DNA from: Synechococcus sp. CC9605
Lineage (GTDB): Bacteria > Cyanobacteriota > Cyanobacteriia > PCC-6307 > Cyanobiaceae
Reading direction: 5' to 3'
DNA length: 64,000 bases
Assembly (NCBI RefSeq): GCF_000012625.1
Contig: NC_007516.1
Location: 124,001 to 188,000 of the forward strand
Part shown: in pieces, positions 1-64,000 of the stretch
How the letters are laid out: each line of letters opens with the position of its first letter
How positions within the stretch are numbered: the first letter of the stretch is position 1
Notes under the pieces: generated by a model
What the model was told of the DNA's origin: nothing
Databases searched by the model: none
What the model saw: the letters and a program-made list of their open reading frames with translations, nothing else
Position numbers and translations under genes: made by a program

Positions 1-118
1 TGGCGTCCACTCCGTTGCTGCCGGAGGTGAGGCCGTTCCAGTAGTCCTGAACCGTGTTGCCGATCGGTGTGACCGCGCCGAGGCCGGTGATTACGACGCG
101 ATGGAGACCATCCACCAT
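1..118 (-). CDS. fabF: 3-oxoacyl-ACP synthase II FabF (N-terminal fragment)
   Basis: Only the first 39 codons are in the window; the gene runs off the left edge. The start is an ATG at 118, giving MVDGLHRVVITGLGAVTPIG, the typical N-terminus of the condensing enzyme that elongates acyl-ACP in type II fatty acid synthesis. The RVVITG-GAVTP-G motif is family-typical. It lies 8 bp downstream of acpP on the same strand, the usual acpP-fabF pairing of bacteria, so the two are probably co-transcribed. The catalytic Cys-His-His residues lie outside the window. Confidence 0.93.
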   Translation of the reverse strand, partial: MVDGLHRVVITGLGAVTPIGNTVQDYWNGLTSGSNGVDA

Positions 119-126
119 TGCGTTGC

Positions 127-369
127 TCAGGCCTGCTTGTCTTCGATGTATTTGACGGCGTCACCAACGGTGGTGATGCCCTCAGCTGCTTCGTCGGGGA
201 TCTCGATGTCAAAGGCCTCTTCCAGGGCCATCACGAGTTCCACGGTGTCCAAAGAATCAGCTCCCAGATCATTCTGGAAGTTGGATTCGGGCTTCACTTC
301 GCCGGAGTCAACACTCAGTTGCTCCGCAACGATTGAGCGCACCTTTTCGAGAATCGCTTCCTGGGACAT
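127..369 (-). CDS. acpP: Acyl carrier protein
   Basis: This 80-aa acidic protein starts [18 protein letters not shown]. The reading frame stays open eight codons further upstream (to 393), but the ATG at 369 matches the usual length of the family. The GADSLD motif in the middle carries the serine that receives 4'-phosphopantetheine. The protein carries growing acyl chains for FabF and the other type II enzymes. It lies head to tail with fabF, and it is divergent from psaC across about 145 bp that must hold both promoters. Confidence 0.97.
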
Positions 370-371
370 AG

Positions 372-761
<390 letters not shown>

Positions 762-787
762 TCCGGCTCGTTTCACCTCATAAGCTC

Positions 788-815
788 AGCCCGGCTTCAG
801 CCGGGCTTTTCTTTT
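788..815 (+). terminator. Rho-independent terminator after psaC
   Basis: An 8-bp GC-rich stem (AGCCCGGC/GCCGGGCT) with a TTCA loop is followed by TTTCTTTT. The T-tract ends exactly where the glmS ATG begins at 816, so the terminator takes up all the space in front of glmS. Confidence 0.85.
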
Positions 816-2705
<1,890 letters not shown>

Positions 2706-2708
2706 GCC

Positions 2709-4169
2709 TCAGCTGGCACTAATGCTCATATCACTACGGCCATAGCGGTCCTGGAAGCGCACGATGTCGTCTTCGCCAAGGTAGGTTCCGCTTTGAATCT
2801 CGATTAATTCCACGGGAATCCGGCCTGGGTTGGACAGGCGGTGTTTGCAGCCCATCGGGATGTAGGTGCTCTGGTTTTCTCCCACCAGCTGCTCTTCGCC
2901 GTCTCGTTCCACCAGGGCCGTGCCCTTCACCACCACCCAGTGCTCAGCACGATGGTGATGCATCTGCAAGGAAAGGCTGGCTCCAGGTTTCACTGAGATC
3001 CGTTTCACCTGCCAGCGGCTGTCTTCCACGACACCGGTGTAATGGCCCCAGGGGCGATAGATCTTGCGGTGGGCTTTGCCCTCCGGACTGCCCTCGGCCT
3101 CCAGCTGCTTCACAACGGTCTTGATCTCCTGGGCCTTGGAGCGGTCCGCAATCAACACGGCGTCGTCGGTTTCCACCACCACAAGGTTCTCGACGCCGAG
3201 GCCCACCACCAGACGGTGTTCGCTGCGTAAATAACAGTCGTGGCTGTCTTCGGCTATTACGTGGCCCTGCAGCACATTTCCTTGGGAATCCTTTTGTTCT
3301 GAGGTGTCCCAGAGGGCACTCCAGCTGCCCACATCACTCCAGCCCGCATCCAGGGGCAGCACACTGCCCAGTTCTGTTTTTTCCATCACGGCCACATCAA
3401 TGGCGACGTTGGGGCACTTGGCAAAGGCCTCCCGTTCCAGCCGATGAAATTCCAGGTCTGCAGTGTCCTGTTCCAGAGCGGCCCGGCAGCAGCTCACCAC
3501 CTCCGGGGCCAGCCGTTCCAGTTCCGCCAGCATGGCGCTGGCGCGGAACAGGAACATGCCGCTGTTCCAGGTGAAGCGACCTGTGGCTAGGAACTGCTCT
3601 GCTGTGGCCTGGTCGGGCTTCTCCACGAAGCGCTTGATTGGCACGTGGGCGGGTTCTCCGAGGGAGAACGGTTCGCTGGCCTCGATGTAGCCATAGCCGG
3701 TTTCCGGGGCCGTCGGCACGATGCCGAAGGTCACCAGGCGGCCTACTTCGGCCGGCTTGCGGCCGGCGTTGATGGCCTGGCGGAACTGAGCTCCATCACG
3801 GATCAGATGATCCGCCGCCAGCACCAGCAGCAGGGGGTCCTCGCCGTTGGCCGTGGCCTGCAGTGCGGCCACCGTCACCGCCGGGGCGGTGTTGCGGCCC
3901 ATCGGTTCCAGCAGGATCGCGTTGGGCTCCACGCCGATCTGGCGCATCTGCTCGGCCACGATGAAGCGGTGGTCTTCATTGCAGATCAGCAAGGGAGCCG
4001 CTAAGGCCTCGAGCCCTGTCAGCCGTTGCTGGGTCTGCTGCAGCAGCGTCGCTTCGCCGTCACCGCTTAAGGGCCAGTACTGCTTGGGGTAACTCGCCCG
4101 CGACAGCGGCCACAGGCGTGTGCCGGTTCCTCCGCAAAGGATCACAGGAATCAGCGGTGTCGCGGCCAT
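2709..4169 (-). CDS. manC: Mannose-1-phosphate guanylyltransferase / mannose-6-phosphate isomerase
   Basis: A 486-aa bifunctional type II enzyme that makes GDP-mannose for surface glycans. Residues about 8-30 hold the nucleotidyltransferase signature (LCGGTGTRLWPLSR then SYPKQ). The transferase domain runs to about 340. A cupin-type isomerase domain follows (YRPWGHYTGVVEDSRWQVKR, QMHHHRAEHWVVV) with the metal-binding His cluster. Length and architecture match AlgA/ManC/CpsB. It probably feeds the mannosyl or GDP-sugar-dependent transferases elsewhere in the window. Confidence 0.93.
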   Translation of the reverse strand: MAATPLIPVILCGGTGTRLWPLSRASYPKQYWPLSGDGEATLLQQTQQRLTGLEALAAPLLICNEDHRFIVAEQMRQIGVEPNAILLEPMGRNTAPAVTVAALQATANGEDPLLLVLAADHLIRDGAQFRQAINAGRKPAEVGRLVTFGIVPTAPETGYGYIEASEPFSLGEPAHVPIKRFVEKPDQATAEQFLATGRFTWNSGMFLFRASAMLAELERLAPEVVSCCRAALEQDTADLEFHRLEREAFAKCPNVAIDVAVMEKTELGSVLPLDAGWSDVGSWSALWDTSEQKDSQGNVLQGHVIAEDSHDCYLRSEHRLVVGLGVENLVVVETDDAVLIADRSKAQEIKTVVKQLEAEGSPEGKAHRKIYRPWGHYTGVVEDSRWQVKRISVKPGASLSLQMHHHRAEHWVVVKGTALVERDGEEQLVGENQSTYIPMGCKHRLSNPGRIPVELIEIQSGTYLGEDDIVRFQDRYGRSDMSISAS

Positions 4170-4245
4170 CGTGTCCTGAAAGCGGTGACCCAGATTCGCT
4201 CGCTCCAGGGGCTTCTGTCGATGCCCTGGGGGTGATCAGTTCGTC

Positions 4246-4779
4246 TTAGAGCTCCAGCAGGCCCGGTGGCGGGGTAAGCAGCAGCCAGCCCGCCTTGAGC
4301 TTCACCTCCGGCACGATCGCCTCAACGAATGGAATCAGCAACTTGCGGCCGTCGCTGGTCGTGATTTCCAGCAGGTCGTTGCCGCCACTGATCAGATCAC
4401 TCACCGTGCCGATGGCGGGACCATCGGCCGTGAGTCGTGCCTTCAGTCCCACTAGATCAAGCAGGTGAAATTCGCCCTCCGCCAGTTCGGGTCGATCGTC
4501 CGCGGGCACCAGCAGCTCCATGCCCACCAGGGTTTCTGCGGCACTCCGGTTGTCGACTCCTTCAAAGCGCACCACAAAGAGTGATTTTCCGGGAAGTTGT
4601 CGGCCTTTCTTGAGTTGGATCTCACTGGGTTCCCCGCCTTGGCGGCTGCGCAGCCACCGGGGTCCCGGCACTGTGAAGCGCTCGGGGAAATCGCTGGCGG
4701 GGTTTACGCGAAGTTCCCCCAGCAGCCCTTGGACCGCTACGATCTTGCCGACGCTGAGCCAGTCGTTGCTCTCCGCCAT
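4246..4779 (-). CDS. rimM: Ribosome maturation factor RimM
   Basis: 177 aa from the ATG at 4779 ([20 protein letters not shown]). The frame stays open upstream, but that extension would overlap the divergent ndhS start at 4835, so the shorter form is preferred. The N-terminal [16 protein letters not shown] motif and a C-terminal PRC-barrel ([23 protein letters not shown]) identify the 30S assembly factor that binds S19. The stop lies 76 bp from the manC start region on the same strand. Confidence 0.94.
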
Positions 4780-4834
4780 GCCATCCGCCGCGCACTCTGC
4801 CGATAATGGCGCCAGATCCGTTCGCGAACGAGCC

Positions 4835-5020
4835 ATGGCGTCTGCAACCGCTCCGATCCTCCCCGGCTTCACCGTCACCGTGGCGGATGTCACCTCGATC
4901 TACAACGGTTACACCGGCTTTGTTCAGCGCATTAGCGGCGACCGTGCGGCCGTTCTGTTCGAAGGTGGCAACTGGGACAAGTTGGTGACCCTGCGCTTGA
5001 AGGACCTTCAGCCGGCCTAG
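4835..5020 (+). CDS. ndhS: NAD(P)H dehydrogenase-like complex subunit NdhS
   Basis: A 61-aa protein starting [20 protein letters not shown]. It has the SH3-like fold signature of NdhS ([20 protein letters not shown] and [13 protein letters not shown]). In cyanobacteria this subunit forms the ferredoxin-docking surface of the NDH-1 complex used in cyclic electron flow around photosystem I. Picocyanobacterial forms are this short. It is divergent from rimM, and its stop lies 4 bp before the channel gene. Confidence 0.88.
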
Positions 5021-5024
5021 GGCA

Positions 5025-5852
5025 ATGGGTGCTGAGCGGAGCCTGCGACAACGGCTGCGGGCCACGGTGCTGGAAGCCAACACCCCAGCCGGCAAGACCT
5101 ACAACGCCGTCATCTTTGGGGCGATTCTGCTGAGTGTTCTGGCATTGCTACTGGAGCCCGACCCCCTAAGCAATTCCGCACTGCGTCAGACAGATGTGCT
5201 CTGGATCGATCTTGTGCAGAACGTCTGCCTGGGGGTTTTTGCAGCGGATTTCGTTCTGCATTTGGCTCTGGTGGAGAAGCCTGGCCGTTATCTGTTCAGC
5301 TTCACCGGCTTGATTGACGCCTCAGCGGTGCTGTTCTTCTTCGTGCCGCAGGTGCGCAGCGAGCTGCTGCTCTGGATGTTCAAGTTCGGCCGCATTCTGC
5401 GGGTGTTCAAGCTGCTCAAGTTCATTGATGAGGCCCGCGTGCTGGGACAGGCGCTGCGGGGCAGTGCACGCACCATTGGCGTCTTCTTGTTCTTTGTCGT
5501 TCTGCTGCAGGTGGTGCTCGGCTACAGCATTTTTGTGATCGAGAGCGCCCGGCCTGATTCCCAGTTCCAGACGGTGGCGAGCGGCGTCTACTGGGCGATC
5601 GTCACCATGACCACCGTTGGTTATGGCGATGTTGTTCCTCAGACGGAACTGGGGCGACTGTTGGCCTCGGTGGTGATGCTCCTGGGTTTCGGCATCATTG
5701 CCATCCCCACCGGAATCCTGACCGTGTCTGGGGTGCGCCATCACCAGCAGCGGTCGTCTGAGCTGGTCTGCAGCAGCTGCGGGCGCCAGGGTCATCGCAG
5801 GGATGCCCTTCACTGCGATTTCTGCGGCGCGTCGCTGCCTTCCAGGGTCTGA
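5025..5852 (+). CDS. Voltage-gated-type potassium channel with C-terminal zinc ribbon
   Basis: A 275-aa membrane protein with the six-helix plan of a voltage-gated cation channel. S1 is near residues 27-46. S4 carries spaced basic residues (FGRILRVFKLLKF, near 120-133). The P-loop bears the K+ filter TTVGYGD near residue 195, and S6 follows. The last 35 residues contain CSSCGRQG and CDFCGA, a four-Cys zinc-ribbon-like tail. The stop overlaps the 3' end of an rnc relic, mirroring the intact convergent channel/rnc arrangement whose 3' junction survives near 27016. This is the intact copy; a 3' fragment remains at 26859-27058. Confidence 0.88.
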   Translation: MGAERSLRQRLRATVLEANTPAGKTYNAVIFGAILLSVLALLLEPDPLSNSALRQTDVLWIDLVQNVCLGVFAADFVLHLALVEKPGRYLFSFTGLIDASAVLFFFVPQVRSELLLWMFKFGRILRVFKLLKFIDEARVLGQALRGSARTIGVFLFFVVLLQVVLGYSIFVIESARPDSQFQTVASGVYWAIVTMTTVGYGDVVPQTELGRLLASVVMLLGFGIIAIPTGILTVSGVRHHQQRSSELVCSSCGRQGHRRDALHCDFCGASLPSRV

Positions 5853-6092
5853 AGGGCTGCTGTTGTCGCGTTCTGCTCGGCCTCCTTGCGGGATCGGCCT
5901 TAGGCTTCCGCCAGATCCCTGCCTTGGATGCTCACCTGGCAGCGGAAGCGTTTGGGGTCGCCGTGCTGGCGGCTGCATTCCTCGGTGGCGTAGCCCTGAT
6001 CCACTAGGGCGAGTAGCTCAGGGTTGATGGGGACCTCAGCATCGAGGCGCTCAATCAGGTTGGAAGCTTCTCTGCCCTAGCTTGATCCATCG
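5652..6092. repeat. Left border copy of the channel/rnc junction
   Basis: This stretch matches 26859-27741 with about 10% mismatches. It covers the last ~200 bp of the channel gene, the last ~145 bp of rnc, and then the first ~100 bp of rnc, with about 440 bp of rnc missing between 5993 and 5995. The two copies bracket the ~21 kb island. Confidence 0.85.
5812..6092 (-). pseudogene. rnc relic with large internal deletion
   Basis: Read on the minus strand, 6092-5995 resembles the 5' end of the intact rnc at 27741-27644, and 5993-5812 resembles its 3' end. The middle (about 27201-27643 in the intact gene) is absent, and the join falls in ...GTAGC/CCTGATCCA.... The catalytic region of RNase III is therefore gone. 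Point differences from the intact gene are scattered throughout, so the relic is not recent. Confidence 0.8.
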
Positions 6093-6259
6093 TCGTCACC
6101 ATCATCAAACATTAAGAGTTTGATTCGGGGCTTTTGGGGTGTAGAGAAGACTTTGCTGGAGCTGGGCCTCTGTTGGCTATTGGAGTTACTCCGATGGTCC
6201 GCCAAGTAGGGGTCTAGTGGATTCTCGTAATCTCCTACAGATAAACCGGTCGTTTCTGA
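6093..6259. other. Non-coding gap at the island's left edge
   Basis: 167 bp with no recognised gene, RNA or repeat between the rnc relic and the repeat protein. It must contain any promoter for the repeat protein; no clear -35/-10 pair or Shine-Dalgarno sequence stands out. Confidence 0.5.
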
Positions 6260-7585
6260 GTGGTGCAGTTCAAAGAGCTCAGCAAGCAGTTGATTGAGCT
6301 AGCTGAAGCAGCCGGAGAGAGCCTGCCTGAGTTTGAGGGAAGAGAGTTCAGTGCGCTGGCTGAATTTGAGCAGCCGCTGGTGGAAGCATCGATTCGCCTG
6401 CGGAGTGTCGGGAGCAATGAATTGTCGCTGCAACTGCTGGATGCAGCGGTTGTGTTTGGAGTGCGTAGTGGTTTGGTTGATGACAACCGGGCGTGGGCAT
6501 TGGCGGGTCTGGGCCGGCGGACAGAAGCTATGGGCCTTTGGAATGAGCTGCTCGATCACCCAGATGAAGGTCGACGGACGCAAGCTCAAGCCAATTTGCG
6601 GCTACTAGCTGGGGAGCTCAGCAAGCAGTTGATTGAGCTAGCTGAAGCAGCCGGAGAGAGCCTGCCTGAGTTTGAGGGAAGAGAGTTCAGTGCGCTGGCT
6701 GAATTTGAGCAGCCGCTGGTGGAAGCATCGATTCGCCTGCGGAGTGTCGGGAGCAATGAATTGTCGCTGCAACTGCTGGATGCAGCGGTTGTGTTTGGAG
6801 TGCGTAGTGGTTTGGTTGATGACAACCGGGCGTGGGCATTGGCGGGTCTGGGCCGGCGGACAGAAGCTATGGGCCTTTGGAATGAGCTGCTCGATCACCC
6901 AGATGAAGGTCGACGGACGCAAGCTCAAGCCAATTTGCGGCTACTAGCTGGGGAGCTCAGCAAGCAGTTGATTGAGCTAGCTGAAGCAGCCGGAGAGAGC
7001 CTGCCTGAGTTTGAGGGAAGAGAGTTCAGTGCGCTGGCTGAATTTGAGCAGCCGCTGGTGGAAGCATCGATTCGCCTGCGGAGTGTCGGGAGCAATGAAT
7101 TGTCGCTGCAACTGCTGGATGCAGCGGTTGTGTTTGGAGTGCGTAGTGGTTTGGTTGATGACAACCGGGCGTGGGCATTGGCGGGTCTGGGCCGGCTGCC
7201 GGAGGCAGTGGGGTTGTGGAGAGAACTGCAAGCCTCACCCGAACAAGATTGTGCGGCGATGGCCAGAGAAAGGCTTCAGAGTTACGCCAGTGAAGCTGAT
7301 CGCATTGTTGTGACAAACAATGCACAGGTGCTTGTTGATGAGGGCCACATTGACCAGGCCAAGACCGTGCTGTTACAAGCCATGATGGATGCACCTGAAT
7401 GGGATGCTAGTTGGACAACAATGTTGATACATATATTAAAAACTCATTATGGCTACAAGGACAATGCAGATTTACTGGAACGAGAACTTAAGGAGAATCA
7501 TCTAAGCCTGGAGGTGTTTGATTTGTATCTGGATCTTGTGGAGCAACGACTGAAGGATGTTGTTGTGGCTAGTAGCTCGTCTTGA
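6260..7585 (+). CDS. Helical (TPR-like) protein with three identical 113-aa repeats
   Basis: A 441-aa protein read from a GTG at 6260 (MVQFKELSKQLIELAE...); a TGA lies in frame directly upstream, and no ATG or ribosome site is visible. Residues about 6-118, 119-231 and 232-312 are copies of one 113-residue unit identical at the DNA level; the third is cut off where sequence diverges at 7197. Each unit contains paired amphipathic helices with TPR-like text (NRAWALAGLGR.TEAMGLW). The unique C-terminal ~130 residues also look helical (NAQVLVDEGHIDQAKTVLLQ). No catalytic motif or signal peptide is seen. The weak start suggests a truncated or degraded N-terminus. Function unknown; a scaffold role in the neighbouring glycan locus is possible. 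Confidence 0.6.
   Translation: MVQFKELSKQLIELAEAAGESLPEFEGREFSALAEFEQPLVEASIRLRSVGSNELSLQLLDAAVVFGVRSGLVDDNRAWALAGLGRRTEAMGLWNELLDHPDEGRRTQAQANLRLLAGELSKQLIELAEAAGESLPEFEGREFSALAEFEQPLVEASIRLRSVGSNELSLQLLDAAVVFGVRSGLVDDNRAWALAGLGRRTEAMGLWNELLDHPDEGRRTQAQANLRLLAGELSKQLIELAEAAGESLPEFEGREFSALAEFEQPLVEASIRLRSVGSNELSLQLLDAAVVFGVRSGLVDDNRAWALAGLGRLPEAVGLWRELQASPEQDCAAMARERLQSYASEADRIVVTNNAQVLVDEGHIDQAKTVLLQAMMDAPEWDASWTTMLIHILKTHYGYKDNADLLERELKENHLSLEVFDLYLDLVEQRLKDVVVASSSS
6275..7196 (+). repeat. Tandem 339-bp repeat, 2.7 copies
   Basis: Copies start at 6275, 6614 and 6953, exactly 339 bp apart (113 codons). No differences were seen over the two full units or over the 244 bp of the third. Perfect identity points to very recent amplification, gene conversion or assembly. 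Confidence 0.95.
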
Positions 7586-8090
7586 ACCTCACACACTCTG
7601 CGGTGATTTTGATCTTTAGGATTCAACATTGCGAGTGCACCGCTTGTAGGTAAGGTATGGAAATTGTTCGGGTTTGATGTCAGTTGGTACATACCGCGCT
7701 TAGTTGATAATGGTTTATCACCGTTACCCACTCCATGTCATTATATTCGTTGTTTTAACAGTTGCTCTTATTGCAATACACTCAGTTCTTCATAATGACT
7801 TCATTCAATTATCTTGCGGCCTGTTCATACTTCAGGGGATGTGAGTATTGTGGAAATGAATGATAGTAATCGTGAGAATATTTTTACGGAGAATTTTAGA
7901 TATTTGGCTTTATCTGATTGTATATGCTTCGCAATCCTTCGTGGCTAACAATTGCGGGCAAAGTTTATTGCGCAATAAGTATCTTATAGCATAAAATAAT
8001 TGTAAACATATAATTCGGGAAAGTTAGTAGTACTGAATGTTTTGGCACTTACGCATTGACTCTATATCAAATCACGTAAAAATTTTCCAA
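7586..8090. other. AT-rich gap without genes
   Basis: 505 bp between the repeat protein and the convergent coiled-coil gene. All frames are broken and no tRNA, hairpin terminator or recognisable gene relic was found. The base composition is much richer in A+T than the core genes. Confidence 0.6.
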
Positions 8091-8972
8091 TTAACTCTGG
8101 TTTAACAACTTTGATATTAGTTGTTTTGCCCGTAGTTGCTGAGCTTGATGCCTTTGAAGTAGCTCGTCTTTGCCGCGTAATTGATAGAAGTTTCGCTCCA
8201 ATTCTTCCTGGACTTCGTGCAGTTGAAGTAAGGATAGTTCGTTTTGCTGTGTAAGATCCTCAACCATCTGTTGTTCTTCTTCTTTTTCCTTCGTTTGCGC
8301 ATCATACTTTCCCTCCAAAACCTTCAACCGCTCTGCTTCAGCAGCCCTCTGCTTTTTCTCTGACTCCAGCTCTGCGGCCTTTGCTAAGACTTGCTGCCTT
8401 AGATCCTCAACCACCTGTTGTGCTTCTTCTTTCTCCTTCGCTCGCTCACCATACTTTTCCTCCAGAACCTTCAACCGCTCTGCTTCAGCAGCCCTCTCAT
8501 TTTTCTCTGACTCCAGTTCTGTAGCCTTTGCTGAGACTTGCTGCCTTAGATCCTCAACCATCTGTTGTGCTTCTTCATTCTCCTTCGCTCGCTCACCATA
8601 CTTTTCCTCCAGAACCTTCAACCGCTCTGCTTCAGCAGCCCTCTCATTTTTCTCTGACTCCAGTTCTGTAGCCTTTGCCGAGACTTGCTGCCTTAGATCC
8701 TCAACCATCTGTTGTGCTTCTTCATTCTCCTTCGCTCGCTCACCATACTTTTCCTCCAGAACCTTCAACCGCTCTGCTTCAGCAGCCCTCTCATTTTTCT
8801 CTGACTCCAGTTCTGTAGCCTTTGCTGAGACTTGCTGCGTTAGATCCTCAACCATCTGCTGCAGTTGGCTTTTCTCCTTAGCTAGGAGGCTTTGCTCATG
8901 CTTCACTGTGGCAATTTCATCCTCCAAGGCTTTCAATCCATCCTTGAGAGCAGCTTCAACATCGAATTCCAC
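8091..8972 (-). CDS. Coiled-coil protein with four 49-aa repeats
   Basis: A 293-aa, highly charged protein that begins at a GTG (MEFDVEAALKDGLKALEDEI). Residues 38-233 are four copies of a 49-residue unit (QQMVEDL.QQVSAKATELES followed by EKNERAAEAERLKVLEEKY), rich in E, K, Q and A with heptad-like spacing, so a long parallel coiled coil is expected. The tail (LLQLHEVQEELERNFYQLR) resembles a QVQEELE segment that I recall from other marine Synechococcus surface-locus proteins. No signal peptide or catalytic motif. It is divergent from the sulfotransferase at 9070 across 97 bp. A tethering role is possible but unproven. Confidence 0.65.
   Translation of the reverse strand: MEFDVEAALKDGLKALEDEIATVKHEQSLLAKEKSQLQQMVEDLTQQVSAKATELESEKNERAAEAERLKVLEEKYGERAKENEEAQQMVEDLRQQVSAKATELESEKNERAAEAERLKVLEEKYGERAKENEEAQQMVEDLRQQVSAKATELESEKNERAAEAERLKVLEEKYGERAKEKEEAQQVVEDLRQQVLAKAAELESEKKQRAAEAERLKVLEGKYDAQTKEKEEEQQMVEDLTQQNELSLLQLHEVQEELERNFYQLRGKDELLQRHQAQQLRAKQLISKLLNQS
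8274..8861 (-). repeat. Four tandem 147-bp repeats in the coiled-coil gene
   Basis: The period is 147 bp; for example, CTGCCTTAGA recurs at 8541 and 8688. The first three units in reading order are nearly identical. The fourth (8274-8420) has diverged (LAKAAELESEKKQRAA, KYDAQTKEKEEE). Confidence 0.88.
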
Positions 8973-9069
8973 TATCTATCTAAGGCAAGTGTGTGCAAGC
9001 ATATATCACTAAGGGCTGCAACGTAAGGCTCTTAGGCTCTATAGTTTAAATTCTTGCCATGGGGCAGTC

Positions 9070-10712
9070 ATGAACTTCTCGCAGGTAAATCCAGAGGCAA
9101 TAAATGAAGTTTTTAGATCAATAGTAATTAAAAGGAAAACAAATAATTATGTTCGCACGTATCGATCGATCGCAAGATGGACTTCTTCTGTAATTAAGAA
9201 ATCATCTGCATCAGGCAAAAAAAGCGTAGGTTCGGGGCTAGACAATCAGGATGTTGATAATACTTATGCCAAGGCTTTTGCCATTATAAAAGAATTAATT
9301 CAGTTGCGTTACGAAAATCTCGAATTGCTTGAAAGGCATTTAATAGAAACAGCTCATGAAATAAATGCTTCTTTAAAAGATTCGAACGTTGATTTTCTGA
9401 TTTTGTGTGCGGTAATTCTTGGGGCAAAAGAGCACATAAGAATTCTTCCGACATTGACGGAAATTGCTTGTTCTGGCGAGGACGAGAAAAGTTTTCATAA
9501 AGAAATACAACTACTTATTGCGATTGCAATTGAGGTCGAGAAATGGAATAATAAAGCAAAAGTTAATAATAATCAAGAGGCAAAAGAAAAGACGAATGAT
9601 TCGACAAATGATATACAACTTTACTTCAAAGCAAAACAAATTGATCCACTTTATCCACGCCTTGTTGCAGATCAAAGATATTTGAGAGATCAACTCCGTG
9701 TTTTAATAAATCAACGACTTTTTCAGACTGGGCTTTGCCCGGCTCTAGAAAGCGAAATGTCTACGACCAATATTCATTTGCCAGGTAGTAATAATCTGTT
9801 CACAGATTACAAGTACAACAACAGACAAACAGTAAATCAAAGCCTTATTTTATGGAATTCTTATATCAAGGAAATGGATATTAGGAGAATTTTTATCTCA
9901 TATCCCAAATCTGGACGCACTTGGCTCAGAATGATACTTTCAGAAATTGTTGAGACAAACAAGCTAGTCGCGACGAAAACCAATGAATTGAAATTTACCC
10001 ATTTATTGGCAAATCCCTGGTTTTCTACAACTAATCCTGATAAATTTGTGCTGCCAAGCTATAAAAAAGACCTGTCAGTATTTCTACACAGAGATCCTAG
10101 GGATGTTGTTGTTTCTCAGTATCACCAAACTCACAAAAGAGACATTCCGCATAAAGAAAGTCTTAGTGATCACAATCCCAAAAACTTGCTATCAGCGATC
10201 TTGTTAGAACTGTAAAGCCGCCACCACCTAAACTTGAGGATTTTATTTTTTGCCCCCATTGGGGATTCAATCGCATTGCTAAATTCAATATATGTGTCCT
10301 TAAAAGTTGTGACATCGGTCACATTTGGAACTATGAGAGGATGTCACTTTATCCCAAAACTACTATGTCGGATCTTTGCAACTTCTTGGTGCTCGGCGCG
10401 ACTAAATCAATAATATACGAATCGATTGATAATAATAAATTCAGCGATCTTCTAAAGGCGGAATTGGCGCCTGATGCAAAAAAGGGAAGAGCTAGCGGTA
10501 AGCTCTATGAAAATCATAACCTCTCTGACATCAATGCAAGAAAATTCAGGAAAGGGAAGGTAGGGGGATGGGCAGAAGAGGTAGACCCGAGGGATCACGA
10601 AAAATTGACTAATATGACAAAAAAATACTATTTAAATCTTCTGGAAATTTGTCCCAACTCTATGCGTAAGCAGCTATTTCTTCCCGAAGATATTTCAAAG
10701 ATCATAGGCTGA
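9070..10712 (+). pseudogene. Sulfotransferase with N-terminal helical domain, split by a -1 frameshift
   Basis: Two frames form one protein. The first (9070-10215) has a ~275-aa helical N-terminal region of unknown function, then the PAPS-binding P-loop YPKSGRTWLR (near residue 287) and the 3'-phosphate motif HRDPRDVVVSQYH. The second is open from before 10203 to 10712 and carries the rest of the fold: WNYERMSLYP and the typical C-terminal RKFRKGKVGGWAEE. The switch from frame 1 to frame 0 is needed near 10177-10190, where CCC AAA AAC lies. Either a base was lost in the A5 run, or there is -1 slippage, or there is a sequence error. If restored, it would move sulfate from PAPS to a glycan or other acceptor. 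The gene is AT-rich. Confidence 0.75.
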
Positions 10713-10849
10713 ACCCACTTTTTGTAGCGGTCATTTATTGCCATTTAAATGGAGGATTTAACTTTTTAAGAGCCATGACTTCTTAGTATTTTTGATGCAA
10801 AATATCTGTTTTATCATCCATTTCCAGGAGTAAGTCCTTGCTGAAGACT

Positions 10850-11668
10850 TGGTTGCGACTAGATGCAAACAGCCCTGTCCTCACTAGAGCACTGTGCTGA
10901 TCGCATGGCCAAGATTGTGATCATAGTTGTGGGCAATAGCCGCATCGTGCCCCACAGGATCGCGGCCATATTCTCCTGAATAGGGTTGATGGCCCTGTTC
11001 CTCAATCGCGCCGATGCTCTCCATGGCGACTTGGGTGTTATGGCCGAAGAGAGCGTCTGCTGCTGTTTCACAACAGTATCGAAACCATCGAACTATTGGA
11101 GGTGCTACCCCACCTGACCAGACGCTTAATGGGGCGAATTACCTTCGTTGGTCGGGCTGATTCCTTCTTTGCTTGCGGCAGCAACCCTGAATCTGCCTTG
11201 TAATGTCAGTACAGCCGTAGCCATGGCCATCGGTGGCGCCTTCGCTGCGGTCTGGATGGAATGAAGGGGCATTTCGCCGGCGGACTTCACCTGAATCACC
11301 TCACCAAATCCCTTGGCAAACAGCTCACCCTTATAGCCATCCGACCCGATAGTGCCCGCTAGCCAGCTGCACCCTCCACAGCACGACATACCCTTACCGG
11401 ACGTGATATGCGGGCTGACCCGGAATGGCATCGGCAATGGTTGATTCGAAAATCTCCACAGCCCCGGAGGGCCTGCACGGCATCCTCACGGATGGCGACC
11501 TGCGTCACGCCCTGAGGATGATGGGGCTGAGACATGGGAGAGGCTCACCGCAGCAGATCTCATGACAGCGGCCCCAATCACCATCGGAGCAGATGACTTT
11601 GTGGTGAAGGCCCTCGAACAGATGGAGAACAATCGCCCCAAACTCATCTTGGTTTTGCCTTATCAGTG
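10850..11668 (+). pseudogene. Decayed arabinose-5-phosphate isomerase (kdsD/kpsF)
   Basis: Reading across frames and stop codons recovers an almost complete KdsD. Near 10900-11070 it reads AKIVIIVVGNSRIVPHRIAA, then IGLMALFLNRADALHGDLGV (canonical VGKSGIVARKIAATFSS / LHGDLG). Near 11190-11260 it reads VSTAVAMAIGGAFAAVWME. At 11470-11510 it reads GILTDGDLRHAL, and at 11545-11655 the CBS domain TAADLMTAAPITIGADDFVV then KALEQMENNRPK. Several frameshifts and internal stops make it non-functional. The enzyme supplies arabinose-5-phosphate for KDO synthesis. It converges on kdsA, consistent with a former KDO cluster. Confidence 0.78.
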
Positions 11669-11672
11669 CGCA

Positions 11673-12551
<879 letters not shown>

Positions 12552-12633
12552 CTACCCGCCTTCAATCCATTTGGATTCTCTTGATAGAGCACGTCGTAGT
12601 TGGAAAGATCAATGCCTATCTAATGAAAACTGC

Positions 12634-12692
12634 TATCCAGAGCGACATTCCGCAGACCGGATGGCGCCGATTGAACCCGTGACCACCGCTTA
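12634..12692 (+). pseudogene. uvrD 3' scar
   Basis: About 27 bp matching uvrD at 61234-61260 (ATCCAG, then GCGACATTCCGCAGACCGGA) are joined directly to the last ~33 bp of uvrD (TGGCGCCGATTGAACCCG ... TAA). The 256 bp between them, and all of uvrD upstream, are missing. This scar shows that the block was copied out of the uvrD-GT-kdsB locus. Confidence 0.85.
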
Positions 12693-12718
12693 ATCTCCTT
12701 AGCAGCCATTGACGGCCT

Positions 12719-13429
12719 GTGTCGAGCATCAGCCAGCCGATTCCCATTTTCATCGGCTACGACCCGAGAGAACGGGCAGCGACCAACGTTCTGATCGACA
12801 GCTTGTATCAAAACAGCAGCGTTCCTCTGGCGATCACGCCGCTGGTGACACCTCAGCTGGAGGCTCAAGGACTGTTCCGGCGCGAGCGGGACCCTAAGCA
12901 GAGCACGGCGTTTTCCTTCACCCGTTTTCTGGTGCCTTACTTGATGGGGTACGAGGGCTGGGCCCTGTTCATGGATTGCGACATGCTTTGCCGGGCTGAC
13001 ATCAAGGCACTCTGGGATCAGCGCGATGACGCCTATGGAGCCATGTGCGTGCAGCACGAGCATGTGCCTGGGGAGACCGTGAAATTTCTCGGCGAGGTGC
13101 AGAGCCCCTACCCCAAGAAGAACTGGAGTTCACTGATGCTGCTCAATTGCAGCCGCTGCACCAAGCTCACGCCCGATTACGTGAACACAGCCACGGGGTT
13201 GGAGCTTCACCGCTTCCACTGGCTGGAGGGTGATCATGAGATCGGCGCCATCCAGGGGGGCTGGAATCATCTGGTGGATGTGCAGGCTCCACCGGAGTCC
13301 GAGCAGGCTGCTCCAATGCTGCACTGGACCCTGGGTGGCCCCTGGTTCCGCGAACAGCGCACCATGGGTGGCCCTCTGGCTGCTGAATGGTTCAGCGCCC
13401 GCGACGATGCAATGAAACTCTGGGATTGA
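12719..13429 (+). CDS. GT8-like glycosyltransferase, island copy
   Basis: A 236-aa protein with a GTG start (MSSISQPIPIFIGYDPRERA). The N-terminal IGYDPRE motif, SFTRFLVPYL and the metal-binding LFMDCDMLCRAD (DxD type) suggest a GT-A fold related to family 8, using a nucleotide sugar; donor and acceptor are unknown. The protein is identical to that at 61574-62284. The stop overlaps the kdsB start (TGATG), so the two are co-translated. Linkage to kdsB suggests a role in KDO or outer-surface glycan chemistry. Confidence 0.8.
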   Translation: MSSISQPIPIFIGYDPRERAATNVLIDSLYQNSSVPLAITPLVTPQLEAQGLFRRERDPKQSTAFSFTRFLVPYLMGYEGWALFMDCDMLCRADIKALWDQRDDAYGAMCVQHEHVPGETVKFLGEVQSPYPKKNWSSLMLLNCSRCTKLTPDYVNTATGLELHRFHWLEGDHEIGAIQGGWNHLVDVQAPPESEQAAPMLHWTLGGPWFREQRTMGGPLAAEWFSARDDAMKLWD

Positions 13430-14148
13430 TGGCGATTCGTAAGTGTGTGGTGGCCGTTCCGGCCCGGCTTCAGTCATCTCGACTCCCCAACAAGGTGCTG
13501 GCCGACATCGGCGGTAAGCCGATGATTCAGCGCGTGCTGGAACGCTGCAGTGAGGCTCAGGGTGTTGAAGCGGTGGTGCTGTGCACCGACAGCACCGAAC
13601 TTCAGACCCTGGCTGAGGGTTGGGGGTTCCCAGTGTTGATGACGTCGGAATCCTGCAACTCCGGCAGTGAGCGCATCGCATCGGTGGCTCACCCTCTGAT
13701 GGCCCTGGGCTGGGGCGATGCGGATCCTGTGGCTGAAGAGACCGCAGTGATCAACGTTCAGGGCGATCAACCGTTCATCGAACCTGCTGTGATCGATGCC
13801 ATGGCCGAGGAATTTCGGAGTCAGGATCCTGTGCCGGCGGTCGTGACCCCCGTCTACGGGCTGAAGCCCGAATCGGTCCACAATCCCAATGTGGTGAAGA
13901 CCCTGCTGGCCCATGACGGCCGTGCGCTCTATTTCTCACGGTCCGCCATCCCCCACGTGCGGGATATAGCTGAGGCGGATTGGCATCAGCACACCACCTA
14001 CTGGGGGCATGTGGGCATGTACGGCTTCCGGGGAGATGTATTGGCTGCATGGGATCAGCTGCCGGCCTCACCATTGCCACCTTCCGGGTCGAGGGCACCT
14101 CGTTGTCGGTGGACACCGCCGAACAGCTGGAGCAGGCCCGGGCGATGA
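13429..14148 (+). pseudogene. kdsB with a 55-bp frameshifting deletion (island copy)
   Basis: The first ~215 codons are identical to the intact kdsB at 62284. At 14070 a 55-bp segment is missing. In the intact copy the segment is bounded by a 12-bp direct repeat, GCCGGCCTCACC, at 62916 and 62971, and one repeat plus the segment between has been lost. The frame shifts and ends after an unrelated tail (SPLPPSGSRAPRCRW...), giving 239 aa rather than 259. The N-terminal nucleotide-binding motif (PARLQSSRLPNKVL) and VQGDQPFIEP remain, but the C-terminal part of the CMP-KDO synthetase fold is gone. Confidence 0.87.
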
Positions 14149-14530
14149 TTTGAAGACCTTAGTCGAGACAAACATAAGGGTAGCCGTGAGATATGCCTCT
14201 TACACACCAACGATTCTCTTGAGTGGTGGCTGCAGTAGGTCTTGAAACCCATGTAGCTTCATGCTCCGCGATTGACGATCAATCCAGAAGCATCCATTCA
14301 ACAAATATCAACAGCTAGATGGTTAACGGGCAACTAACCCTTTGCTTCAGCATTTGAGCAGGTCCAATTTTTTGATATTGACTAATGCGCTCAATAAAAG
14401 GACTATTAAAATTTAAAAGTCAAGTTCTAAGAAATGCATCTCTCTAGAGGGGGCAAGATGCGATGTGTTTATCCCGAAAGGTAATTCTATTCATGTATAA
14501 TATTTGCTGGCAAAATCAAATGCTAAGTCT
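14149..14530. other. Gap between the duplicated block and the AT-rich glycan genes
   Basis: 382 bp with no supported gene. The shift from GC-rich to AT-rich sequence begins here, so it marks an internal joint of the island. No inverted repeats or transposase relics were recognised. Confidence 0.55.
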
Positions 14531-16147
14531 TTAATTAATTGCATCCGAGGCAAGATTATAGCCGTAGTATTCATTTATAATATGCAAGAAATTTCCAGAC
14601 TCAATCTCGCTCAAGGTAAATTGGCAATACGAGAGGTTATTAATCCAAAGTGAGCGATCCGGATATATAGGATTTTCGATCATAGATAAATCTGTCAAGC
14701 CAATTGGTGCAGCAGCACTAGTTTTAGAGACAAACACAGGTGTTCCTAGACATACTGCTTCGATTGCTACGTTTGACGAATGAGTTACGAGAGCATGTGC
14801 TTCTTGTAATTGTTCTGCAAGTGGGATAGGCTTTTCATCCAGTTTAGGTTTTTTGCGTACAACTATTTTTCTGTCAGTGTACAACTTAATTTCATTAATA
14901 GTTTTATCCAACCAACCATGAACTGAATGTGCTTCAGAAAAATAATCAGTTGGCGGACAAACTATGATTTTTTCCCCTCGCGTGTTCCAAGGATCTAACG
15001 AAACATTTAATTGTTTAGATCTACTGCTTGGACATAGTCTAAGCATATTGCATTCAAAAGAATTAATACTGATTCTGTAAGAATTGCCATGACCTCTATT
15101 AAAATAAGCATGATCAATATAAACAAAGTGTTGATCACGGTTTATTGCATCATCTATAATTTTCTTTGAATTTCTGAGTACACCCCAGCAGACAGGAACA
15201 CCCTCAGTAAAACCTTTATAATCCTCAGCATAGGAATGTCTACAACCAGCTCCAGAAATAACTGCAGACATAACCATATTTCCACCACCACCACGATTCA
15301 AATATGCATAAAGCATTTCACTAGAAATATCTTTTTCACTTACGCTGTAGCGAACATTCTTGCAATTAAATGGAAGCTCTGACCAATTAGAATTGGATTT
15401 ATTTTTATATACTATCGCGACTTGTTCGCTACGTCGAACCATGTACGGGGGAACTATTGATGGCAAATATAGTTTATTTGAATCTGAAATAGCAAGAGTT
15501 TCAAACCTTATTGATCCAGGAGCTTGAAATCTAACAAAGGTCAAGTTGTCATTTCCATGACTGACTTCCGTTTGAATATCTTTCAGGGCTTTGTCGCAAG
15601 CACTAGAAATTTTAATGTAGTCAATATCTACTCTCTTTGAAATTCTTAGTAGTAAACTAAGAATACTTATATGTAATATTCCGCTTCCATCTTTGTAAGT
15701 GGGTAAATCATATAAAAACCCTTGACAAAAACTATGAACGAAGTCTTCGGATAATGCTACATAAGAGGAGCATAAGTCACAACTTATGCCTTCATCTATC
15801 TGCAACTGGTTAATTTTATACTTTAAATCATTATCGCTCTTTTTGTGTGAATGCTCATAACTACGTACTCTTAAAGCACACCCCGAATAATGTTGTTCGA
15901 GAATATCACAGATTATCTTTAGGAAGGGATCGTGAGTAGTTAATGCAAGAATATTTATTTCGCCAGTGCGCTTGAATACACTCTTATAAATCAGATCTAT
16001 TAAAAATGTGCTAATTAACTTATTAATAATTTTTTGCTGTTCAGATGTCATTATTGCAGACACCAATCTCATTTGTGATTCTAAATATTCTTTTTTGAAA
16101 ATTGCTTTTTTGGTAGAAATAAGATTCAGCGTATTTTTGCTATTCAT
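14531..16147 (-). CDS. Putative surface-glycan biosynthesis protein (GT-B-like C-terminus)
   Basis: A 538-aa AT-rich gene with an ATG overlapping the stop of the upstream transferase (ATGA). I do not recognise the N-terminal ~280 residues. The C-terminal half contains GVPVCWGVLRNSKKIIDDAI, FVYIDHAYFNRGHGNSYR, IIVCPPTDYF and LVTHSSNVAIEAVCLGTPVF then VSKTSAA, which resembles the donor-site region of capsule or KDO-type GT-B transferases (THSS-x5-A-LG-PV). Similar proteins occur, as I recall, in marine cyanobacteria and their phages. No membrane segment or signal peptide is seen. Role inferred from sequence and neighbours only. Confidence 0.6.
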   Translation of the reverse strand: MNSKNTLNLISTKKAIFKKEYLESQMRLVSAIMTSEQQKIINKLISTFLIDLIYKSVFKRTGEINILALTTHDPFLKIICDILEQHYSGCALRVRSYEHSHKKSDNDLKYKINQLQIDEGISCDLCSSYVALSEDFVHSFCQGFLYDLPTYKDGSGILHISILSLLLRISKRVDIDYIKISSACDKALKDIQTEVSHGNDNLTFVRFQAPGSIRFETLAISDSNKLYLPSIVPPYMVRRSEQVAIVYKNKSNSNWSELPFNCKNVRYSVSEKDISSEMLYAYLNRGGGGNMVMSAVISGAGCRHSYAEDYKGFTEGVPVCWGVLRNSKKIIDDAINRDQHFVYIDHAYFNRGHGNSYRISINSFECNMLRLCPSSRSKQLNVSLDPWNTRGEKIIVCPPTDYFSEAHSVHGWLDKTINEIKLYTDRKIVVRKKPKLDEKPIPLAEQLQEAHALVTHSSNVAIEAVCLGTPVFVSKTSAAAPIGLTDLSMIENPIYPDRSLWINNLSYCQFTLSEIESGNFLHIINEYYGYNLASDAIN

Positions 16148-18690
16148 ATTCCAACAACTCTGTAAATGTTTTCGGAGAAATTATCCCAACTATACTCACT
16201 GACGGTGGAACTAACATCAATATCGTCCATAATGTATGCCTTTTCAATTAATTCAGAAACTGTGTTTGCCGTTGATGATGTCTCAAACAAAAACCCATTA
16301 CTACCATGACTAATAATATCTTTTGCAAACCCCGTCTCGCTGACAACTGGAAAGCAGTTACAAGCCATCGCTTCCATAAGGGGTATAGGACCACCTTCTA
16401 ATTTTGATGTGCTCAAGAATATCTTAAATTTTTTGTAATAATCAGGATAGTCTTCATATTTAGCAGTCACATATTGAACATTGCCAAGACCGACTAATGC
16501 TTCATATCTGGCATATGATTCCCAGTTTTTACCAAGTAAAATAAACTTTTTATCTCTCATTTTAGATACTAAGTTAAAAAGTAATTCGGGATTTTTCCGT
16601 TCATAGAATGATGAGCATACTCCTATGGTGTTTGATAGCTTTCGGTCGTGAGCAGTAAATCTCGCTGAATCAAAACCACCGAGTACAACACATCCTCTAA
16701 TAGGATTAAGACCTCTGGAAATCCATAAGTCATAGTTTTTAGAACAGGCGAAAACTATCTTGTTTACTTTTGAGAAAATATCTAGAAATTGATCAATGCT
16801 TTTTTTATCTTCATCTCTTGGATGTGTGTACCAACAATTGATGTTACTACCTTGTGATAAGTCAACTAATCTCAATTTTACAAACTTCTTAAGTAATGCC
16901 TGATGCATAAAAAAGTAATTTTTAGCCTTAGGAAGGTGTTTAGGAACTTTATCACAATAAAAAATTGACCATGAGTTTTGAGATCTCGAACCTATCTCCT
17001 TAGCTATACCATCTAAAATCCAATTCTTGGCCTCAATTCCACATACAAATAAAAGATCAGTGTTACTTGATGAGATGTCTAATGGTTGATATCTGCCGGG
17101 AATATTCTCAGGGACTCTGCTAAGATTATTGTGTTTAGTTGATTCTGATCTGGTATAATATTTGATCAGAAATTCTTTTAGCGATGATTGCTTGATTATA
17201 GAAACAGTCGATGAGTTAGTTGCAATACTACTAAATCGGTTAATGGCGTTAGTCCAATCAAAAAGTTTTTTTGAAATATTAGCATTTAGTTCATCACTTA
17301 TGACAAGGCTGACGTTGTTTTTAAGAAAATTACGCGCTTTCTCGATATCATCAAGTTTTAAAAGGTGGGGAATTATCTGATTTGAGGAGTAGTGATTTAT
17401 ATGGTTTTCCGTTAGAGGCGTAAAATGTATGTAATTCACTCTATACGAAGGGATAAAGCTATTGAGCAATGAAATAATGATTTTAATATTGCCTACTGAA
17501 AGATTATCGCATATTATTGATACTACATCTTTTTCATTTGGTATAGTTGGATAATGTTCTTGAGAAGCCAAAGACGATAACCAAATATTTTGAAGGACTA
17601 AATTATAAACCTTAGTAATTTCAATTATTGTATATCTATTCAAAATAGTCTTATTTTCATTCAAGGCTTTAGTACGTTCTTTCTTTGAATTCTTAGAAAA
17701 TAAATATTTCTGAATTGCGCTCTTCAAGCTCCTATCGACTGACAACTCAAACTCACTATTATTTGGATGTTTAATTACAGCTACAGGACAATTATTTATT
17801 AATGAAAATAAAACCCTGTTGTTTGATTTTCCCATACAGCGCTCGTCATCACCTGTTGTTATTAAAGACATTGATGCTAAAGATAGTTGTTTGAATATTT
17901 CAGGAAGTGTCCATTCAACTAAGTTATATCTAATGCCAAAGGATTTTAAAGTTCTAAGATCAGCATTTGAATTTGTGCAAATAACTAAATCAAAGTTCTG
18001 CTTATTTTGCAGTGTTTTAATGGCTGGAAGATGTGGAATTAAGCTAGATATGCCCATATTTGATGTTGGAGAATATGCGTTTCCAAACCACAAAACACGC
18101 TTTATTTGAGTTTTCCCTTCAGTATGCCCAAGCGAAGATTTAATGTTTTCAGCAATACTAATAGCAGTTTTATCCTTCAATGTTTCTGACTTATACTCGC
18201 ACAGGCTTAATGAATCTTGCATACTCTCAGCTATATCCGGTATTATGTAAACTTTGTTTCGCCAAATAGACAACTTTGAATTCTCTGCATGTTTAATTAA
18301 GTGATCACGCATCTTTGCGGTTGGGACAAATATTGCATCAGTGAGATCAATCAAAGAGTTTAAAATCCAACTATTGATTCCGAAGTCATTATTCTTGTAG
18401 TGAATATCACATACGGTGTCGGTAATATCAATAATAACTTTGCAATTAAGGGCTTTACCTTTAACCAATAAATCAATAATATTAAGACCTGGCATTTTTA
18501 TTATGAATAAAAATGATTCTGGTTCAATTTGATTTTTTGCTTTTTTTATGTCCGTAAGGAAATAATTTTCGTAACCGAAATTCTTCTCCAATCCTCTCGC
18601 AATATGGAGACACCTTAGCCTGACGCTAGCCTGATTGAGGTTGAGGGAAGGAACAACCCAGAAAATTTTTCTTGGTGCCGAATAACTCAT
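16144..18690 (-). CDS. Large two-module glycosyltransferase (GT4-type C-terminus)
   Basis: An 848-aa AT-rich gene with an ATG at 18690; a TTG three bases upstream is the alternative. Residues 1-370 form a first GT-B-like module (IFWVVPSLNLNQASVRLRCL; RVLWFGNAYSPTSN; CMGKSNNRVLFSLINNCPVA). After a linker a second module (about 540-848) has the GT4 donor-binding features FILLGKNWESYARY, STSKLEGGPIPLMEAMACNC and FPVVSETGFAKDII. Two catalytic units in one chain suggest consecutive sugar additions, or one catalytic and one recognition unit. It overlaps the next gene by 4 bp. Sugar specificity is not readable from the sequence. Confidence 0.72.
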   Translation of the reverse strand: MSYSAPRKIFWVVPSLNLNQASVRLRCLHIARGLEKNFGYENYFLTDIKKAKNQIEPESFLFIIKMPGLNIIDLLVKGKALNCKVIIDITDTVCDIHYKNNDFGINSWILNSLIDLTDAIFVPTAKMRDHLIKHAENSKLSIWRNKVYIIPDIAESMQDSLSLCEYKSETLKDKTAISIAENIKSSLGHTEGKTQIKRVLWFGNAYSPTSNMGISSLIPHLPAIKTLQNKQNFDLVICTNSNADLRTLKSFGIRYNLVEWTLPEIFKQLSLASMSLITTGDDERCMGKSNNRVLFSLINNCPVAVIKHPNNSEFELSVDRSLKSAIQKYLFSKNSKKERTKALNENKTILNRYTIIEITKVYNLVLQNIWLSSLASQEHYPTIPNEKDVVSIICDNLSVGNIKIIISLLNSFIPSYRVNYIHFTPLTENHINHYSSNQIIPHLLKLDDIEKARNFLKNNVSLVISDELNANISKKLFDWTNAINRFSSIATNSSTVSIIKQSSLKEFLIKYYTRSESTKHNNLSRVPENIPGRYQPLDISSSNTDLLFVCGIEAKNWILDGIAKEIGSRSQNSWSIFYCDKVPKHLPKAKNYFFMHQALLKKFVKLRLVDLSQGSNINCWYTHPRDEDKKSIDQFLDIFSKVNKIVFACSKNYDLWISRGLNPIRGCVVLGGFDSARFTAHDRKLSNTIGVCSSFYERKNPELLFNLVSKMRDKKFILLGKNWESYARYEALVGLGNVQYVTAKYEDYPDYYKKFKIFLSTSKLEGGPIPLMEAMACNCFPVVSETGFAKDIISHGSNGFLFETSSTANTVSELIEKAYIMDDIDVSSTVSEYSWDNFSENIYRVVGI

Positions 18691-18964
18691 CAAAAGATTA
18701 TAAAAAATAGTTGATAAAGATACTTACATGATTTTCGCCTCAAAAGGATATTGGCATGCTCATAAATCTCTTTTTATAATATTGTACATTATAGCACACG
18801 CAATATGCAAAGTTTTAGTGACGACTTGTTCATCGGCCCATAAAGTCTGTTTGTTCTAATCTTTCATTGCTTTTAATATTGTTTGAATAAAAAAGGATTC
18901 TGAGTGATTGTCACTCCTATGCCTACATTTGGTAGATTAGCATGCGGTGAGATGTAATTATTCA
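18691..18964. other. AT-rich gap
   Basis: 274 bp between the epimerase stop and the large transferase start, both on the minus strand. It separates two transcription blocks and probably holds a promoter for the 848-aa transferase gene. No convincing gene or terminator hairpin was found. Confidence 0.4.
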
Positions 18965-20008
18965 TTAAAGACTCCAATCAACAAGATTTCTCAATCCCAC
19001 CTCAAGAGGTATTTTCGGCTCCCAGCTGTTTAAACTTTGAAATGCTTTTGTTATATCAGCTTGGGCAAATCTAATATCACCATCTCTGAATTTACCGGTA
19101 ATTTTGTATTCTGGGTGGAATCCTTTTTCCTCAGCTAGCCGACACAATATATTCACGATATCAATGATTGAGGTGGAAATACCTGAGCCTATGTTAATAA
19201 TTTCGCCAGATGATGCATTTATGGCAGCAACCAATGATCTAACTACGTCATCGATATAAATAAAGTCACGAAAAATTTCACCATCTTCATATATTTCCAG
19301 GGTTTTTCCATCCTTAATCTGAGAACAAAATATAGATAGTACACCGGTGTAGGGGTTGTTTAACGACTGCCCAGGGCCGTAAACATTCTGAAAGCGTAGA
19401 ATATTCCAATCCATATTGGAACACAGGTTTTTAAGTAGAAGCTCTTGCATGAGTTTTGTGCTTGCATAAACAGAATCTGGTTTAGGAAAGAAATTTTCCG
19501 GTGTTGCTTTAGCTTGCAATAAAGTTCCACACTCGCCATAAACTTTAAAGTCACCTCTTTTCATACATTCTGACGACCTAGACTTTGCTTTCTTGGGTTC
19601 ACCAAGAGAATTGATATAAAGTCCCTCACCATAGATAGCCCGGCTGCCTGAAAGAATAATCTTTCCAGAAGTATGACCACTAGCTCTTAGAGCCTCAAAA
19701 AGATTTGTAGTACCACGTACATTTACATCAACGTATCTAGATGGTTCGTCAAATGACTGTCCTGTTCCTGTCTCTGCTGCCAAATGATAAACAATATCAA
19801 ATTTATGCTGTTGAAAAATTTCTATCAAGGCATCTAAATCTCGAATATCACATTCGTGAATTGGAAAGTCGAAATTCTTCTGAGGCTTTTCTCCGTGGAC
19901 TTGCGGCTGGAAGTTGTCAAGTCCGACAACTTCGTGATTTTGCGCAATCAACGCTTTTGCAAGGCGCAATCCAATGAAGCCTGCTGCCCCTGTGATTATA
20001 ATTTGCAT
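18965..20008 (-). CDS. NAD-dependent epimerase/dehydratase (extended SDR)
   Basis: A 347-aa nucleotide-sugar-modifying enzyme. It starts at an ATG with the Rossmann motif ITGAAGFIGLRLAKAL (GxxGxxG). It has the acidic DNF after strand 2, VYHLAAETG, the active-site YASTK, and substrate-side features RFQNVYGPGQ and DFIYIDDVVRSLVAAI. It belongs with the dTDP/UDP/GDP-sugar 4-epimerases and 4,6-dehydratases; the exact reaction cannot be told. It follows a four-gene minus-strand operon after 145 bp and probably supplies a modified sugar to those transferases. Confidence 0.82.
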   Translation of the reverse strand: MQIIITGAAGFIGLRLAKALIAQNHEVVGLDNFQPQVHGEKPQKNFDFPIHECDIRDLDALIEIFQQHKFDIVYHLAAETGTGQSFDEPSRYVDVNVRGTTNLFEALRASGHTSGKIILSGSRAIYGEGLYINSLGEPKKAKSRSSECMKRGDFKVYGECGTLLQAKATPENFFPKPDSVYASTKLMQELLLKNLCSNMDWNILRFQNVYGPGQSLNNPYTGVLSIFCSQIKDGKTLEIYEDGEIFRDFIYIDDVVRSLVAAINASSGEIINIGSGISTSIIDIVNILCRLAEEKGFHPEYKITGKFRDGDIRFAQADITKAFQSLNSWEPKIPLEVGLRNLVDWSL

Positions 20009-20153
20009 ATCAATGTGCTTGATTGATTTTTGTATTATAGATCAAATGAGCGCCTCCATCAGAATATTAAATAGTTCATGTTTGACCTAGTTTAAAAAAT
20101 ACAATTGCGACTGATGAATGTTAAGATCTTTGTTAATGAATTTCTTCTGGAGG

Positions 20154-21191
20154 TTAGACTGTGTTTAATTTTTTGTAAAACTCAACGAGGTGAAATGGAT
20201 TAGAATACTGTTTACAATAATCTAACTGTGCTTGATACAATTTTGATCTTAAAGACCTCGAGTAAAGAACTCGTGATATATTTTCCATCCATGATTCTTC
20301 TTTTATATTAGAATGAATAGGCGATAAACATGGAATGTCTTCATATGGACCAAACTTGGACGCGATTATTGGTATTTTTGCTTGTATATGCTCCAGAAGT
20401 TTGGTATTTGCTTTGCAGTAGTTGAAATTATTTTCGATTAATGGAGCTAAACCAACCCACCATCCACGCGATTTCAATACTGTCTTAAATTCTTGATAGT
20501 TTGATACTCTAGTAATAGCTGTACATCTATCTGGGAATTTTTTAACTAATGTTTTTGGTGGCTGTAAACCAAATGATTCGAATTTAAGATTTCTGTGGTT
20601 ATTCATTAATTTTTCGATCTTGGGTACAATTATATCAAGGTCTTTGATATGAGATTTTGTACCCATATATCCAATTGTTGGATATGGACTCTTAATATAA
20701 TCATTATCGTTTAATTGGGGAGCTTCAAAGACTTTGTAAAAAGGACACGTATAGATTGAAATATTGGGAAGTATCTTTTGAATTTCCGAGCATAATCTTG
20801 ATGTTGACACAATCAGCCCTTTGACTGACTTTGTCACATCGTGGAGCGCTTTCATTCGATCTTTATTATGATAGTGCTCCCATTTGCCCTTACCAATAGA
20901 CTTTGGCACATCATATAAATAATCATCAAGATGCAAAAATACATTTTTATTTAGTCGCTTAGCTTCGTCTAATATACCCTTAAATGAATTAAAATCATAC
21001 CAGCGAGACAATATCAAGTAATTACAATTAAATATTTCAGCATAGGCCTCTATGCGACTTAACGTCTTCAGTTCTGACCATTGATGCAAAGAAAATTTAA
21101 TTTGTTCAGATTCTTTAATTGAAGATTGGTCGAAAAGAAAAGATATGACTTGAGTAGCTTCAACTGTTTCGCATAAGATTGAAATATTCAC
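20154..21191 (-). CDS. Glycosyltransferase-like protein (GT-B)
   Basis: 345 aa from a GTG start that overlaps the preceding stop (GTGA). The C-terminal half carries a GT-B pattern: TIGYMGTKSHIKDL, a loop with YCKANTKLLEHIQAKIPIIA, then SKFGPYEDIP. The KxxEH/KLLEH...P-IAS text corresponds to the nucleotide-sugar-binding helix of GT4 enzymes. It is the last gene of the four-gene AT-rich operon starting at 25841. Acceptor unknown. Confidence 0.65.
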   Translation of the reverse strand: MNISILCETVEATQVISFLFDQSSIKESEQIKFSLHQWSELKTLSRIEAYAEIFNCNYLILSRWYDFNSFKGILDEAKRLNKNVFLHLDDYLYDVPKSIGKGKWEHYHNKDRMKALHDVTKSVKGLIVSTSRLCSEIQKILPNISIYTCPFYKVFEAPQLNDNDYIKSPYPTIGYMGTKSHIKDLDIIVPKIEKLMNNHRNLKFESFGLQPPKTLVKKFPDRCTAITRVSNYQEFKTVLKSRGWWVGLAPLIENNFNYCKANTKLLEHIQAKIPIIASKFGPYEDIPCLSPIHSNIKEESWMENISRVLYSRSLRSKLYQAQLDYCKQYSNPFHLVEFYKKLNTV

Positions 21192-22327
21192 TCTATCACC
21201 TCATATTTTTTTGTCGCATCTCTTGTATCAGGCGAAAATCTAATCAAATAGTCTAGAAATGATGTGTAGTCCTCAGCTATTTGATCGTTATCTCTCAGAA
21301 TATATTTTAATTGTTGACTAAATTGTGATGGGGCGGTGTAAATTGGTGAATTTGAAAAAGCAATCATTTCCTCTGTGGATTGTGCGATTGGGAGAAATGA
21401 TACTTGATTAATATCAATACTTTGACAAGGATCTTGCCATACTAATGCCGGTACATTGTTGCTTAACATATCGAACAATACTGAAGAAGGTGCTGAAATT
21501 CCATATGAATAATCTGACCATCTGATAGCATAAGAAGGTCTATTTTCCAGAATAACATTCTCCGGCAATTTTATTTTATTTTTTATGGTATATTGTCCTC
21601 CCGGGTGAGGCCTTAAGGCTACTTTCTTTCCTTTTGCTTTTAAATATTCTGCTAGCCCGAAAAATTGTTCCATGAATTGGTTTACATTGTGTTTTTTTCC
21701 GTATCTGATTGAATGAAGATTTTCACACACAATGCCAATAGGTTCGCTCATATTTTTAGTTATTTTAGGTTGAAGGTTGCGTTTATTTGTTTTTTTAATC
21801 CAAGCTGTTGGACCTAGGTTAATATACTTGCTTCTATGCAATGGACGCAGGTTGCGTTGGAGTCTTGCAGGAACCCATCCACACAAATATTCAGCAGCAA
21901 AGCCGACAGAATTTCCCCATTTTTGTTGGTGGTTCTTATTCATTAAGAAACCGACGCACTCAAAGCCATGCTGAAGAGTGACTGTAGATATTTTTGCTGG
22001 TGCCAACTTGAATATTTCGTGTGTCTCTTCATGAGCAGGTAAGTCACTTTCACTTGCAGATATTAAAAATCCACCCTCAAACTGATTTAGTAGTTTCCAT
22101 GTTTCATATTGACTTTCAATGTTAAAAAGTATGCAATTAATTTCAGATTTCATTGAATGAAGTTCTTTCATCCATGCCGCCTGGCTGTCTCTTTTTGTAA
22201 ATCCTTGCGTTATTAGAATTGTTGGCTTTAAATTTAGGTTATCCGCAGCTATATAAATTAGTGACCTAAGTATATTTACATCTTGTAATAGATTTACTAT
22301 GTATCCTGCAAAATAAGATCCACTCAT
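21188..22327 (-). CDS. Glycerophosphotransferase- or capsule-type GT-B protein
   Basis: A 379-aa protein overlapping both neighbours by 4 bp. Visible features are STVTLQHGFECVGF in the middle, then VALRPHPGG and SYGISAPSSVLFDMLSNNVP then ALVWQD. The order TLQHG, RPHPGG and S-SSVLFD-L-NNVPAL is that seen in CDP-glycerol glycerophosphotransferases and related capsule transferases. That family relation is an inference from motif order alone. The protein appears soluble. It probably adds a sugar or polyol-phosphate to a cell-surface polymer. Confidence 0.6.
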   Translation of the reverse strand: MSGSYFAGYIVNLLQDVNILRSLIYIAADNLNLKPTILITQGFTKRDSQAAWMKELHSMKSEINCILFNIESQYETWKLLNQFEGGFLISASESDLPAHEETHEIFKLAPAKISTVTLQHGFECVGFLMNKNHQQKWGNSVGFAAEYLCGWVPARLQRNLRPLHRSKYINLGPTAWIKKTNKRNLQPKITKNMSEPIGIVCENLHSIRYGKKHNVNQFMEQFFGLAEYLKAKGKKVALRPHPGGQYTIKNKIKLPENVILENRPSYAIRWSDYSYGISAPSSVLFDMLSNNVPALVWQDPCQSIDINQVSFLPIAQSTEEMIAFSNSPIYTAPSQFSQQLKYILRDNDQIAEDYTSFLDYLIRFSPDTRDATKKYEVIE

Positions 22328-23859
22328 GGTCTACCCCCAGAGACTTGATACCTAGTCATTAAATCAGTCAAATACGTATATTTACAATTGAATGCCTCTT
22401 GAAGAAGAGAGCTTAAAGACTTGCTTATGAATAAGAAGAGAATCCTTTGCCTTATATGATTTCTAGGACTTACCAATCTTTCTTCCCTATATCTATATTT
22501 TAATATCCTATCAACATCTTTGGCGATATTAGGCGCTAAATTCTTTATTTTTTTGATATTCAATTGCAATACAGTGATATTGCTGAGATGTACTTTCTCT
22601 AAGTGCTCTTTCCATTTTGTTTGAATGTGTGCATGGCAATTATCGGTAAATTGAATGTAATATTCGTTGTTATATTGTTCAATTCCAAAGTTGCAAAATC
22701 CTGACCTTGAAAGCCTCATAGCATTAGCTATGGGAAATTGATCGACTGGAAAATCTGCCGACAACTTTTGTTTATCTAAATTAAAATGTATCGCTGTTAT
22801 TTGTACTTGTTCAACAGTGTGCTTTACCGTTAATGTTTTTTTGAAGAATCTAACTGTGTTATCCGCTTGAGCTTCGGGGTTATAATTTGCATTACATTTG
22901 TCTATAAACCCTGGAAGTGAATCATTGTTAAGCTTTAAAGTATCGTGCTTGTAATGATGAATTAACTCACCTGTGGAGCGGTAGATCAGATCTGTAAAAT
23001 CACTGTATAAGTTATAGCCATTAGACAACACTTGGCAGCCATAAGACAATGCCGTAATGCATCTATTAGATGACTTTGCAATTGAAAATTGTTGATGACT
23101 CACAGGTATTATTGTAACATGAGCTTCGCGCAATAATTTAGCTTCTAGCTGAGGTGACCATAATTCTACATTAGCTTCTATTGGCAGATTTGATATGAAG
23201 GATAAATTTTCTTGAGTGAGCGCACGTTCATTCGTTAAAATAGTAAACGTGATCGAACCAAAACTTTTTCTAAATTGGAATAATGAATTTGAGTAATTGG
23301 CCAAATTTTTTATTCCAACTTCGAAATATGGATTATCCCCAATACCGAACCAAAGAATATTTAAATGGCCGGATGCTTTCCACGAATTAACCTTTTGACT
23401 TATCAGCTCTTCTGTTTCTTCTGATAAAATATTAGATTCACAAGTATCTTTAACTAAATGGATGCTTTTTTTTGGTACGAACTTTGCAGCTATTTCTTTC
23501 ATTTTTTCTGTCGAGCATATTACAAAGTCGCACATTATTGATGCGATTTTTATCCAATTATATTTATCATGAAGTAAATTTAATGTCTCATCGCTAAAGT
23601 AGTCGTCAAACAAATCAATGCCAACACCGATCCCACAAGATTTGCAAAAAGAGATTATACGGAGAGAATCTAAGCCATATACTTTTACTATTATAGCTAT
23701 ATTTACTTCTTTAAGTAATTTAACCGAGACTTTATTAATTGGCTTATAAACTAGCTCCACATTTTTAGCTTTTATAAATGGCTCTAGGCGTTTATATCTA
23801 ATTCTTGCACCGCCCGAGTTCATCCATTCTTTGTTCGGATAGATAATTAAAGCTTTCAT
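22324..23859 (-). CDS. Glycosyltransferase-like protein with a GT-B module and a unique C-terminal domain
   Basis: 511 aa, ATG at 23859 in an ATGA overlap with the upstream gene. Residues 1-330 resemble the first module of the 848-aa protein at 16144: LIIYPNKEWMNSGGARIRYK, LNILWFGIGDNPYFEVGIKN and SIAKSSNRCITALSYGCQVL. The last ~170 residues (VEQVQITAIHFNLDKQKLSA ... YYIQFTDNCHAHIQ) are not recognised. The shared KSSNR/KSNNR motif with the 848-aa protein supports a related transferase module. Function in surface glycan assembly is inferred from the operon. Confidence 0.6.
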   Translation of the reverse strand: MKALIIYPNKEWMNSGGARIRYKRLEPFIKAKNVELVYKPINKVSVKLLKEVNIAIIVKVYGLDSLRIISFCKSCGIGVGIDLFDDYFSDETLNLLHDKYNWIKIASIMCDFVICSTEKMKEIAAKFVPKKSIHLVKDTCESNILSEETEELISQKVNSWKASGHLNILWFGIGDNPYFEVGIKNLANYSNSLFQFRKSFGSITFTILTNERALTQENLSFISNLPIEANVELWSPQLEAKLLREAHVTIIPVSHQQFSIAKSSNRCITALSYGCQVLSNGYNLYSDFTDLIYRSTGELIHHYKHDTLKLNNDSLPGFIDKCNANYNPEAQADNTVRFFKKTLTVKHTVEQVQITAIHFNLDKQKLSADFPVDQFPIANAMRLSRSGFCNFGIEQYNNEYYIQFTDNCHAHIQTKWKEHLEKVHLSNITVLQLNIKKIKNLAPNIAKDVDRILKYRYREERLVSPRNHIRQRILFLFISKSLSSLLQEAFNCKYTYLTDLMTRYQVSGGRP

Positions 23860-25841
23860 GGCGTAAGCTCTTTGATATTAGTTACCTGTTTTTCAATTCT
23901 TATGAAGTTACTTATAATATCCTCTGTTAAAGATCTATCTATTGTGATTGTTGAATTGATTGTAGGATAGTTAATGTATTGTACACTTAAACGAGTAGAG
24001 CATACATTATTTTTGCCAGCTAAAACTGCTTTACATGAAAGTTGAACCAAGAACTGATTTAGATCCGATACTACCTCGTTTCTTCTAATCTCTGCCAAAA
24101 TTGTTTCGCTATTGTACAAGCAAAAATCATAGTGATTTGAAAGCACATTGATTTCAGATGAATACAGAAATGATGTAAGATTTTTGGCTACAAGTGCTAA
24201 GCGGCCTGATTGTGAAAAGCTATTAAATGTTGGATACATACCACAACTTATATTCTCATATAATTCACCTTTTTTCGAGCTACTCAGATAACTTAATATG
24301 CACCCACTCGAAAATGCATTATATTTATTAAGGTTACTTTGAAGTATTGAGATGACATTCGAATCTTGGAGTACAATATTCTCATTTATGAATAAAATAT
24401 GCGACTTATTGTCTATGATCGAGGCAAGTTGCTTTACATCCGTAATAATATCAAAATCTATGATAATTTGCCATTCTTTTAATATTTTTACCATTCTTTT
24501 TCTCAGCTTATTTATGTTATTGCTGTTAGATTTGAAGACAATTTTTTTTGTTCGAACCTGGCTCTGATGATGTATAGAGAGAATCATTTCTTCTGTTATA
24601 TTTTCTGGTTTATCTGTATTTACTAAAATGATTAATGCTTTATTTGCCGGATTTATGTCTTCTTCCTTCAAAATATCGTATGGCAGAACAGGGTGAGCAC
24701 TATATGGTACTTTATTTTCACCTGGACAGATGCATATTGGCCCCTCTATGTCTTTGTACTGTGGATTTTCTGAAGCTTTTTTGCTTATTAAATATGGATA
24801 TGAATCATTGGTTTCCTTCAGGCTCTCTGTTTGCCTCTTTGGGAATGAGGCTTGAAGTTTATAGAGAGGATTGCTATCGTATTCATTTGTAATAAGAATG
24901 TCAACTGAATCAACATCCATGTCGGAATCAATAACTTTAACAATACCGTTCACAATTGTTGATATCGTTGGATATGCTTTTTGTGGTATGGCTAGTGTTG
25001 TGCCCTGGCAGTTTGGGTCATATTCTTTTAGTATTTTTATTCCATGTACCTCCTTAATCCATTTGCGGAAATCCTCGTTTGCATAGCCTATTCCTATGTC
25101 TTGATGCCCAGTTTTCATAAGCAAATAATCTATTTTGCATTTGTTGGGTGTATCCCTTAATTTGTTTGTATACTTATTTAGCGACTCTATTATGCCAAAT
25201 TCGTTATATGCGTCGACCAATTCAGAATAATGGTACCCTCCTGGAATCAACGAAGGAAAATAAATTATCTCTAAATCATTAATCTCATTGTGATCTGAAT
25301 TTGCATCAATAATAAATATTGGCATAAATTCATTGTCCAAGGAAACTACTACTGTTTCAAGTCCCTGAAATTCTCCTTCGGATTGGCTCTTCAATTGCTT
25401 TAGCTTCAAATCAGGTGTTAGCAATGCTTGGTAAAAATAATATCCACTTGTTTTAAGCGATTTTCCTGCAGGTTCAAGTTTTACCTTTAGGTTTTTGTTT
25501 TTTGTAATTGATGTGCTGATTAGAGTGTTTCTTGTTATTAACTTCTCTATTTGCTTTTTATTTTCTTTTCCGTCCTTTTCATCTGCAAACCCAGGGCAGC
25601 ATTTTTTCAAAATTTCCAGGTTTTCATTGCTTAGGCTGTCTAATATTGTTTTAATTTCAAAATTCTGATTTTCTCTTTGAATTAATTTTGCTAGGTAATA
25701 ATCCCTTCTTTTTCTTATGTGCAGCGAGTTGGTTGGGCTTATGTTGTTTTTTTCTTCTTTTAATATTTTTTCCGCTAAGCTGCAATATTCTTTGTATCTT
25801 TTATCTCTTTCCAGCTCATGAAGTTCTTTTAGAAATTGCAT
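23856..25841 (-). CDS. Large protein with a possible GT2-like C-terminal domain
   Basis: 661 aa, ATG at 25841, first gene of the operon 25841-20154. I do not recognise the N-terminal ~370 residues, which include helical text (LHELERDKRYKEYCSLAEKI) and an aspartate-rich stretch (DVDSVDILITNEYDSNP). From about residue 395 the text KALIILVNTDKPENITEEMI, then LSIHHQSQVRTKKIVFK, resembles the start of a GT-A family 2 domain, and HILFINENIVLQDSNV could be its metal-binding strand with Asp replaced by Asn and Glu (INEN). The canonical DxD is thus not evident. Function unknown; an inactive or divergent transferase is possible. Confidence 0.5.
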   Translation of the reverse strand: MQFLKELHELERDKRYKEYCSLAEKILKEEKNNISPTNSLHIRKRRDYYLAKLIQRENQNFEIKTILDSLSNENLEILKKCCPGFADEKDGKENKKQIEKLITRNTLISTSITKNKNLKVKLEPAGKSLKTSGYYFYQALLTPDLKLKQLKSQSEGEFQGLETVVVSLDNEFMPIFIIDANSDHNEINDLEIIYFPSLIPGGYHYSELVDAYNEFGIIESLNKYTNKLRDTPNKCKIDYLLMKTGHQDIGIGYANEDFRKWIKEVHGIKILKEYDPNCQGTTLAIPQKAYPTISTIVNGIVKVIDSDMDVDSVDILITNEYDSNPLYKLQASFPKRQTESLKETNDSYPYLISKKASENPQYKDIEGPICICPGENKVPYSAHPVLPYDILKEEDINPANKALIILVNTDKPENITEEMILSIHHQSQVRTKKIVFKSNSNNINKLRKRMVKILKEWQIIIDFDIITDVKQLASIIDNKSHILFINENIVLQDSNVISILQSNLNKYNAFSSGCILSYLSSSKKGELYENISCGMYPTFNSFSQSGRLALVAKNLTSFLYSSEINVLSNHYDFCLYNSETILAEIRRNEVVSDLNQFLVQLSCKAVLAGKNNVCSTRLSVQYINYPTINSTITIDRSLTEDIISNFIRIEKQVTNIKELTP

Positions 25842-26179
25842 TTCATTGATTGAAGAGTTTCGTTATATCTAAAAATTATTGCAATCATTCTTCTTTGTCA
25901 TTTCGGTATTCAAAATTGCCTTCCTTAGGGTTAGGCAGTTGATTTGTATTGCTGAATTAGCGCCTTTGCGGTTGTGTGCTTCTGTGGTGAGTGTTCAAGC
26001 ATGACTTTAACCCAATTTTGAGATGATTAGCTTCGCACTAGTTGCATGCCGAAGTTAGCCATTCAATGCCAGATTATTTGGCATTGAATATACTATTCCA
26101 CTATATCAAATTTTGTTGTTTAGGCTTTAGTCATTTTGCTTCTCTCCCCTAACGGTGCTGTTCTGATAGCCAATCTAAG
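25842..26179. other. Gap upstream of the AT-rich operon
   Basis: 338 bp. It must contain the promoter of the 25841-20154 operon. The sequence changes from AT-rich to GC-rich toward the right, where the rfbC ghost begins. No gene is supported here. Confidence 0.5.
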
Positions 26180-26336
26180 GTTGACTCTATGGTCCTCCTG
26201 CAGACTTTACTGCACCATTTCTGGTGTGGGTTCGTCGCCGACGTCCAGTCACGGTGATCGCCAAAGGTGCCGGCGTGATTTGCAGGGGGTCTTGCATTCA
26301 TACACCGGACAAGGTTGTGAGTTGTTGAAACTGCAT
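26180..26336 (-). pseudogene. rfbC ghost (dTDP-4-dehydrorhamnose 3,5-epimerase N-terminus)
   Basis: From an ATG at 26336 on the minus strand the text reads MQFQQLTTLSGV-stop-MQDPLQITPAP, then in another frame TFGDHRDWTSATNPHQK. It aligns with the usual RfbC start (MQ-QLTT-SG ... GPLLITP-VFGD-RG-F-ESWN). An internal stop and a frameshift disable it, and the rest of the gene is missing. Conserved text is short, so this is less certain than the rfbA ghost. Confidence 0.6.
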
Positions 26337-26384
26337 GGCTTACTTACAGGCTGGTGCGCAGAGCTGTGTGATCCCTCACTTTCT

Positions 26385-26826
26385 CCTCGAGCATTTGGAG
26401 TAGATATCAGCCGTAGTCACTCTTCTTTAACGCTCGCGCCATTTGGTCGAGTTGTTCGTCGATGATCCAGTTGTGACGCTAGATCACATCATCTGGCCAG
26501 TCCACTTTCAGGCTCTGGCGGTGTCTAGAGTGCGGATGTAGGGCCTGTATTGTTGAGGGTGTCGCAGGTGCCGGTGTCAAGCCAGGCCCTACCACGGCCC
26601 ATCAGTTCCACCTGCAGTAACCCTTCAATGAGTTACTTCTTATTGAGATCGCTGATCTCTATTTCCTCATGAGCAGAGGCTCGACCTGTCGAGGCCGCCC
26701 CACAACGTTCTTGTTGCAGAAGTACAAGTCGGTGACGACGTAGCGGCTACTTGTCTGTTGTGGTTTTCACCAGTTTCAGCACGCGGCCATTGGCATCGAA
26801 CTCGGCCACGCGATAGCGCTTGTGGC
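26385..26826 (-). pseudogene. rfbA ghost (glucose-1-phosphate thymidylyltransferase C-terminal half)
   Basis: The minus strand read from 26826 gives RYRVAEFDANGRVLKLV, then across frameshifts EIEISDLNKK and LQVELMGRGRAWLDTGTCDT then LNN, and finally a DDEQL-like stretch. These match the RfbA core (YGVAEFD-GRV, GELEI-D-N--YL, GRG-AWLDTGT--SL, the SGYG end). Several stops and frameshifts are present and the N-terminal catalytic GGxGTRL region is absent. rfbA followed by rfbC is the usual dTDP-rhamnose order. No gene on the plus strand here is credible. Confidence 0.75.
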
Positions 26827-26858
26827 TACTGAAGGGTTAGTAATGATCGTCTCGCCTT

Positions 26859-27058
26859 AGGCGGCTGCTGGCCTTGGTGGTGATGCTCCTGGGTTTGGCA
26901 TCACTGCCATCCCCACTGGAATCCCGACCGTGTCGGGGGTGCGCCATCACCAGCAGCGGCCGTCTGAGCTGGTCTGCAGCAGCTGGGGGCGCCAGGGTCA
27001 TCGCAGGGATTCCCTTCACTGCGATTTCTGCGGCGCGTCGCTGCCTTCCAGGGCCTGA
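26859..27058 (+). pseudogene. 3' fragment of the channel gene (right border copy)
   Basis: About 200 bp match the end of the channel gene at 5652-5852, from the S6 helix to the zinc-ribbon tail, with about 10% mismatches. A base is missing near 26897 (GGGTTTGGCATC against GGGTTTCGGCATC), so the frame is broken. The 5' three quarters of the gene are absent. The fragment ends convergently inside rnc, as in the ancestral arrangement. Confidence 0.85.
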
Positions 27059-27741
27059 AGGGCGGCTGTTGCCGCGTTCTGCTCGGCCTCCTTGCGGGAT
27101 CTGCCTTTGGCTTCCGCCAGATTCCTGCCTTGGATGCTCACCTGGCAGCGGAAGCGTTCGGGGTCGCCGTGCTGGCGGCTGCATTCCTCGGTGGCGTAGC
27201 GGGGCAGGCCGAGGCCCTGGCCCTGGCTCCACTCCTGCAGTGTTGTTTTACCGCCGAACTGATGGGGAGTCGCCAGCACCGCTTGGGTGGTGGCAGACCA
27301 GTGGGGGGTCAGCCAGCGGTGAATCGCCTTGAGGTTGCCTAGGGCGGTGTACAACGCACCGATCAGAGCTTCGGTGGCATCGGCCCGCAGCCTGGATCGT
27401 GCGGAACGATCCCCCTGGGCGTGCCGCCCCAGCAGCAGGTGCTCCTCGATGCCAAGAGCTTCACCCACGTCAGCCAGCCAGCGGTCGCTTACCAGCTGGG
27501 CTCTAAGGTTGGAGCAGGCACCCACCGTGAGATCGGCGTGGTGGCGATCAATGAATTCGGTGGCGGCAAGCCGCAGCACCGCATCACCAAGGAACTCGAG
27601 CCGTTCCAGGTTCCGGTCTCGGCCGCTCGAGACGTGGGTCATTGCCTGATCCACCAGAATCAGGAGCTCCGGTTCGATCGGGATCTCAGCATCGAGGCGC
27701 TGGATCAGGTCGGTGAGTTCTGCGGCGCGGGATGGATCCAC
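27016..27741 (-). CDS. rnc: Ribonuclease III
   Basis: 241 aa from a GTG at 27741 (VDPSRAAELTDLIQRLDAEI). The frame remains open to 27810, but those codons are the 3' end of the RNase P RNA, so the GTG is chosen. The RNase III signature RNLERLEFLGDAVLRL is present near residue 40, and the dsRNA-binding domain (KTTLQEWSQGQGLGLPRYAT ... RSRKEAEQNAATAALQAL) is C-terminal. The enzyme cleaves double-stranded RNA in rRNA and mRNA processing. It lies directly downstream of rnpB on the same strand. Confidence 0.93.
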   Translation of the reverse strand: MDPSRAAELTDLIQRLDAEIPIEPELLILVDQAMTHVSSGRDRNLERLEFLGDAVLRLAATEFIDRHHADLTVGACSNLRAQLVSDRWLADVGEALGIEEHLLLGRHAQGDRSARSRLRADATEALIGALYTALGNLKAIHRWLTPHWSATTQAVLATPHQFGGKTTLQEWSQGQGLGLPRYATEECSRQHGDPERFRCQVSIQGRNLAEAKGRSRKEAEQNAATAALQALEGSDAPQKSQ

Positions 27742-27770
27742 AGGGAGTCCTTGGCAACGCGGAAAGGTTG

Positions 27771-28162
27771 GTGAAAGCAGGACATAAGCCGGGTTCTGTT
27801 CACGCCTCACAGAGTTTGGTCTGCAGAGGGTGGGTGGTTATCTATCTGGGACCGCCGTTACCGACGGCCTCAAGCGGCGCGTTCAAGCGGAACGGGGCCA
27901 ATGGCCAGCCGTCGTTCCTTGGCCTTGCTCCCAGCCGGGGTTTACCGAGCCAGCACCTCTCGATGCTGCTGGTGCGCTCTTACCGCACCTTTGCACCCTT
28001 GCCTGTGCCGGCGAACCGGCCATCGGCGGTGTGTTTCTGTGGCACTCTCCTCACGGTCACCCGCACTGGGCGTTACCCAGCAAGCCTGGCCATCAGGGAG
28101 CCCGGACTTTCCTCAGCCGACACTCAAAGAGATCGGCCGCAACCACCTCGCCTGCTTTCAGA
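27771..28162 (-). ncRNA. rnpB: RNase P RNA
   Basis: On the minus strand the sequence contains the conserved RNase P elements GAGGAAAGTCCGGGCTCCCT near the 5' side, GAGGAGAGTGCCACAGAAAC, and AGAACCCGGCTTATG near the 3' end. The ends can pair as helix P1: GAAAGCAGG at about 28159-28151 with CCTGCTTTC at 27781-27773. Length is about 390 nt, normal for cyanobacterial type A. This ribozyme matures tRNA 5' ends. End positions are set from P1 and may be off by several bases. It overlaps no real coding gene. Confidence 0.93.
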
Positions 28163-28197
28163 TCTCATCATGCCTCGTGGGCATAATTCAGAGGTCT

Positions 28198-28271
<74 letters not shown>

Positions 28272-28364
28272 TGAGAATTACTGAAGAAGTAGTGAGCGCT
28301 ACATCTGGTGGGGTGGGCAGATCGTTTACCACCGCTAGGGTTGTTGCAACCGGGTGTGGGTGCC

Positions 28365-28691
28365 ATGACCCAGCTTCACGATCTCCGTCTGCGGCTGTTG
28401 GTGCAGCAGGAAAGTGAGCGGATTGCGGAATCTCAGCCCACCGACATAGACCTGTCGGTGGTTCAGGCCCGCTGTCTGTGTTGGCTTGCTCTCCTGGCGG
28501 AAGCCCATGAGGACCAAGCCAGTGACGCCGAACGCCGCGGCGACACCGAACAAGCTATGGGTTGGTTTGCCGACTCGATGCGTCTGCGGGATGTGATTGG
28601 TGTGGTGACGTCCATTGAGATCCCCCTGCCCGACACGGCTGCTGAGGGTGGATCTCAGCCCGAGGAGGATCGCGGGCCTCAGGCTGCTTGA
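28365..28691 (+). CDS. Small conserved cyanobacterial protein, function unknown
   Basis: 108 aa from an ATG at 28365 (MTQLHDLRLRLLVQQESERI). Mainly helical, with an acidic, disordered tail (AAEGGSQPEEDRGPQAA). No membrane segment, Cys cluster or catalytic motif is seen. It precedes another small protein on the same strand by 37 bp; the two may form an operon ending at the terminator near 29245. Codon and base use match the core genome. Confidence 0.6.
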   Translation: MTQLHDLRLRLLVQQESERIAESQPTDIDLSVVQARCLCWLALLAEAHEDQASDAERRGDTEQAMGWFADSMRLRDVIGVVTSIEIPLPDTAAEGGSQPEEDRGPQAA

Positions 28692-28728
28692 TCAGTGGCA
28701 TAGTGGGGGATGACCGCGAGGGACTGCA

Positions 28729-29193
28729 TTGCCGGAAGAGCCCTGCCAGTGCCCGGATTGCCAACGGTTTTACCGGGAGCATGACCGGTTGATCCGTGAA
28801 TCTCCAACACTTCGTCAGCAACAGGAGCTCAACTGGGCAGCACTCCAATCGTTCCGCACTCTTTCCGGTCGCGTTCTGGAAGATCTGCAGAAGCAACATG
28901 GGTCCCGCCAGATCCCTGATGCTGCCGCTGCGAAGCCTGCAGCAGGTGCGCCCGTCCCGGAGGAATCCGGAGATGCCCTCCAGCAGGCCATTGCTGACCT
29001 GGAGAACATCAATGCTCATCTGTTCTCAATTGAGGCCTTGATGGAGCGCGTGTTTGATGTGCGCGTGCCTGAGGAGATCGAGCAAAAGTTCCGCGAACTG
29101 GCCGGCGAGCTGGCACCCGATCCGTTGAATGTGGATCGTCTGCGGCTGAATCGATTGCTTCACCAGACGCCGGACCTACCCGATCGCAGCTGA
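28729..29193 (+). CDS. Conserved protein with N-terminal CxCxxC, function unknown
   Basis: 154 aa. The only in-frame start is TTG at 28729 (PEEPCQCPDCQRFYREHDRL); a TGA lies six codons upstream. The N-terminal CQCPDC could bind a metal. The middle is low-complexity (AAAAKPAAGAPVPEES), followed by a helical C-terminal domain (ALQQAIADLENINAHLFSIE, then FDVRVPEEIEQKFRELAGEL). A clear terminator follows. Not assigned to a named family. Confidence 0.62.
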   Translation: MPEEPCQCPDCQRFYREHDRLIRESPTLRQQQELNWAALQSFRTLSGRVLEDLQKQHGSRQIPDAAAAKPAAGAPVPEESGDALQQAIADLENINAHLFSIEALMERVFDVRVPEEIEQKFRELAGELAPDPLNVDRLRLNRLLHQTPDLPDRS

Positions 29194-29212
29194 AGGCTTA
29201 GGCCCCTGCATC

Positions 29213-29245
29213 AGAGCCCTGGACTAAGAATCCAGGGCTTTTTTG
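29213..29245 (+). terminator. Rho-independent terminator
   Basis: Stem AGCCCTGGA / TCCAGGGCT (29215-29223 with 29231-29239) with loop CTAAGAA, followed by six Ts. It ends the small-protein operon and lies just before the convergent glgP stop at 29255; the reverse orientation has no good U-tract. Confidence 0.88.
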
Positions 29246-29254
29246 TACTTGGTT

Positions 29255-31777
29255 TCAGCGCACGTCGCAGGTGATCTCCACGTTGAGTGGATCCACGGCC
29301 CAGATGTTGTTGCAGTACTCGCTAATCGAACGGTCTGAGGAGAAGAACCCGGTACGGGCCGTGTTCAGCAGCGACATTCGATTCCAGTGCATCCGATCGC
29401 TCCAGGCATGGCTCACGGCCTCCTGAGCCCGCAGGTAGTCGGCGTAATCGGCCATCACATAGAAGGGGTCGTTCCCAGTGAGGTTGTCGAGCAGAGGGCG
29501 GAACAGTTCACCGTCGCCGTTGCTGAAGTGGCCCATCTCGATCAACCGCAGGGCTTCCTGCAGTTCAGGCAGCGCAGCGACTACTTCACTCGGGCGATAG
29601 CCGCTTTGTTTCAGGGTCGTAATCTCTTCCACGGTTTTGCCGAACAGGAAGAAGTTCTGGGCACCGACAAGCTCCCGAATCTCCACATTGGCCCCGTCAA
29701 GGGTGCCGATGGTGAGGGCACCATTCATAGCGAACTTCATGTTGCCGGTGCCGGAGGCTTCCTTGCCGGCGGTGGAGATCTGTTCGGACAAATCCGAAGC
29801 GGGGTAGACCTGCTCGCCCAGCTTCACGTTGTAATCCGGCAGGAACACCACCCGCAGCAGGCCATCCATATCGGGATCGGCATTGATGGTGTCGGCAATG
29901 CCGTTGATGAAGCGGATGATCAACTTCGCCATGTAGTAGCCCGGAGCGGCCTTGCCGCCGAAGATCACGGTGCGGGGCGCCATGCCATCGGTCTGGCCGT
30001 TCTTGATCCGCAGGTATTGGGTGATCACCTGCAGGGCGTTGAGGTGTTGGCGCTTGTATTCGTGGATGCGCTTCACCTGCACGTCGAACAAGCTGGAGGG
30101 GTCCACCAGCACGCCGGTGTTGCGGTGGATGTAGGCGGCCAGCTTGCGCTTCACCGACAGTTTTGTGTTGCCCCAGAGCTCCAGGAAGCCCTGATCGTTT
30201 TGCCGCTCTTCCAGCTTGCGCAGGCTCTCCATGTTGGAGATCCAGTCGGGCCCCACGTGCTCATCGAGTAAGGCGGACATCTCGGGGTTGGCCAGAGCAA
30301 CCCAGCGCCGTGGGGTGACGCCATTGGTGACATTGGTGAATTTCTCCGGCCAGAGCGCTGCGAACTCCGGCAGCAGGTCTGTTTTCACCAGATCGGAGTG
30401 AAGTGCCGCCACACCGTTCACATGGTGGGCGCCGATGGTGGCCAGGTGGGCCATGCGCACGGCTTTGCTGCCCTCTTCATCGATGATCGAGAGCTTGCGC
30501 TGAATGGCATCGTTGCCGGGATAACGCAGCCGCACCTGCTGCAGGAAACGCCGGTTGATCTCGTAAATCAGCTCTAGATGGCGGGGAAGCAGGCTTCCGA
30601 ACAGGTCGAGGTCCCACTTCTCCAGCGCCTCGGGCAGGAGGGTGTGGTTGGTGTAGGCCACGGAGCGAGAGGTGATGTCCCATGCCCGATCCCACTCCAG
30701 ATGCCGATCGTCAATCAGGAGACGCATCAACTCAGCAACGGCGATGGCTGGGTGGGTGTCGTTGAGCTGAACGGTCCAGTAGTTGGGGAAATCCTCAACT
30801 GCCAGCCCCCGGTTGTCGAGGCTGCGGAGCATGTCCTGAAGCGAGCAGCTGACGAAGAAGTGCTGTTGCTTCAGTCGCAGGCGCCGGCCTTCGTCGGTGC
30901 CGTCGTTGGGATAAAGCACCTTAGAGAGGGTTTCGCTGCCCACCTTTTCTTCAACGGCGCCGTAGTAGTCGCCAATGTTGAAGGCATAGAAGTCGAAGCT
31001 TTCGGTGGCATCGGCACGCCACAGCCGCAGCCGGTCGCAGATGTTGACCCGATAGCCCAGCACGGGCACGTCATGGGGGATGCCGATGGCGTGTTCCGCT
31101 GGGATCCAGCGGGAGCGGTAGTTGCCCTTGTCGTCGATGTAGCTCTCGGTGCGGCCACCGAAGCCCACGAAGCAGGCCTCGTCGGGCTGGGGCAGCTCCC
31201 AGGGCCAGCCGCCCTTCAGCCACTTGTCGGTGATCTCCACCTGCCAGCCATCGCGGATCAGCTGGTCGAAGATGCCGAACTCGTAACGGATGCCGTAGCC
31301 GGTGGCTGGAATTTTCAGACTCGCCAGCGACTCCATGTAGCAAGCCGCCAGACGACCGAGACCGCCGTTGCCCAGCCCTGGTTCCTCCTCCACATCCAGG
31401 ATCTGCTGCAGCGAATCAATGCCGAAATTCTTCAGTGCCTCTTCGGCCTCTTTCTGGATCCCTAGGTTCAGCAGATTGCTGTTGAGTTGCGGACCGATCA
31501 GGAATTCCGCTGAGAGGTAAGCCACCGATTTCTGCGGGTGGGCCCGCATCGCTTCGGTGGTGGCCAGGTACCGCATCATCAGGCGATCACGCACCGCATA
31601 GCTCAGGGCCATGTAGAGGTCGTGGCGACTGGCGGTTGGTGCCAGCTTCCCGAGCGTGAAGAACAGGTGCTCGGTCATGCCGTCGAACACGCTCTTGGCA
31701 TCGAGGCCGGCGCGCTCAGGGTCGTTGTAACAACCGGGCGTCGGCAGACGCAGATCGAAGGGTTGGGAGGTGGTCAT
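29255..31777 (-). CDS. glgP: Glycogen phosphorylase
   Basis: An 840-aa, full-length GT35 enzyme that releases glucose-1-phosphate from glycogen. Features: PQKSVAYLSAEFLIGPQL near residue 85, GNGGLGRLAACYMESLASL near 135, YGIRYEFGIFDQ, and KRIHEYKRQHLNAL near 565. The pyridoxal-phosphate lysine site lies in EASGTGNMKFAMNGALTIGT near residue 670, followed by DGANVEI. It is divergent from the antiporter gene across about 210 bp. It mobilises the night-time carbon store. Confidence 0.97.
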   Translation of the reverse strand: MTTSQPFDLRLPTPGCYNDPERAGLDAKSVFDGMTEHLFFTLGKLAPTASRHDLYMALSYAVRDRLMMRYLATTEAMRAHPQKSVAYLSAEFLIGPQLNSNLLNLGIQKEAEEALKNFGIDSLQQILDVEEEPGLGNGGLGRLAACYMESLASLKIPATGYGIRYEFGIFDQLIRDGWQVEITDKWLKGGWPWELPQPDEACFVGFGGRTESYIDDKGNYRSRWIPAEHAIGIPHDVPVLGYRVNICDRLRLWRADATESFDFYAFNIGDYYGAVEEKVGSETLSKVLYPNDGTDEGRRLRLKQQHFFVSCSLQDMLRSLDNRGLAVEDFPNYWTVQLNDTHPAIAVAELMRLLIDDRHLEWDRAWDITSRSVAYTNHTLLPEALEKWDLDLFGSLLPRHLELIYEINRRFLQQVRLRYPGNDAIQRKLSIIDEEGSKAVRMAHLATIGAHHVNGVAALHSDLVKTDLLPEFAALWPEKFTNVTNGVTPRRWVALANPEMSALLDEHVGPDWISNMESLRKLEERQNDQGFLELWGNTKLSVKRKLAAYIHRNTGVLVDPSSLFDVQVKRIHEYKRQHLNALQVITQYLRIKNGQTDGMAPRTVIFGGKAAPGYYMAKLIIRFINGIADTINADPDMDGLLRVVFLPDYNVKLGEQVYPASDLSEQISTAGKEASGTGNMKFAMNGALTIGTLDGANVEIRELVGAQNFFLFGKTVEEITTLKQSGYRPSEVVAALPELQEALRLIEMGHFSNGDGELFRPLLDNLTGNDPFYVMADYADYLRAQEAVSHAWSDRMHWNRMSLLNTARTGFFSSDRSISEYCNNIWAVDPLNVEITCDVR

Positions 31778-31989
31778 GGGGGTTCAGCGAGCCATGGAGC
31801 GTGGAATCACCGTCAGGCCAAGGGTGCTCGGAGCCCAACTCAATGAATTATCTGGACCGTAGCCATCACAACTGGGGCTGCCCGCAAAAAATCGAGCTTC
31901 TACAGCATCTCCAGTTAATTCGGCTCATCCAGCGAACAGTTCACCGGCGGAATGACCATTAAGGTTCGGCGTGAAACGAGCCCGGCTTG

Positions 31990-33366
31990 ATGCTGCTGCC
32001 CACCCTGCTGAGCGAAATCAGCAGCCATGACTTCGAGGTTGCCGAAACGTTGATCGGTGTTCTCAGGTTCGTGCTGATCTTCATCGCAGCCCGGACCCTG
32101 GCTGAAATCCTTGTTCGGTTCGAACTGCCGACAATTCTTGGTGAGCTGCTAGCCGGCGTCATCATTGGCGCTTCCGGGTTGCATCTGCTGGTGCCACCGG
32201 AAACCCAGGTGCAACTGAGTGGTGCCTTCTCCAACGTCCTGGGAGGGCTGGCTCATGTTCCCCCGGAGGAAATTGGGCTGATTTACAACGAAAGCTTCGG
32301 TTCGCTTCGATCTGTTTCCAACCTCGGCCTCTATTCCCTGCTCTTCCTTACCGGTCTGGAGAGCGAGCTCGATGAGTTGATGGCTGTCGGCGCCCAGGCC
32401 TTCTCGGTTGCTGTGGTGGGGGTTGTACTTCCGTTCGCCCTCGGAACCTTCGGCCTGATGGCTCTGTTCCATGTGGATCCAATTCAGGCCATCTTTGCTG
32501 GCGCTTCGATGACGGCCACCAGCATCGGTATTACCGCCAGCGTGTTTGGTGAGCTGGGTTATCTGCGCACCCGTGAGGGCCAGATCGTGATCGGCGCCGC
32601 TGTCCTCGACGACATCCTTGGCATCGTGATCCTGGCGGTGGTCGTCTCCCTAGCGGCAGGTGGCAGCCTTGAAATCGCTCCAATTGTTCAGCTCGTGGTG
32701 GCTGCCGTGCTGTTTGTGGTGGTTGCTCTTGTGCTGAGCCGCAAAGCAGCTCCAGCCTTCGACTGGATGATCGACCAGCTCAAAGCGCCGGGCGCAAAGC
32801 TTGTCGGCTCCTACCTGTTACTGGGAGCCAGCTGCTTCATCGCCACGGCGATCGGTCTTGAGGCTGCCTTGGGTGCCTTCGCAGCTGGTCTGATCGCCAG
32901 CACTTCAAGGCATCGCCATGAAATTCAGGCAGCTGTCATGCCGATCGTCGGCTTGTTCGCAACGGTGTTCTTCGTGCTTGTGGGCGCCGGCATGGATCTT
33001 TCGGTGATCAACCCGTCCGATCCTGAAGCTCGTTCAGCGCTGGTGATCGCTGGCTTCATGTTCATTGTGGCCATCATCGGCAAAGTGGTCGCTGGCTGGG
33101 CCGTGTTCGGCAAGCAGAAAACCAACCACCTGGTGGTGGGGCTTGGCATGCTGCCCCGTGGAGAGGTGGGCCTGATCTTTTTGGGCCTTGGGACTGCTGC
33201 CAAGTTGCTCAGCCCAGGCCTGGAAGCGGCGATTCTGCTGATGGTGATCGGCACCACGTTCCTGGCACCGGTTTTGCTGCGCTTGGTGTTGAAGGGCAAG
33301 CCGCCTGAGGATGGCGATCAAGTGCCTGAGGAATTGGCAGCCGATCCTCTGGCGGGTGCCTCCTGA
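31990..33366 (+). CDS. Cation:proton antiporter (CPA2 type)
   Basis: 458 aa from an ATG at 31990; the preceding codon is a TTG. About 11-12 hydrophobic segments are visible, with VRFELPTILGELLAGVIIGA near residue 45 and MTATSIGITASVFGELGYL near 180, where the conserved unwound helix of Na+/H+ exchangers lies. AAVLDDILGIVILAVV carries the paired aspartates (DD) expected for electrogenic NapA/KefB-like exchange. PRGEVGLIFLGLG is the late-helix signature. No C-terminal TrkA domain is present. It likely contributes to Na+/pH balance in seawater. Confidence 0.87.
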   Translation: MLLPTLLSEISSHDFEVAETLIGVLRFVLIFIAARTLAEILVRFELPTILGELLAGVIIGASGLHLLVPPETQVQLSGAFSNVLGGLAHVPPEEIGLIYNESFGSLRSVSNLGLYSLLFLTGLESELDELMAVGAQAFSVAVVGVVLPFALGTFGLMALFHVDPIQAIFAGASMTATSIGITASVFGELGYLRTREGQIVIGAAVLDDILGIVILAVVVSLAAGGSLEIAPIVQLVVAAVLFVVVALVLSRKAAPAFDWMIDQLKAPGAKLVGSYLLLGASCFIATAIGLEAALGAFAAGLIASTSRHRHEIQAAVMPIVGLFATVFFVLVGAGMDLSVINPSDPEARSALVIAGFMFIVAIIGKVVAGWAVFGKQKTNHLVVGLGMLPRGEVGLIFLGLGTAAKLLSPGLEAAILLMVIGTTFLAPVLLRLVLKGKPPEDGDQVPEELAADPLAGAS

Positions 33367-33368
33367 AA

Positions 33369-33719
33369 TCAATCGGTTTTGCCTGCATTGGCAAGGATGA
33401 GCAGCACACTCCAGCCCACGGCCACAACGCCAAGGCTGGAGGCCCAGCCTGGTCCCAAGGCCCAGCTGAATCCAAGCTGGGTCACCACGCCGGTGGCCAA
33501 GGCGAGCAGCAAGCTGCTAATCACCAGGGCCGGTTGACGCACCGATTCCGGTAGCCCACTCTCCTCAAGGCTGGATTCCAACGTGCTGAGCGGTGCGCTA
33601 AGCGGCACGTAAAGAGCGATGGCCCAGAGCAAAGCTCCGCGCCAGACGGAGGGGTCCGCCAGCGGTCCGCCCATCACCTCGTAGTTCAGCATCCAGGCCG
33701 CTTCAGTGCTGCTTAGCAT
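33369..33719 (-). CDS. Small membrane protein, function unknown
   Basis: 116 aa with three or four hydrophobic segments (ALLWAIALYVPLSAPL, ALVISSLLLALATGVVTQLG, SLGVVAVGWSVLLILA). It starts at an ATG at 33719 and converges on the antiporter stop with 2 bp between them. It resembles a family of short cyanobacterial membrane proteins without assigned function. It is divergent from the hydrolase at 33740, with 20 bp between the starts. Confidence 0.65.
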   Translation of the reverse strand: MLSSTEAAWMLNYEVMGGPLADPSVWRGALLWAIALYVPLSAPLSTLESSLEESGLPESVRQPALVISSLLLALATGVVTQLGFSWALGPGWASSLGVVAVGWSVLLILANAGKTD

Positions 33720-33739
33720 CGCGTCCCTCGCAGCCGGCT

Positions 33740-34660
33740 GTGGATCGCGTCACCTGGAGCTATCTCGGCCACGCCGTGTACACGGTGCAGCAGCATCCTG
33801 AGCACGAAAGTGCTGATCGCCCTGCCCTTCTGTTGGTCCACGGTTTTGGGGCATCCACCGATCATTGGCGCCACAACATTCCCGTGTTGGCCGAGACCCA
33901 TGCCGTGCATGCGATCGATCTGCTCGGCTTCGGCAGGAGTGCCAAGCCGGCGGGGCTGAATTACGGCGGTGCTTTGTGGCGTGATCAGCTGGTGGCCTAC
34001 GTGCGCGAGCGGATCGGGCGTCCGACGGTGATCGCAGGCAATTCCCTGGGAGGGTTTGCGGCCCTTGCAGCTGGAGCTGCCTTGGGATCGGACTGTGCGG
34101 GGGTTGTGCTGCTCAATGCCGCCGGTCCCTTCAGTGATGAGCAGAAACCGCCGCAAGGCTGGGGCGCCATCGCCCGCCAGAGCATTGGCACGGCCTTGCT
34201 GAAAAGTCCGGTGCTGCAGCGTCTGTTGTTTGAGAACCTGCGCCGGCCCGCCACGATTCGCCGCACCCTGAACCAGGTGTATGTGGATAAAACCAATGTC
34301 GACGACTGGCTGGTGGAGTCGATCCGGCGCCCCTCCCTTGACCCTGGTGCCTTTGGGGTGTTTCGCACCGTCTTCGATATTCCCCGCGGTCAGCCCCTCG
34401 ACGAGCTCTTCGCGGAACTGACGGCGCCGCTGTTATTGCTCTGGGGCATTCGTGATCCCTGGATCAATGCCCCCGGTCGCCGCTCCACCTTCCAGCGCCA
34501 TGCTCCAGAGGCCACCACTGAGGTGGTGCTTGAGGCAGGGCACTGCCCCCACGATGAAGTGCCGGATCAGGTGAATGCGGCGTTGCTGCAATGGCTGGAG
34601 GGCCTCAAGTCGGCTGCGGCACCGACAAATCCTGATCTGCTGGCTAAGGGAGTGAATTAG
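33740..34660 (+). CDS. Alpha/beta-fold hydrolase
   Basis: 306 aa from a GTG (VDRVTWSYLGHAVYTVQQHP). The fold is clear: LLVHGFGASTDHWRHNIPVL (oxyanion region), nucleophile elbow GNSLGGFAAL with Ser near residue 101, acid region LLWGIRDPWINAPG, and catalytic-His text AGHCPHDEVPDQVN. Family members in cyanobacteria include chlorophyll-related and haloalkane-like hydrolases, but the substrate cannot be read from the sequence. The mutarotase-like gene follows after 17 bp. Confidence 0.85.
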   Translation: MDRVTWSYLGHAVYTVQQHPEHESADRPALLLVHGFGASTDHWRHNIPVLAETHAVHAIDLLGFGRSAKPAGLNYGGALWRDQLVAYVRERIGRPTVIAGNSLGGFAALAAGAALGSDCAGVVLLNAAGPFSDEQKPPQGWGAIARQSIGTALLKSPVLQRLLFENLRRPATIRRTLNQVYVDKTNVDDWLVESIRRPSLDPGAFGVFRTVFDIPRGQPLDELFAELTAPLLLLWGIRDPWINAPGRRSTFQRHAPEATTEVVLEAGHCPHDEVPDQVNAALLQWLEGLKSAAAPTNPDLLAKGVN

Positions 34661-34677
34661 ACACCCCGCATCGGCGG

Positions 34678-35532
34678 ATGCCCATGACCCTCACCCAGCA
34701 GTCGGCCCCCTACGCCCACTGGGACTTCCTGCATCCCAGCAGTGGTGATCGGTTGCGGATCATCCCTGAGCGGGGTGGTTTGGTGAGCGGCTGGGTTTGC
34801 GGAGGACGGGAGATCCTGTATTTCGATAAGGACCGCTACGCCGATCCCAGCAAAAGCATTCGCGGCGGGATCCCGGTGTTGTTTCCGATCTGCGGCAATC
34901 TCCCCGGCGACGTGCTCTCCGTGGATGGGGTTGATTACCCCCTCAAGCAGCACGGCTTCGCGCGGGATTTGCCCTGGCAGCTTCAGTTGCTTGACGATCA
35001 GAGCGGCGTGCGCCTCAGCCTCTCCAGCACTGACGCAACGCTGAAGGCCTATCCCTTCCCGTTCCGTTTGGAGATGGAGCTGCGCCCGGTTGCTTCTGCG
35101 TTGGAGATCTCCACCACGGTGCACAACTGTGGTGCTGCTGCCATGCCCTTTAGTTTTGGTTTGCACCCCTACTTCAACGTGAGCGATCTGGCCCAGACCA
35201 GGCTCATGGGGCTGGCGGAGCGCTGCCTCAACCATCTGGAGATGGCGGAGGCCGCCACCGCCGATCAGCTCAGGCGGTTGCCCGAGGGGGTGGATTTCCT
35301 CTGCCGGCCTGCGGGACCGGTCACGCTGATCGACGACGCCACTGGGGTGAAGCTCGAGCTGCAGCATCAGTCGCCGCTGGATCTCAGCGTGGTCTGGACC
35401 GAGCCCCCGCGGCCGATGGTTTGTCTGGAGCCCTGGACAGGGCCCCGGCAGGCGCTGGTTAGCGGTGATCGCAAGCTGGTGCTCGAGCCCGGCGCGAAGC
35501 AGACCCTTGCCTGTCGCTACAGCGTCTCTTGA
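34678..35532 (+). CDS. Aldose 1-epimerase-like protein (mutarotase fold)
   Basis: 284 aa; the start is an ATG at 34678, or the second Met at 34684. Features of the galactose mutarotase-like / glucose-6-phosphate epimerase fold are GGIPVLFPICGNLPG, PLKQHGFARDLPW (His) and FSFGLHPYFNVSD (second His), with a glutamate near PPRPMVCLEPWTGP. It probably interconverts sugar anomers in central metabolism. The stop overlaps the convergent glcE 3' end by 16 bp. Confidence 0.8.
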   Translation: MPMTLTQQSAPYAHWDFLHPSSGDRLRIIPERGGLVSGWVCGGREILYFDKDRYADPSKSIRGGIPVLFPICGNLPGDVLSVDGVDYPLKQHGFARDLPWQLQLLDDQSGVRLSLSSTDATLKAYPFPFRLEMELRPVASALEISTTVHNCGAAAMPFSFGLHPYFNVSDLAQTRLMGLAERCLNHLEMAEAATADQLRRLPEGVDFLCRPAGPVTLIDDATGVKLELQHQSPLDLSVVWTEPPRPMVCLEPWTGPRQALVSGDRKLVLEPGAKQTLACRYSVS

Positions 35533-36668
35533 TTCACCCCCGGCAGCCGGCCGCGGCTGAGCTGCAGTTTGGGGTCGAACTGGCGTTTCACCGCTTCGAT
35601 TAGCGGACGGGAGGGACGGTCAAGCCAGGCCGGCACAGTTGATCCGGCTGCTCGTTTCAACAGCGTCATTTCGCCGCCAAGGCGGATCACGCTGCGGCGC
35701 AACGCTTCCAGTTGGTGATCTGCCGTTGCGACAGCGCACCAGCCATCGCCACAGCCGGCTCCGGCGGCCAGCTCCCAGTACCACGTCTTCAGAGCCTTCA
35801 TGGCTTCATCCCGCAGCAACCGTTGCATCTGGGCTGGCGGCAGCACCAGCCGCACCAGTTGCGCGGAGGGGCTGGCATCGAGGGGCGTGGTCAGGGCATC
35901 GGCGCAGGGCTGGCGTTCGGCGTTGAGTTGCTGGTTCCGCGCCAACGTCTCGAGGCTGTTGAACTGCTCCTCCACCGCCTGCTCCGAGACGCTGCTCACC
36001 ACCAGTCGCAGCCGCCAGGCGCCGTCGCCGTTGTTGATCCAGTCACAGCGTTCCGGTGTGAGGCTGGAGCGCAGCAGTTCGCTGCGGAAGGCTTCCTGAG
36101 CCGCCAGCTCGCCGTTCACGATCAGGCTGCTCCGGGCGGGGCGCAGCGGTTGCAGCCGCAGGGTGAGTTCGGTGATCAGCGCCAGGCTGCCCCAACTGCC
36201 GCAGAGCAGCCGCATCAGGTCGTAGCCCGCCACGTTCTTCACCACCCGTCCACCGGCGTGGGCTTCGGTGCCATCCGCCCGCAAAAGGCCGATGCCGATG
36301 ATCTGATCCCGCACCCCCAGATGGCGGTGACGCAGCCCGCCGGCCAGACCCCGGGCCACCAGGCCGCCGATGCTGCCGGGAGCGCCGGCTCGGGGCCAGT
36401 CAATCGGCAGCCATTGGCCCTGTTGCGCCAGCAGATCCTGCAAGTCCTGAAGCGGCAGACCGGCTTCCACGGTGATCGTCAGATCGTCCACGGCATGGTC
36501 GATCACCCGGTTGAGCTGACGGCAGGAGAGCACCTCATGGCATGGACCCAGCGTTGGGCCCCAGTCCAGGCGTGTTCCCAGGCCACTGGGACTCCAGGGG
36601 GTGCCGCTCTGATGCCACTGGTGCACCAGGTCGATCAGAGCGCTGCGGCTGGCGGGGGAATGGCTCAC
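35517..36668 (-). CDS. glcE: Glycolate dehydrogenase FAD-binding subunit GlcE
   Basis: 383 aa from a GTG (MSHSPASRSALIDLVHQWHQ). An N-terminal FAD-binding domain carries GLGTRLDWG, ITVEAGLPLQDLQDLLAQQG, GAPGSIGGLVARGLAGGLRH and GGRVVKNVAGYDLMRLLCGS, the PCMH-type flavin site. The C-terminal half is the shorter GlcE-specific part. With GlcF (37928-39304) it oxidises photorespiratory glycolate to glyoxylate in cyanobacteria. It is divergent from the sugar kinase with only 14 bp between the starts. Confidence 0.88.
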   Translation of the reverse strand: MSHSPASRSALIDLVHQWHQSGTPWSPSGLGTRLDWGPTLGPCHEVLSCRQLNRVIDHAVDDLTITVEAGLPLQDLQDLLAQQGQWLPIDWPRAGAPGSIGGLVARGLAGGLRHRHLGVRDQIIGIGLLRADGTEAHAGGRVVKNVAGYDLMRLLCGSWGSLALITELTLRLQPLRPARSSLIVNGELAAQEAFRSELLRSSLTPERCDWINNGDGAWRLRLVVSSVSEQAVEEQFNSLETLARNQQLNAERQPCADALTTPLDASPSAQLVRLVLPPAQMQRLLRDEAMKALKTWYWELAAGAGCGDGWCAVATADHQLEALRRSVIRLGGEMTLLKRAAGSTVPAWLDRPSRPLIEAVKRQFDPKLQLSRGRLPGVNQETL

Positions 36669-36682
36669 GGCACGATGGTGCC

Positions 36683-38029
36683 ATGAAGGTTGTGGTCATT
36701 GACGACGATCCCACCGGCTCGCAGACGGTGCACAGCTGTCCGCTGCTGCTGCGCTGGGATGTCGACACCCTGCGCCAGGGACTGCGCCATGCGTCGCCGC
36801 TGTTGTTTCTGCTGGCCGACACCCGGGCGCTAACGCCCATGGCTGCAGCGGAACGCAACCGCGGCATTGCGGCGGCTTTGGATCAGGCGCTGCAACGGGA
36901 GGGATTGGCCCGTGATCAGGTGCTGCTTGTGAGTCGTGGCGATTCGACTTTGCGTGGCCACGGGGTGCTGGAGCCGGAGGTCTTGCAGGCGGCTTTTGGT
37001 CCCTTTGATGCCACCTTTCATGTGCCGGCGTTCTTGGAGGGGGGGCGCACCACCGTGAATGGGGTGCATCTCCTCCACGGGGAACCGGTGCACACCACGC
37101 CGTTTGCCCAGGACCGGCTGTTTGGCTTCAACAGCAGTGATTTGGCCCACTGGCTGCAGGAGAAAAGTGACGGGGCCATTGCCGCGGCTTCGGTGCAGCG
37201 CATCAGTGGCCGTGAGCTCGATGCCGGCTGTGGGGCTGGTTTGCCGCTGTTGATCGATCGACTGCGTTCTCTCCAGGGCAATGCATCTGTGGTGGTGGAT
37301 GCCGAGCGGCAGGAGCAGCTCACTGCTCTGGCTGCAGCGGTGCGCGGCCTTCAAGGGCAGAAACACTTCCTGTTTCGCTCCGCCGCCAGCATGGTGAAGG
37401 CCCTGGCGGATCCCGGTCCGCCGCCGCTTGATCCTGAGGGGTTGGCGGGGTTGCGGCTCCCGGCTGTCGATGGAACGCCTCTGCCGGGCCTGGTGATGGT
37501 GGGCTCCCATGTGCCCTTGGCGGATCAGCAGCTGGAGCTGCTGCTGGCGGAACCGGGGTGTCATGGGGTTGAGCTGCCGGTGCCGCGCATCGCCCGGGTT
37601 CTGGAGGGGCCGACACCTGATCTGCTGCTGGCGGATCTGGAGCGGGTCTGGCTGCAGCAGCTGCGGGCGCTGCTTGATCAAGGCCTGACGCCGGTGCTGT
37701 TCACCAGCCGCGGTGAGCTGCGTTGCGCTTCAGAGAACGAGGGCCGGCGCTTGTCCTGCGCTTTGGCGGAGTTGATGGGGCGACTGGCGGCAGCTCTCGC
37801 TCCTGATCTGGGCTATCTGATCAGCAAAGGCGGCATCACCACCCAGACGCTATTGGCACGGGGACTGGCCCTCGAGTCGGTGCAGCTGGAAGGCCAGCTG
37901 CTGCCGGGTCTGTCGCTCGTGCGTCCGTCAGCGGGATCCTGCAGCGGACTGCCGATCCTCACGTTCCCCGGCAATCTCGGTGGTGCCGGCACGCTGCTGG
38001 ACGCCTGGCAGCGGATGCAGGCCGGCTGA
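36683..38029 (+). CDS. Four-carbon acid sugar kinase family protein (DUF1537)
   Basis: 448 aa from an ATG at 36683 (MKVVVIDDDPTGSQTVHSCP). The long upstream extension of the frame overlaps glcE and is ignored. The N-terminal DDDPTGSQ and RGDSTLRGHGVLE belong to the substrate-binding domain. The C-terminal domain has LISKGGITTQTLLARGL and LPILTFPGNLGGAGTLLDAW, which fit the ATP site of OtnK/DtnK-type kinases that phosphorylate threonate, erythronate or related acids. Its place between the glycolate dehydrogenase subunits hints at two- to four-carbon acid salvage; the substrate is not known. Its 3' end overlaps glcF by 102 bp. Confidence 0.82.
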   Translation: MKVVVIDDDPTGSQTVHSCPLLLRWDVDTLRQGLRHASPLLFLLADTRALTPMAAAERNRGIAAALDQALQREGLARDQVLLVSRGDSTLRGHGVLEPEVLQAAFGPFDATFHVPAFLEGGRTTVNGVHLLHGEPVHTTPFAQDRLFGFNSSDLAHWLQEKSDGAIAAASVQRISGRELDAGCGAGLPLLIDRLRSLQGNASVVVDAERQEQLTALAAAVRGLQGQKHFLFRSAASMVKALADPGPPPLDPEGLAGLRLPAVDGTPLPGLVMVGSHVPLADQQLELLLAEPGCHGVELPVPRIARVLEGPTPDLLLADLERVWLQQLRALLDQGLTPVLFTSRGELRCASENEGRRLSCALAELMGRLAAALAPDLGYLISKGGITTQTLLARGLALESVQLEGQLLPGLSLVRPSAGSCSGLPILTFPGNLGGAGTLLDAWQRMQAG

Positions 38030-39304
38030 GGCAGCCAGCAGTTCCATTGGGTGCTGCACCTGGGCCCGATCCCCCAGATGGCGCCGCAATTGCAGGGTGC
38101 AACCGATGTTGGCGCTGGCCACCCATTCAGCGCCTGTGCCGCTGAGGTCGTCGGCCTTGATCCGGCCCAGTTCGGCGGCTTCCTCCGGTTGCACCAGGTT
38201 GTAGATGCCGGCACTGCCGCAGCACACCCCTGCCTCGGTTGCTTCCCGCAGCTGGATGCCAGGGATGGCGCGCAGCAGTTGGCGGGGCTGGGCCTGGATC
38301 CCCTGGCCGTGAATCATGTGGCAGGCGTCATGCATGGCCACGCCGCCGGGAAGCGGTTGCAGTTGGGCCCGGAACGTCTCCAGAAGGCCGCGGTCTGCCA
38401 GGAATTCCTGCACGTCCAGCACCAGGGCCCTGAATGCAACTTCGCCGTTCAGCAGCTCTCCGTAGGCCTTCATCGTGTGGCCACAGCCGGAGGCTGCCAC
38501 CAGCACGGCATCCAGCTCTCCTTGGATCGCGTTCATGCTGCTCACCAAATCCCTCGCCAGCTGGCGGGTGAGCTCCAGCTCCCCCTGGTGGTGGCTCACC
38601 GCACCGCAGCAGCCCTGGTCAGGCGGAATCACCACCTCAAATCCGTTGGCCTGCAGCACTTTCACCGTTGCGCTGCTGACGCTGGGATCGAAGCAGCGCT
38701 GCACGCAGCCCAGCAACAGCGCCACGCGGCCGCGCCGATCACCGCTGGCGGGATTGATCTGGGGCAGTTGGTCAGTAAAGCTCTCCGGCACCAGGGGCGG
38801 CAGCAGCTGCTCCATCGCTTCGATTTCCGGTCCGAACAGACGGGTGAGCCCAGACCGGCGGGCCAGCTGTTGCAGTGGTGTGCCGGCGTAGGCCCTCAAG
38901 GGCTGCAGCAGGGCCCGCATGCGCTTGGGGTAGGGCAGCACCTGCAGCAGCAGCTTGCGGAAGCTGGTTTGCCAACTGCTGCGCTGATTGGCCTGATTCA
39001 GCTTGGGCCGTGTGGCTTCGATCAGCTGGTCGTAGCGGACTCCCGAAGGACAGGCGGAAACACAGGCATAACAGCCCAGGCAGGTGTCGAAATGGCTGGC
39101 GACCGTGGCACCAAAGTCCAGCTCCCCGGCTTCGATCGCCCGCAGCGCATGGATGCGGCCGCGGGGAGAGTCCATCTCACTGGCCAGTACGCGATAGCTG
39201 GCACAAGTGGGAAGGCAGAAGCCACAGTGCACGCAGGGATCTGCTGCGCCGGCGGGGAGTCCGGGGAGCTGGGTTGGAGATGAGGAGCCGGATTCGATGC
39301 CCAT
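37928..39304 (-). CDS. glcF: Glycolate dehydrogenase iron-sulfur subunit GlcF
   Basis: 458 aa. Two N-terminal [4Fe-4S] motifs, CVHCGFCLPTCASY (near residue 25) and CLGCYACVSACPSG (near 75), are followed by two cysteine-rich CCG domains (LLGCVQRCFDP, DQGCCGAVSHHQGE and CHMIHGQGIQ, GVCCGSAGIYNL). It passes electrons from GlcE flavin to the quinone pool. The last ~27 residues (GVQQRAGTTEIAGEREDRQS...) are not part of the family core and lie antisense to the kinase gene, so the stop may have moved downstream. Confidence 0.9.
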   Translation of the reverse strand: MGIESGSSSPTQLPGLPAGAADPCVHCGFCLPTCASYRVLASEMDSPRGRIHALRAIEAGELDFGATVASHFDTCLGCYACVSACPSGVRYDQLIEATRPKLNQANQRSSWQTSFRKLLLQVLPYPKRMRALLQPLRAYAGTPLQQLARRSGLTRLFGPEIEAMEQLLPPLVPESFTDQLPQINPASGDRRGRVALLLGCVQRCFDPSVSSATVKVLQANGFEVVIPPDQGCCGAVSHHQGELELTRQLARDLVSSMNAIQGELDAVLVAASGCGHTMKAYGELLNGEVAFRALVLDVQEFLADRGLLETFRAQLQPLPGGVAMHDACHMIHGQGIQAQPRQLLRAIPGIQLREATEAGVCCGSAGIYNLVQPEEAAELGRIKADDLSGTGAEWVASANIGCTLQLRRHLGDRAQVQHPMELLAASAGLHPLPGVQQRAGTTEIAGEREDRQSAAGSR

Positions 39305-39571
39305 CTACCAATTCTGTCTCCTGACGCAAGTCGATCGCAGCGATCAGCTGGTTTTTTGTTGATTAACGCTGCACTGGAACGTTGGGCCTGGTGTCATTGA
39401 TTTGGACCATGAATCCTGACGTCTTGGTGGCAGATCATGAGTGATTTGAGCGTTTAAGCCTCTCAGTAGGTGTTGGGTTGTGAATCAAGAGAATTCGCGA
39501 ATGGATTTTGTTGTTTGCAGGATGCAAGATAGATTCTGACGGATTTGCCAAAGACTATCGCGGTTGATCAT
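39305..39571. other. Gap upstream of glcF
   Basis: 267 bp between glcF and the sulfotransferase, both on the minus strand. It holds the glcF promoter. A palindromic GATCGC-A-GCGATC lies at about 39333-39345. No gene is supported. Confidence 0.45.
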
Positions 39572-40294
39572 TCAGAATTGGTATTGACCCCATTCAATTT
39601 CTTGGGCAAAAATATCTTCGATTGTTTTCGCTTGGCCAGGGCTGAGCATATCTCTGTAATGCCTTTTGTCGGTGCGCAAGGTGGATTTCGCTCGAGGTAG
39701 TTGCGGGTTGCCGGTAAGGTCTAGCTCCTTGAAAAGATTTTGAATTGTCTCCTGCAAATGTTCATACTTATAGAGTTTTTTGACGAGCATCTTCCCTTGA
39801 CTGCTGTGAGTTGATCTGCAGGATGTCGCAAAATTTTCAAGCCTGCCACCGTGGATAAAAGTATCTAAATCTAGGGATTGGAAATGTTCACTTTTTTTGA
39901 GCTCAAAAAATTTCGAAATAGCGTGATCCCATGGGTTTCGAATAAAGCAAAAGCTGAAATAGCTATCAAAATTAGAAGCGCTAATATACTTTCTTTCTAA
40001 AGCGGTCTTGGCCTCAATGTGCGTATGTAGTCCAATCGTTTTGAGCTCGCGATTGGCGCTTTGTTTAAAGGCCTTGCTTTTGGCTTCGATTGCTAGGTAT
40101 TTCGGTATGTTCCACCAGGGAATAAAGTTAATTGGCCCTTGATAGCCAAGTTCTCGGCGAATTCTTTCGTCTCGTCCTAAGGGCGTTATGACGTCTTTTT
40201 TATTGCAGCTGCTCGAGAGCGTAATCGCCGTCGATGTTGAAGCTGTTTTTCGGTTGGCAAAAAATATGAATTTCTTCGAGTGATTGATGATCAC
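39572..40294 (-). CDS. Sulfotransferase family protein (membrane-glycan type, PF03567-like)
   Basis: 240 aa from a GTG (MIINHSKKFIFFANRKTAST). The N-terminal FFANRKTASTST fits the 5'-phosphosulfate loop, and FIRNPWDHAISKFFELKKSE the 3'-phosphate-binding strand and helix. These resemble carbohydrate sulfotransferases of the chondroitin/heparan 2-O type. It is AT-richer than the adjacent icd and glcF, which suggests acquisition. It lies 21 bp downstream of icd in the same direction. Substrate is probably a surface glycan, by analogy. Confidence 0.78.
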   Translation of the reverse strand: MIINHSKKFIFFANRKTASTSTAITLSSSCNKKDVITPLGRDERIRRELGYQGPINFIPWWNIPKYLAIEAKSKAFKQSANRELKTIGLHTHIEAKTALERKYISASNFDSYFSFCFIRNPWDHAISKFFELKKSEHFQSLDLDTFIHGGRLENFATSCRSTHSSQGKMLVKKLYKYEHLQETIQNLFKELDLTGNPQLPRAKSTLRTDKRHYRDMLSPGQAKTIEDIFAQEIEWGQYQF

Positions 40295-40315
40295 GGACGA
40301 CCTGCTGTTGAGTGT

Positions 40316-41740
<1,425 letters not shown>

Positions 41741-41822
41741 GGCGGTTGGTCGGGCGTCAGCAGGCCGAGCCTATGACTGAGCCGGGAGCCCTACGGTTCC
41801 AAATAGTGCAGACCGCGCATTG

Positions 41823-42773
41823 ATGGCTAGCGAGCAGGTATGGGTGGTGGCGGCCTGCTTCAACGAAGCCGAGGTGATCAGCGCCTTCATTGAGCGTGTG
41901 TTGGCCTTGCCGGAGGTGGACCATCTGCTGCTGATTGATGACGGTTCCTCCGATGCCACGGTTGCTGTGATCCGTGCCTGGCAGCAGAGCCATGCCAATC
42001 CTGCCGTCACGCTGTTGGAGCTCACCCGCAACTTCGGCAAGGAGGCCGCGATGCTGGCGGGGTTGGACTACGCCAATGGCCGCTGTGCCGCTGCGGTGCT
42101 GATCGATTCCGACCTGCAGCACCCGCCGGAGCGGATTCCCGCCATGGTCCAGGCCTGGCGAAACGGGGCTGAGGTGGTGACCGCGGTGAGGGACGACCGC
42201 GATGCCGAAGGGCTCGTCAAGGTGGCCACGGCATCTTGGTTCTATCGGGTGTTCAACCGCTTGGTCGATTCGATCCAGCTTCAGGAAGGGGCTGGCGACT
42301 TTCGGCTCTTGAGTGCTCCAGTGGTGGAGGCGGTGACCCAGTTGCGTGAGGCCACGCGCTTCTCCAAAGGCTTGATGCCCTGGACCGGTTACCGCAGCGA
42401 GGAGATCGCATACAGCCGGGTGGCCCGCGTCGGTGGCACCACCTCTTGGAGTTCCCTCAAGCTCTGGCGCTATGCCCTAGACGGCATTTTTTCTTTCACG
42501 GTCAAGCCCCTGAAGGTGTGGGGCGTGATCGGTGTGCTGATTTCATTCCTGAGCTTTGTCTATGCCGCCCTGATCGTGTTGCGTACCTTGGTCTTCGGTA
42601 TTGACCTGCCGGGCTACGCCTCACTGATCGTGGCTGTTCTGTTCCTTGGGGGAATACAGCTGATTGGCATCGGCGTGCTGGGCGAGTACATCGGTCGGAT
42701 CTACATCGATGTGAAACAGCGTCCGCACTATTTCGTTAGAGCTGTGCATCAGGGCTCAAAGCTGTTGCGCTGA
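41823..42773 (+). CDS. Family 2 glycosyltransferase, polyprenyl-phosphate hexose synthase type
   Basis: 316 aa from an ATG at 41823; a TTG precedes it. The GT-A domain starts MASEQVWVVAACFNEAEVIS, with LLIDDGSSDAT and the metal-binding VLIDSDLQHPPE. The QxxRW-equivalent region is GAGDFRLLSAPVVEAV. Two C-terminal membrane helices (PLKVWGVIGVLISFLSFVYA and LIVAVLFLGGIQLIGIGVLG) match GtrB/DPM1-type enzymes that load a sugar onto undecaprenyl phosphate. The 3' end overlaps the convergent GtrA-YdjC fusion by 18 bp, and GtrA is the usual partner of GtrB. Confidence 0.88.
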   Translation: MASEQVWVVAACFNEAEVISAFIERVLALPEVDHLLLIDDGSSDATVAVIRAWQQSHANPAVTLLELTRNFGKEAAMLAGLDYANGRCAAAVLIDSDLQHPPERIPAMVQAWRNGAEVVTAVRDDRDAEGLVKVATASWFYRVFNRLVDSIQLQEGAGDFRLLSAPVVEAVTQLREATRFSKGLMPWTGYRSEEIAYSRVARVGGTTSWSSLKLWRYALDGIFSFTVKPLKVWGVIGVLISFLSFVYAALIVLRTLVFGIDLPGYASLIVAVLFLGGIQLIGIGVLGEYIGRIYIDVKQRPHYFVRAVHQGSKLLR

Positions 42774-43964
42774 GCTCCACTCTTTCTGGCGGTTGGTGGA
42801 ACTGAAAAAAGCCACAGACTGCTGAAACGCCGCCTGATCCATTCCCGACGCAGCATTGGGGAGGGCTGGGTGGATCAGAACAACCGGCTGCGCAGCACGC
42901 TCCTCAGTGATTGAGCTGTAGGCCGTTTCCCAGCAGCGGCGAAAGGCAGTTCCGAACATTGATCCACTGAACAGCACTCCGGCGAAGCGCCGGTTGGTTT
43001 GAAGTCCGGCCCGGCGCAGGCGCGGGATGGCCAGCCCGCTCAGCAGTTGCAGAACCAGCCACTTGAGCAGACCTACGCTCTGCAGGCTGCGCCACCAGAG
43101 CCTCAATGGCAGGCCTTCCGGCAGGGGCTCTCGCGTCGTACGCACCCAGGTGATTGATTCGTCGCTGGCCAGATCCAGCACCGCATCCAGCACAAGCGGA
43201 ACCAAATGGATGTGTTGGTGGCCATCGAGCCGGATGTGTTGCAGCCCCGTGAGCTGGCGGTAGCGGCTGATTTGCTGCAGCAAAACCGTGTGCAACTGGG
43301 GGGCGATGCGCCGCCGTTGCCATGGCAGGAGGGAGGCCAGCAGCAAGGTCCCGAATCCGGTTGGGATCTCTGGGCAGTTTGGTAGGCGATACCCCTCGGT
43401 GAGACAGACATGCAGGCTGAGCGGTGGTGGGTCGGCAAGGTCATGCCACGCCTGCATGGCGGCGGTCGCACTGGGACCATTCACCAGAAGACTGGCCCCC
43501 TGAAGCCGCCTGCTTTGGGCCAGATCGAGGATGGCCGCATCGACGCCCTCCGCCAGGCCGAGGTCGTCGGCATGGAGCAGCGGTGGATGCCCCTGCTGGT
43601 GCTGGCGGGCCTGAGCACTGAAGCGAGCCGCTCGGCTCCAGATCAGGGCGTTGAGCAGCGTGGGTGTGAACACCAGCACCAGGGTCGGGGCCTGGAGCAG
43701 TGGCAGCAGGGCACAGACACTGATGTTGACCACGTATTGCAGCAGCAGCCAGCGACGGGCGAACTGGCGTCCGCCGGTCTCTTCTCGGAACGTCAGCAGT
43801 GCATGGCCGAGATATCCCGCGACGGAGGCGGCCAGAAAGGCAATGGGATTGGCCAGGCTCAGGCTCATCCACTGGCCCAGCAGCAGCAGTACGCCGATGT
43901 GGACGGCTGCGGCAGTGCCACCCACCAGGCCGTAGCGCAGCATGCGGTTCAGCACAGGCATCAT
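42756..43964 (-). CDS. GtrA-like flippase fused to a YdjC/ChbG-like deacetylase
   Basis: 402 aa from an ATG at 43964, in an ATGA overlap with the mtnN stop (a GTG six bases upstream is possible). Residues about 8-125 are a four-helix GtrA domain (YGLVGGTAAAVHIGVLLLLG, NPIAFLAASVAGYLGHALLT). From about 130 a YdjC/ChbG-like deacetylase follows: HADDLGLAEGVDAAILDLA with the metal-binding Asp pair, PPLSLHVCLTEGYRLP, and IRLDGHQHIHLVPLVLDAVL with the His ligands. Such a chain could flip an undecaprenyl-linked sugar and deacetylate it. Fusion of these two families is unusual to my knowledge. Confidence 0.82.
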   Translation of the reverse strand: MMPVLNRMLRYGLVGGTAAAVHIGVLLLLGQWMSLSLANPIAFLAASVAGYLGHALLTFREETGGRQFARRWLLLQYVVNISVCALLPLLQAPTLVLVFTPTLLNALIWSRAARFSAQARQHQQGHPPLLHADDLGLAEGVDAAILDLAQSRRLQGASLLVNGPSATAAMQAWHDLADPPPLSLHVCLTEGYRLPNCPEIPTGFGTLLLASLLPWQRRRIAPQLHTVLLQQISRYRQLTGLQHIRLDGHQHIHLVPLVLDAVLDLASDESITWVRTTREPLPEGLPLRLWWRSLQSVGLLKWLVLQLLSGLAIPRLRRAGLQTNRRFAGVLFSGSMFGTAFRRCWETAYSSITEERAAQPVVLIHPALPNAASGMDQAAFQQSVAFFSSTNRQKEWSSAQQL

Positions 43965-44716
43965 GCGCACCTTCGAGGTGCGTCATTGCAGCGTTGCAGC
44001 AGGGCCTCAATCAGCCGCCAGGCCTGCTGTTCGTAGCGCTTGACGAAGTCTTCGAAGCTTTGGGCTGCCGTTTCGTCGGCACCATCGGAAATTACCCGCA
44101 GCACCAGCCAAGGCACACCCTCCTGCTCGGCCACCTGCGCGACAGCAGCGCCTTCCATCTCAACGGCCTGCAGGTCGGGCAGGGCATCCCGCAGCGCCTG
44201 CAGCACCGCTGGATCTCCGATGAAGCGATCCCCCGTGGCGATCAGACCGCTGCTGGGCCGTGCGAATCCCTTCAGGTCGCCTTCATTGTGGGCCTCAATC
44301 AGAGCGGTCTTGGCCCAGTCGAACCAAGGCGGCTGCGGTTGGAGCCGGTCCTGGTTTAGTGCTGGCAGTGTGAACCGTGGGAACAGGGGCCGGGCATCCA
44401 TGTCGTGCTGCACCACGGCATCAGCCAACACAACATCCCATTGACTCAGGGCCGGATCCGCAGCGCCCGCAACGCCAGTGAACAGCAGCAGATCGATGCT
44501 GGGATCGCTGGCGAGCAGGCGAGTGGCGGCCCGCGCAGCGCTCACCTTCCCCCAGCCGCTCCAGGCCAGGCTCAGGCGCACCTCGTCGCCCCATGATCCC
44601 CTGTGGATTCTCAGATCGCCGTGGTCGCTGCAGCTCAGATCCTTCAGGTGGCTGAGATCAGAGCCGATCTCCTCCGGCATGGCGCCCAGCAGGGCCAGGT
44701 GCAGCGGTTGCGTCAT
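43961..44716 (-). CDS. mtnN: 5'-methylthioadenosine/S-adenosylhomocysteine nucleosidase
   Basis: 251 aa from an ATG at 44716 (MTQPLHLALLGAMPEEIGSD). The N-terminal LGAMPEEI motif, the GVAG loop (LLFTGVAGAADP), VEMEGAAVAQVAEQEGVPWL and the catalytic Asp in LRVISDGAD identify the enzyme that cleaves adenine from MTA or SAH. The upstream in-frame extension is ignored because it lacks family similarity. It shares a 4-bp overlap with the following GtrA-YdjC fusion. Confidence 0.87.
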   Translation of the reverse strand: MTQPLHLALLGAMPEEIGSDLSHLKDLSCSDHGDLRIHRGSWGDEVRLSLAWSGWGKVSAARAATRLLASDPSIDLLLFTGVAGAADPALSQWDVVLADAVVQHDMDARPLFPRFTLPALNQDRLQPQPPWFDWAKTALIEAHNEGDLKGFARPSSGLIATGDRFIGDPAVLQALRDALPDLQAVEMEGAAVAQVAEQEGVPWLVLRVISDGADETAAQSFEDFVKRYEQQAWRLIEALLQRCNDAPRRCA

Positions 44717-44820
44717 GGTTTCGTGAACCTCGCGCAACCGTAACGGCGACCTCTTGCATCTCCCTCCACACTGTGCGGAATGACGAGGTTGCAGTGAACG
44801 CGGGCGAATCGGTGCACAGC

Positions 44821-45237
44821 ATGGCCCGGATGCGAGCGCTTGCATCCACAATCACGCTTGTGCGCCTCCAATTTCCCGCTGCACAGGCCAACCTCAGCCC
44901 CTGGCGGGACGACCCGCAGACCCGACAGTGGACTGAGACGGAATCGCTGGACCTCTCGTTTCACTTCCCTGGCTGGAGTCCACGGCTGGAATGCCGCAGT
45001 TTGCTGATGCAATTGCGCATCAGCACGGACCGTGGTGACGACCAGCTGCGCCTGTTGGGGGTGCTGATGCGGGGCATGACCTACGACGGCGAACGCTGGC
45101 GCCTCGCCACTGTTGGTGAATGGTTGCCGGAAGGCCCCCACCTGCCTCAGCAGCAGCAGGTGAAGCAGCTTCAGCAGATTTGTCGCGAGCTGTTCGAACT
45201 GTTTGATCGGAATGCTTCGTCCGAACCAGCGGCGTAA
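44821..45237 (+). CDS. Conserved cyanobacterial protein, function unknown
   Basis: 138 aa if read from the ATG at 44821; a GTG at 44773 would add 16 residues. The text VRLQFPAAQANLSPWRDDPQ and RLLGVLMRGMTYDGERWRLA suggests a compact beta-rich protein of a kind I recall from picocyanobacteria, without an assigned role. No signal peptide or metal site. It lies directly before ho1 (75 bp). Confidence 0.55.
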   Translation: MARMRALASTITLVRLQFPAAQANLSPWRDDPQTRQWTETESLDLSFHFPGWSPRLECRSLLMQLRISTDRGDDQLRLLGVLMRGMTYDGERWRLATVGEWLPEGPHLPQQQQVKQLQQICRELFELFDRNASSEPAA

Positions 45238-45312
45238 CCCTTCGCAACGCTCGTGACCACCCTTGCGTGGACTGCTTATAGGGTCCTTCTATCGGACCAA
45301 TCAAAAGCAATC

Positions 45313-46026
45313 ATGTCTGTCGCCCTTGCTGCCCAGCTCCGGGAAGGCACGAAAAAGTCGCACACCATGGCTGAGAACACCGGCTTCGTGAGCTGCTTTC
45401 TGAAGGGAGTCGTTGATAAGGCCAGCTACCGCAAGCTTGTGGCTGATCTCTATTTCGTTTACTCCGCCATGGAGGACGAGATCAGCAAGCTGACGGATCA
45501 TCCCGTGGTTGCTCCTGTCGCCATGGCCCAGCTGAACCGCCGTGAGGCTCTTGAGCAAGACCTCACCTATTACTTCGGTGACAGCTGGCAGGACAACATC
45601 CAGCCCTCTCCTTCAGCAGCGGCCTACGTCGAGCGCATTCACGCTGTGGCCAAGGACTCTCCCGAGTTGTTGGTGGGTCATCACTACACCCGCTATCTCG
45701 GTGATCTCTCTGGTGGACAGATCCTCAAGAACATTGCCCAGAAAGCGATGAACATGGATGGGGATGACGGCCTGCGCTTTTACGTCTTTGACGACATCGC
45801 CGATGAGAAGGCGTTCAAGACGACCTATCGCTTTGCGATGGACACGCTGCCGATCGACCAGGCCATGGCCGATCGCATCGTTGAGGAGGCCAATCACGCC
45901 TTCCACCTGAATATGAACATGTTCAAAGAGCTGGAGGGCAACCTGGTGGCCGCCATCGGCAAGGTGCTGTTTGGTTTCCTCACCCGCCGTCAGCGGGCCG
46001 GCAGCACGGAGGCGGTTGCGGCCTGA
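45313..46026 (+). CDS. ho1: Heme oxygenase
   Basis: 237 aa from an ATG at 45313 (MSVALAAQLREGTKKSHTMA). The proximal heme-ligand His is in LREGTKKSHTMAEN, and the distal helix is HYTRYLGDLSGGQILKNIAQ. With ferredoxin it opens heme to biliverdin IX-alpha, the first step to phycoerythrobilin, phycourobilin and phycocyanobilin of the phycobilisome. The leader has a small inverted repeat (GGTCC at 45282 with GGACC at 45294), of unknown effect. The glycosyltransferase operon starts 16 bp after its stop. Confidence 0.95.
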   Translation: MSVALAAQLREGTKKSHTMAENTGFVSCFLKGVVDKASYRKLVADLYFVYSAMEDEISKLTDHPVVAPVAMAQLNRREALEQDLTYYFGDSWQDNIQPSPSAAAYVERIHAVAKDSPELLVGHHYTRYLGDLSGGQILKNIAQKAMNMDGDDGLRFYVFDDIADEKAFKTTYRFAMDTLPIDQAMADRIVEEANHAFHLNMNMFKELEGNLVAAIGKVLFGFLTRRQRAGSTEAVAA

Positions 46027-46042
46027 TTCGCTGCCTAAATCT

Positions 46043-47080
46043 GTGGCCCCTGCGCTTGTCCGCTTTCTGGTTCCCGGCACAGGTTCCCGGTTCCGGTGTG
46101 GCGGACTAAGCGTTGAACAGCAGACCGCCCGCCTGGTGGCGAATCTCTGCCCAACAGAACTGGTCACTTATCGCGAGCGATCACCTGATCATCCGTATCT
46201 GGATGACTGTCTTCGCAATGAGCCCCCTGATGCTCAGGTTCTCTGGGTGGTGAGTTGGGGCTTTGATGTTCCTGGCTTGATCAGGCGCTTGAGCGGTCGC
46301 AGGGTTGTGTATCACGCCCACAGCAGTCAGTACGGATTTCGTTTGCCGCCGGGGGTTCCTGTGTTGGCCGTCAGTCGGAACACCTTGGGCTATTGGGGGC
46401 ATCAGGCTCCCCGCAATCCCTTGTTTCTGGTTCCGAATGCCTTGGACCAGGTTTGGCTTGATCGTGGCGACCGTTTGACAGGCCAGCGTCGACCGATCGA
46501 TGTGCTGGTGCAGGCTCGTAAAAGCAGCCCCTATGTGTTGCATCAGCTGGTGCCGGCGCTGCGCCAGGCGGGCCTTGTGGTGGAGGTTCAGACCGGCTGG
46601 GTGGATGACCTGGTCGATCTGTTCAACCGCTCCACGGTCTACCTCTACGACTCTGCAGAGTATTGGCGCGGCCGCGGCGTGACCGAGGGTTTTGGGTTGC
46701 CACCGCTGGAGGCGCTGGCCTGCGGCTGCGTTGTGTTCAGCAGCCTGAATCATGCCCTGGCCGACTACGGCGACCCCGGCCACACCCTGCATCAGATCGG
46801 TTGTGGGCGGCTGCTTTTCGACGTTGGGCGGATACAGGCTGCTGCAGCATCTCCTCAGCCCTGGCGGCCCTCCCGCGATCGTTTGGAGGCACTCCTGCGG
46901 GAGTGTTCGGAAGCTGCGCTGTTGGAGCGCTGGCACGACGCTTTCGCTCAGCTGGATGCTCTCAAGGCTGTTTCAGGTCCACCCCTCAGCACTCCTCCCA
47001 CGTGGCAGTTACGACTGCAGCAGCTGTTTGCTCGGCTGCAGCGAGTGGTCAATCGGTTGCCCGGCTGGCCTTGCAGATAG
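46043..47080 (+). CDS. Glycosyltransferase, GT4-like
   Basis: 345 aa from a GTG at 46043 (VAPALVRFLVPGTGSRFRCG). Features: RFRCGGLSVEQQTARLVANL, PVLAVSRNTLGYWGHQAPRN, LFLVPNALDQVW, and the nucleotide-sugar-binding stretch GRGVTEGFGLPPLEALACGC then VVFSSLNHALADYGDPGHTL. It opens a plus-strand cluster of transferases and an exporter, though it is separated from the ABC gene by 66 bp. Probably cytoplasmic. The sugar is unknown. Confidence 0.78.
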   Translation: MAPALVRFLVPGTGSRFRCGGLSVEQQTARLVANLCPTELVTYRERSPDHPYLDDCLRNEPPDAQVLWVVSWGFDVPGLIRRLSGRRVVYHAHSSQYGFRLPPGVPVLAVSRNTLGYWGHQAPRNPLFLVPNALDQVWLDRGDRLTGQRRPIDVLVQARKSSPYVLHQLVPALRQAGLVVEVQTGWVDDLVDLFNRSTVYLYDSAEYWRGRGVTEGFGLPPLEALACGCVVFSSLNHALADYGDPGHTLHQIGCGRLLFDVGRIQAAAASPQPWRPSRDRLEALLRECSEAALLERWHDAFAQLDALKAVSGPPLSTPPTWQLRLQQLFARLQRVVNRLPGWPCR

Positions 47081-47146
47081 TTCAGCCTGATCTTCAACGC
47101 GTACGTTCAGATAACAGGTTGATACGTCGGTTCTGGCTTGGGGAAG

Positions 47147-48985
47147 ATGAGCCGCCAGTTTCCAAGATTTTCGCTGCAGAGTCAGACCTGGAAAGATATC
47201 TCTGCGCTGCTGGGCAAGTTGCCGGCGAGGCGGAAGCGGTTGGTCGGGTTCGTTCTTCTTGCTTCGTTTTTTCAAGGCATTCTTGATCTTCTTCTGATTG
47301 CCTTTTTGGCTCGATTTGTGGGCCTTTTTTCAGGGGCAAAGCTTGCAGACCGTTTGCCTGGGATTTGGGTCTTTGGGGGTGGAATTTTAGATCAAACTGG
47401 ATGGTTATTGGCATTGTTAATTGCCTCTTTTTGGCTCACATCTTTTGTGCGTTTTTCTGTGTCTTTGATGCAAAGTTTGTTGAGTGCGGAGATATGGAAT
47501 GATCTTGTTAATCAAGTTTATAAAAATGTTCTTTGTCAGCGATATGAATTTTTTATTGAAAATCGCACCGCAAATCTTTCTGAAAAATTTAATCGAATTC
47601 TGAATAGTGTTTCAACAAAAGTTGTCATTCCTTTGATTGCGATTGCTGGCAATGCTTTGTCGGTGACGTCGTTGCTGATTGGAGTTGTTTTTGTTCTTGG
47701 CTATCAGGCCTTGGCCATTTTCGCGCTGATGCTTATGGCCTATGCCGTTGCCTCAGTGGTCATTACTCCCTACATGAGGTTGGCGACCAAGCAGCGTGTC
47801 CGTTATGGCCGCCGTATCAACCTTTTGCTGATGGAGTCGTTGCGATCCATTCGTGATGTGCATCTTTACTCCGCCGATAAATATTTTGTAACTCGTTTTT
47901 CTTCCGATGGCGTTATTGCAAAACGGTATGACCGATTAACGCGACTGCTCCCTGATGTGCCGCGCTTTGTGATTGAGCCTGCCGGAATTTCCATTTTATT
48001 TTTAATCGGCTTGGCTCCTGCTGTTTTGAGCGGAGATTCGAGTGATGTGCGTAATGCGATACCTGATTTATTCGCAATCATGTTCACGCTGTTGAAAATT
48101 TCTGGACCGCTTCAGAACACATTTCGCAGTCTGAACCGTTTGCGAGGTGGTCTCCCGGAGATTAAAGATGCACTTGATTTGTTGGATTTAAAGCCCGAAC
48201 GGCTTCTTCTGGCTTCTCCAGGTGTGCCAACCCCGGAAGGGTTGATGCCCCGTCGTCTCATCCAGTTGAAGGATGCCAGTTTTTCCTACCGCCGCAGCGA
48301 CAAATTAATTCTCGATTCAATTAATATTTCCATTCCGATTGGATCGCGCTTTGCTCTTGTGGGGCGCACCGGAAGCGGAAAAACCACAATTGCCCATCTG
48401 CTTTTGGGTTTGCTGCAGCCGTCCTCTGGTGAGCTCATGTTGGACGGTATTCCTGTGAGTCCGCAAGATTTGCCAGCATGGCAAGCCAATTGCGCTTTGG
48501 TCCCTCAAGACATTCGTCTTTTTGATGGAAGTATTCGCGATAACGTTGCTTTTGGATTGGATAACGATTCGATCGATGATGAAGATATTTGGTCGGCGTT
48601 GAAAACGGCTCAGTTTGATGATGTTGTTGCTCAAATGCCTTATGGCCTTTACACCATGATTGGTGAGAATGGCGTGAAATTATCTGGCGGGCAGCGTCAG
48701 CGCCTTGCTCTCGCTCGCGCATTTTATCGTGGCGCCAAAGTTCTTGTTTTGGACGAAGCAACAAGCGCACTCGACAACAGAACTGAGCATGATGTGCTCC
48801 AGGCTTTGGATCTAGTTGGGCGTCGTTGCACAACGATTGTGATTGCCCATCGCTTGTCAACGGTTAAAAAGTGCGATCGGATTATTGAGATTGAAAACGG
48901 CAGGATCCATGCTCAAGGTGATTTTTTCTCTCTTTGCGAGAAGTCAGAGACGTTCAGAGATATGTACCGCATCGAAAACACTTAA
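47147..48985 (+). CDS. ABC exporter (fused membrane and ATPase domains)
   Basis: 612 aa from an ATG at 47147 (MSRQFPRFSLQSQTWKDISA); an in-frame TTG lies 9 bases before. About six membrane helices cover residues 30-330 (LVGFVLLASFFQGILDLLLI, LALLIASFWLTSFVRF, ISILFLIGLAPAVLSG). The ATPase has Walker A GRTGSGKTTIAHLLLG, LSGGQRQRLALARAFYRGA, Walker B VLVLDEATSALD and H-loop IVIAHRLSTVKK. This half-transporter type (MsbA or PglK-like) exports lipid-linked glycans. Its last base overlaps the next start (TAATG). It is less GC-rich than its neighbours. Confidence 0.9.
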   Translation: MSRQFPRFSLQSQTWKDISALLGKLPARRKRLVGFVLLASFFQGILDLLLIAFLARFVGLFSGAKLADRLPGIWVFGGGILDQTGWLLALLIASFWLTSFVRFSVSLMQSLLSAEIWNDLVNQVYKNVLCQRYEFFIENRTANLSEKFNRILNSVSTKVVIPLIAIAGNALSVTSLLIGVVFVLGYQALAIFALMLMAYAVASVVITPYMRLATKQRVRYGRRINLLLMESLRSIRDVHLYSADKYFVTRFSSDGVIAKRYDRLTRLLPDVPRFVIEPAGISILFLIGLAPAVLSGDSSDVRNAIPDLFAIMFTLLKISGPLQNTFRSLNRLRGGLPEIKDALDLLDLKPERLLLASPGVPTPEGLMPRRLIQLKDASFSYRRSDKLILDSINISIPIGSRFALVGRTGSGKTTIAHLLLGLLQPSSGELMLDGIPVSPQDLPAWQANCALVPQDIRLFDGSIRDNVAFGLDNDSIDDEDIWSALKTAQFDDVVAQMPYGLYTMIGENGVKLSGGQRQRLALARAFYRGAKVLVLDEATSALDNRTEHDVLQALDLVGRRCTTIVIAHRLSTVKKCDRIIEIENGRIHAQGDFFSLCEKSETFRDMYRIENT

Positions 48986-51240
48986 TGCCAGATATCGTTC
49001 TGCTTTCCACGGCCGACTGGGACCATCCCTTGTGGACGAACAAGCAGCACACCGCGCTTTCCCTGTATCGGGCTGGCCACCGCGTGCTGTACATCGAGTC
49101 TCTTGGTTTGCGTCCCCCGCGTGCTGATCGTCAGGACAGGCAGCGGATCGTCAAGCGTCTGAGGCGGATGTTCAGCCCTCCGCGCCAGGTTGAGCCCGGC
49201 TTGTGGATCTGGTCGCCGATGGTGATTCCCGGTGGGACACGCGGGGTGTTGATGCGGATCAACCGGATGTTGTTCAGCGGCGCTCTGGCCTGGGTTCTCC
49301 GGAGTCTGCGTTTTCGCTCGCCACTGTTGTGGACGTACAACCCGCTGACCGGTCGTTATCTCAACCTCAGACGACGCGCAACAGCCTCGACGTCGTCGAT
49401 GTTCTCCGCTGCTGTCTACCACTGCGTCGATCGCATTCATGCCCAGCCAGGTATGCCCGCGACCTTGATTGCTGACAGCGAGCGCCAGTTGTGCCGCACG
49501 GTGAATGTGGTGTTCACCACGTCTCCTGACCTTCAGGCGTCGTTGATGCGACTGAATGCCTGCACATTCCACTACGGCAACGTTGCCGATCAGGCCCATT
49601 TCGCTGCCGCCCTGGATGCGCCCTATGCCCCGGAGCCTCTGGCTGGCATCCCGAAGCCTCGCTTGATGTTTGTCGGCGCGATCGATGCCTACAAGCTTGA
49701 TTTACCCATGCTGACGTCCCTCGCTCGTCGACGTTCGGAGTGGTCGTTCGTTCTGCTGGGCCCTGTTGGCGAGGCCGATCCGGACACAAGCATTACGGCC
49801 CTTGAGGCCTTGCCGAATGTGTACGTCATGGGTTTGCAGCCCTATGCCGATTTGCCGGCATGGCTCGCCCACGCCGATGTGGCTCTGCTGCCCCTGCAGG
49901 AGAACACCTACACGCAGCACATGTTCCCGATGAAATTCTTCGAATACCTGGCAGCAGGAACACCCGTTGTGGCCACCCGAATTCCGGCGTTGCGCCCCTA
50001 CGCCGCTGGAGCGTTGCTTTGCCCTCCGGATGCGGAGGCATTCGATGCCGCTATCGCGACGGCATTGGCGGGTGACGGCCCACCTATACGGCAGCGCTTG
50101 GCGCTGGCCGCTGAACACACTTATGAGAGCCGCACCCGCAAGATGCTTGCTGACCTGCAGCGGGAAGGATTGTTGGAAGCGGCCTCAAGTGGTCGCTCGA
50201 TGCTGCGGGCCCAAGCCCGAACCTGGCCGTTGCAGCGGCTGTTGATGCCGGCCTTGTTTCGCTCGGTGCGGTTGCGCAACCGATGTGGACGCAGTGAAGC
50301 CGGACGTCAGCTGTTGGGCTGGATTGACGGGCACCATCCGATTGAGCCGCAGGTGCTTGATGCACAGATTCCCCGGCTAATCCAGAAAGGGCTGTATGCC
50401 GAGGCCTTGGCGCTGATGGAGCGGTCCTGGTTGGAGCTCGGCCGCACCGATCACCTTCACCAGCTGTTGTTCCGCCGTGGCGCCAGGCCCAAGGCGCTGG
50501 AGGCGCAGATCGCCTTATTTGAGACCCTCGGGTCCAGCACTCGCTTGCCCCTCAGCTACCGCACTTACTGCAGGGTCGTCTCTGCTTACCGCGCTGCTGA
50601 AGCCAAGGATCCCCAGCTGATGCGTGCTTCGCTTGCAGCGTTGGACGTTGTGGCAACAGGGCTGGAAAACGATCCCAACACACATTTGTGTCGCCAGGGG
50701 AATCGCTTCAACCGCGCCAAGCTGCTGATTTCCTGTTATGCCACCGCGCTGCGGCTTCAGCTCACCCTGGCGGATCGGCCCGGTGCTGCTCGCCTCGGGC
50801 GGCGCGCGCTGCAGTTCTGTGCACGCCTCGATCTCACCATGATCGAAACCGATACCTCCTTTCGGCTCACGCGGAATCTGATGCGCGTGCTGGCGATCAA
50901 TGCTCTTGAGGCCTGGGCTTCAGCGGATGTCGCGCTCTACTGGCAGGCGAGGCAGGCGTTGCAAGCGGTTCATGACCATGCCCATCGACAGGAGCATGAC
51001 GATCGCGAAGTGCAGGAAGACCATCGTGCCTTCGCCGTCCAGGTGATGGAGCGTGTCGCTTTGATGGACCCCGCCCTTGCTGACGTGGCTGCGAGGCGCC
51101 GGGCCACCGAAGATCTGATGCTGTTGCTGTTCCGCGCCAAGATCGTCAACGAGGCCTGGCGGACCGAGCGGTTGCCGGGAGTTTTGCCTTGCTTCGAGGG
51201 CTTTCTTGAGCCTCACCCTGCAACGTCGAGTACGCCATGA
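48985..51240 (+). CDS. Glycosyltransferase with long helical C-terminal extension
   Basis: 751 aa from an ATG at 48985 (MPDIVLLSTADWDHPLWTNK). Residues 1-400 form a GT4-like module: KQHTALSLYRAGHRVLYIES, LMFVGAIDAYKLDLPMLTSL, VYVMGLQPYADLPAWLAHAD and FPMKFFEYLAAGTPVVATRI. The remaining ~350 residues (LQREGLLEAASSGRSMLRAQ ... VMERVALMDPALADVAARRR) are helical and unrecognised, with TPR-like spacing. Extension of a UDP-glycan transferase by such a domain could serve protein-protein contacts. Overlaps the next gene by 4 bp. Confidence 0.75.
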   Translation: MPDIVLLSTADWDHPLWTNKQHTALSLYRAGHRVLYIESLGLRPPRADRQDRQRIVKRLRRMFSPPRQVEPGLWIWSPMVIPGGTRGVLMRINRMLFSGALAWVLRSLRFRSPLLWTYNPLTGRYLNLRRRATASTSSMFSAAVYHCVDRIHAQPGMPATLIADSERQLCRTVNVVFTTSPDLQASLMRLNACTFHYGNVADQAHFAAALDAPYAPEPLAGIPKPRLMFVGAIDAYKLDLPMLTSLARRRSEWSFVLLGPVGEADPDTSITALEALPNVYVMGLQPYADLPAWLAHADVALLPLQENTYTQHMFPMKFFEYLAAGTPVVATRIPALRPYAAGALLCPPDAEAFDAAIATALAGDGPPIRQRLALAAEHTYESRTRKMLADLQREGLLEAASSGRSMLRAQARTWPLQRLLMPALFRSVRLRNRCGRSEAGRQLLGWIDGHHPIEPQVLDAQIPRLIQKGLYAEALALMERSWLELGRTDHLHQLLFRRGARPKALEAQIALFETLGSSTRLPLSYRTYCRVVSAYRAAEAKDPQLMRASLAALDVVATGLENDPNTHLCRQGNRFNRAKLLISCYATALRLQLTLADRPGAARLGRRALQFCARLDLTMIETDTSFRLTRNLMRVLAINALEAWASADVALYWQARQALQAVHDHAHRQEHDDREVQEDHRAFAVQVMERVALMDPALADVAARRRATEDLMLLLFRAKIVNEAWRTERLPGVLPCFEGFLEPHPATSSTP

Positions 51241-52391
51241 CCCGAAGGGTCGTGCTCTACATCGATTCCCTCAAGACCGGTGGAGCCGAGCGCGTCACTC
51301 TTCTGCTTGCACGCTGGCTTGTGGAAGCGGGCTGGCAGGCAACGGTGCTCACCCGTCATGGTGCGTCCCGCGATTTCTATCCCCTCCCGGCGGGTGTCCA
51401 ACGGTCTGTCGAACCCGGAGATCCGATTTGGTTAAGACGCTTCGGGCCTTTTGGTTTTCCCCTTCGCATGCTGCGGTTGCGCGCATGGTTGCAGCGCCAT
51501 CAACCTGATCTGGTTGTCGGCATGACCACCCTGCCGGCGATCAAACTGCTGCTGGCGGTGCGGGGCATGGCCTGTCCATGCATCGTCTCGGAACGGAACT
51601 TCCCCCCTTTGAAGCGACCGAGTTGGCCCTGGCGGTTGCTGCGGCGGCTCACCTACCCATGGGCCCAGCTGCATCTTGTCCAAACCGAGGCCACGGGGCG
51701 CTGGCTGGCCCAGCATTTGAAGGCGCGTCCCCAACTCTGTCTGCCCAACCCCGTGGCCTGGCCTCTGCCCCGGTTTGCGCCCGATCCCGACCCCATCGCT
51801 TGGCTCGTTCGCCGGAATGTCGGGGCTGACCAGCAAGTGCTCCTGGCTGTGGGAACCAAATCCCATCAAAAGGGCTTTGACCGCCTGGTCGCCATGTTTG
51901 GTCTGTTGGCGCAGCGGCATCCCGCCGCGCATCTGGTGATCCTTGGCCTCGATCAGGGGCCTTATCACGGTGTTGACCAACAGGCCCAGTTGCGCCGATT
52001 GCTGCCGCAGGCATCCCACCGCTTGCACTTCCCGGGGCGGGTGGGCAATGTGCAGGATTGGTACGAGCGGGCCGATATGTTCCTGCTCCCCTCTCGCTAC
52101 GAGGGTTTTCCCAACGTGCTGCTCGAAGCCATGGCCAGCGGCTGTTGTTGCGTCTCGTCCGACTGCCCCCAGGGCCCAGCCGAGTTGATCCGCGATGGCG
52201 TTGACGGTCGTTTGTTGGCGAACGATGCCACCCCGGAGACCTGGGCTGATCTGGTGTCGGAGCTGCTAGAGGACTCAGACCAACGCCTGCGCTTAGGGGA
52301 TGCCGCTTTGGCGGTGAGGCAACGCTTTTCCGAGGAACGCCTGCGCCGGTGTTTCATGCACGGCGTGTTGCAGCTGGTTGGTGATGACTGA
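51237..52391 (+). CDS. Glycosyltransferase, GT4
   Basis: 384 aa beginning MTRRVVLYIDSLKTGGAERV, ATG overlapping the previous stop (ATGA). The classic GT4 pattern is complete: GGAERVTLLLARWLVEAGW, PCIVSERNFPPLKRPSWPW, LLAVGTKSHQKGFDRLVAMF, and the donor-binding PSRYEGFPNVLLEAMASGCC then SDCPQGPAELIRDGVDG with the conserved ExxxE spacing. Likely a retaining hexosyl transferase on a lipid-linked glycan; sugar unknown. Confidence 0.88.
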   Translation: MTRRVVLYIDSLKTGGAERVTLLLARWLVEAGWQATVLTRHGASRDFYPLPAGVQRSVEPGDPIWLRRFGPFGFPLRMLRLRAWLQRHQPDLVVGMTTLPAIKLLLAVRGMACPCIVSERNFPPLKRPSWPWRLLRRLTYPWAQLHLVQTEATGRWLAQHLKARPQLCLPNPVAWPLPRFAPDPDPIAWLVRRNVGADQQVLLAVGTKSHQKGFDRLVAMFGLLAQRHPAAHLVILGLDQGPYHGVDQQAQLRRLLPQASHRLHFPGRVGNVQDWYERADMFLLPSRYEGFPNVLLEAMASGCCCVSSDCPQGPAELIRDGVDGRLLANDATPETWADLVSELLEDSDQRLRLGDAALAVRQRFSEERLRRCFMHGVLQLVGDD

Positions 52392-53643
52392 ATCAGTTTT
52401 GGCTGAAGGCCGTGATGATCTCTGGCTGGTGTTGCCACATCTCGGAGCGGGGGGCGCTCAGAAAGTGGCCTTGATTGCCGCCCGTCATTTTGCGGCGCAG
52501 GGCTTGAAGGTGAAGCTGGTGACGCTGATCCCGGGGCATCCTGTGGCCCATACCCTTCCCGACGGGATTCCTTGGCTCGAACTGGGGGCGCCGACCCATC
52601 GCTCCTGGTGGGCCCGCGCTGGTCGTTTCGCCCTGGCGCAGCTTGACAAGCTCATCCGCCTGTTCTTCCAGCTGCAGTTGCGCTGGTTCGAGGGTTGGTT
52701 CCAAACCTGCATCCATCCCGAGGGGCTGGGGCTCGCTATGAGGCTCTTTCATGTCGGCACCGAGGCGACGGCTGGCTTGCGTTTGCGCCAGTTACGCCGG
52801 GAGTTCCGTCGTCAGCGGCCCCATCGGGTTTTGGCTCTGCTGACCCGCACCAACATCACCTGTTGTTGTGCCGCTTGGGACTTGCCGATTCACCTTGTTG
52901 TGTCGGAGCGCAACGACCCCTCGCTTCAGCTCCTGCCGGAGGTGTGGCAGCGCCTGCGGCCGCTTGCCTATCGCCGGGCCGATGTGGTGACCGCCAACAC
53001 AGCCGGCGTTCTCTCGGCTTTGGACTCCATGGGGGCCTGGGAGCGGTTGGCCCTGCTGCCCAATCCGTTGCCTGGCGCCTCCAAGGCTGCGGCTCGCGTA
53101 GATCAATCGCGGGCCTCTGGCTTCATCAGTGTTGCCAGGTTGGTGCCCCAGAAAGGCCTGGATGTCTTGGTCGCTGCTCTGCCGAAGCTGAGCGGATCCG
53201 CAGCTGCATGGCCCGTCAACCTGGTGGGTGATGGGCCCGAGCGTGAGGCGTTGCAGCAACAGGCCAAGGATCTGGGGGTCTCCAGTCGGCTGCGCTTCCT
53301 GGGCTTTCGCTCAGATCCAGATCAGTTCCTGGCGGAAGCTGCCGTGTTTGTGCTCCCCTCCCGTTTTGAAGGCATGCCCAATGCTCTGCTGGAGGCCATG
53401 GCTGCCGGTCTGGCTGTGATCGTGACGGACGCATCCCCTGGCCCTCTGGAGGTGGTTGAGCCCGGGATCAGTGGATTGGTCGTTCCAAGCGATGATCCTG
53501 CCGCTCTAGCGGAAGCCATGCAGGCGCTGGTTTCGGATCCAGACCGTTGCCGGCGGATGGGGGCAGCGGCCAAGGCACGGATTGTTGCGTTGGATTGGCC
53601 CCAGTTGGAACCGCTCTGGCGGTCGATCCTGGCGTTGTCATGA
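52384..53643 (+). CDS. Glycosyltransferase, GT4
   Basis: 419 aa from an ATG at 52384 that overlaps the previous stop by 8 bp; GTG at 52381 is an alternative. N-terminal LPHLGAGGAQKVALIAARHF, then GFISVARLVPQKGLDVLVAA, NLVGDGPEREALQQQAKDLG, and PSRFEGMPNALLEAMAAGLA followed by DASPGPLEVVEPGISG. These are the standard GT4 acceptor- and donor-side motifs. It resembles the previous transferase, and the two probably arose by duplication. Overlaps the next gene by 4 bp. Confidence 0.88.
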   Translation: MTESVLAEGRDDLWLVLPHLGAGGAQKVALIAARHFAAQGLKVKLVTLIPGHPVAHTLPDGIPWLELGAPTHRSWWARAGRFALAQLDKLIRLFFQLQLRWFEGWFQTCIHPEGLGLAMRLFHVGTEATAGLRLRQLRREFRRQRPHRVLALLTRTNITCCCAAWDLPIHLVVSERNDPSLQLLPEVWQRLRPLAYRRADVVTANTAGVLSALDSMGAWERLALLPNPLPGASKAAARVDQSRASGFISVARLVPQKGLDVLVAALPKLSGSAAAWPVNLVGDGPEREALQQQAKDLGVSSRLRFLGFRSDPDQFLAEAAVFVLPSRFEGMPNALLEAMAAGLAVIVTDASPGPLEVVEPGISGLVVPSDDPAALAEAMQALVSDPDRCRRMGAAAKARIVALDWPQLEPLWRSILALS

Positions 53644-54764
53644 CCGCTCGTGTCCTGGTATTGGCCCCGACCCGGCGGGCGCGGACGGAAACCTTTGTGC
53701 GCGCCAATCTGGCCCGCTTGCCCTTTGCGGTGGAGGCCTGTTTCGGGGATGAGATGCCTTGGCGCGAGCCCCTCAAAGCGCTCTATGGCCTGGCGGTGCT
53801 GACCAGCAAAGTCTGCACCCGCTTGGGCTGGCTTCGGCTGGCCACACTTCCCACTTCAATCGTGGCCATGCTTTTGGTGAAACGCCACCGACCGGATGTG
53901 GTGATGGTGGAGTTCGGTTTCCATGCCGTCAGGGTGATGGAGCTGGCTCGTCTGGGAGTTCCCTTGGCGGTTCACTTTCGCGGCGCTGATGCCTCAGCGG
54001 AGCGCTACTTGAAGCGCCTTGAGCCGCGCTACCGCCGTTTGTTTCAGCTCACCTCGGCTGTGATCGTCAAGAACCAAACGATGCGGAGCCGATTGATCTC
54101 CCTCGGAGCCCAGCCGGCACAGCTCGTGATCAGTCCATCCGGTGCCGATGAGCAGCGGTTTCAGGGAGCCACTCCCGCATCCATGCCTCCGCGGTTTCTG
54201 GCGGTGGGACGCTTTGTGGCCAAAAAAGGCCCGCTGGACACCCTGGAGGCTTTTGCTCTCCTGCAAGGCCTTACGGACCATGCTGATGCCTGCAGCCTGG
54301 TGATGGTGGGTGATGGACCTCTCCTTTCCGTCGTGCAGGACAGGGCTCACCAGCTGGGACTTGAGCATCTTGTTCAGTTCCCAGGCGTGCTTTCGCCGGA
54401 TGCAGTGGTGCAGGAGATGAGGCGTGCACGGGTGTTTGTGCAGCATTCCCGCACAGCGGAAGATGGTGATGAGGAGGGATGCCCTGTCTCCGTGATGGAA
54501 GCCCAGCTTTGTGGTCTGCCCGTTGTGGCGACCCGTCATGGCGGGATTCCAGATGTGGTTGTGGATCAACAGACCGGAAGGCTGGTGGAGGAAGGCGACC
54601 GTTGGGGGATGGCGGAGGCCATGGCCTTGCTGGCTGATCGTCCGGGACTTGCCGCTGCTTGGGGGGCTGCCGGTCAACGTCGGACCCAGGCACGATTCAC
54701 CGTGAAGCACCACGTGGATCAGATCACCATGCTGCTCAACGATCTGGTGGAGCACAGAGCATGA
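53640..54764 (+). CDS. Glycosyltransferase, GT4 (colanic-acid type)
   Basis: 374 aa starting MTARVLVLAPTRRARTETFV at an ATG in an ATGA overlap. The second half has RFLAVGRFVAKKGPLDTLEA, VQFPGVLSPDAVVQEMRRAR, VFVQHSRTAEDGDEEGCPVS and VMEAQLCGLPVVATRHGGIP, typical of GT4 enzymes such as those of colanic acid and amylovoran synthesis. It overlaps the sulfotransferase start by 4 bp, so glycan assembly and sulfation are translationally coupled. Confidence 0.88.
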   Translation: MTARVLVLAPTRRARTETFVRANLARLPFAVEACFGDEMPWREPLKALYGLAVLTSKVCTRLGWLRLATLPTSIVAMLLVKRHRPDVVMVEFGFHAVRVMELARLGVPLAVHFRGADASAERYLKRLEPRYRRLFQLTSAVIVKNQTMRSRLISLGAQPAQLVISPSGADEQRFQGATPASMPPRFLAVGRFVAKKGPLDTLEAFALLQGLTDHADACSLVMVGDGPLLSVVQDRAHQLGLEHLVQFPGVLSPDAVVQEMRRARVFVQHSRTAEDGDEEGCPVSVMEAQLCGLPVVATRHGGIPDVVVDQQTGRLVEEGDRWGMAEAMALLADRPGLAAAWGAAGQRRTQARFTVKHHVDQITMLLNDLVEHRA

Positions 54765-55615
54765 GCAGCAAACGTCTGAAGTTGCTGCTGATCCGGGGGC
54801 TCGGCCACAGCGGTACAACCATGCTGGATCTGGCCCTTGGGGCGCATCCACAGATCATCGGCCTGGGTGAAGCGGCACGAATTCTGGCGACGCCAAAGCC
54901 GGGGGATGAGCATCGCGGGCCCAGCCAACTTCGTGGTGCCCATCGGTTTGAGCGACGTTGCACCTGTGGGGTCGTTGCGGCGGAGTGCCCCATCTGGGGC
55001 CCTCAGCTTGAGTGGCTTCGCCTGCACGACCAAATGCCGATGCAGGAGAAAGTGCTGCGGCTGCTGAAGGGTTCCCCCCACGACGGCGGGGCCGTCTGGC
55101 ATGTGGATTCGTACCAGGACGATCTGGAGTTGACGCGGTTGCCCGAGGCGATGTTTGACATCCGGATCATCCATCTCGTGCGCGATGTGCGTTCCTGGGT
55201 GCATTCCCGCGCCAGGGCCGGCCGCAAGTCCGATCTGCGCTGGCCTGCCATGCGTCAGCTGGCGCGTTGGTGGCGTGTCAACGCCAAGTTCGAACGGTCT
55301 TTCCGGCAGTCTCCTTACCCGGTGTTTCATCTGGGGTATGAGGAATTTGCGCTTCAACCCCAGCGCAGTTTGGAGTTGCTCTCCACCTGGCTGTCCATCG
55401 ATTTTCAGGAGGCGATGCTGGCTCCCGGCCAGAACAGCAGCAGCCACATCCTTGCGGGCAATCGGGTGCGTTTTGATGCGGAGCGCAGTCGAACAATCGC
55501 CTACGACGGCGCTTGGTTAGGAGCGCCGGCACCCACGGCTGCCCATCTCGGCTTGCTTTTGCCCAACGTGGCTCGCATGAACCGCCGCCTTGTGTATTCC
55601 AACGGTTTGCTGTGA
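54761..55615 (+). CDS. Sulfotransferase
   Basis: 284 aa from an ATG at 54761 (MSSKRLKLLLIRGLGHSGTT). The P-loop RGLGHSGTTMLDLALGAH binds the 5'-phosphosulfate of PAPS, and DIRIIHLVRDVRSWVHSRAR the 3'-phosphate. ERRCTCGVVAAECPIW contains a Cys cluster seen in some bacterial sulfotransferases. It closes the plus-strand glycan operon; it presumably sulfates the exported glycan or its precursor. The next gene is convergent, 24 bp away. Confidence 0.85.
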   Translation: MSSKRLKLLLIRGLGHSGTTMLDLALGAHPQIIGLGEAARILATPKPGDEHRGPSQLRGAHRFERRCTCGVVAAECPIWGPQLEWLRLHDQMPMQEKVLRLLKGSPHDGGAVWHVDSYQDDLELTRLPEAMFDIRIIHLVRDVRSWVHSRARAGRKSDLRWPAMRQLARWWRVNAKFERSFRQSPYPVFHLGYEEFALQPQRSLELLSTWLSIDFQEAMLAPGQNSSSHILAGNRVRFDAERSRTIAYDGAWLGAPAPTAAHLGLLLPNVARMNRRLVYSNGLL

Positions 55616-55639
55616 CGGGCTGCTGTGCGGTGGGTCGCC

Positions 55640-56488
55640 TTAGGCGTCTCTCCAGGTCATCGCGGTGGCCCAGTGCTGCTCAACGCCGAGATCCGGACAC
55701 CGTTCCTGGACCGCCGTCACCAACGGGGTGAAGTGCTGGCCAAGACGGCGTAACACCTCCGTTGGAACAGCTGTGGTGGCCTGACTGGCATTCACCCGGT
55801 GGCTCAGTTCAGGGATCTGCTCCGCAATGTTCAGACAGCGGCACAACGCACGGTGGTTGTCTGCGGTGAACAGGGTTTCGTACAAGCCGATGAAGACATG
55901 TGATGCAGCGAACCCGTCCTTCAGGGCATCGAGGGTGGCGGGGTAATCGTTCCGAGGAGAGTCACGCTTGAGCAGTTTGAGGCTGGCCTTGTTCAGGTGC
56001 TCGATTTCATGCTTGGGCGTGAGCAAGCCCCGCTTGCGCAGTTGCATGCGTTGCTGAGACAAGAACCGTTCCACTGGGTCGCGCATGATGAACACCGCCC
56101 GCGTTTGCACGCCCCGTTGCGCGAAGGCCTTCTGGATGCGCTGATAGCTCTCTGCGCTCAACCCGGCGTAAGAGGGAGTGATGTCCCCCGTGAGTCGGAT
56201 CTGAGGTGGCTTGAGCCGTGATGCGAAGTAGTCGAAGTAGCGCTCAGGTTGTTCCATAAACCGTGCCCTCCGCCAGGTGCGCCACTTCAATGGTGTGGGG
56301 TTCTTGGGCCGGAAGGAGGAAAAGTGCTCCAGCTCCAGAGCATCGAAAACGTGGTATTCCTTCAGGAAACCGAAATCAGCATCCTTCCTGCGGTTCAGTT
56401 GATCGTGCAGCCAGGAGGTTCCTGCTTTCTGGGCGCCAACGCCGAGCAGAAAGGTTGCGTCAGAGGCCAAGAGGTTCTCCCGTGCCAA
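55640..56488 (-). CDS. Sulfotransferase
   Basis: 282 aa. No ATG or GTG fits; a TTG at 56488 is used (MARENLLASDATFLLGVGAQ). It lies 6 bp after the kdsA stop, so translation may be coupled. P-loop: LLGVGAQKAGTSWLHDQLNR, followed by FGFLKEYHVFDA. The 3'-phosphate site is RAVFIMRDPVERFLSQQRM. It resembles bacterial heparan-type N-/3-O-sulfotransferase relatives with a K-E-x-H segment after the P-loop. Probable substrate is a surface glycan. Confidence 0.83.
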   Translation of the reverse strand: MARENLLASDATFLLGVGAQKAGTSWLHDQLNRRKDADFGFLKEYHVFDALELEHFSSFRPKNPTPLKWRTWRRARFMEQPERYFDYFASRLKPPQIRLTGDITPSYAGLSAESYQRIQKAFAQRGVQTRAVFIMRDPVERFLSQQRMQLRKRGLLTPKHEIEHLNKASLKLLKRDSPRNDYPATLDALKDGFAASHVFIGLYETLFTADNHRALCRCLNIAEQIPELSHRVNASQATTAVPTEVLRRLGQHFTPLVTAVQERCPDLGVEQHWATAMTWRDA

Positions 56489-56494
56489 CAGGCA

Positions 56495-57388
<894 letters not shown>

Positions 57389-58213
57389 TTAGCTGCTCTG
57401 CAGACTCAAGCCGATGCTGCGGGGGTCCAGGTTGTAGCTTCCAAGCTTGAAGTCGGCGGTATAGAGATTCGCCACAGCCTGGATGGTTGTAGGGCTGTAG
57501 TAGCGCGACAGCTTGCTGGAGGCCTGGGTGAGTTTGCTGTGCTGGTTGCTTTCAATGCGGTGCGGTTGTTGCAGCTGCTCGGAATTGGGCAGCGTTAAGC
57601 CTGATTCGGCCAGGGCATTGGGAAGTTCAGTTGAGAGATGTTCAAGCCTGCAAATGCTTTTGAACTGGGATGCGGGCAGGAGCAACGCATCTTTCTGTGG
57701 TTTCCAGTGGTGGTTGGCATGCAGTCCGCCGCTTTCGAGGAAGGTGATGAAGGCTTCGAAGCCGGCTTTGCTGTTGTCACCAAATCCTGGGATGGATCCG
57801 TATTTGTCTTGAGGGCCGTTAGCGATTTTGTCGAGAAATGCGGATAGTGTCCGCGTCCAGGGATTGCGAACGACCGTAAAAAATGAAGCCTTTTTCAGGC
57901 TTGCACGGTCTTGTTTGGTTCTGGACATTTCAACCAGGCTTTTGCCTGTGCCCATGGCACTTCGTTTGGCTTGCTTGTAGTCGTTTTGATGACTGCTTGG
58001 GCCTCTGATGGCTTCATCCAGGTAAAGAATGACGGATGAATTGCCGCTTTTAGCGATTCTATTGAAAGCAATGTTGTGTTCTGGGTAAAACACGACGCGA
58101 TCAAGATTGTCGCGTTTGATCTTTAACGTTTTGCGCTCGATGGCAAGGCTTAAGAGGGCTCGCTGCTCTTGCAACTCTCTGCGGATACGTTTCTGGGTGC
58201 GAGAGAAGGGCAA
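57389..58213 (-). CDS. Sulfotransferase family protein (PF03567-like)
   Basis: 274 aa; no ATG fits, and a TTG at 58213 (LPFSRTQKRIRRELQEQRAL) is used. NIAFNRIAKSGNSSVILYLD fits the 5'-phosphosulfate loop, and FFTVVRNPWTRTLSAFLDKI the 3'-phosphate motif, as in chondroitin/dermatan-type carbohydrate sulfotransferases. AT-richer than uvrD. It follows the next upstream sulfotransferase-like gene by 27 bp on the same strand. Confidence 0.78.
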   Translation of the reverse strand: MPFSRTQKRIRRELQEQRALLSLAIERKTLKIKRDNLDRVVFYPEHNIAFNRIAKSGNSSVILYLDEAIRGPSSHQNDYKQAKRSAMGTGKSLVEMSRTKQDRASLKKASFFTVVRNPWTRTLSAFLDKIANGPQDKYGSIPGFGDNSKAGFEAFITFLESGGLHANHHWKPQKDALLLPASQFKSICRLEHLSTELPNALAESGLTLPNSEQLQQPHRIESNQHSKLTQASSKLSRYYSPTTIQAVANLYTADFKLGSYNLDPRSIGLSLQSS

Positions 58214-58240
58214 GAAACGTCGGATTGCTGAATGTTGACT

Positions 58241-59134
58241 TTACTGATGACTGTTGAAGTTCCAGGTCAGAGGGGCGACGCAATCTCTTACGGGAGAGTG
58301 GAGGTCGGAGAGGAGGTAGGGCAGGAGGGCACCCAGTCTGTCGTCACAGCCAAACAGCTTTGTCGCCATCTCCTCAACGGATTCGCGTTGGTTGAAGCCG
58401 ATGTCGCCGATTTTTATTTTCCGATTCGTTGACATGTTGACCTTGACTGCGTTGTCTTTCCCGTTGGGATCTGCAGCGCTTTGGTAGTCCTCGGGCAACA
58501 GTGAGTTGATCTTGGCGAGCAAGTCGCTTTGGGCTCCGGTGATGCTTTCGAAAGGCACAAAAAATAGAGGGAACTTGTTTGTCTTTGTTGCTTCGATCCA
58601 GCTGCGAATCAGCAGATGAATCTGGGGGAGATAGAGGATGCCCAGGAGGTGGAACAAATCGCTTTCTGAGCGCTGATGGAGGTTCGGGATGCCATCCGTG
58701 AGTCCTGCACAGCGGAGGTCGAGGGGGCCGTAGCTCTTGCGTCTGGTGTGGTGAATCAGGGAGCACAACAAGGCGCCGAGGGGGCGCACGGGCATCACCA
58801 CCGCGGCTGTGCTGTAGCGCCGCTTGAGCTGCTTGAGGTTGTGGTGGGAGGCCGGGTAATGCCCGTAAACCAAGAGACGTTTGTGCGGTTGGTTAAACCG
58901 GATCCTGCGCATCCAACGTTCGCGGCGCCCAAGCTCTGGAACGTTCAGGAGCAGGTGTCCGAATCCCTTGGTGGTTTTGTGGCGCACAACCGGCGCATCA
59001 AGGTGATTGCTCAGCAGGGCCGCGAGGGTCTGACTGGCACATTTCGGTGGAGCCGGAACGAGAAGCGCGCGCTGTGACCCTTTAGGGGATGGCATCGAGA
59101 CTTCGCCAGTCATGCGCGGCTGCGTTGGAGGCAT
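58241..59134 (-). CDS. Putative sulfotransferase-like protein
   Basis: 297 aa from an ATG at 59134; ATGs at 59113 and 59095 are alternatives, and the last (MPSPKGSQRALLVPAPPKCA) places the start nearest the P-loop-like PAPPKCASQTLAALLSNH. RYSTAAVVMPVRPLGALLCS could be the 3'-phosphate site (usually R-P--), and LLIRSWIEATKTNKFPLFFV then PFESITG corresponds to the typical C-terminal part. Motifs are weaker than in the neighbours, so the family assignment is tentative. It is divergent from uvrD with 23 bp between the starts. Confidence 0.6.
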   Translation of the reverse strand: MPPTQPRMTGEVSMPSPKGSQRALLVPAPPKCASQTLAALLSNHLDAPVVRHKTTKGFGHLLLNVPELGRRERWMRRIRFNQPHKRLLVYGHYPASHHNLKQLKRRYSTAAVVMPVRPLGALLCSLIHHTRRKSYGPLDLRCAGLTDGIPNLHQRSESDLFHLLGILYLPQIHLLIRSWIEATKTNKFPLFFVPFESITGAQSDLLAKINSLLPEDYQSAADPNGKDNAVKVNMSTNRKIKIGDIGFNQRESVEEMATKLFGCDDRLGALLPYLLSDLHSPVRDCVAPLTWNFNSHQ

Positions 59135-59157
59135 CTAAGCACCACTAATCTCCATCC

Positions 59158-61548
59158 ATGAGCTTCTTGGCCGGCCTTAACGACGCCCAACGACGGGCGG
59201 TGGACCATCACGAGGGGCCGCTGCTGGTGGTGGCGGGAGCTGGCAGTGGTAAGACGCGCGCCCTCACCCATCGGATCGCTCACCTGATCGGGGAGCATGG
59301 TGCCGATCCCGCTCAGATCCTGGCGGTGACCTTCACCAACAAAGCCGCCCGCGAGATGAAGGAGCGGCTTGAGGTTCTTCTGGCACAACGTCTGGCCCAG
59401 AGCCAGTACGGCCAGCCCTGGAGCACCCTGCCTCCAGTGGAGCAGCGCCAGCTGCGCTCATGCATTTACAGGGAGGTGACCAAGGAGCTGTGGATCGGCA
59501 CCTTCCATGCCCTGTTCGCGCGGATGCTCCGCTACGACATCGACAAGTTCAAAGACGCGGAAGGACTCACCTGGACCAAGCAGTTTTCGATCTACGACGA
59601 GGCCGATGCCCAGAGCCTCGTGAAGGAGATCGTGACTCAGGAGTTGCAGCTGGATCCCAAGCGGTTCGAGCCCAAAAAGACCCGCTGGGCCATCAGCAAT
59701 GCCAAGAACCAGGGTTGGCTGCCGGACCAGCTTGAAGCGAATGCGGAAGGCCAGCGGGGCAAGCTCACGGCCGATGTCTATCGGCGTTATCGCAAAGCGT
59801 TGGCGGCCAACAACGCCTTGGATTTCGACGATCTGTTGCTGCTGCCGGTTCAGTTGCTCCAGCAGAACGATCAGGTGCGCAGTTACTGGCACCGCCGCTT
59901 TCGCCACGTGCTGGTGGATGAATACCAGGACACCAACCGAACCCAGTACGACCTGATCAAACTGTTGGTCACCGATGGCAAGGATCCTCAGGATGTTGAG
60001 GACTGGTCAGGCCGTTCCGTCTTTGTGGTCGGTGACGCCGACCAAAGCATCTATAGCTTCCGTGCGGCTGACTTCACGATCCTGATGGGGTTCCAGGACG
60101 ATTTCGGCGATCAGGCGCCGGATGACTCCACTCAGACGATGGTGAAGTTGGAGGAGAACTACCGCTCCACCGCCACCATCCTCGAGGCGGCCAATGCCCT
60201 GATCGCCAACAACAGTGAACGGATCGACAAGGTGCTCCGTCCCACGCGAGGTGAGGGGGAGCTGATCACCCTCACCCGCTGTGACGACGAGATCGCCGAG
60301 GCGGAAGCCGTGGTGCACCGCATGCGCACGATGGAAGCGGCCAACCCCGAGCTCAGCTGGGGGGATATGGCGGTGCTGTACCGCACCAATGCTCAGTCCC
60401 GGGCCATTGAGGAATCCCTGGTGCGCTGGGGGATCCCTTACATCGTGGTGGGGGGGCTGCGCTTCTATGACCGGCGCGAGATCAAGGATCTGCTGGCCTA
60501 TCTGCGGCTGTTGGTGAATCCGGCTGACACCGTCAGCCTGCTGCGGGTGATCAACGTTCCGAAACGGGGCATCGGCAAGACCACGATTCAGCGCCTCACC
60601 GATGCGGCCAATCAACTTGGGATTCCGCTGTGGGACGTGGTGAGTGACCCCGAAGCGGTGCGCTCCCTCGGCGGCCGTTCGGCCAAGGGTCTGCTCCAGT
60701 TTTGTGACTTGGTTAACGATCTGAAAGCCCGCAGCCGTGACGTGGCCCCATCGGAATTGATTCAGCAGGTGATGGAGAAGAGCGGCTATGTCAGTGAGTT
60801 GATTGCGGATGGCACCGATGAAGCGGAGGAGCGACGCCGCAACCTGCAGGAACTGGTGAATGCCGCTCTCCAGTATCAGGAGGAAAACGACGAGGGTTAC
60901 CTGGAGGGATTCCTGGCCACGGCGGCCTTGTCTAGCGATGCGGACAGTAAAGACACGGCAGCCGATCGCGTCACCTTGATGACGCTCCATAGCAGCAAGG
61001 GACTGGAGTTCCCGGTGGTGTGCCTGGTGGGTCTGGAGCAGGGCCTGTTCCCCAGCTACCGCTCCCTGGATGATCCGGCTTCACTGGAGGAAGAGCGTCG
61101 GCTTTGTTATGTGGGCATCACTCGCGCGAAGGAACGGCTGTTCATATCCCACGCCTGTGAACGTCGTCTCTGGGGTGGCATGCGTGAAGCGGCTGTGCCC
61201 TCTGTTTTCCTTTCGGAGCTGCCGGAGGCCCTGATCCAGGGCGACATTCCGCAGACCGGAGGGGCGGCGCTTCGGCGTGAACGGCGCCTGGACCGGCTCA
61301 CGCGGGTGGACCGCGACAAGCCCTCATCGGCCCCTGCCAATGCCGTGCGTCGCCGCCAGGCTGGCCCAGCTCCTGGCCGCAGCTGGCAGGTCGGCGATCG
61401 GGTCATCCACGCCAGCTTCGGGGTTGGCGAAATCACCCACACCTTCGGCAGCGGCGAGAAGGTGTCGATTGCGGTCAAGTTTGCGGGGATGGGCCCCAAG
61501 ATCCTTGATCCGCGCCTGGCGCCGATTGAACCCGTGACCACCGCTTAA
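59158..61548 (+). CDS. uvrD: DNA helicase UvrD/PcrA
   Basis: 796 aa starting MSFLAGLNDAQRRAVDHHEG (Q motif). Walker A is VVAGAGSGKTRALTHRIAH, motif Ia AVTFTNKAAREMKERLE, Walker B VLVDEYQDTNR, motif III VVGDADQSIYSFRAAD, motif IV LEENYRST, and V/VI TLHSSKGLEFPVVCLVGLEQ and LCYVGITRAKERLFISHA. The C-terminal Tudor-like tail (GDRVIHASFGVGEITHTFGS) is typical of PcrA/UvrD. A 3'-5' helicase for repair and replication. The island holds a scar of its 3' end. Confidence 0.96.
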   Translation: MSFLAGLNDAQRRAVDHHEGPLLVVAGAGSGKTRALTHRIAHLIGEHGADPAQILAVTFTNKAAREMKERLEVLLAQRLAQSQYGQPWSTLPPVEQRQLRSCIYREVTKELWIGTFHALFARMLRYDIDKFKDAEGLTWTKQFSIYDEADAQSLVKEIVTQELQLDPKRFEPKKTRWAISNAKNQGWLPDQLEANAEGQRGKLTADVYRRYRKALAANNALDFDDLLLLPVQLLQQNDQVRSYWHRRFRHVLVDEYQDTNRTQYDLIKLLVTDGKDPQDVEDWSGRSVFVVGDADQSIYSFRAADFTILMGFQDDFGDQAPDDSTQTMVKLEENYRSTATILEAANALIANNSERIDKVLRPTRGEGELITLTRCDDEIAEAEAVVHRMRTMEAANPELSWGDMAVLYRTNAQSRAIEESLVRWGIPYIVVGGLRFYDRREIKDLLAYLRLLVNPADTVSLLRVINVPKRGIGKTTIQRLTDAANQLGIPLWDVVSDPEAVRSLGGRSAKGLLQFCDLVNDLKARSRDVAPSELIQQVMEKSGYVSELIADGTDEAEERRRNLQELVNAALQYQEENDEGYLEGFLATAALSSDADSKDTAADRVTLMTLHSSKGLEFPVVCLVGLEQGLFPSYRSLDDPASLEEERRLCYVGITRAKERLFISHACERRLWGGMREAAVPSVFLSELPEALIQGDIPQTGGAALRRERRLDRLTRVDRDKPSSAPANAVRRRQAGPAPGRSWQVGDRVIHASFGVGEITHTFGSGEKVSIAVKFAGMGPKILDPRLAPIEPVTTA

Positions 61549-63057
61549 TCTCCTTAGCAGCCATTGACGGCCTGTGTCGAGCATCAGCCAGCCGATTCCC
61601 ATTTTCATCGGCTACGACCCGAGAGAACGGGCAGCGACCAACGTTCTGATCGACAGCTTGTATCAAAACAGCAGCGTTCCTCTGGCGATCACGCCGCTGG
61701 TGACACCTCAGCTGGAGGCTCAAGGACTGTTCCGGCGCGAGCGGGACCCTAAGCAGAGCACGGCGTTTTCCTTCACCCGTTTTCTGGTGCCTTACTTGAT
61801 GGGGTACGAGGGCTGGGCCCTGTTCATGGATTGCGACATGCTTTGCCGGGCTGACATCAAGGCACTCTGGGATCAGCGCGATGACGCCTATGGAGCCATG
61901 TGCGTGCAGCACGAGCATGTGCCTGGGGAGACCGTGAAATTTCTCGGCGAGGTGCAGAGCCCCTACCCCAAGAAGAACTGGAGTTCACTGATGCTGCTCA
62001 ATTGCAGCCGCTGCACCAAGCTCACGCCCGATTACGTGAACACAGCCACGGGGTTGGAGCTTCACCGCTTCCACTGGCTGGAGGGTGATCATGAGATCGG
62101 CGCCATCCAGGGGGGCTGGAATCATCTGGTGGATGTGCAGGCTCCACCGGAGTCCGAGCAGGCTGCTCCAATGCTGCACTGGACCCTGGGTGGCCCCTGG
62201 TTCCGCGAACAGCGCACCATGGGTGGCCCTCTGGCTGCTGAATGGTTCAGCGCCCGCGACGATGCAATGAAACTCTGGGATTGATGGCGATTCGTAAGTG
62301 TGTGGTGGCCGTTCCGGCCCGGCTTCAGTCATCTCGACTCCCCAACAAGGTGCTGGCCGACATCGGCGGTAAGCCGATGATTCAGCGCGTGCTGGAACGC
62401 TGCAGTGAGGCTCAGGGTGTTGAAGCGGTGGTGCTGTGCACCGACAGCACCGAACTTCAGACCCTGGCTGAGGGTTGGGGGTTCCCAGTGTTGATGACGT
62501 CGGAATCCTGCAACTCCGGCAGTGAGCGCATCGCATCGGTGGCTCACCCTCTGATGGCCCTGGGCTGGGGCGATGCGGATCCTGTGGCTGAAGAGACCGC
62601 AGTGATCAACGTTCAGGGCGATCAACCGTTCATCGAACCTGCTGTGATCGATGCCATGGCCGAGGAATTTCGGAGTCAGGATCCTGTGCCGGCGGTCGTG
62701 ACCCCCGTCTACGGGCTGAAGCCCGAATCGGTCCACAATCCCAATGTGGTGAAGACCCTGCTGGCCCATGACGGCCGTGCGCTCTATTTCTCACGGTCCG
62801 CCATCCCCCACGTGCGGGATATAGCTGAGGCGGATTGGCATCAGCACACCACCTACTGGGGGCATGTGGGCATGTACGGCTTCCGGGGAGATGTATTGGC
62901 TGCATGGGATCAGCTGCCGGCCTCACCGCTGGAGGATCTGGAACGGCTCGAACAGCTGCGGCTGATCGAGGCCGGCCTCACCATTGCCACCTTCCGGGTC
63001 GAGGGCACCTCGTTGTCGGTGGACACCGCCGAACAGCTGGAGCAGGCCCGGGCGATG
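61234..63057 (+). repeat. Right (intact) copy of the uvrD-end/GT/kdsB block
   Basis: Partner of 12634-14147. This copy retains the whole uvrD 3' end and the 55-bp kdsB segment, so it is the parental or complete version. DNA identity over the GT and kdsB appears to be complete outside the two deletions. Confidence 0.93.
61574..62284 (+). CDS. GT8-like glycosyltransferase, second copy
   Basis: 236 aa with a GTG start 25 bp after the uvrD stop. Identical protein to 12719-13429: IGYDPRERAATNVLIDSLYQ, SFTRFLVPYLMGYEGWALF, MDCDMLCRADIKALWD. A GT-A fold with a DxD-like metal site. Overlaps the kdsB start (TGATG). Its linkage with kdsB in both copies supports a shared pathway, perhaps modification of a KDO-containing surface glycan. 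Confidence 0.8.
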   Translation: MSSISQPIPIFIGYDPRERAATNVLIDSLYQNSSVPLAITPLVTPQLEAQGLFRRERDPKQSTAFSFTRFLVPYLMGYEGWALFMDCDMLCRADIKALWDQRDDAYGAMCVQHEHVPGETVKFLGEVQSPYPKKNWSSLMLLNCSRCTKLTPDYVNTATGLELHRFHWLEGDHEIGAIQGGWNHLVDVQAPPESEQAAPMLHWTLGGPWFREQRTMGGPLAAEWFSARDDAMKLWD

Positions 63058-63063
63058 GTCTGA
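62284..63063 (+). CDS. kdsB: CMP-KDO synthetase (3-deoxy-manno-octulosonate cytidylyltransferase)
   Basis: 259 aa from an ATG at 62284 (MAIRKCVVAVPARLQSSRLP). The nucleotide-binding motif VPARLQSSRLPNKVLADIGG, INVQGDQPFIEP and FSRSAIPHVRD are typical of KdsB, and the C-terminal TFRVEGTSLSVDTAEQLEQA carries the D-T-EDL-like ending. It activates KDO with CTP. This is the only intact copy in the window; the island copy has a 55-bp deletion. Confidence 0.93.
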   Translation: MAIRKCVVAVPARLQSSRLPNKVLADIGGKPMIQRVLERCSEAQGVEAVVLCTDSTELQTLAEGWGFPVLMTSESCNSGSERIASVAHPLMALGWGDADPVAEETAVINVQGDQPFIEPAVIDAMAEEFRSQDPVPAVVTPVYGLKPESVHNPNVVKTLLAHDGRALYFSRSAIPHVRDIAEADWHQHTTYWGHVGMYGFRGDVLAAWDQLPASPLEDLERLEQLRLIEAGLTIATFRVEGTSLSVDTAEQLEQARAMV

Positions 63064-63131
63064 GTCGCTGACGCAACCGCAAAAGATCAATACCTTGAGG
63101 CTTCAGCTCACACCCCCTCCATTGGGGTTGA

Positions 63132-64000
<869 letters not shown>

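Follow-up and report, generated by a model that had tools for sequence, protein, structure and literature searches.

The window, a 64,000-nucleotide stretch of the Synechococcus sp. CC9605 genome, contains an AT-rich set of glycan genes, and the question raised by this locus is what the genes make, how the product leaves the cell and how the set came to lie here. Open reading frame analysis of the window resolves positions 14531-25841 into seven uninterrupted frames, all on the minus strand:

14531..16147, minus strand: 538-aa protein; residues ~270-538 form a phage-shared GT-B domain (538C) with a predicted KpsC/WbbB-type fold, and the N-terminal half is without a family
16144..18693, minus strand: 849-aa protein; N-terminal GT-B-like part and C-terminal GT4-type domain (Glycos_transf_1)
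18965..20008, minus strand: 347-aa NAD-dependent sugar-nucleotide epimerase/dehydratase (Pfam Epimerase, E 6.7e-54)
20154..21191, minus strand: 345-aa GT-B-type glycosyltransferase (PHROG 7162 glycosyltransferase, E 8.1e-19; alignment A4)
21188..22327, minus strand: 379-aa predicted glycosyltransferase (by motif, by eye; alignment A2)
22324..23859, minus strand: 511-aa protein; N-terminal GT-B-like part and C-terminal extension (alignment A3)
23856..25841, minus strand: 661-aa divergent first operon protein; putative C-terminal GT-A-like region (by eye)

The sharp shift in composition described in the original prediction is evident, with a GC content of 0.340 in the block and 0.623 (1-5600) and 0.629 (27016-39000) in the flanks. 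GC3 is 0.265-0.313 in the seven genes, 0.728 in rnc (27016-27810) and 0.749 in a glmS-like gene (816-2705). Intergenic distances, in order of rising coordinate, are -4, 271, 145, -4, -4 and -4 bp; the four overlaps (ATGA, GTGA, ATGA and ATGA) couple the genes for the 661-, 511-, 379- and 345-aa proteins and, separately, those for the 849- and 538-aa proteins, as predicted. Only the epimerase and the C-terminal part of the 849-aa protein reach a curated Pfam cut-off. The other five of the seven proteins do not, exceeding the predicted minimum of three with unrecognized regions, and the N-terminal part of the 849-aa protein is a distant relative of the 511-aa protein. Families of polymerases (Wzy included), flippases, exporters (KpsM/KpsT-type ABC-2 exporters included) or ligases were not found among the seven proteins in Pfam or NCBIfam (for the epimerase, in 25 of 67 NCBIfam rows). 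A glycan locus of foreign composition with proteins mostly outside curated families is supported, and the outcome that would have refuted the prediction, in which every protein belongs to a well-described family and all serve one known product, did not arise.

Isolation of the set is not supported, as much of it recurs in other bacteria. In a search of 72,556 plasmid records, the 511- and 379-aa proteins hit the same three alphaproteobacterial plasmids, pW43A of Parasedimentitalea, pPspA13b of Pararhizobium and pP6W2 of Novosphingobium, on which the two matches are in tandem and keep the order of the window. The 379-aa protein is the best conserved member of the operon (35-39% identity over 95-96% of its length), and the 511-aa protein has 31-33% identity to the same plasmids; the plasmid counterparts of both are annotated as hypothetical proteins or lack an annotated gene. 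A 661-like protein is encoded upstream in all three plasmids, as judged by position. The 661-aa protein found no relatives in plasmids by direct search, and among the single plasmid proteins only that of locus L127 was matched by tblastn (E 2.8e-4), but the joint profile of the three matches it (hhalign probability 96.4, E 1.1e-9, 413 columns). A 345-like gene comes next in two of the three clusters and is fused to the 379-like gene in Pararhizobium, while a GT8-like gene is found in all three and an epimerase in two; the epimerases of L126, L127, L149 and L150 are 38-49% identical to that of the window. A diverged order, 379-GT8-epimerase-345, is present in two other cyanobacteria. Given the order conserved on the three plasmids and this diverged version, the set is, on gene order and similarity, a rare but recurrent operon.

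At a cut-off of E 1e-5, none of the 86 phage and viral loci examined matches the 345-, 379-, 511-, 661- or 849-aa protein, and four of them match the epimerase. The 661-aa protein has no relatives in phages (E up to 0.1) or viral_contigs, the 511- and 379-aa proteins have none in phages and their profiles (A3 and A2) no match in viral_contigs, and the 345-aa protein has none in viral_contigs and three weak phage records. Profile and structure searches yielded the 661 profile match and the KpsC-type fold of 538C discussed below. The 379 and 511 profiles, searched against the PDB to E 1, had no hits. The 345 profile found nothing convincing in the PDB, and a single-sequence AlphaFold model of the 379-aa protein, made without an alignment, has a pLDDT of 34.5.

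The block is shorter than the full inserted unit. It lies in a 21-kb insertion beside rnc, from ~6.0 to 26.9 kb relative to relatives, with the following features at its edges:

5653..5994, no strand: direct repeat, left copy (342 bp, 94.7% identical to 26860-27200)
26245..26840, minus strand: rfbA-like gene (name assigned by eye), a broken remnant on the right edge of the insertion
26860..27200, no strand: direct repeat, right copy (self-comparison of DNA)

The left copy carries the 3' ends of rnc and of a channel-type gene convergent with it (both named by eye), and the channel-type gene abuts rnc in seven of the eight genus mates fetched, representing the empty site. The repeat-flanked layout was found twice among the genus genomes examined, suggesting a route by which such islands get swapped in. 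The segment 5995-6063 also matches 27645-27713 within rnc (80%). Edge genes are decayed: a sulfotransferase is split in two, and the rfbA-like remnant shows 78% DNA identity, in several frames, to the 3' part (C1:1851184-1851785) of an ORF that is intact at another site in the same genome.

The AT-rich composition, the repeat-flanked insertion at rnc and the conserved 661-511-379(-345) order accompanied by a GT8-like gene and often an epimerase point to an acquired capsule-type module. We infer that the block is probably a module of horizontally acquired glycosyltransferase genes for a capsule that is associated with Kdo and exported by an ABC system, with putative exporter machinery encoded elsewhere.

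The original prediction suggested a gene at 47147 as a possible exporter. The gene concerned (47138-48985) encodes a half-transporter (ABC_membrane and ABC_tran) and shares the region 45971-55615 with additional glycosyltransferases and with a sulfotransferase; its DNA has a GC content of 46-48%, below its surroundings, and it may therefore also be acquired. This setting would suit a product of another kind, a lipid-linked oligosaccharide flipped by the half-transporter for a glycoprotein or a Wzy-type polymer, but we consider this unlikely, because 21 kb separate the transporter from the set, the seven proteins include no ligase or Wzy, and the homologous clusters L128, L149 and L150 adjoin ABC-2 permeases (ABC2_membrane, with Poly_export in L128) and not a half-transporter. 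Moreover, KpsC/KpsS-type PF05159 matches are present in the same genome at C1:2026645-2029723. These and Wza-like genes lie ~1.9 Mb from the block (the 80 kb surrounding KpsC/S were examined at ORF level, with a Pfam scan of one Wza-like protein), and the KpsC-like protein matches solved KpsC with a best E of 1.1e-68. PF05159 was detected in 16 of 20 genus genomes, including 9 of the 10 near-complete ones (all except G450), and in 2 of 14 control genomes. The ABC-2 permeases and the KpsC/KpsS-like proteins argue against a hand-over to the half-transporter and are consistent with the ABC-exported capsule.

The association with Kdo is indicated by genes located to the left of the block within the insertion:

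11673..12533, minus strand: kdsA-like gene, 3-deoxy-8-phosphooctulonate synthase (NCBIfam NF009109, 518 bits, cut-off 457)
12719..13429, plus strand: GT8-like glycosyltransferase (weak Pfam GT8 match below cut-off; phrog_28018)
13387..14148, plus strand: kdsB-like CMP-Kdo synthetase copy, 253 aa, with an altered C-terminus

Kdo synthesis genes are thus present, kdsA above its NCBIfam cut-off and kdsB by similarity to an annotated homologue (30.7% to the manno-octulosonate cytidylyltransferase of L128). All three have second copies at 56-63 kb: kdsA at 56492-57386 (84% DNA identity), the GT8-like gene at 61574-62284 (100% protein identity) and a 273-aa kdsB-like gene at 62242-63063, a DNA duplicate with two mismatches relative to which the 253-aa copy is 55 bp shorter. 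Since the insertion's copies of kdsA and of the GT8-like gene are GC-rich (0.60) and duplicate that locus, they may have arrived separately from the AT-rich block. Among the plasmid clusters, a KpsF/GutQ-type isomerase, kdsB and kdsA are annotated in Novosphingobium and a KpsF/GutQ-type isomerase in Parasedimentitalea. No kdsA or kdsB match was obtained at E 1e-3 in L126, L127 and L148-L150.

The lack of such matches in L149 and L150 would agree with a product that has no Kdo linker and is exported through Wzm/Wzt as an O-antigen or a side chain of LPS, as would excerpts of two papers: one reports that the LPS of Synechococcus WH8102 and CC9311 lacks Kdo, with Kdo reported from some other cyanobacteria (PMC4515613), and the other discusses Wzm/Wzt export of O-antigen in cyanobacteria (PMC4390846). 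Both the window and two of the three plasmid clusters carry Kdo-pathway genes, and the same genome has KpsC/KpsS, which makes this reading unlikely. That the set is a decaying import without a product in this strain, as the split sulfotransferase, the rfbA-like remnant and the altered end of the kdsB copy might imply, is very improbable given seven uninterrupted frames with 4-bp couplings.

Under the Kdo-associated capsule model, the enzymes of the seven genes would build a polysaccharide on a lipid in the cytoplasm, and Kdo might be part of the chain or of its linker; the epimerase would supply one sugar donor, and the 849- and 538-aa proteins would add or modify further residues. Export of the chain would be through an ABC-2 capsule exporter and partners of the KpsC/KpsS/Wza type, encoded outside the island. 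Gain of the island would alter the cell surface and probably recognition by phages and grazers.

538C would be a KpsC-fold glycosyltransferase of a family also present in phages. Its model (pLDDT 92.1) has the KpsC/WbbB-type modified GT-B fold and best matches retaining Kdo transferases, KpsC with Z 12.2 over 220 residues (4.3 A) and WbbB with Z 10.5, the best unrelated row scoring 8.4. The first 21 Foldseek rows are retaining beta-Kdo transferases (GT99/GT107/GT140), with TM-scores of at most 0.55. Two 538C profiles have no PDB match, so that the assignment is one by fold. Local hhalign comparisons with KpsC and KpsS profiles are weak (probability 27 and 29, E 6.7e-4 and 6e-4; 8.7 for the second KpsC domain), and in global mode the comparison gives at most 3.5. 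At the hhalign-aligned positions of the QXXXD nucleophile motif, whose placement is uncertain because the alignment is weak, Q occurs in 2 and D in 0 of 56 sequences; a QXXXD string lies somewhere in the wider loop in 15. The HP motif for CMP is present in 0 of 56 at the aligned place, where [RKH]xKP is found in 21. In view of these motifs, 538C is not assigned to GT99, GT107 or GT140. Residues D76, R89, W143 and E245, numbered as in the model, are invariant. The 56 sequences (alignment A7) are those of the window, L012 and L013 together with 53 of the 115 that remained from the viral loci after filtering.

538C is common in phages, where one or more homologues usually adjoin a gene of the same GT8-like family as 12719..13429; the viral scan kept 80 of 257 confirmed viral stretches, and the A1 genome and viral scans used different peptide patterns, so that their counts are not comparable. 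Four of the five bacterial rows in the tree (the window, Methylobacterium tarhaniae, same-family genome G260 and Prochlorococcus) form one clade (99/93), and the fifth (G307) is placed elsewhere on a long branch; the tree gives no transfer direction and a phage origin is not claimed. In G260, the 538C homologue adjoins the C-terminal part of 849. The 538-aa protein matched one plasmid record, beside phage genes. Genome G323 has weak 538C matches, but at E 1e-2 none of the window genes was matched by tblastn in its locus L102. Tentatively, 538C and its many phage relatives may constitute an unrecognized glycosyltransferase family with a Kdo-transferase fold lacking the QXXXD nucleophile, which with the adjacent GT8-like enzyme could form a two-gene surface-remodelling unit used by phages to alter host capsules, the same chemistry being built into a bacterial capsule island.

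These results link a picocyanobacterium's orphan glycan genes with a rare operon common to several phyla, give five unassigned proteins a common context and point to a putative phage-rich glycosyltransferase family with a recognizable fold. Should the phage pair act on capsules, remodelling of the host surface in the course of infection would be open to direct testing. Among the matches listed in literature searches (Synechococcus islands, capsule and Kdo; Kdo transferases; phage Kdo transferases), titles and the starts of abstracts describe neither the operon nor the phage family, and the search found no paper on DUF6716.

Compared with known systems, the locus resembles ABC-dependent group 2/3-type capsule loci (kpsMTED, kpsC, kpsS, kpsF and kpsU) in its glycosyltransferase operon, the Kdo synthesis genes and ABC-2 permeases of its relatives and KpsC/KpsS in the genome, but it contains no exporter, five of its seven enzymes are below curated Pfam cut-offs and it sits at rnc between direct repeats. 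538C shares the fold of the retaining beta-Kdo transferases GT107 (KpsC, Z 11.3-12.2), GT99 (WbbB, 10.1-10.5) and GT140 (KrkA, 8.4-8.6), but differs in its ~10% identity and the absence of the QXXXD and HP motifs. The operon on pW43A, pPspA13b and pP6W2 lacks matches to the 849- and 538-aa proteins but agrees in the gene order and accessory genes given above. Phage glycan cassettes, although different from the island in the rest of their gene content, share with it the GT8-like gene beside 538C homologues, as in those of pelagimyophages, in which, according to an excerpt of PMC7029224, GT8 is the most represented glycosyltransferase family.

The block at 14531-25841 is foreign in composition, with a GC content of 0.340 (flanks, 0.623 and 0.629) and GC3 values of 0.265-0.313 in its genes compared with 0.728 for rnc and 0.749 for a glmS-like gene. 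It contains seven ORFs on the minus strand, encoding, in transcription order, proteins of 661, 511, 379, 345, 347 (an epimerase), 849, and 538 aa (hereafter named by length), with intergenic gaps of -4, -4, -4, 145, 271, and -4 bp. Among the seven proteins, only the C-terminal part of 849 (849C; Glycos_transf_1) and the epimerase reached the curated Pfam cut-offs, and none reached an NCBIfam cut-off among the matches listed (25 of 67 for the epimerase). The original prediction of an AT-rich seven-gene block with 4-bp overlaps and few known families is thus borne out. The housekeeping names used here (rnc, rimM, glmS, manC, gmd, rfbA, and channel) are what we take these genes to be, by eye.

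A channel-type gene (homologous to 5025-5852) directly adjoins rnc in seven of the eight genus mates from which the rnc region was fetched; no match to the channel gene was found in the eighth (L121). In the window, 21 kb is inserted between the channel gene and an intact rnc. The unit is larger than the seven genes originally delimited and comprises this entire interval. It is flanked by a direct repeat of 342 bp (5653-5994 and 26860-27200; 94.7% identical) composed of the 3' ends of the channel gene and rnc, and also contains the following:

Within the interval: copy of the Kdo-synthesis gene kdsA, 84% identical to 56492-57386
12662-14153: copy of a GT8-like gene plus the Kdo-synthesis gene kdsB, with 2 mismatches to 61517-63063 and 55 bp shorter
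9070-10712: AT-rich, apparently disrupted sulfotransferase gene, present as two ORFs of 381 and 123 aa
Right edge of the interval: rfbA-like remnant

The seven-gene block is single-copy in the CC9605 genome at the DNA level, the sole other match being the rfbA-like one. The neighbouring kdsA copies show 16% difference, so the near-identity of the GT8-like and kdsB copies points to either recent gene conversion or a further duplication. Internal repeats were observed in a TPR-type gene (6275-7229; 339-bp repeats, 96-98% identical) and a coiled-coil-type gene (8244-8883; spaced 147 bp, 85-94%), and two proteins encoded at 55640-56488 and 58241-59134, close to the second kdsA copy and a sulfotransferase gene there, had no Pfam match at E 0.001.

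The genus mate L119 carries a 2,708-bp direct repeat (858-3565 and 14881-17588; 95.7% identical) consisting of manC and a gmd-like gene, with an AT-rich glycan block between the copies, the same layout as in the window; no comparable flanking repeat was present in the other seven fetched genus-mate regions. Islands may therefore enter at this site through recombination of incoming DNA bearing local core genes, e.g. by single crossover of a circle.

The seven-gene set is rare and patchy. In the family, which is shared with a Prochlorococcus single-cell genome, genomes with a match numbered 1 of 121 for 661, 1 of 151 for 379, and 2 of 151 each for 538 and 511 (one 511 match being weak), CC9605 included throughout. 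The 379 profile matched 4 of 386 genomes of the phylum (CC9605 included), and a plasmid 379 homologue matched 1 of 385 genomes in the class of Methylobacterium, a genome already known. The Methylobacterium tarhaniae homologue of 538C (the C-terminal domain of 538, residues about 270-538) had matches in 4 of the 298 genomes from that species' family, M. tarhaniae included. In two large-genome cyanobacteria (G1149 and G947), the order is 511/849N-like (849N, N-terminal part of 849), 379-like, GT8-like, epimerase (44-49%), 345-like, and an MBOAT protein (Pfam-checked in G1149), with an ABC-2 permease farther along; 379 is matched only distantly there (profile E 1e-16 to 1e-17). Genes like 379, 345, GT8, and 849C are present in G1009. 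G260, which belongs to the same family as M. tarhaniae, keeps the 849C-538C pair in order (44 and 50%). In M. tarhaniae itself, the 538C gene, the N-terminus of which resembles a methyltransferase by eye, is preceded by a 379-like gene (31% over 154 aa) that is cut off by the contig end. A distant match to 538C (29%) was also found in G307, close to a GT8-like gene (46%).

The operon is conserved on alphaproteobacterial plasmids, where 511 and 379 match, in tandem, the same three of 72,556 records, in these contexts:

Parasedimentitalea marina pW43A: KpsF/GutQ-type isomerase, 782-aa protein, 511-like, 379-like, 345-like; opposite strand, GT8-like gene and epimerase
Pararhizobium sp. A13 pPspA13b: GT8-like, epimerase, 830-aa protein, 511-like, 379-like/345-like fusion
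Novosphingobium sp. P6W pP6W2: KpsF/GutQ isomerase, kdsB, further glycosyltransferase-type genes, GT8-like gene (other strand); then 1,359-aa protein, 511-like, 379-like, kdsA; opposite strand, GSCFA protein, ABC ATPase with ABC-2 permease, polysaccharide export protein

Neither 345 nor the epimerase was matched in the Novosphingobium cluster. The Pararhizobium fusion is a single 738-aa ORF (L127:11974-14190), which supports joint action of the 379-like and 345-like proteins. 661 matched a profile of the three upstream plasmid proteins (probability 96.4, E 1.1e-9, 413 columns); singly, only the Pararhizobium protein was matched by tblastn (E 2.8e-4).

538C also occurs in 16 of 50,697 phage records (tblastn) and 257 confirmed viral stretches, and a genome scan that used separate, narrower patterns gave 2 loci. 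Relatives of the GT8-like gene (12719-13429; phrog_28018, function unknown in PHROG) were found in 18 of the 50,697 records. A manual comparison of the two lists showed a GT8-like match in 15 of the 16 538C-containing records, at most 150 bp from the 538C match; because 14 of these are Caulobacter phages, some in duplicate records, independent cases are few. A GT8-like gene is present in 56 of the 80 viral loci kept (near-identical contigs included), no more than 400 bp away in 47 of these, and at least two copies of 538C are carried by 60 of the 80. At E 1e-5, one of 86 phage and viral loci contained a kdsB match, four an epimerase match, and none a match to 345, 379, 511, 661, or 849. Four 538C copies (from two phage records and two viral contigs) had no PHROG match at E 0.001; among the 56 members of the 538C family, 19 matched Pfam DUF6716 ('putative glycosyltransferase'; best E 1.8e-5) and one matched Capsule_synth (E 0.0075). 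In the 538C tree, the window, M. tarhaniae, G260, and Prochlorococcus group together (99/93) apart from the phage rows and G307 is placed elsewhere, so that transfer may have gone in either direction.

PF05159 (KpsC/KpsS) was matched in CC9605, where a Wza-like protein is encoded nearby. Of 20 genomes of the genus, 16 had such matches (9 of the 10 near-complete ones). The ABC transporter gene at 47138, the exporter originally suggested to receive the product, encodes an ABC_membrane half-transporter, and its DNA (47001-49000) has a GC content of 46-48%, between those of the island (34%) and the surroundings (58-62%). On the best-supported reading, the island is a glycosyltransferase module, acquired horizontally, that serves an ABC-exported, Kdo-associated capsule. 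Its enzymes would contribute to that capsule, in which Kdo has a putative role, the product would be handed over to distant export genes, and the island may be involved in recognition by phages or grazers.

The model of 538C (pLDDT 92.1, pTM 0.89) retrieved the retaining Kdo transferases WbbB, KpsC, and KrkA as the first 21 rows of a Foldseek PDB search (best E 1.2e-6), with modest TM-scores (≤0.55). VIA Z values were 11.3-12.2 for KpsC and 10.1-10.5 for WbbB; KrkA (8.4-8.6) was level with the unrelated next rows, Asp1 (8.4) and an epimerase (8.3). Matching viral models include a 'Capsule polysaccharide biosynthesis protein' of Tetraselmis virus 1 (E 5.1e-13). According to passages of PMC10148158 and PMC12887879, retaining Kdo transferases conserve QXXXD, in which Asp is the nucleophile and Gln binds the carboxylate, and HP, for CMP. 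In the 56 members of the 538C family, by contrast, only 2 have Q at the aligned position and none has D or HP there, with the exact motif positions uncertain because KpsC aligns only weakly in sequence; the invariant residues are D76, Y79, R89, W143, and E245. We conclude that 538C shares its modelled fold with the retaining Kdo transferases but has a different predicted active site.
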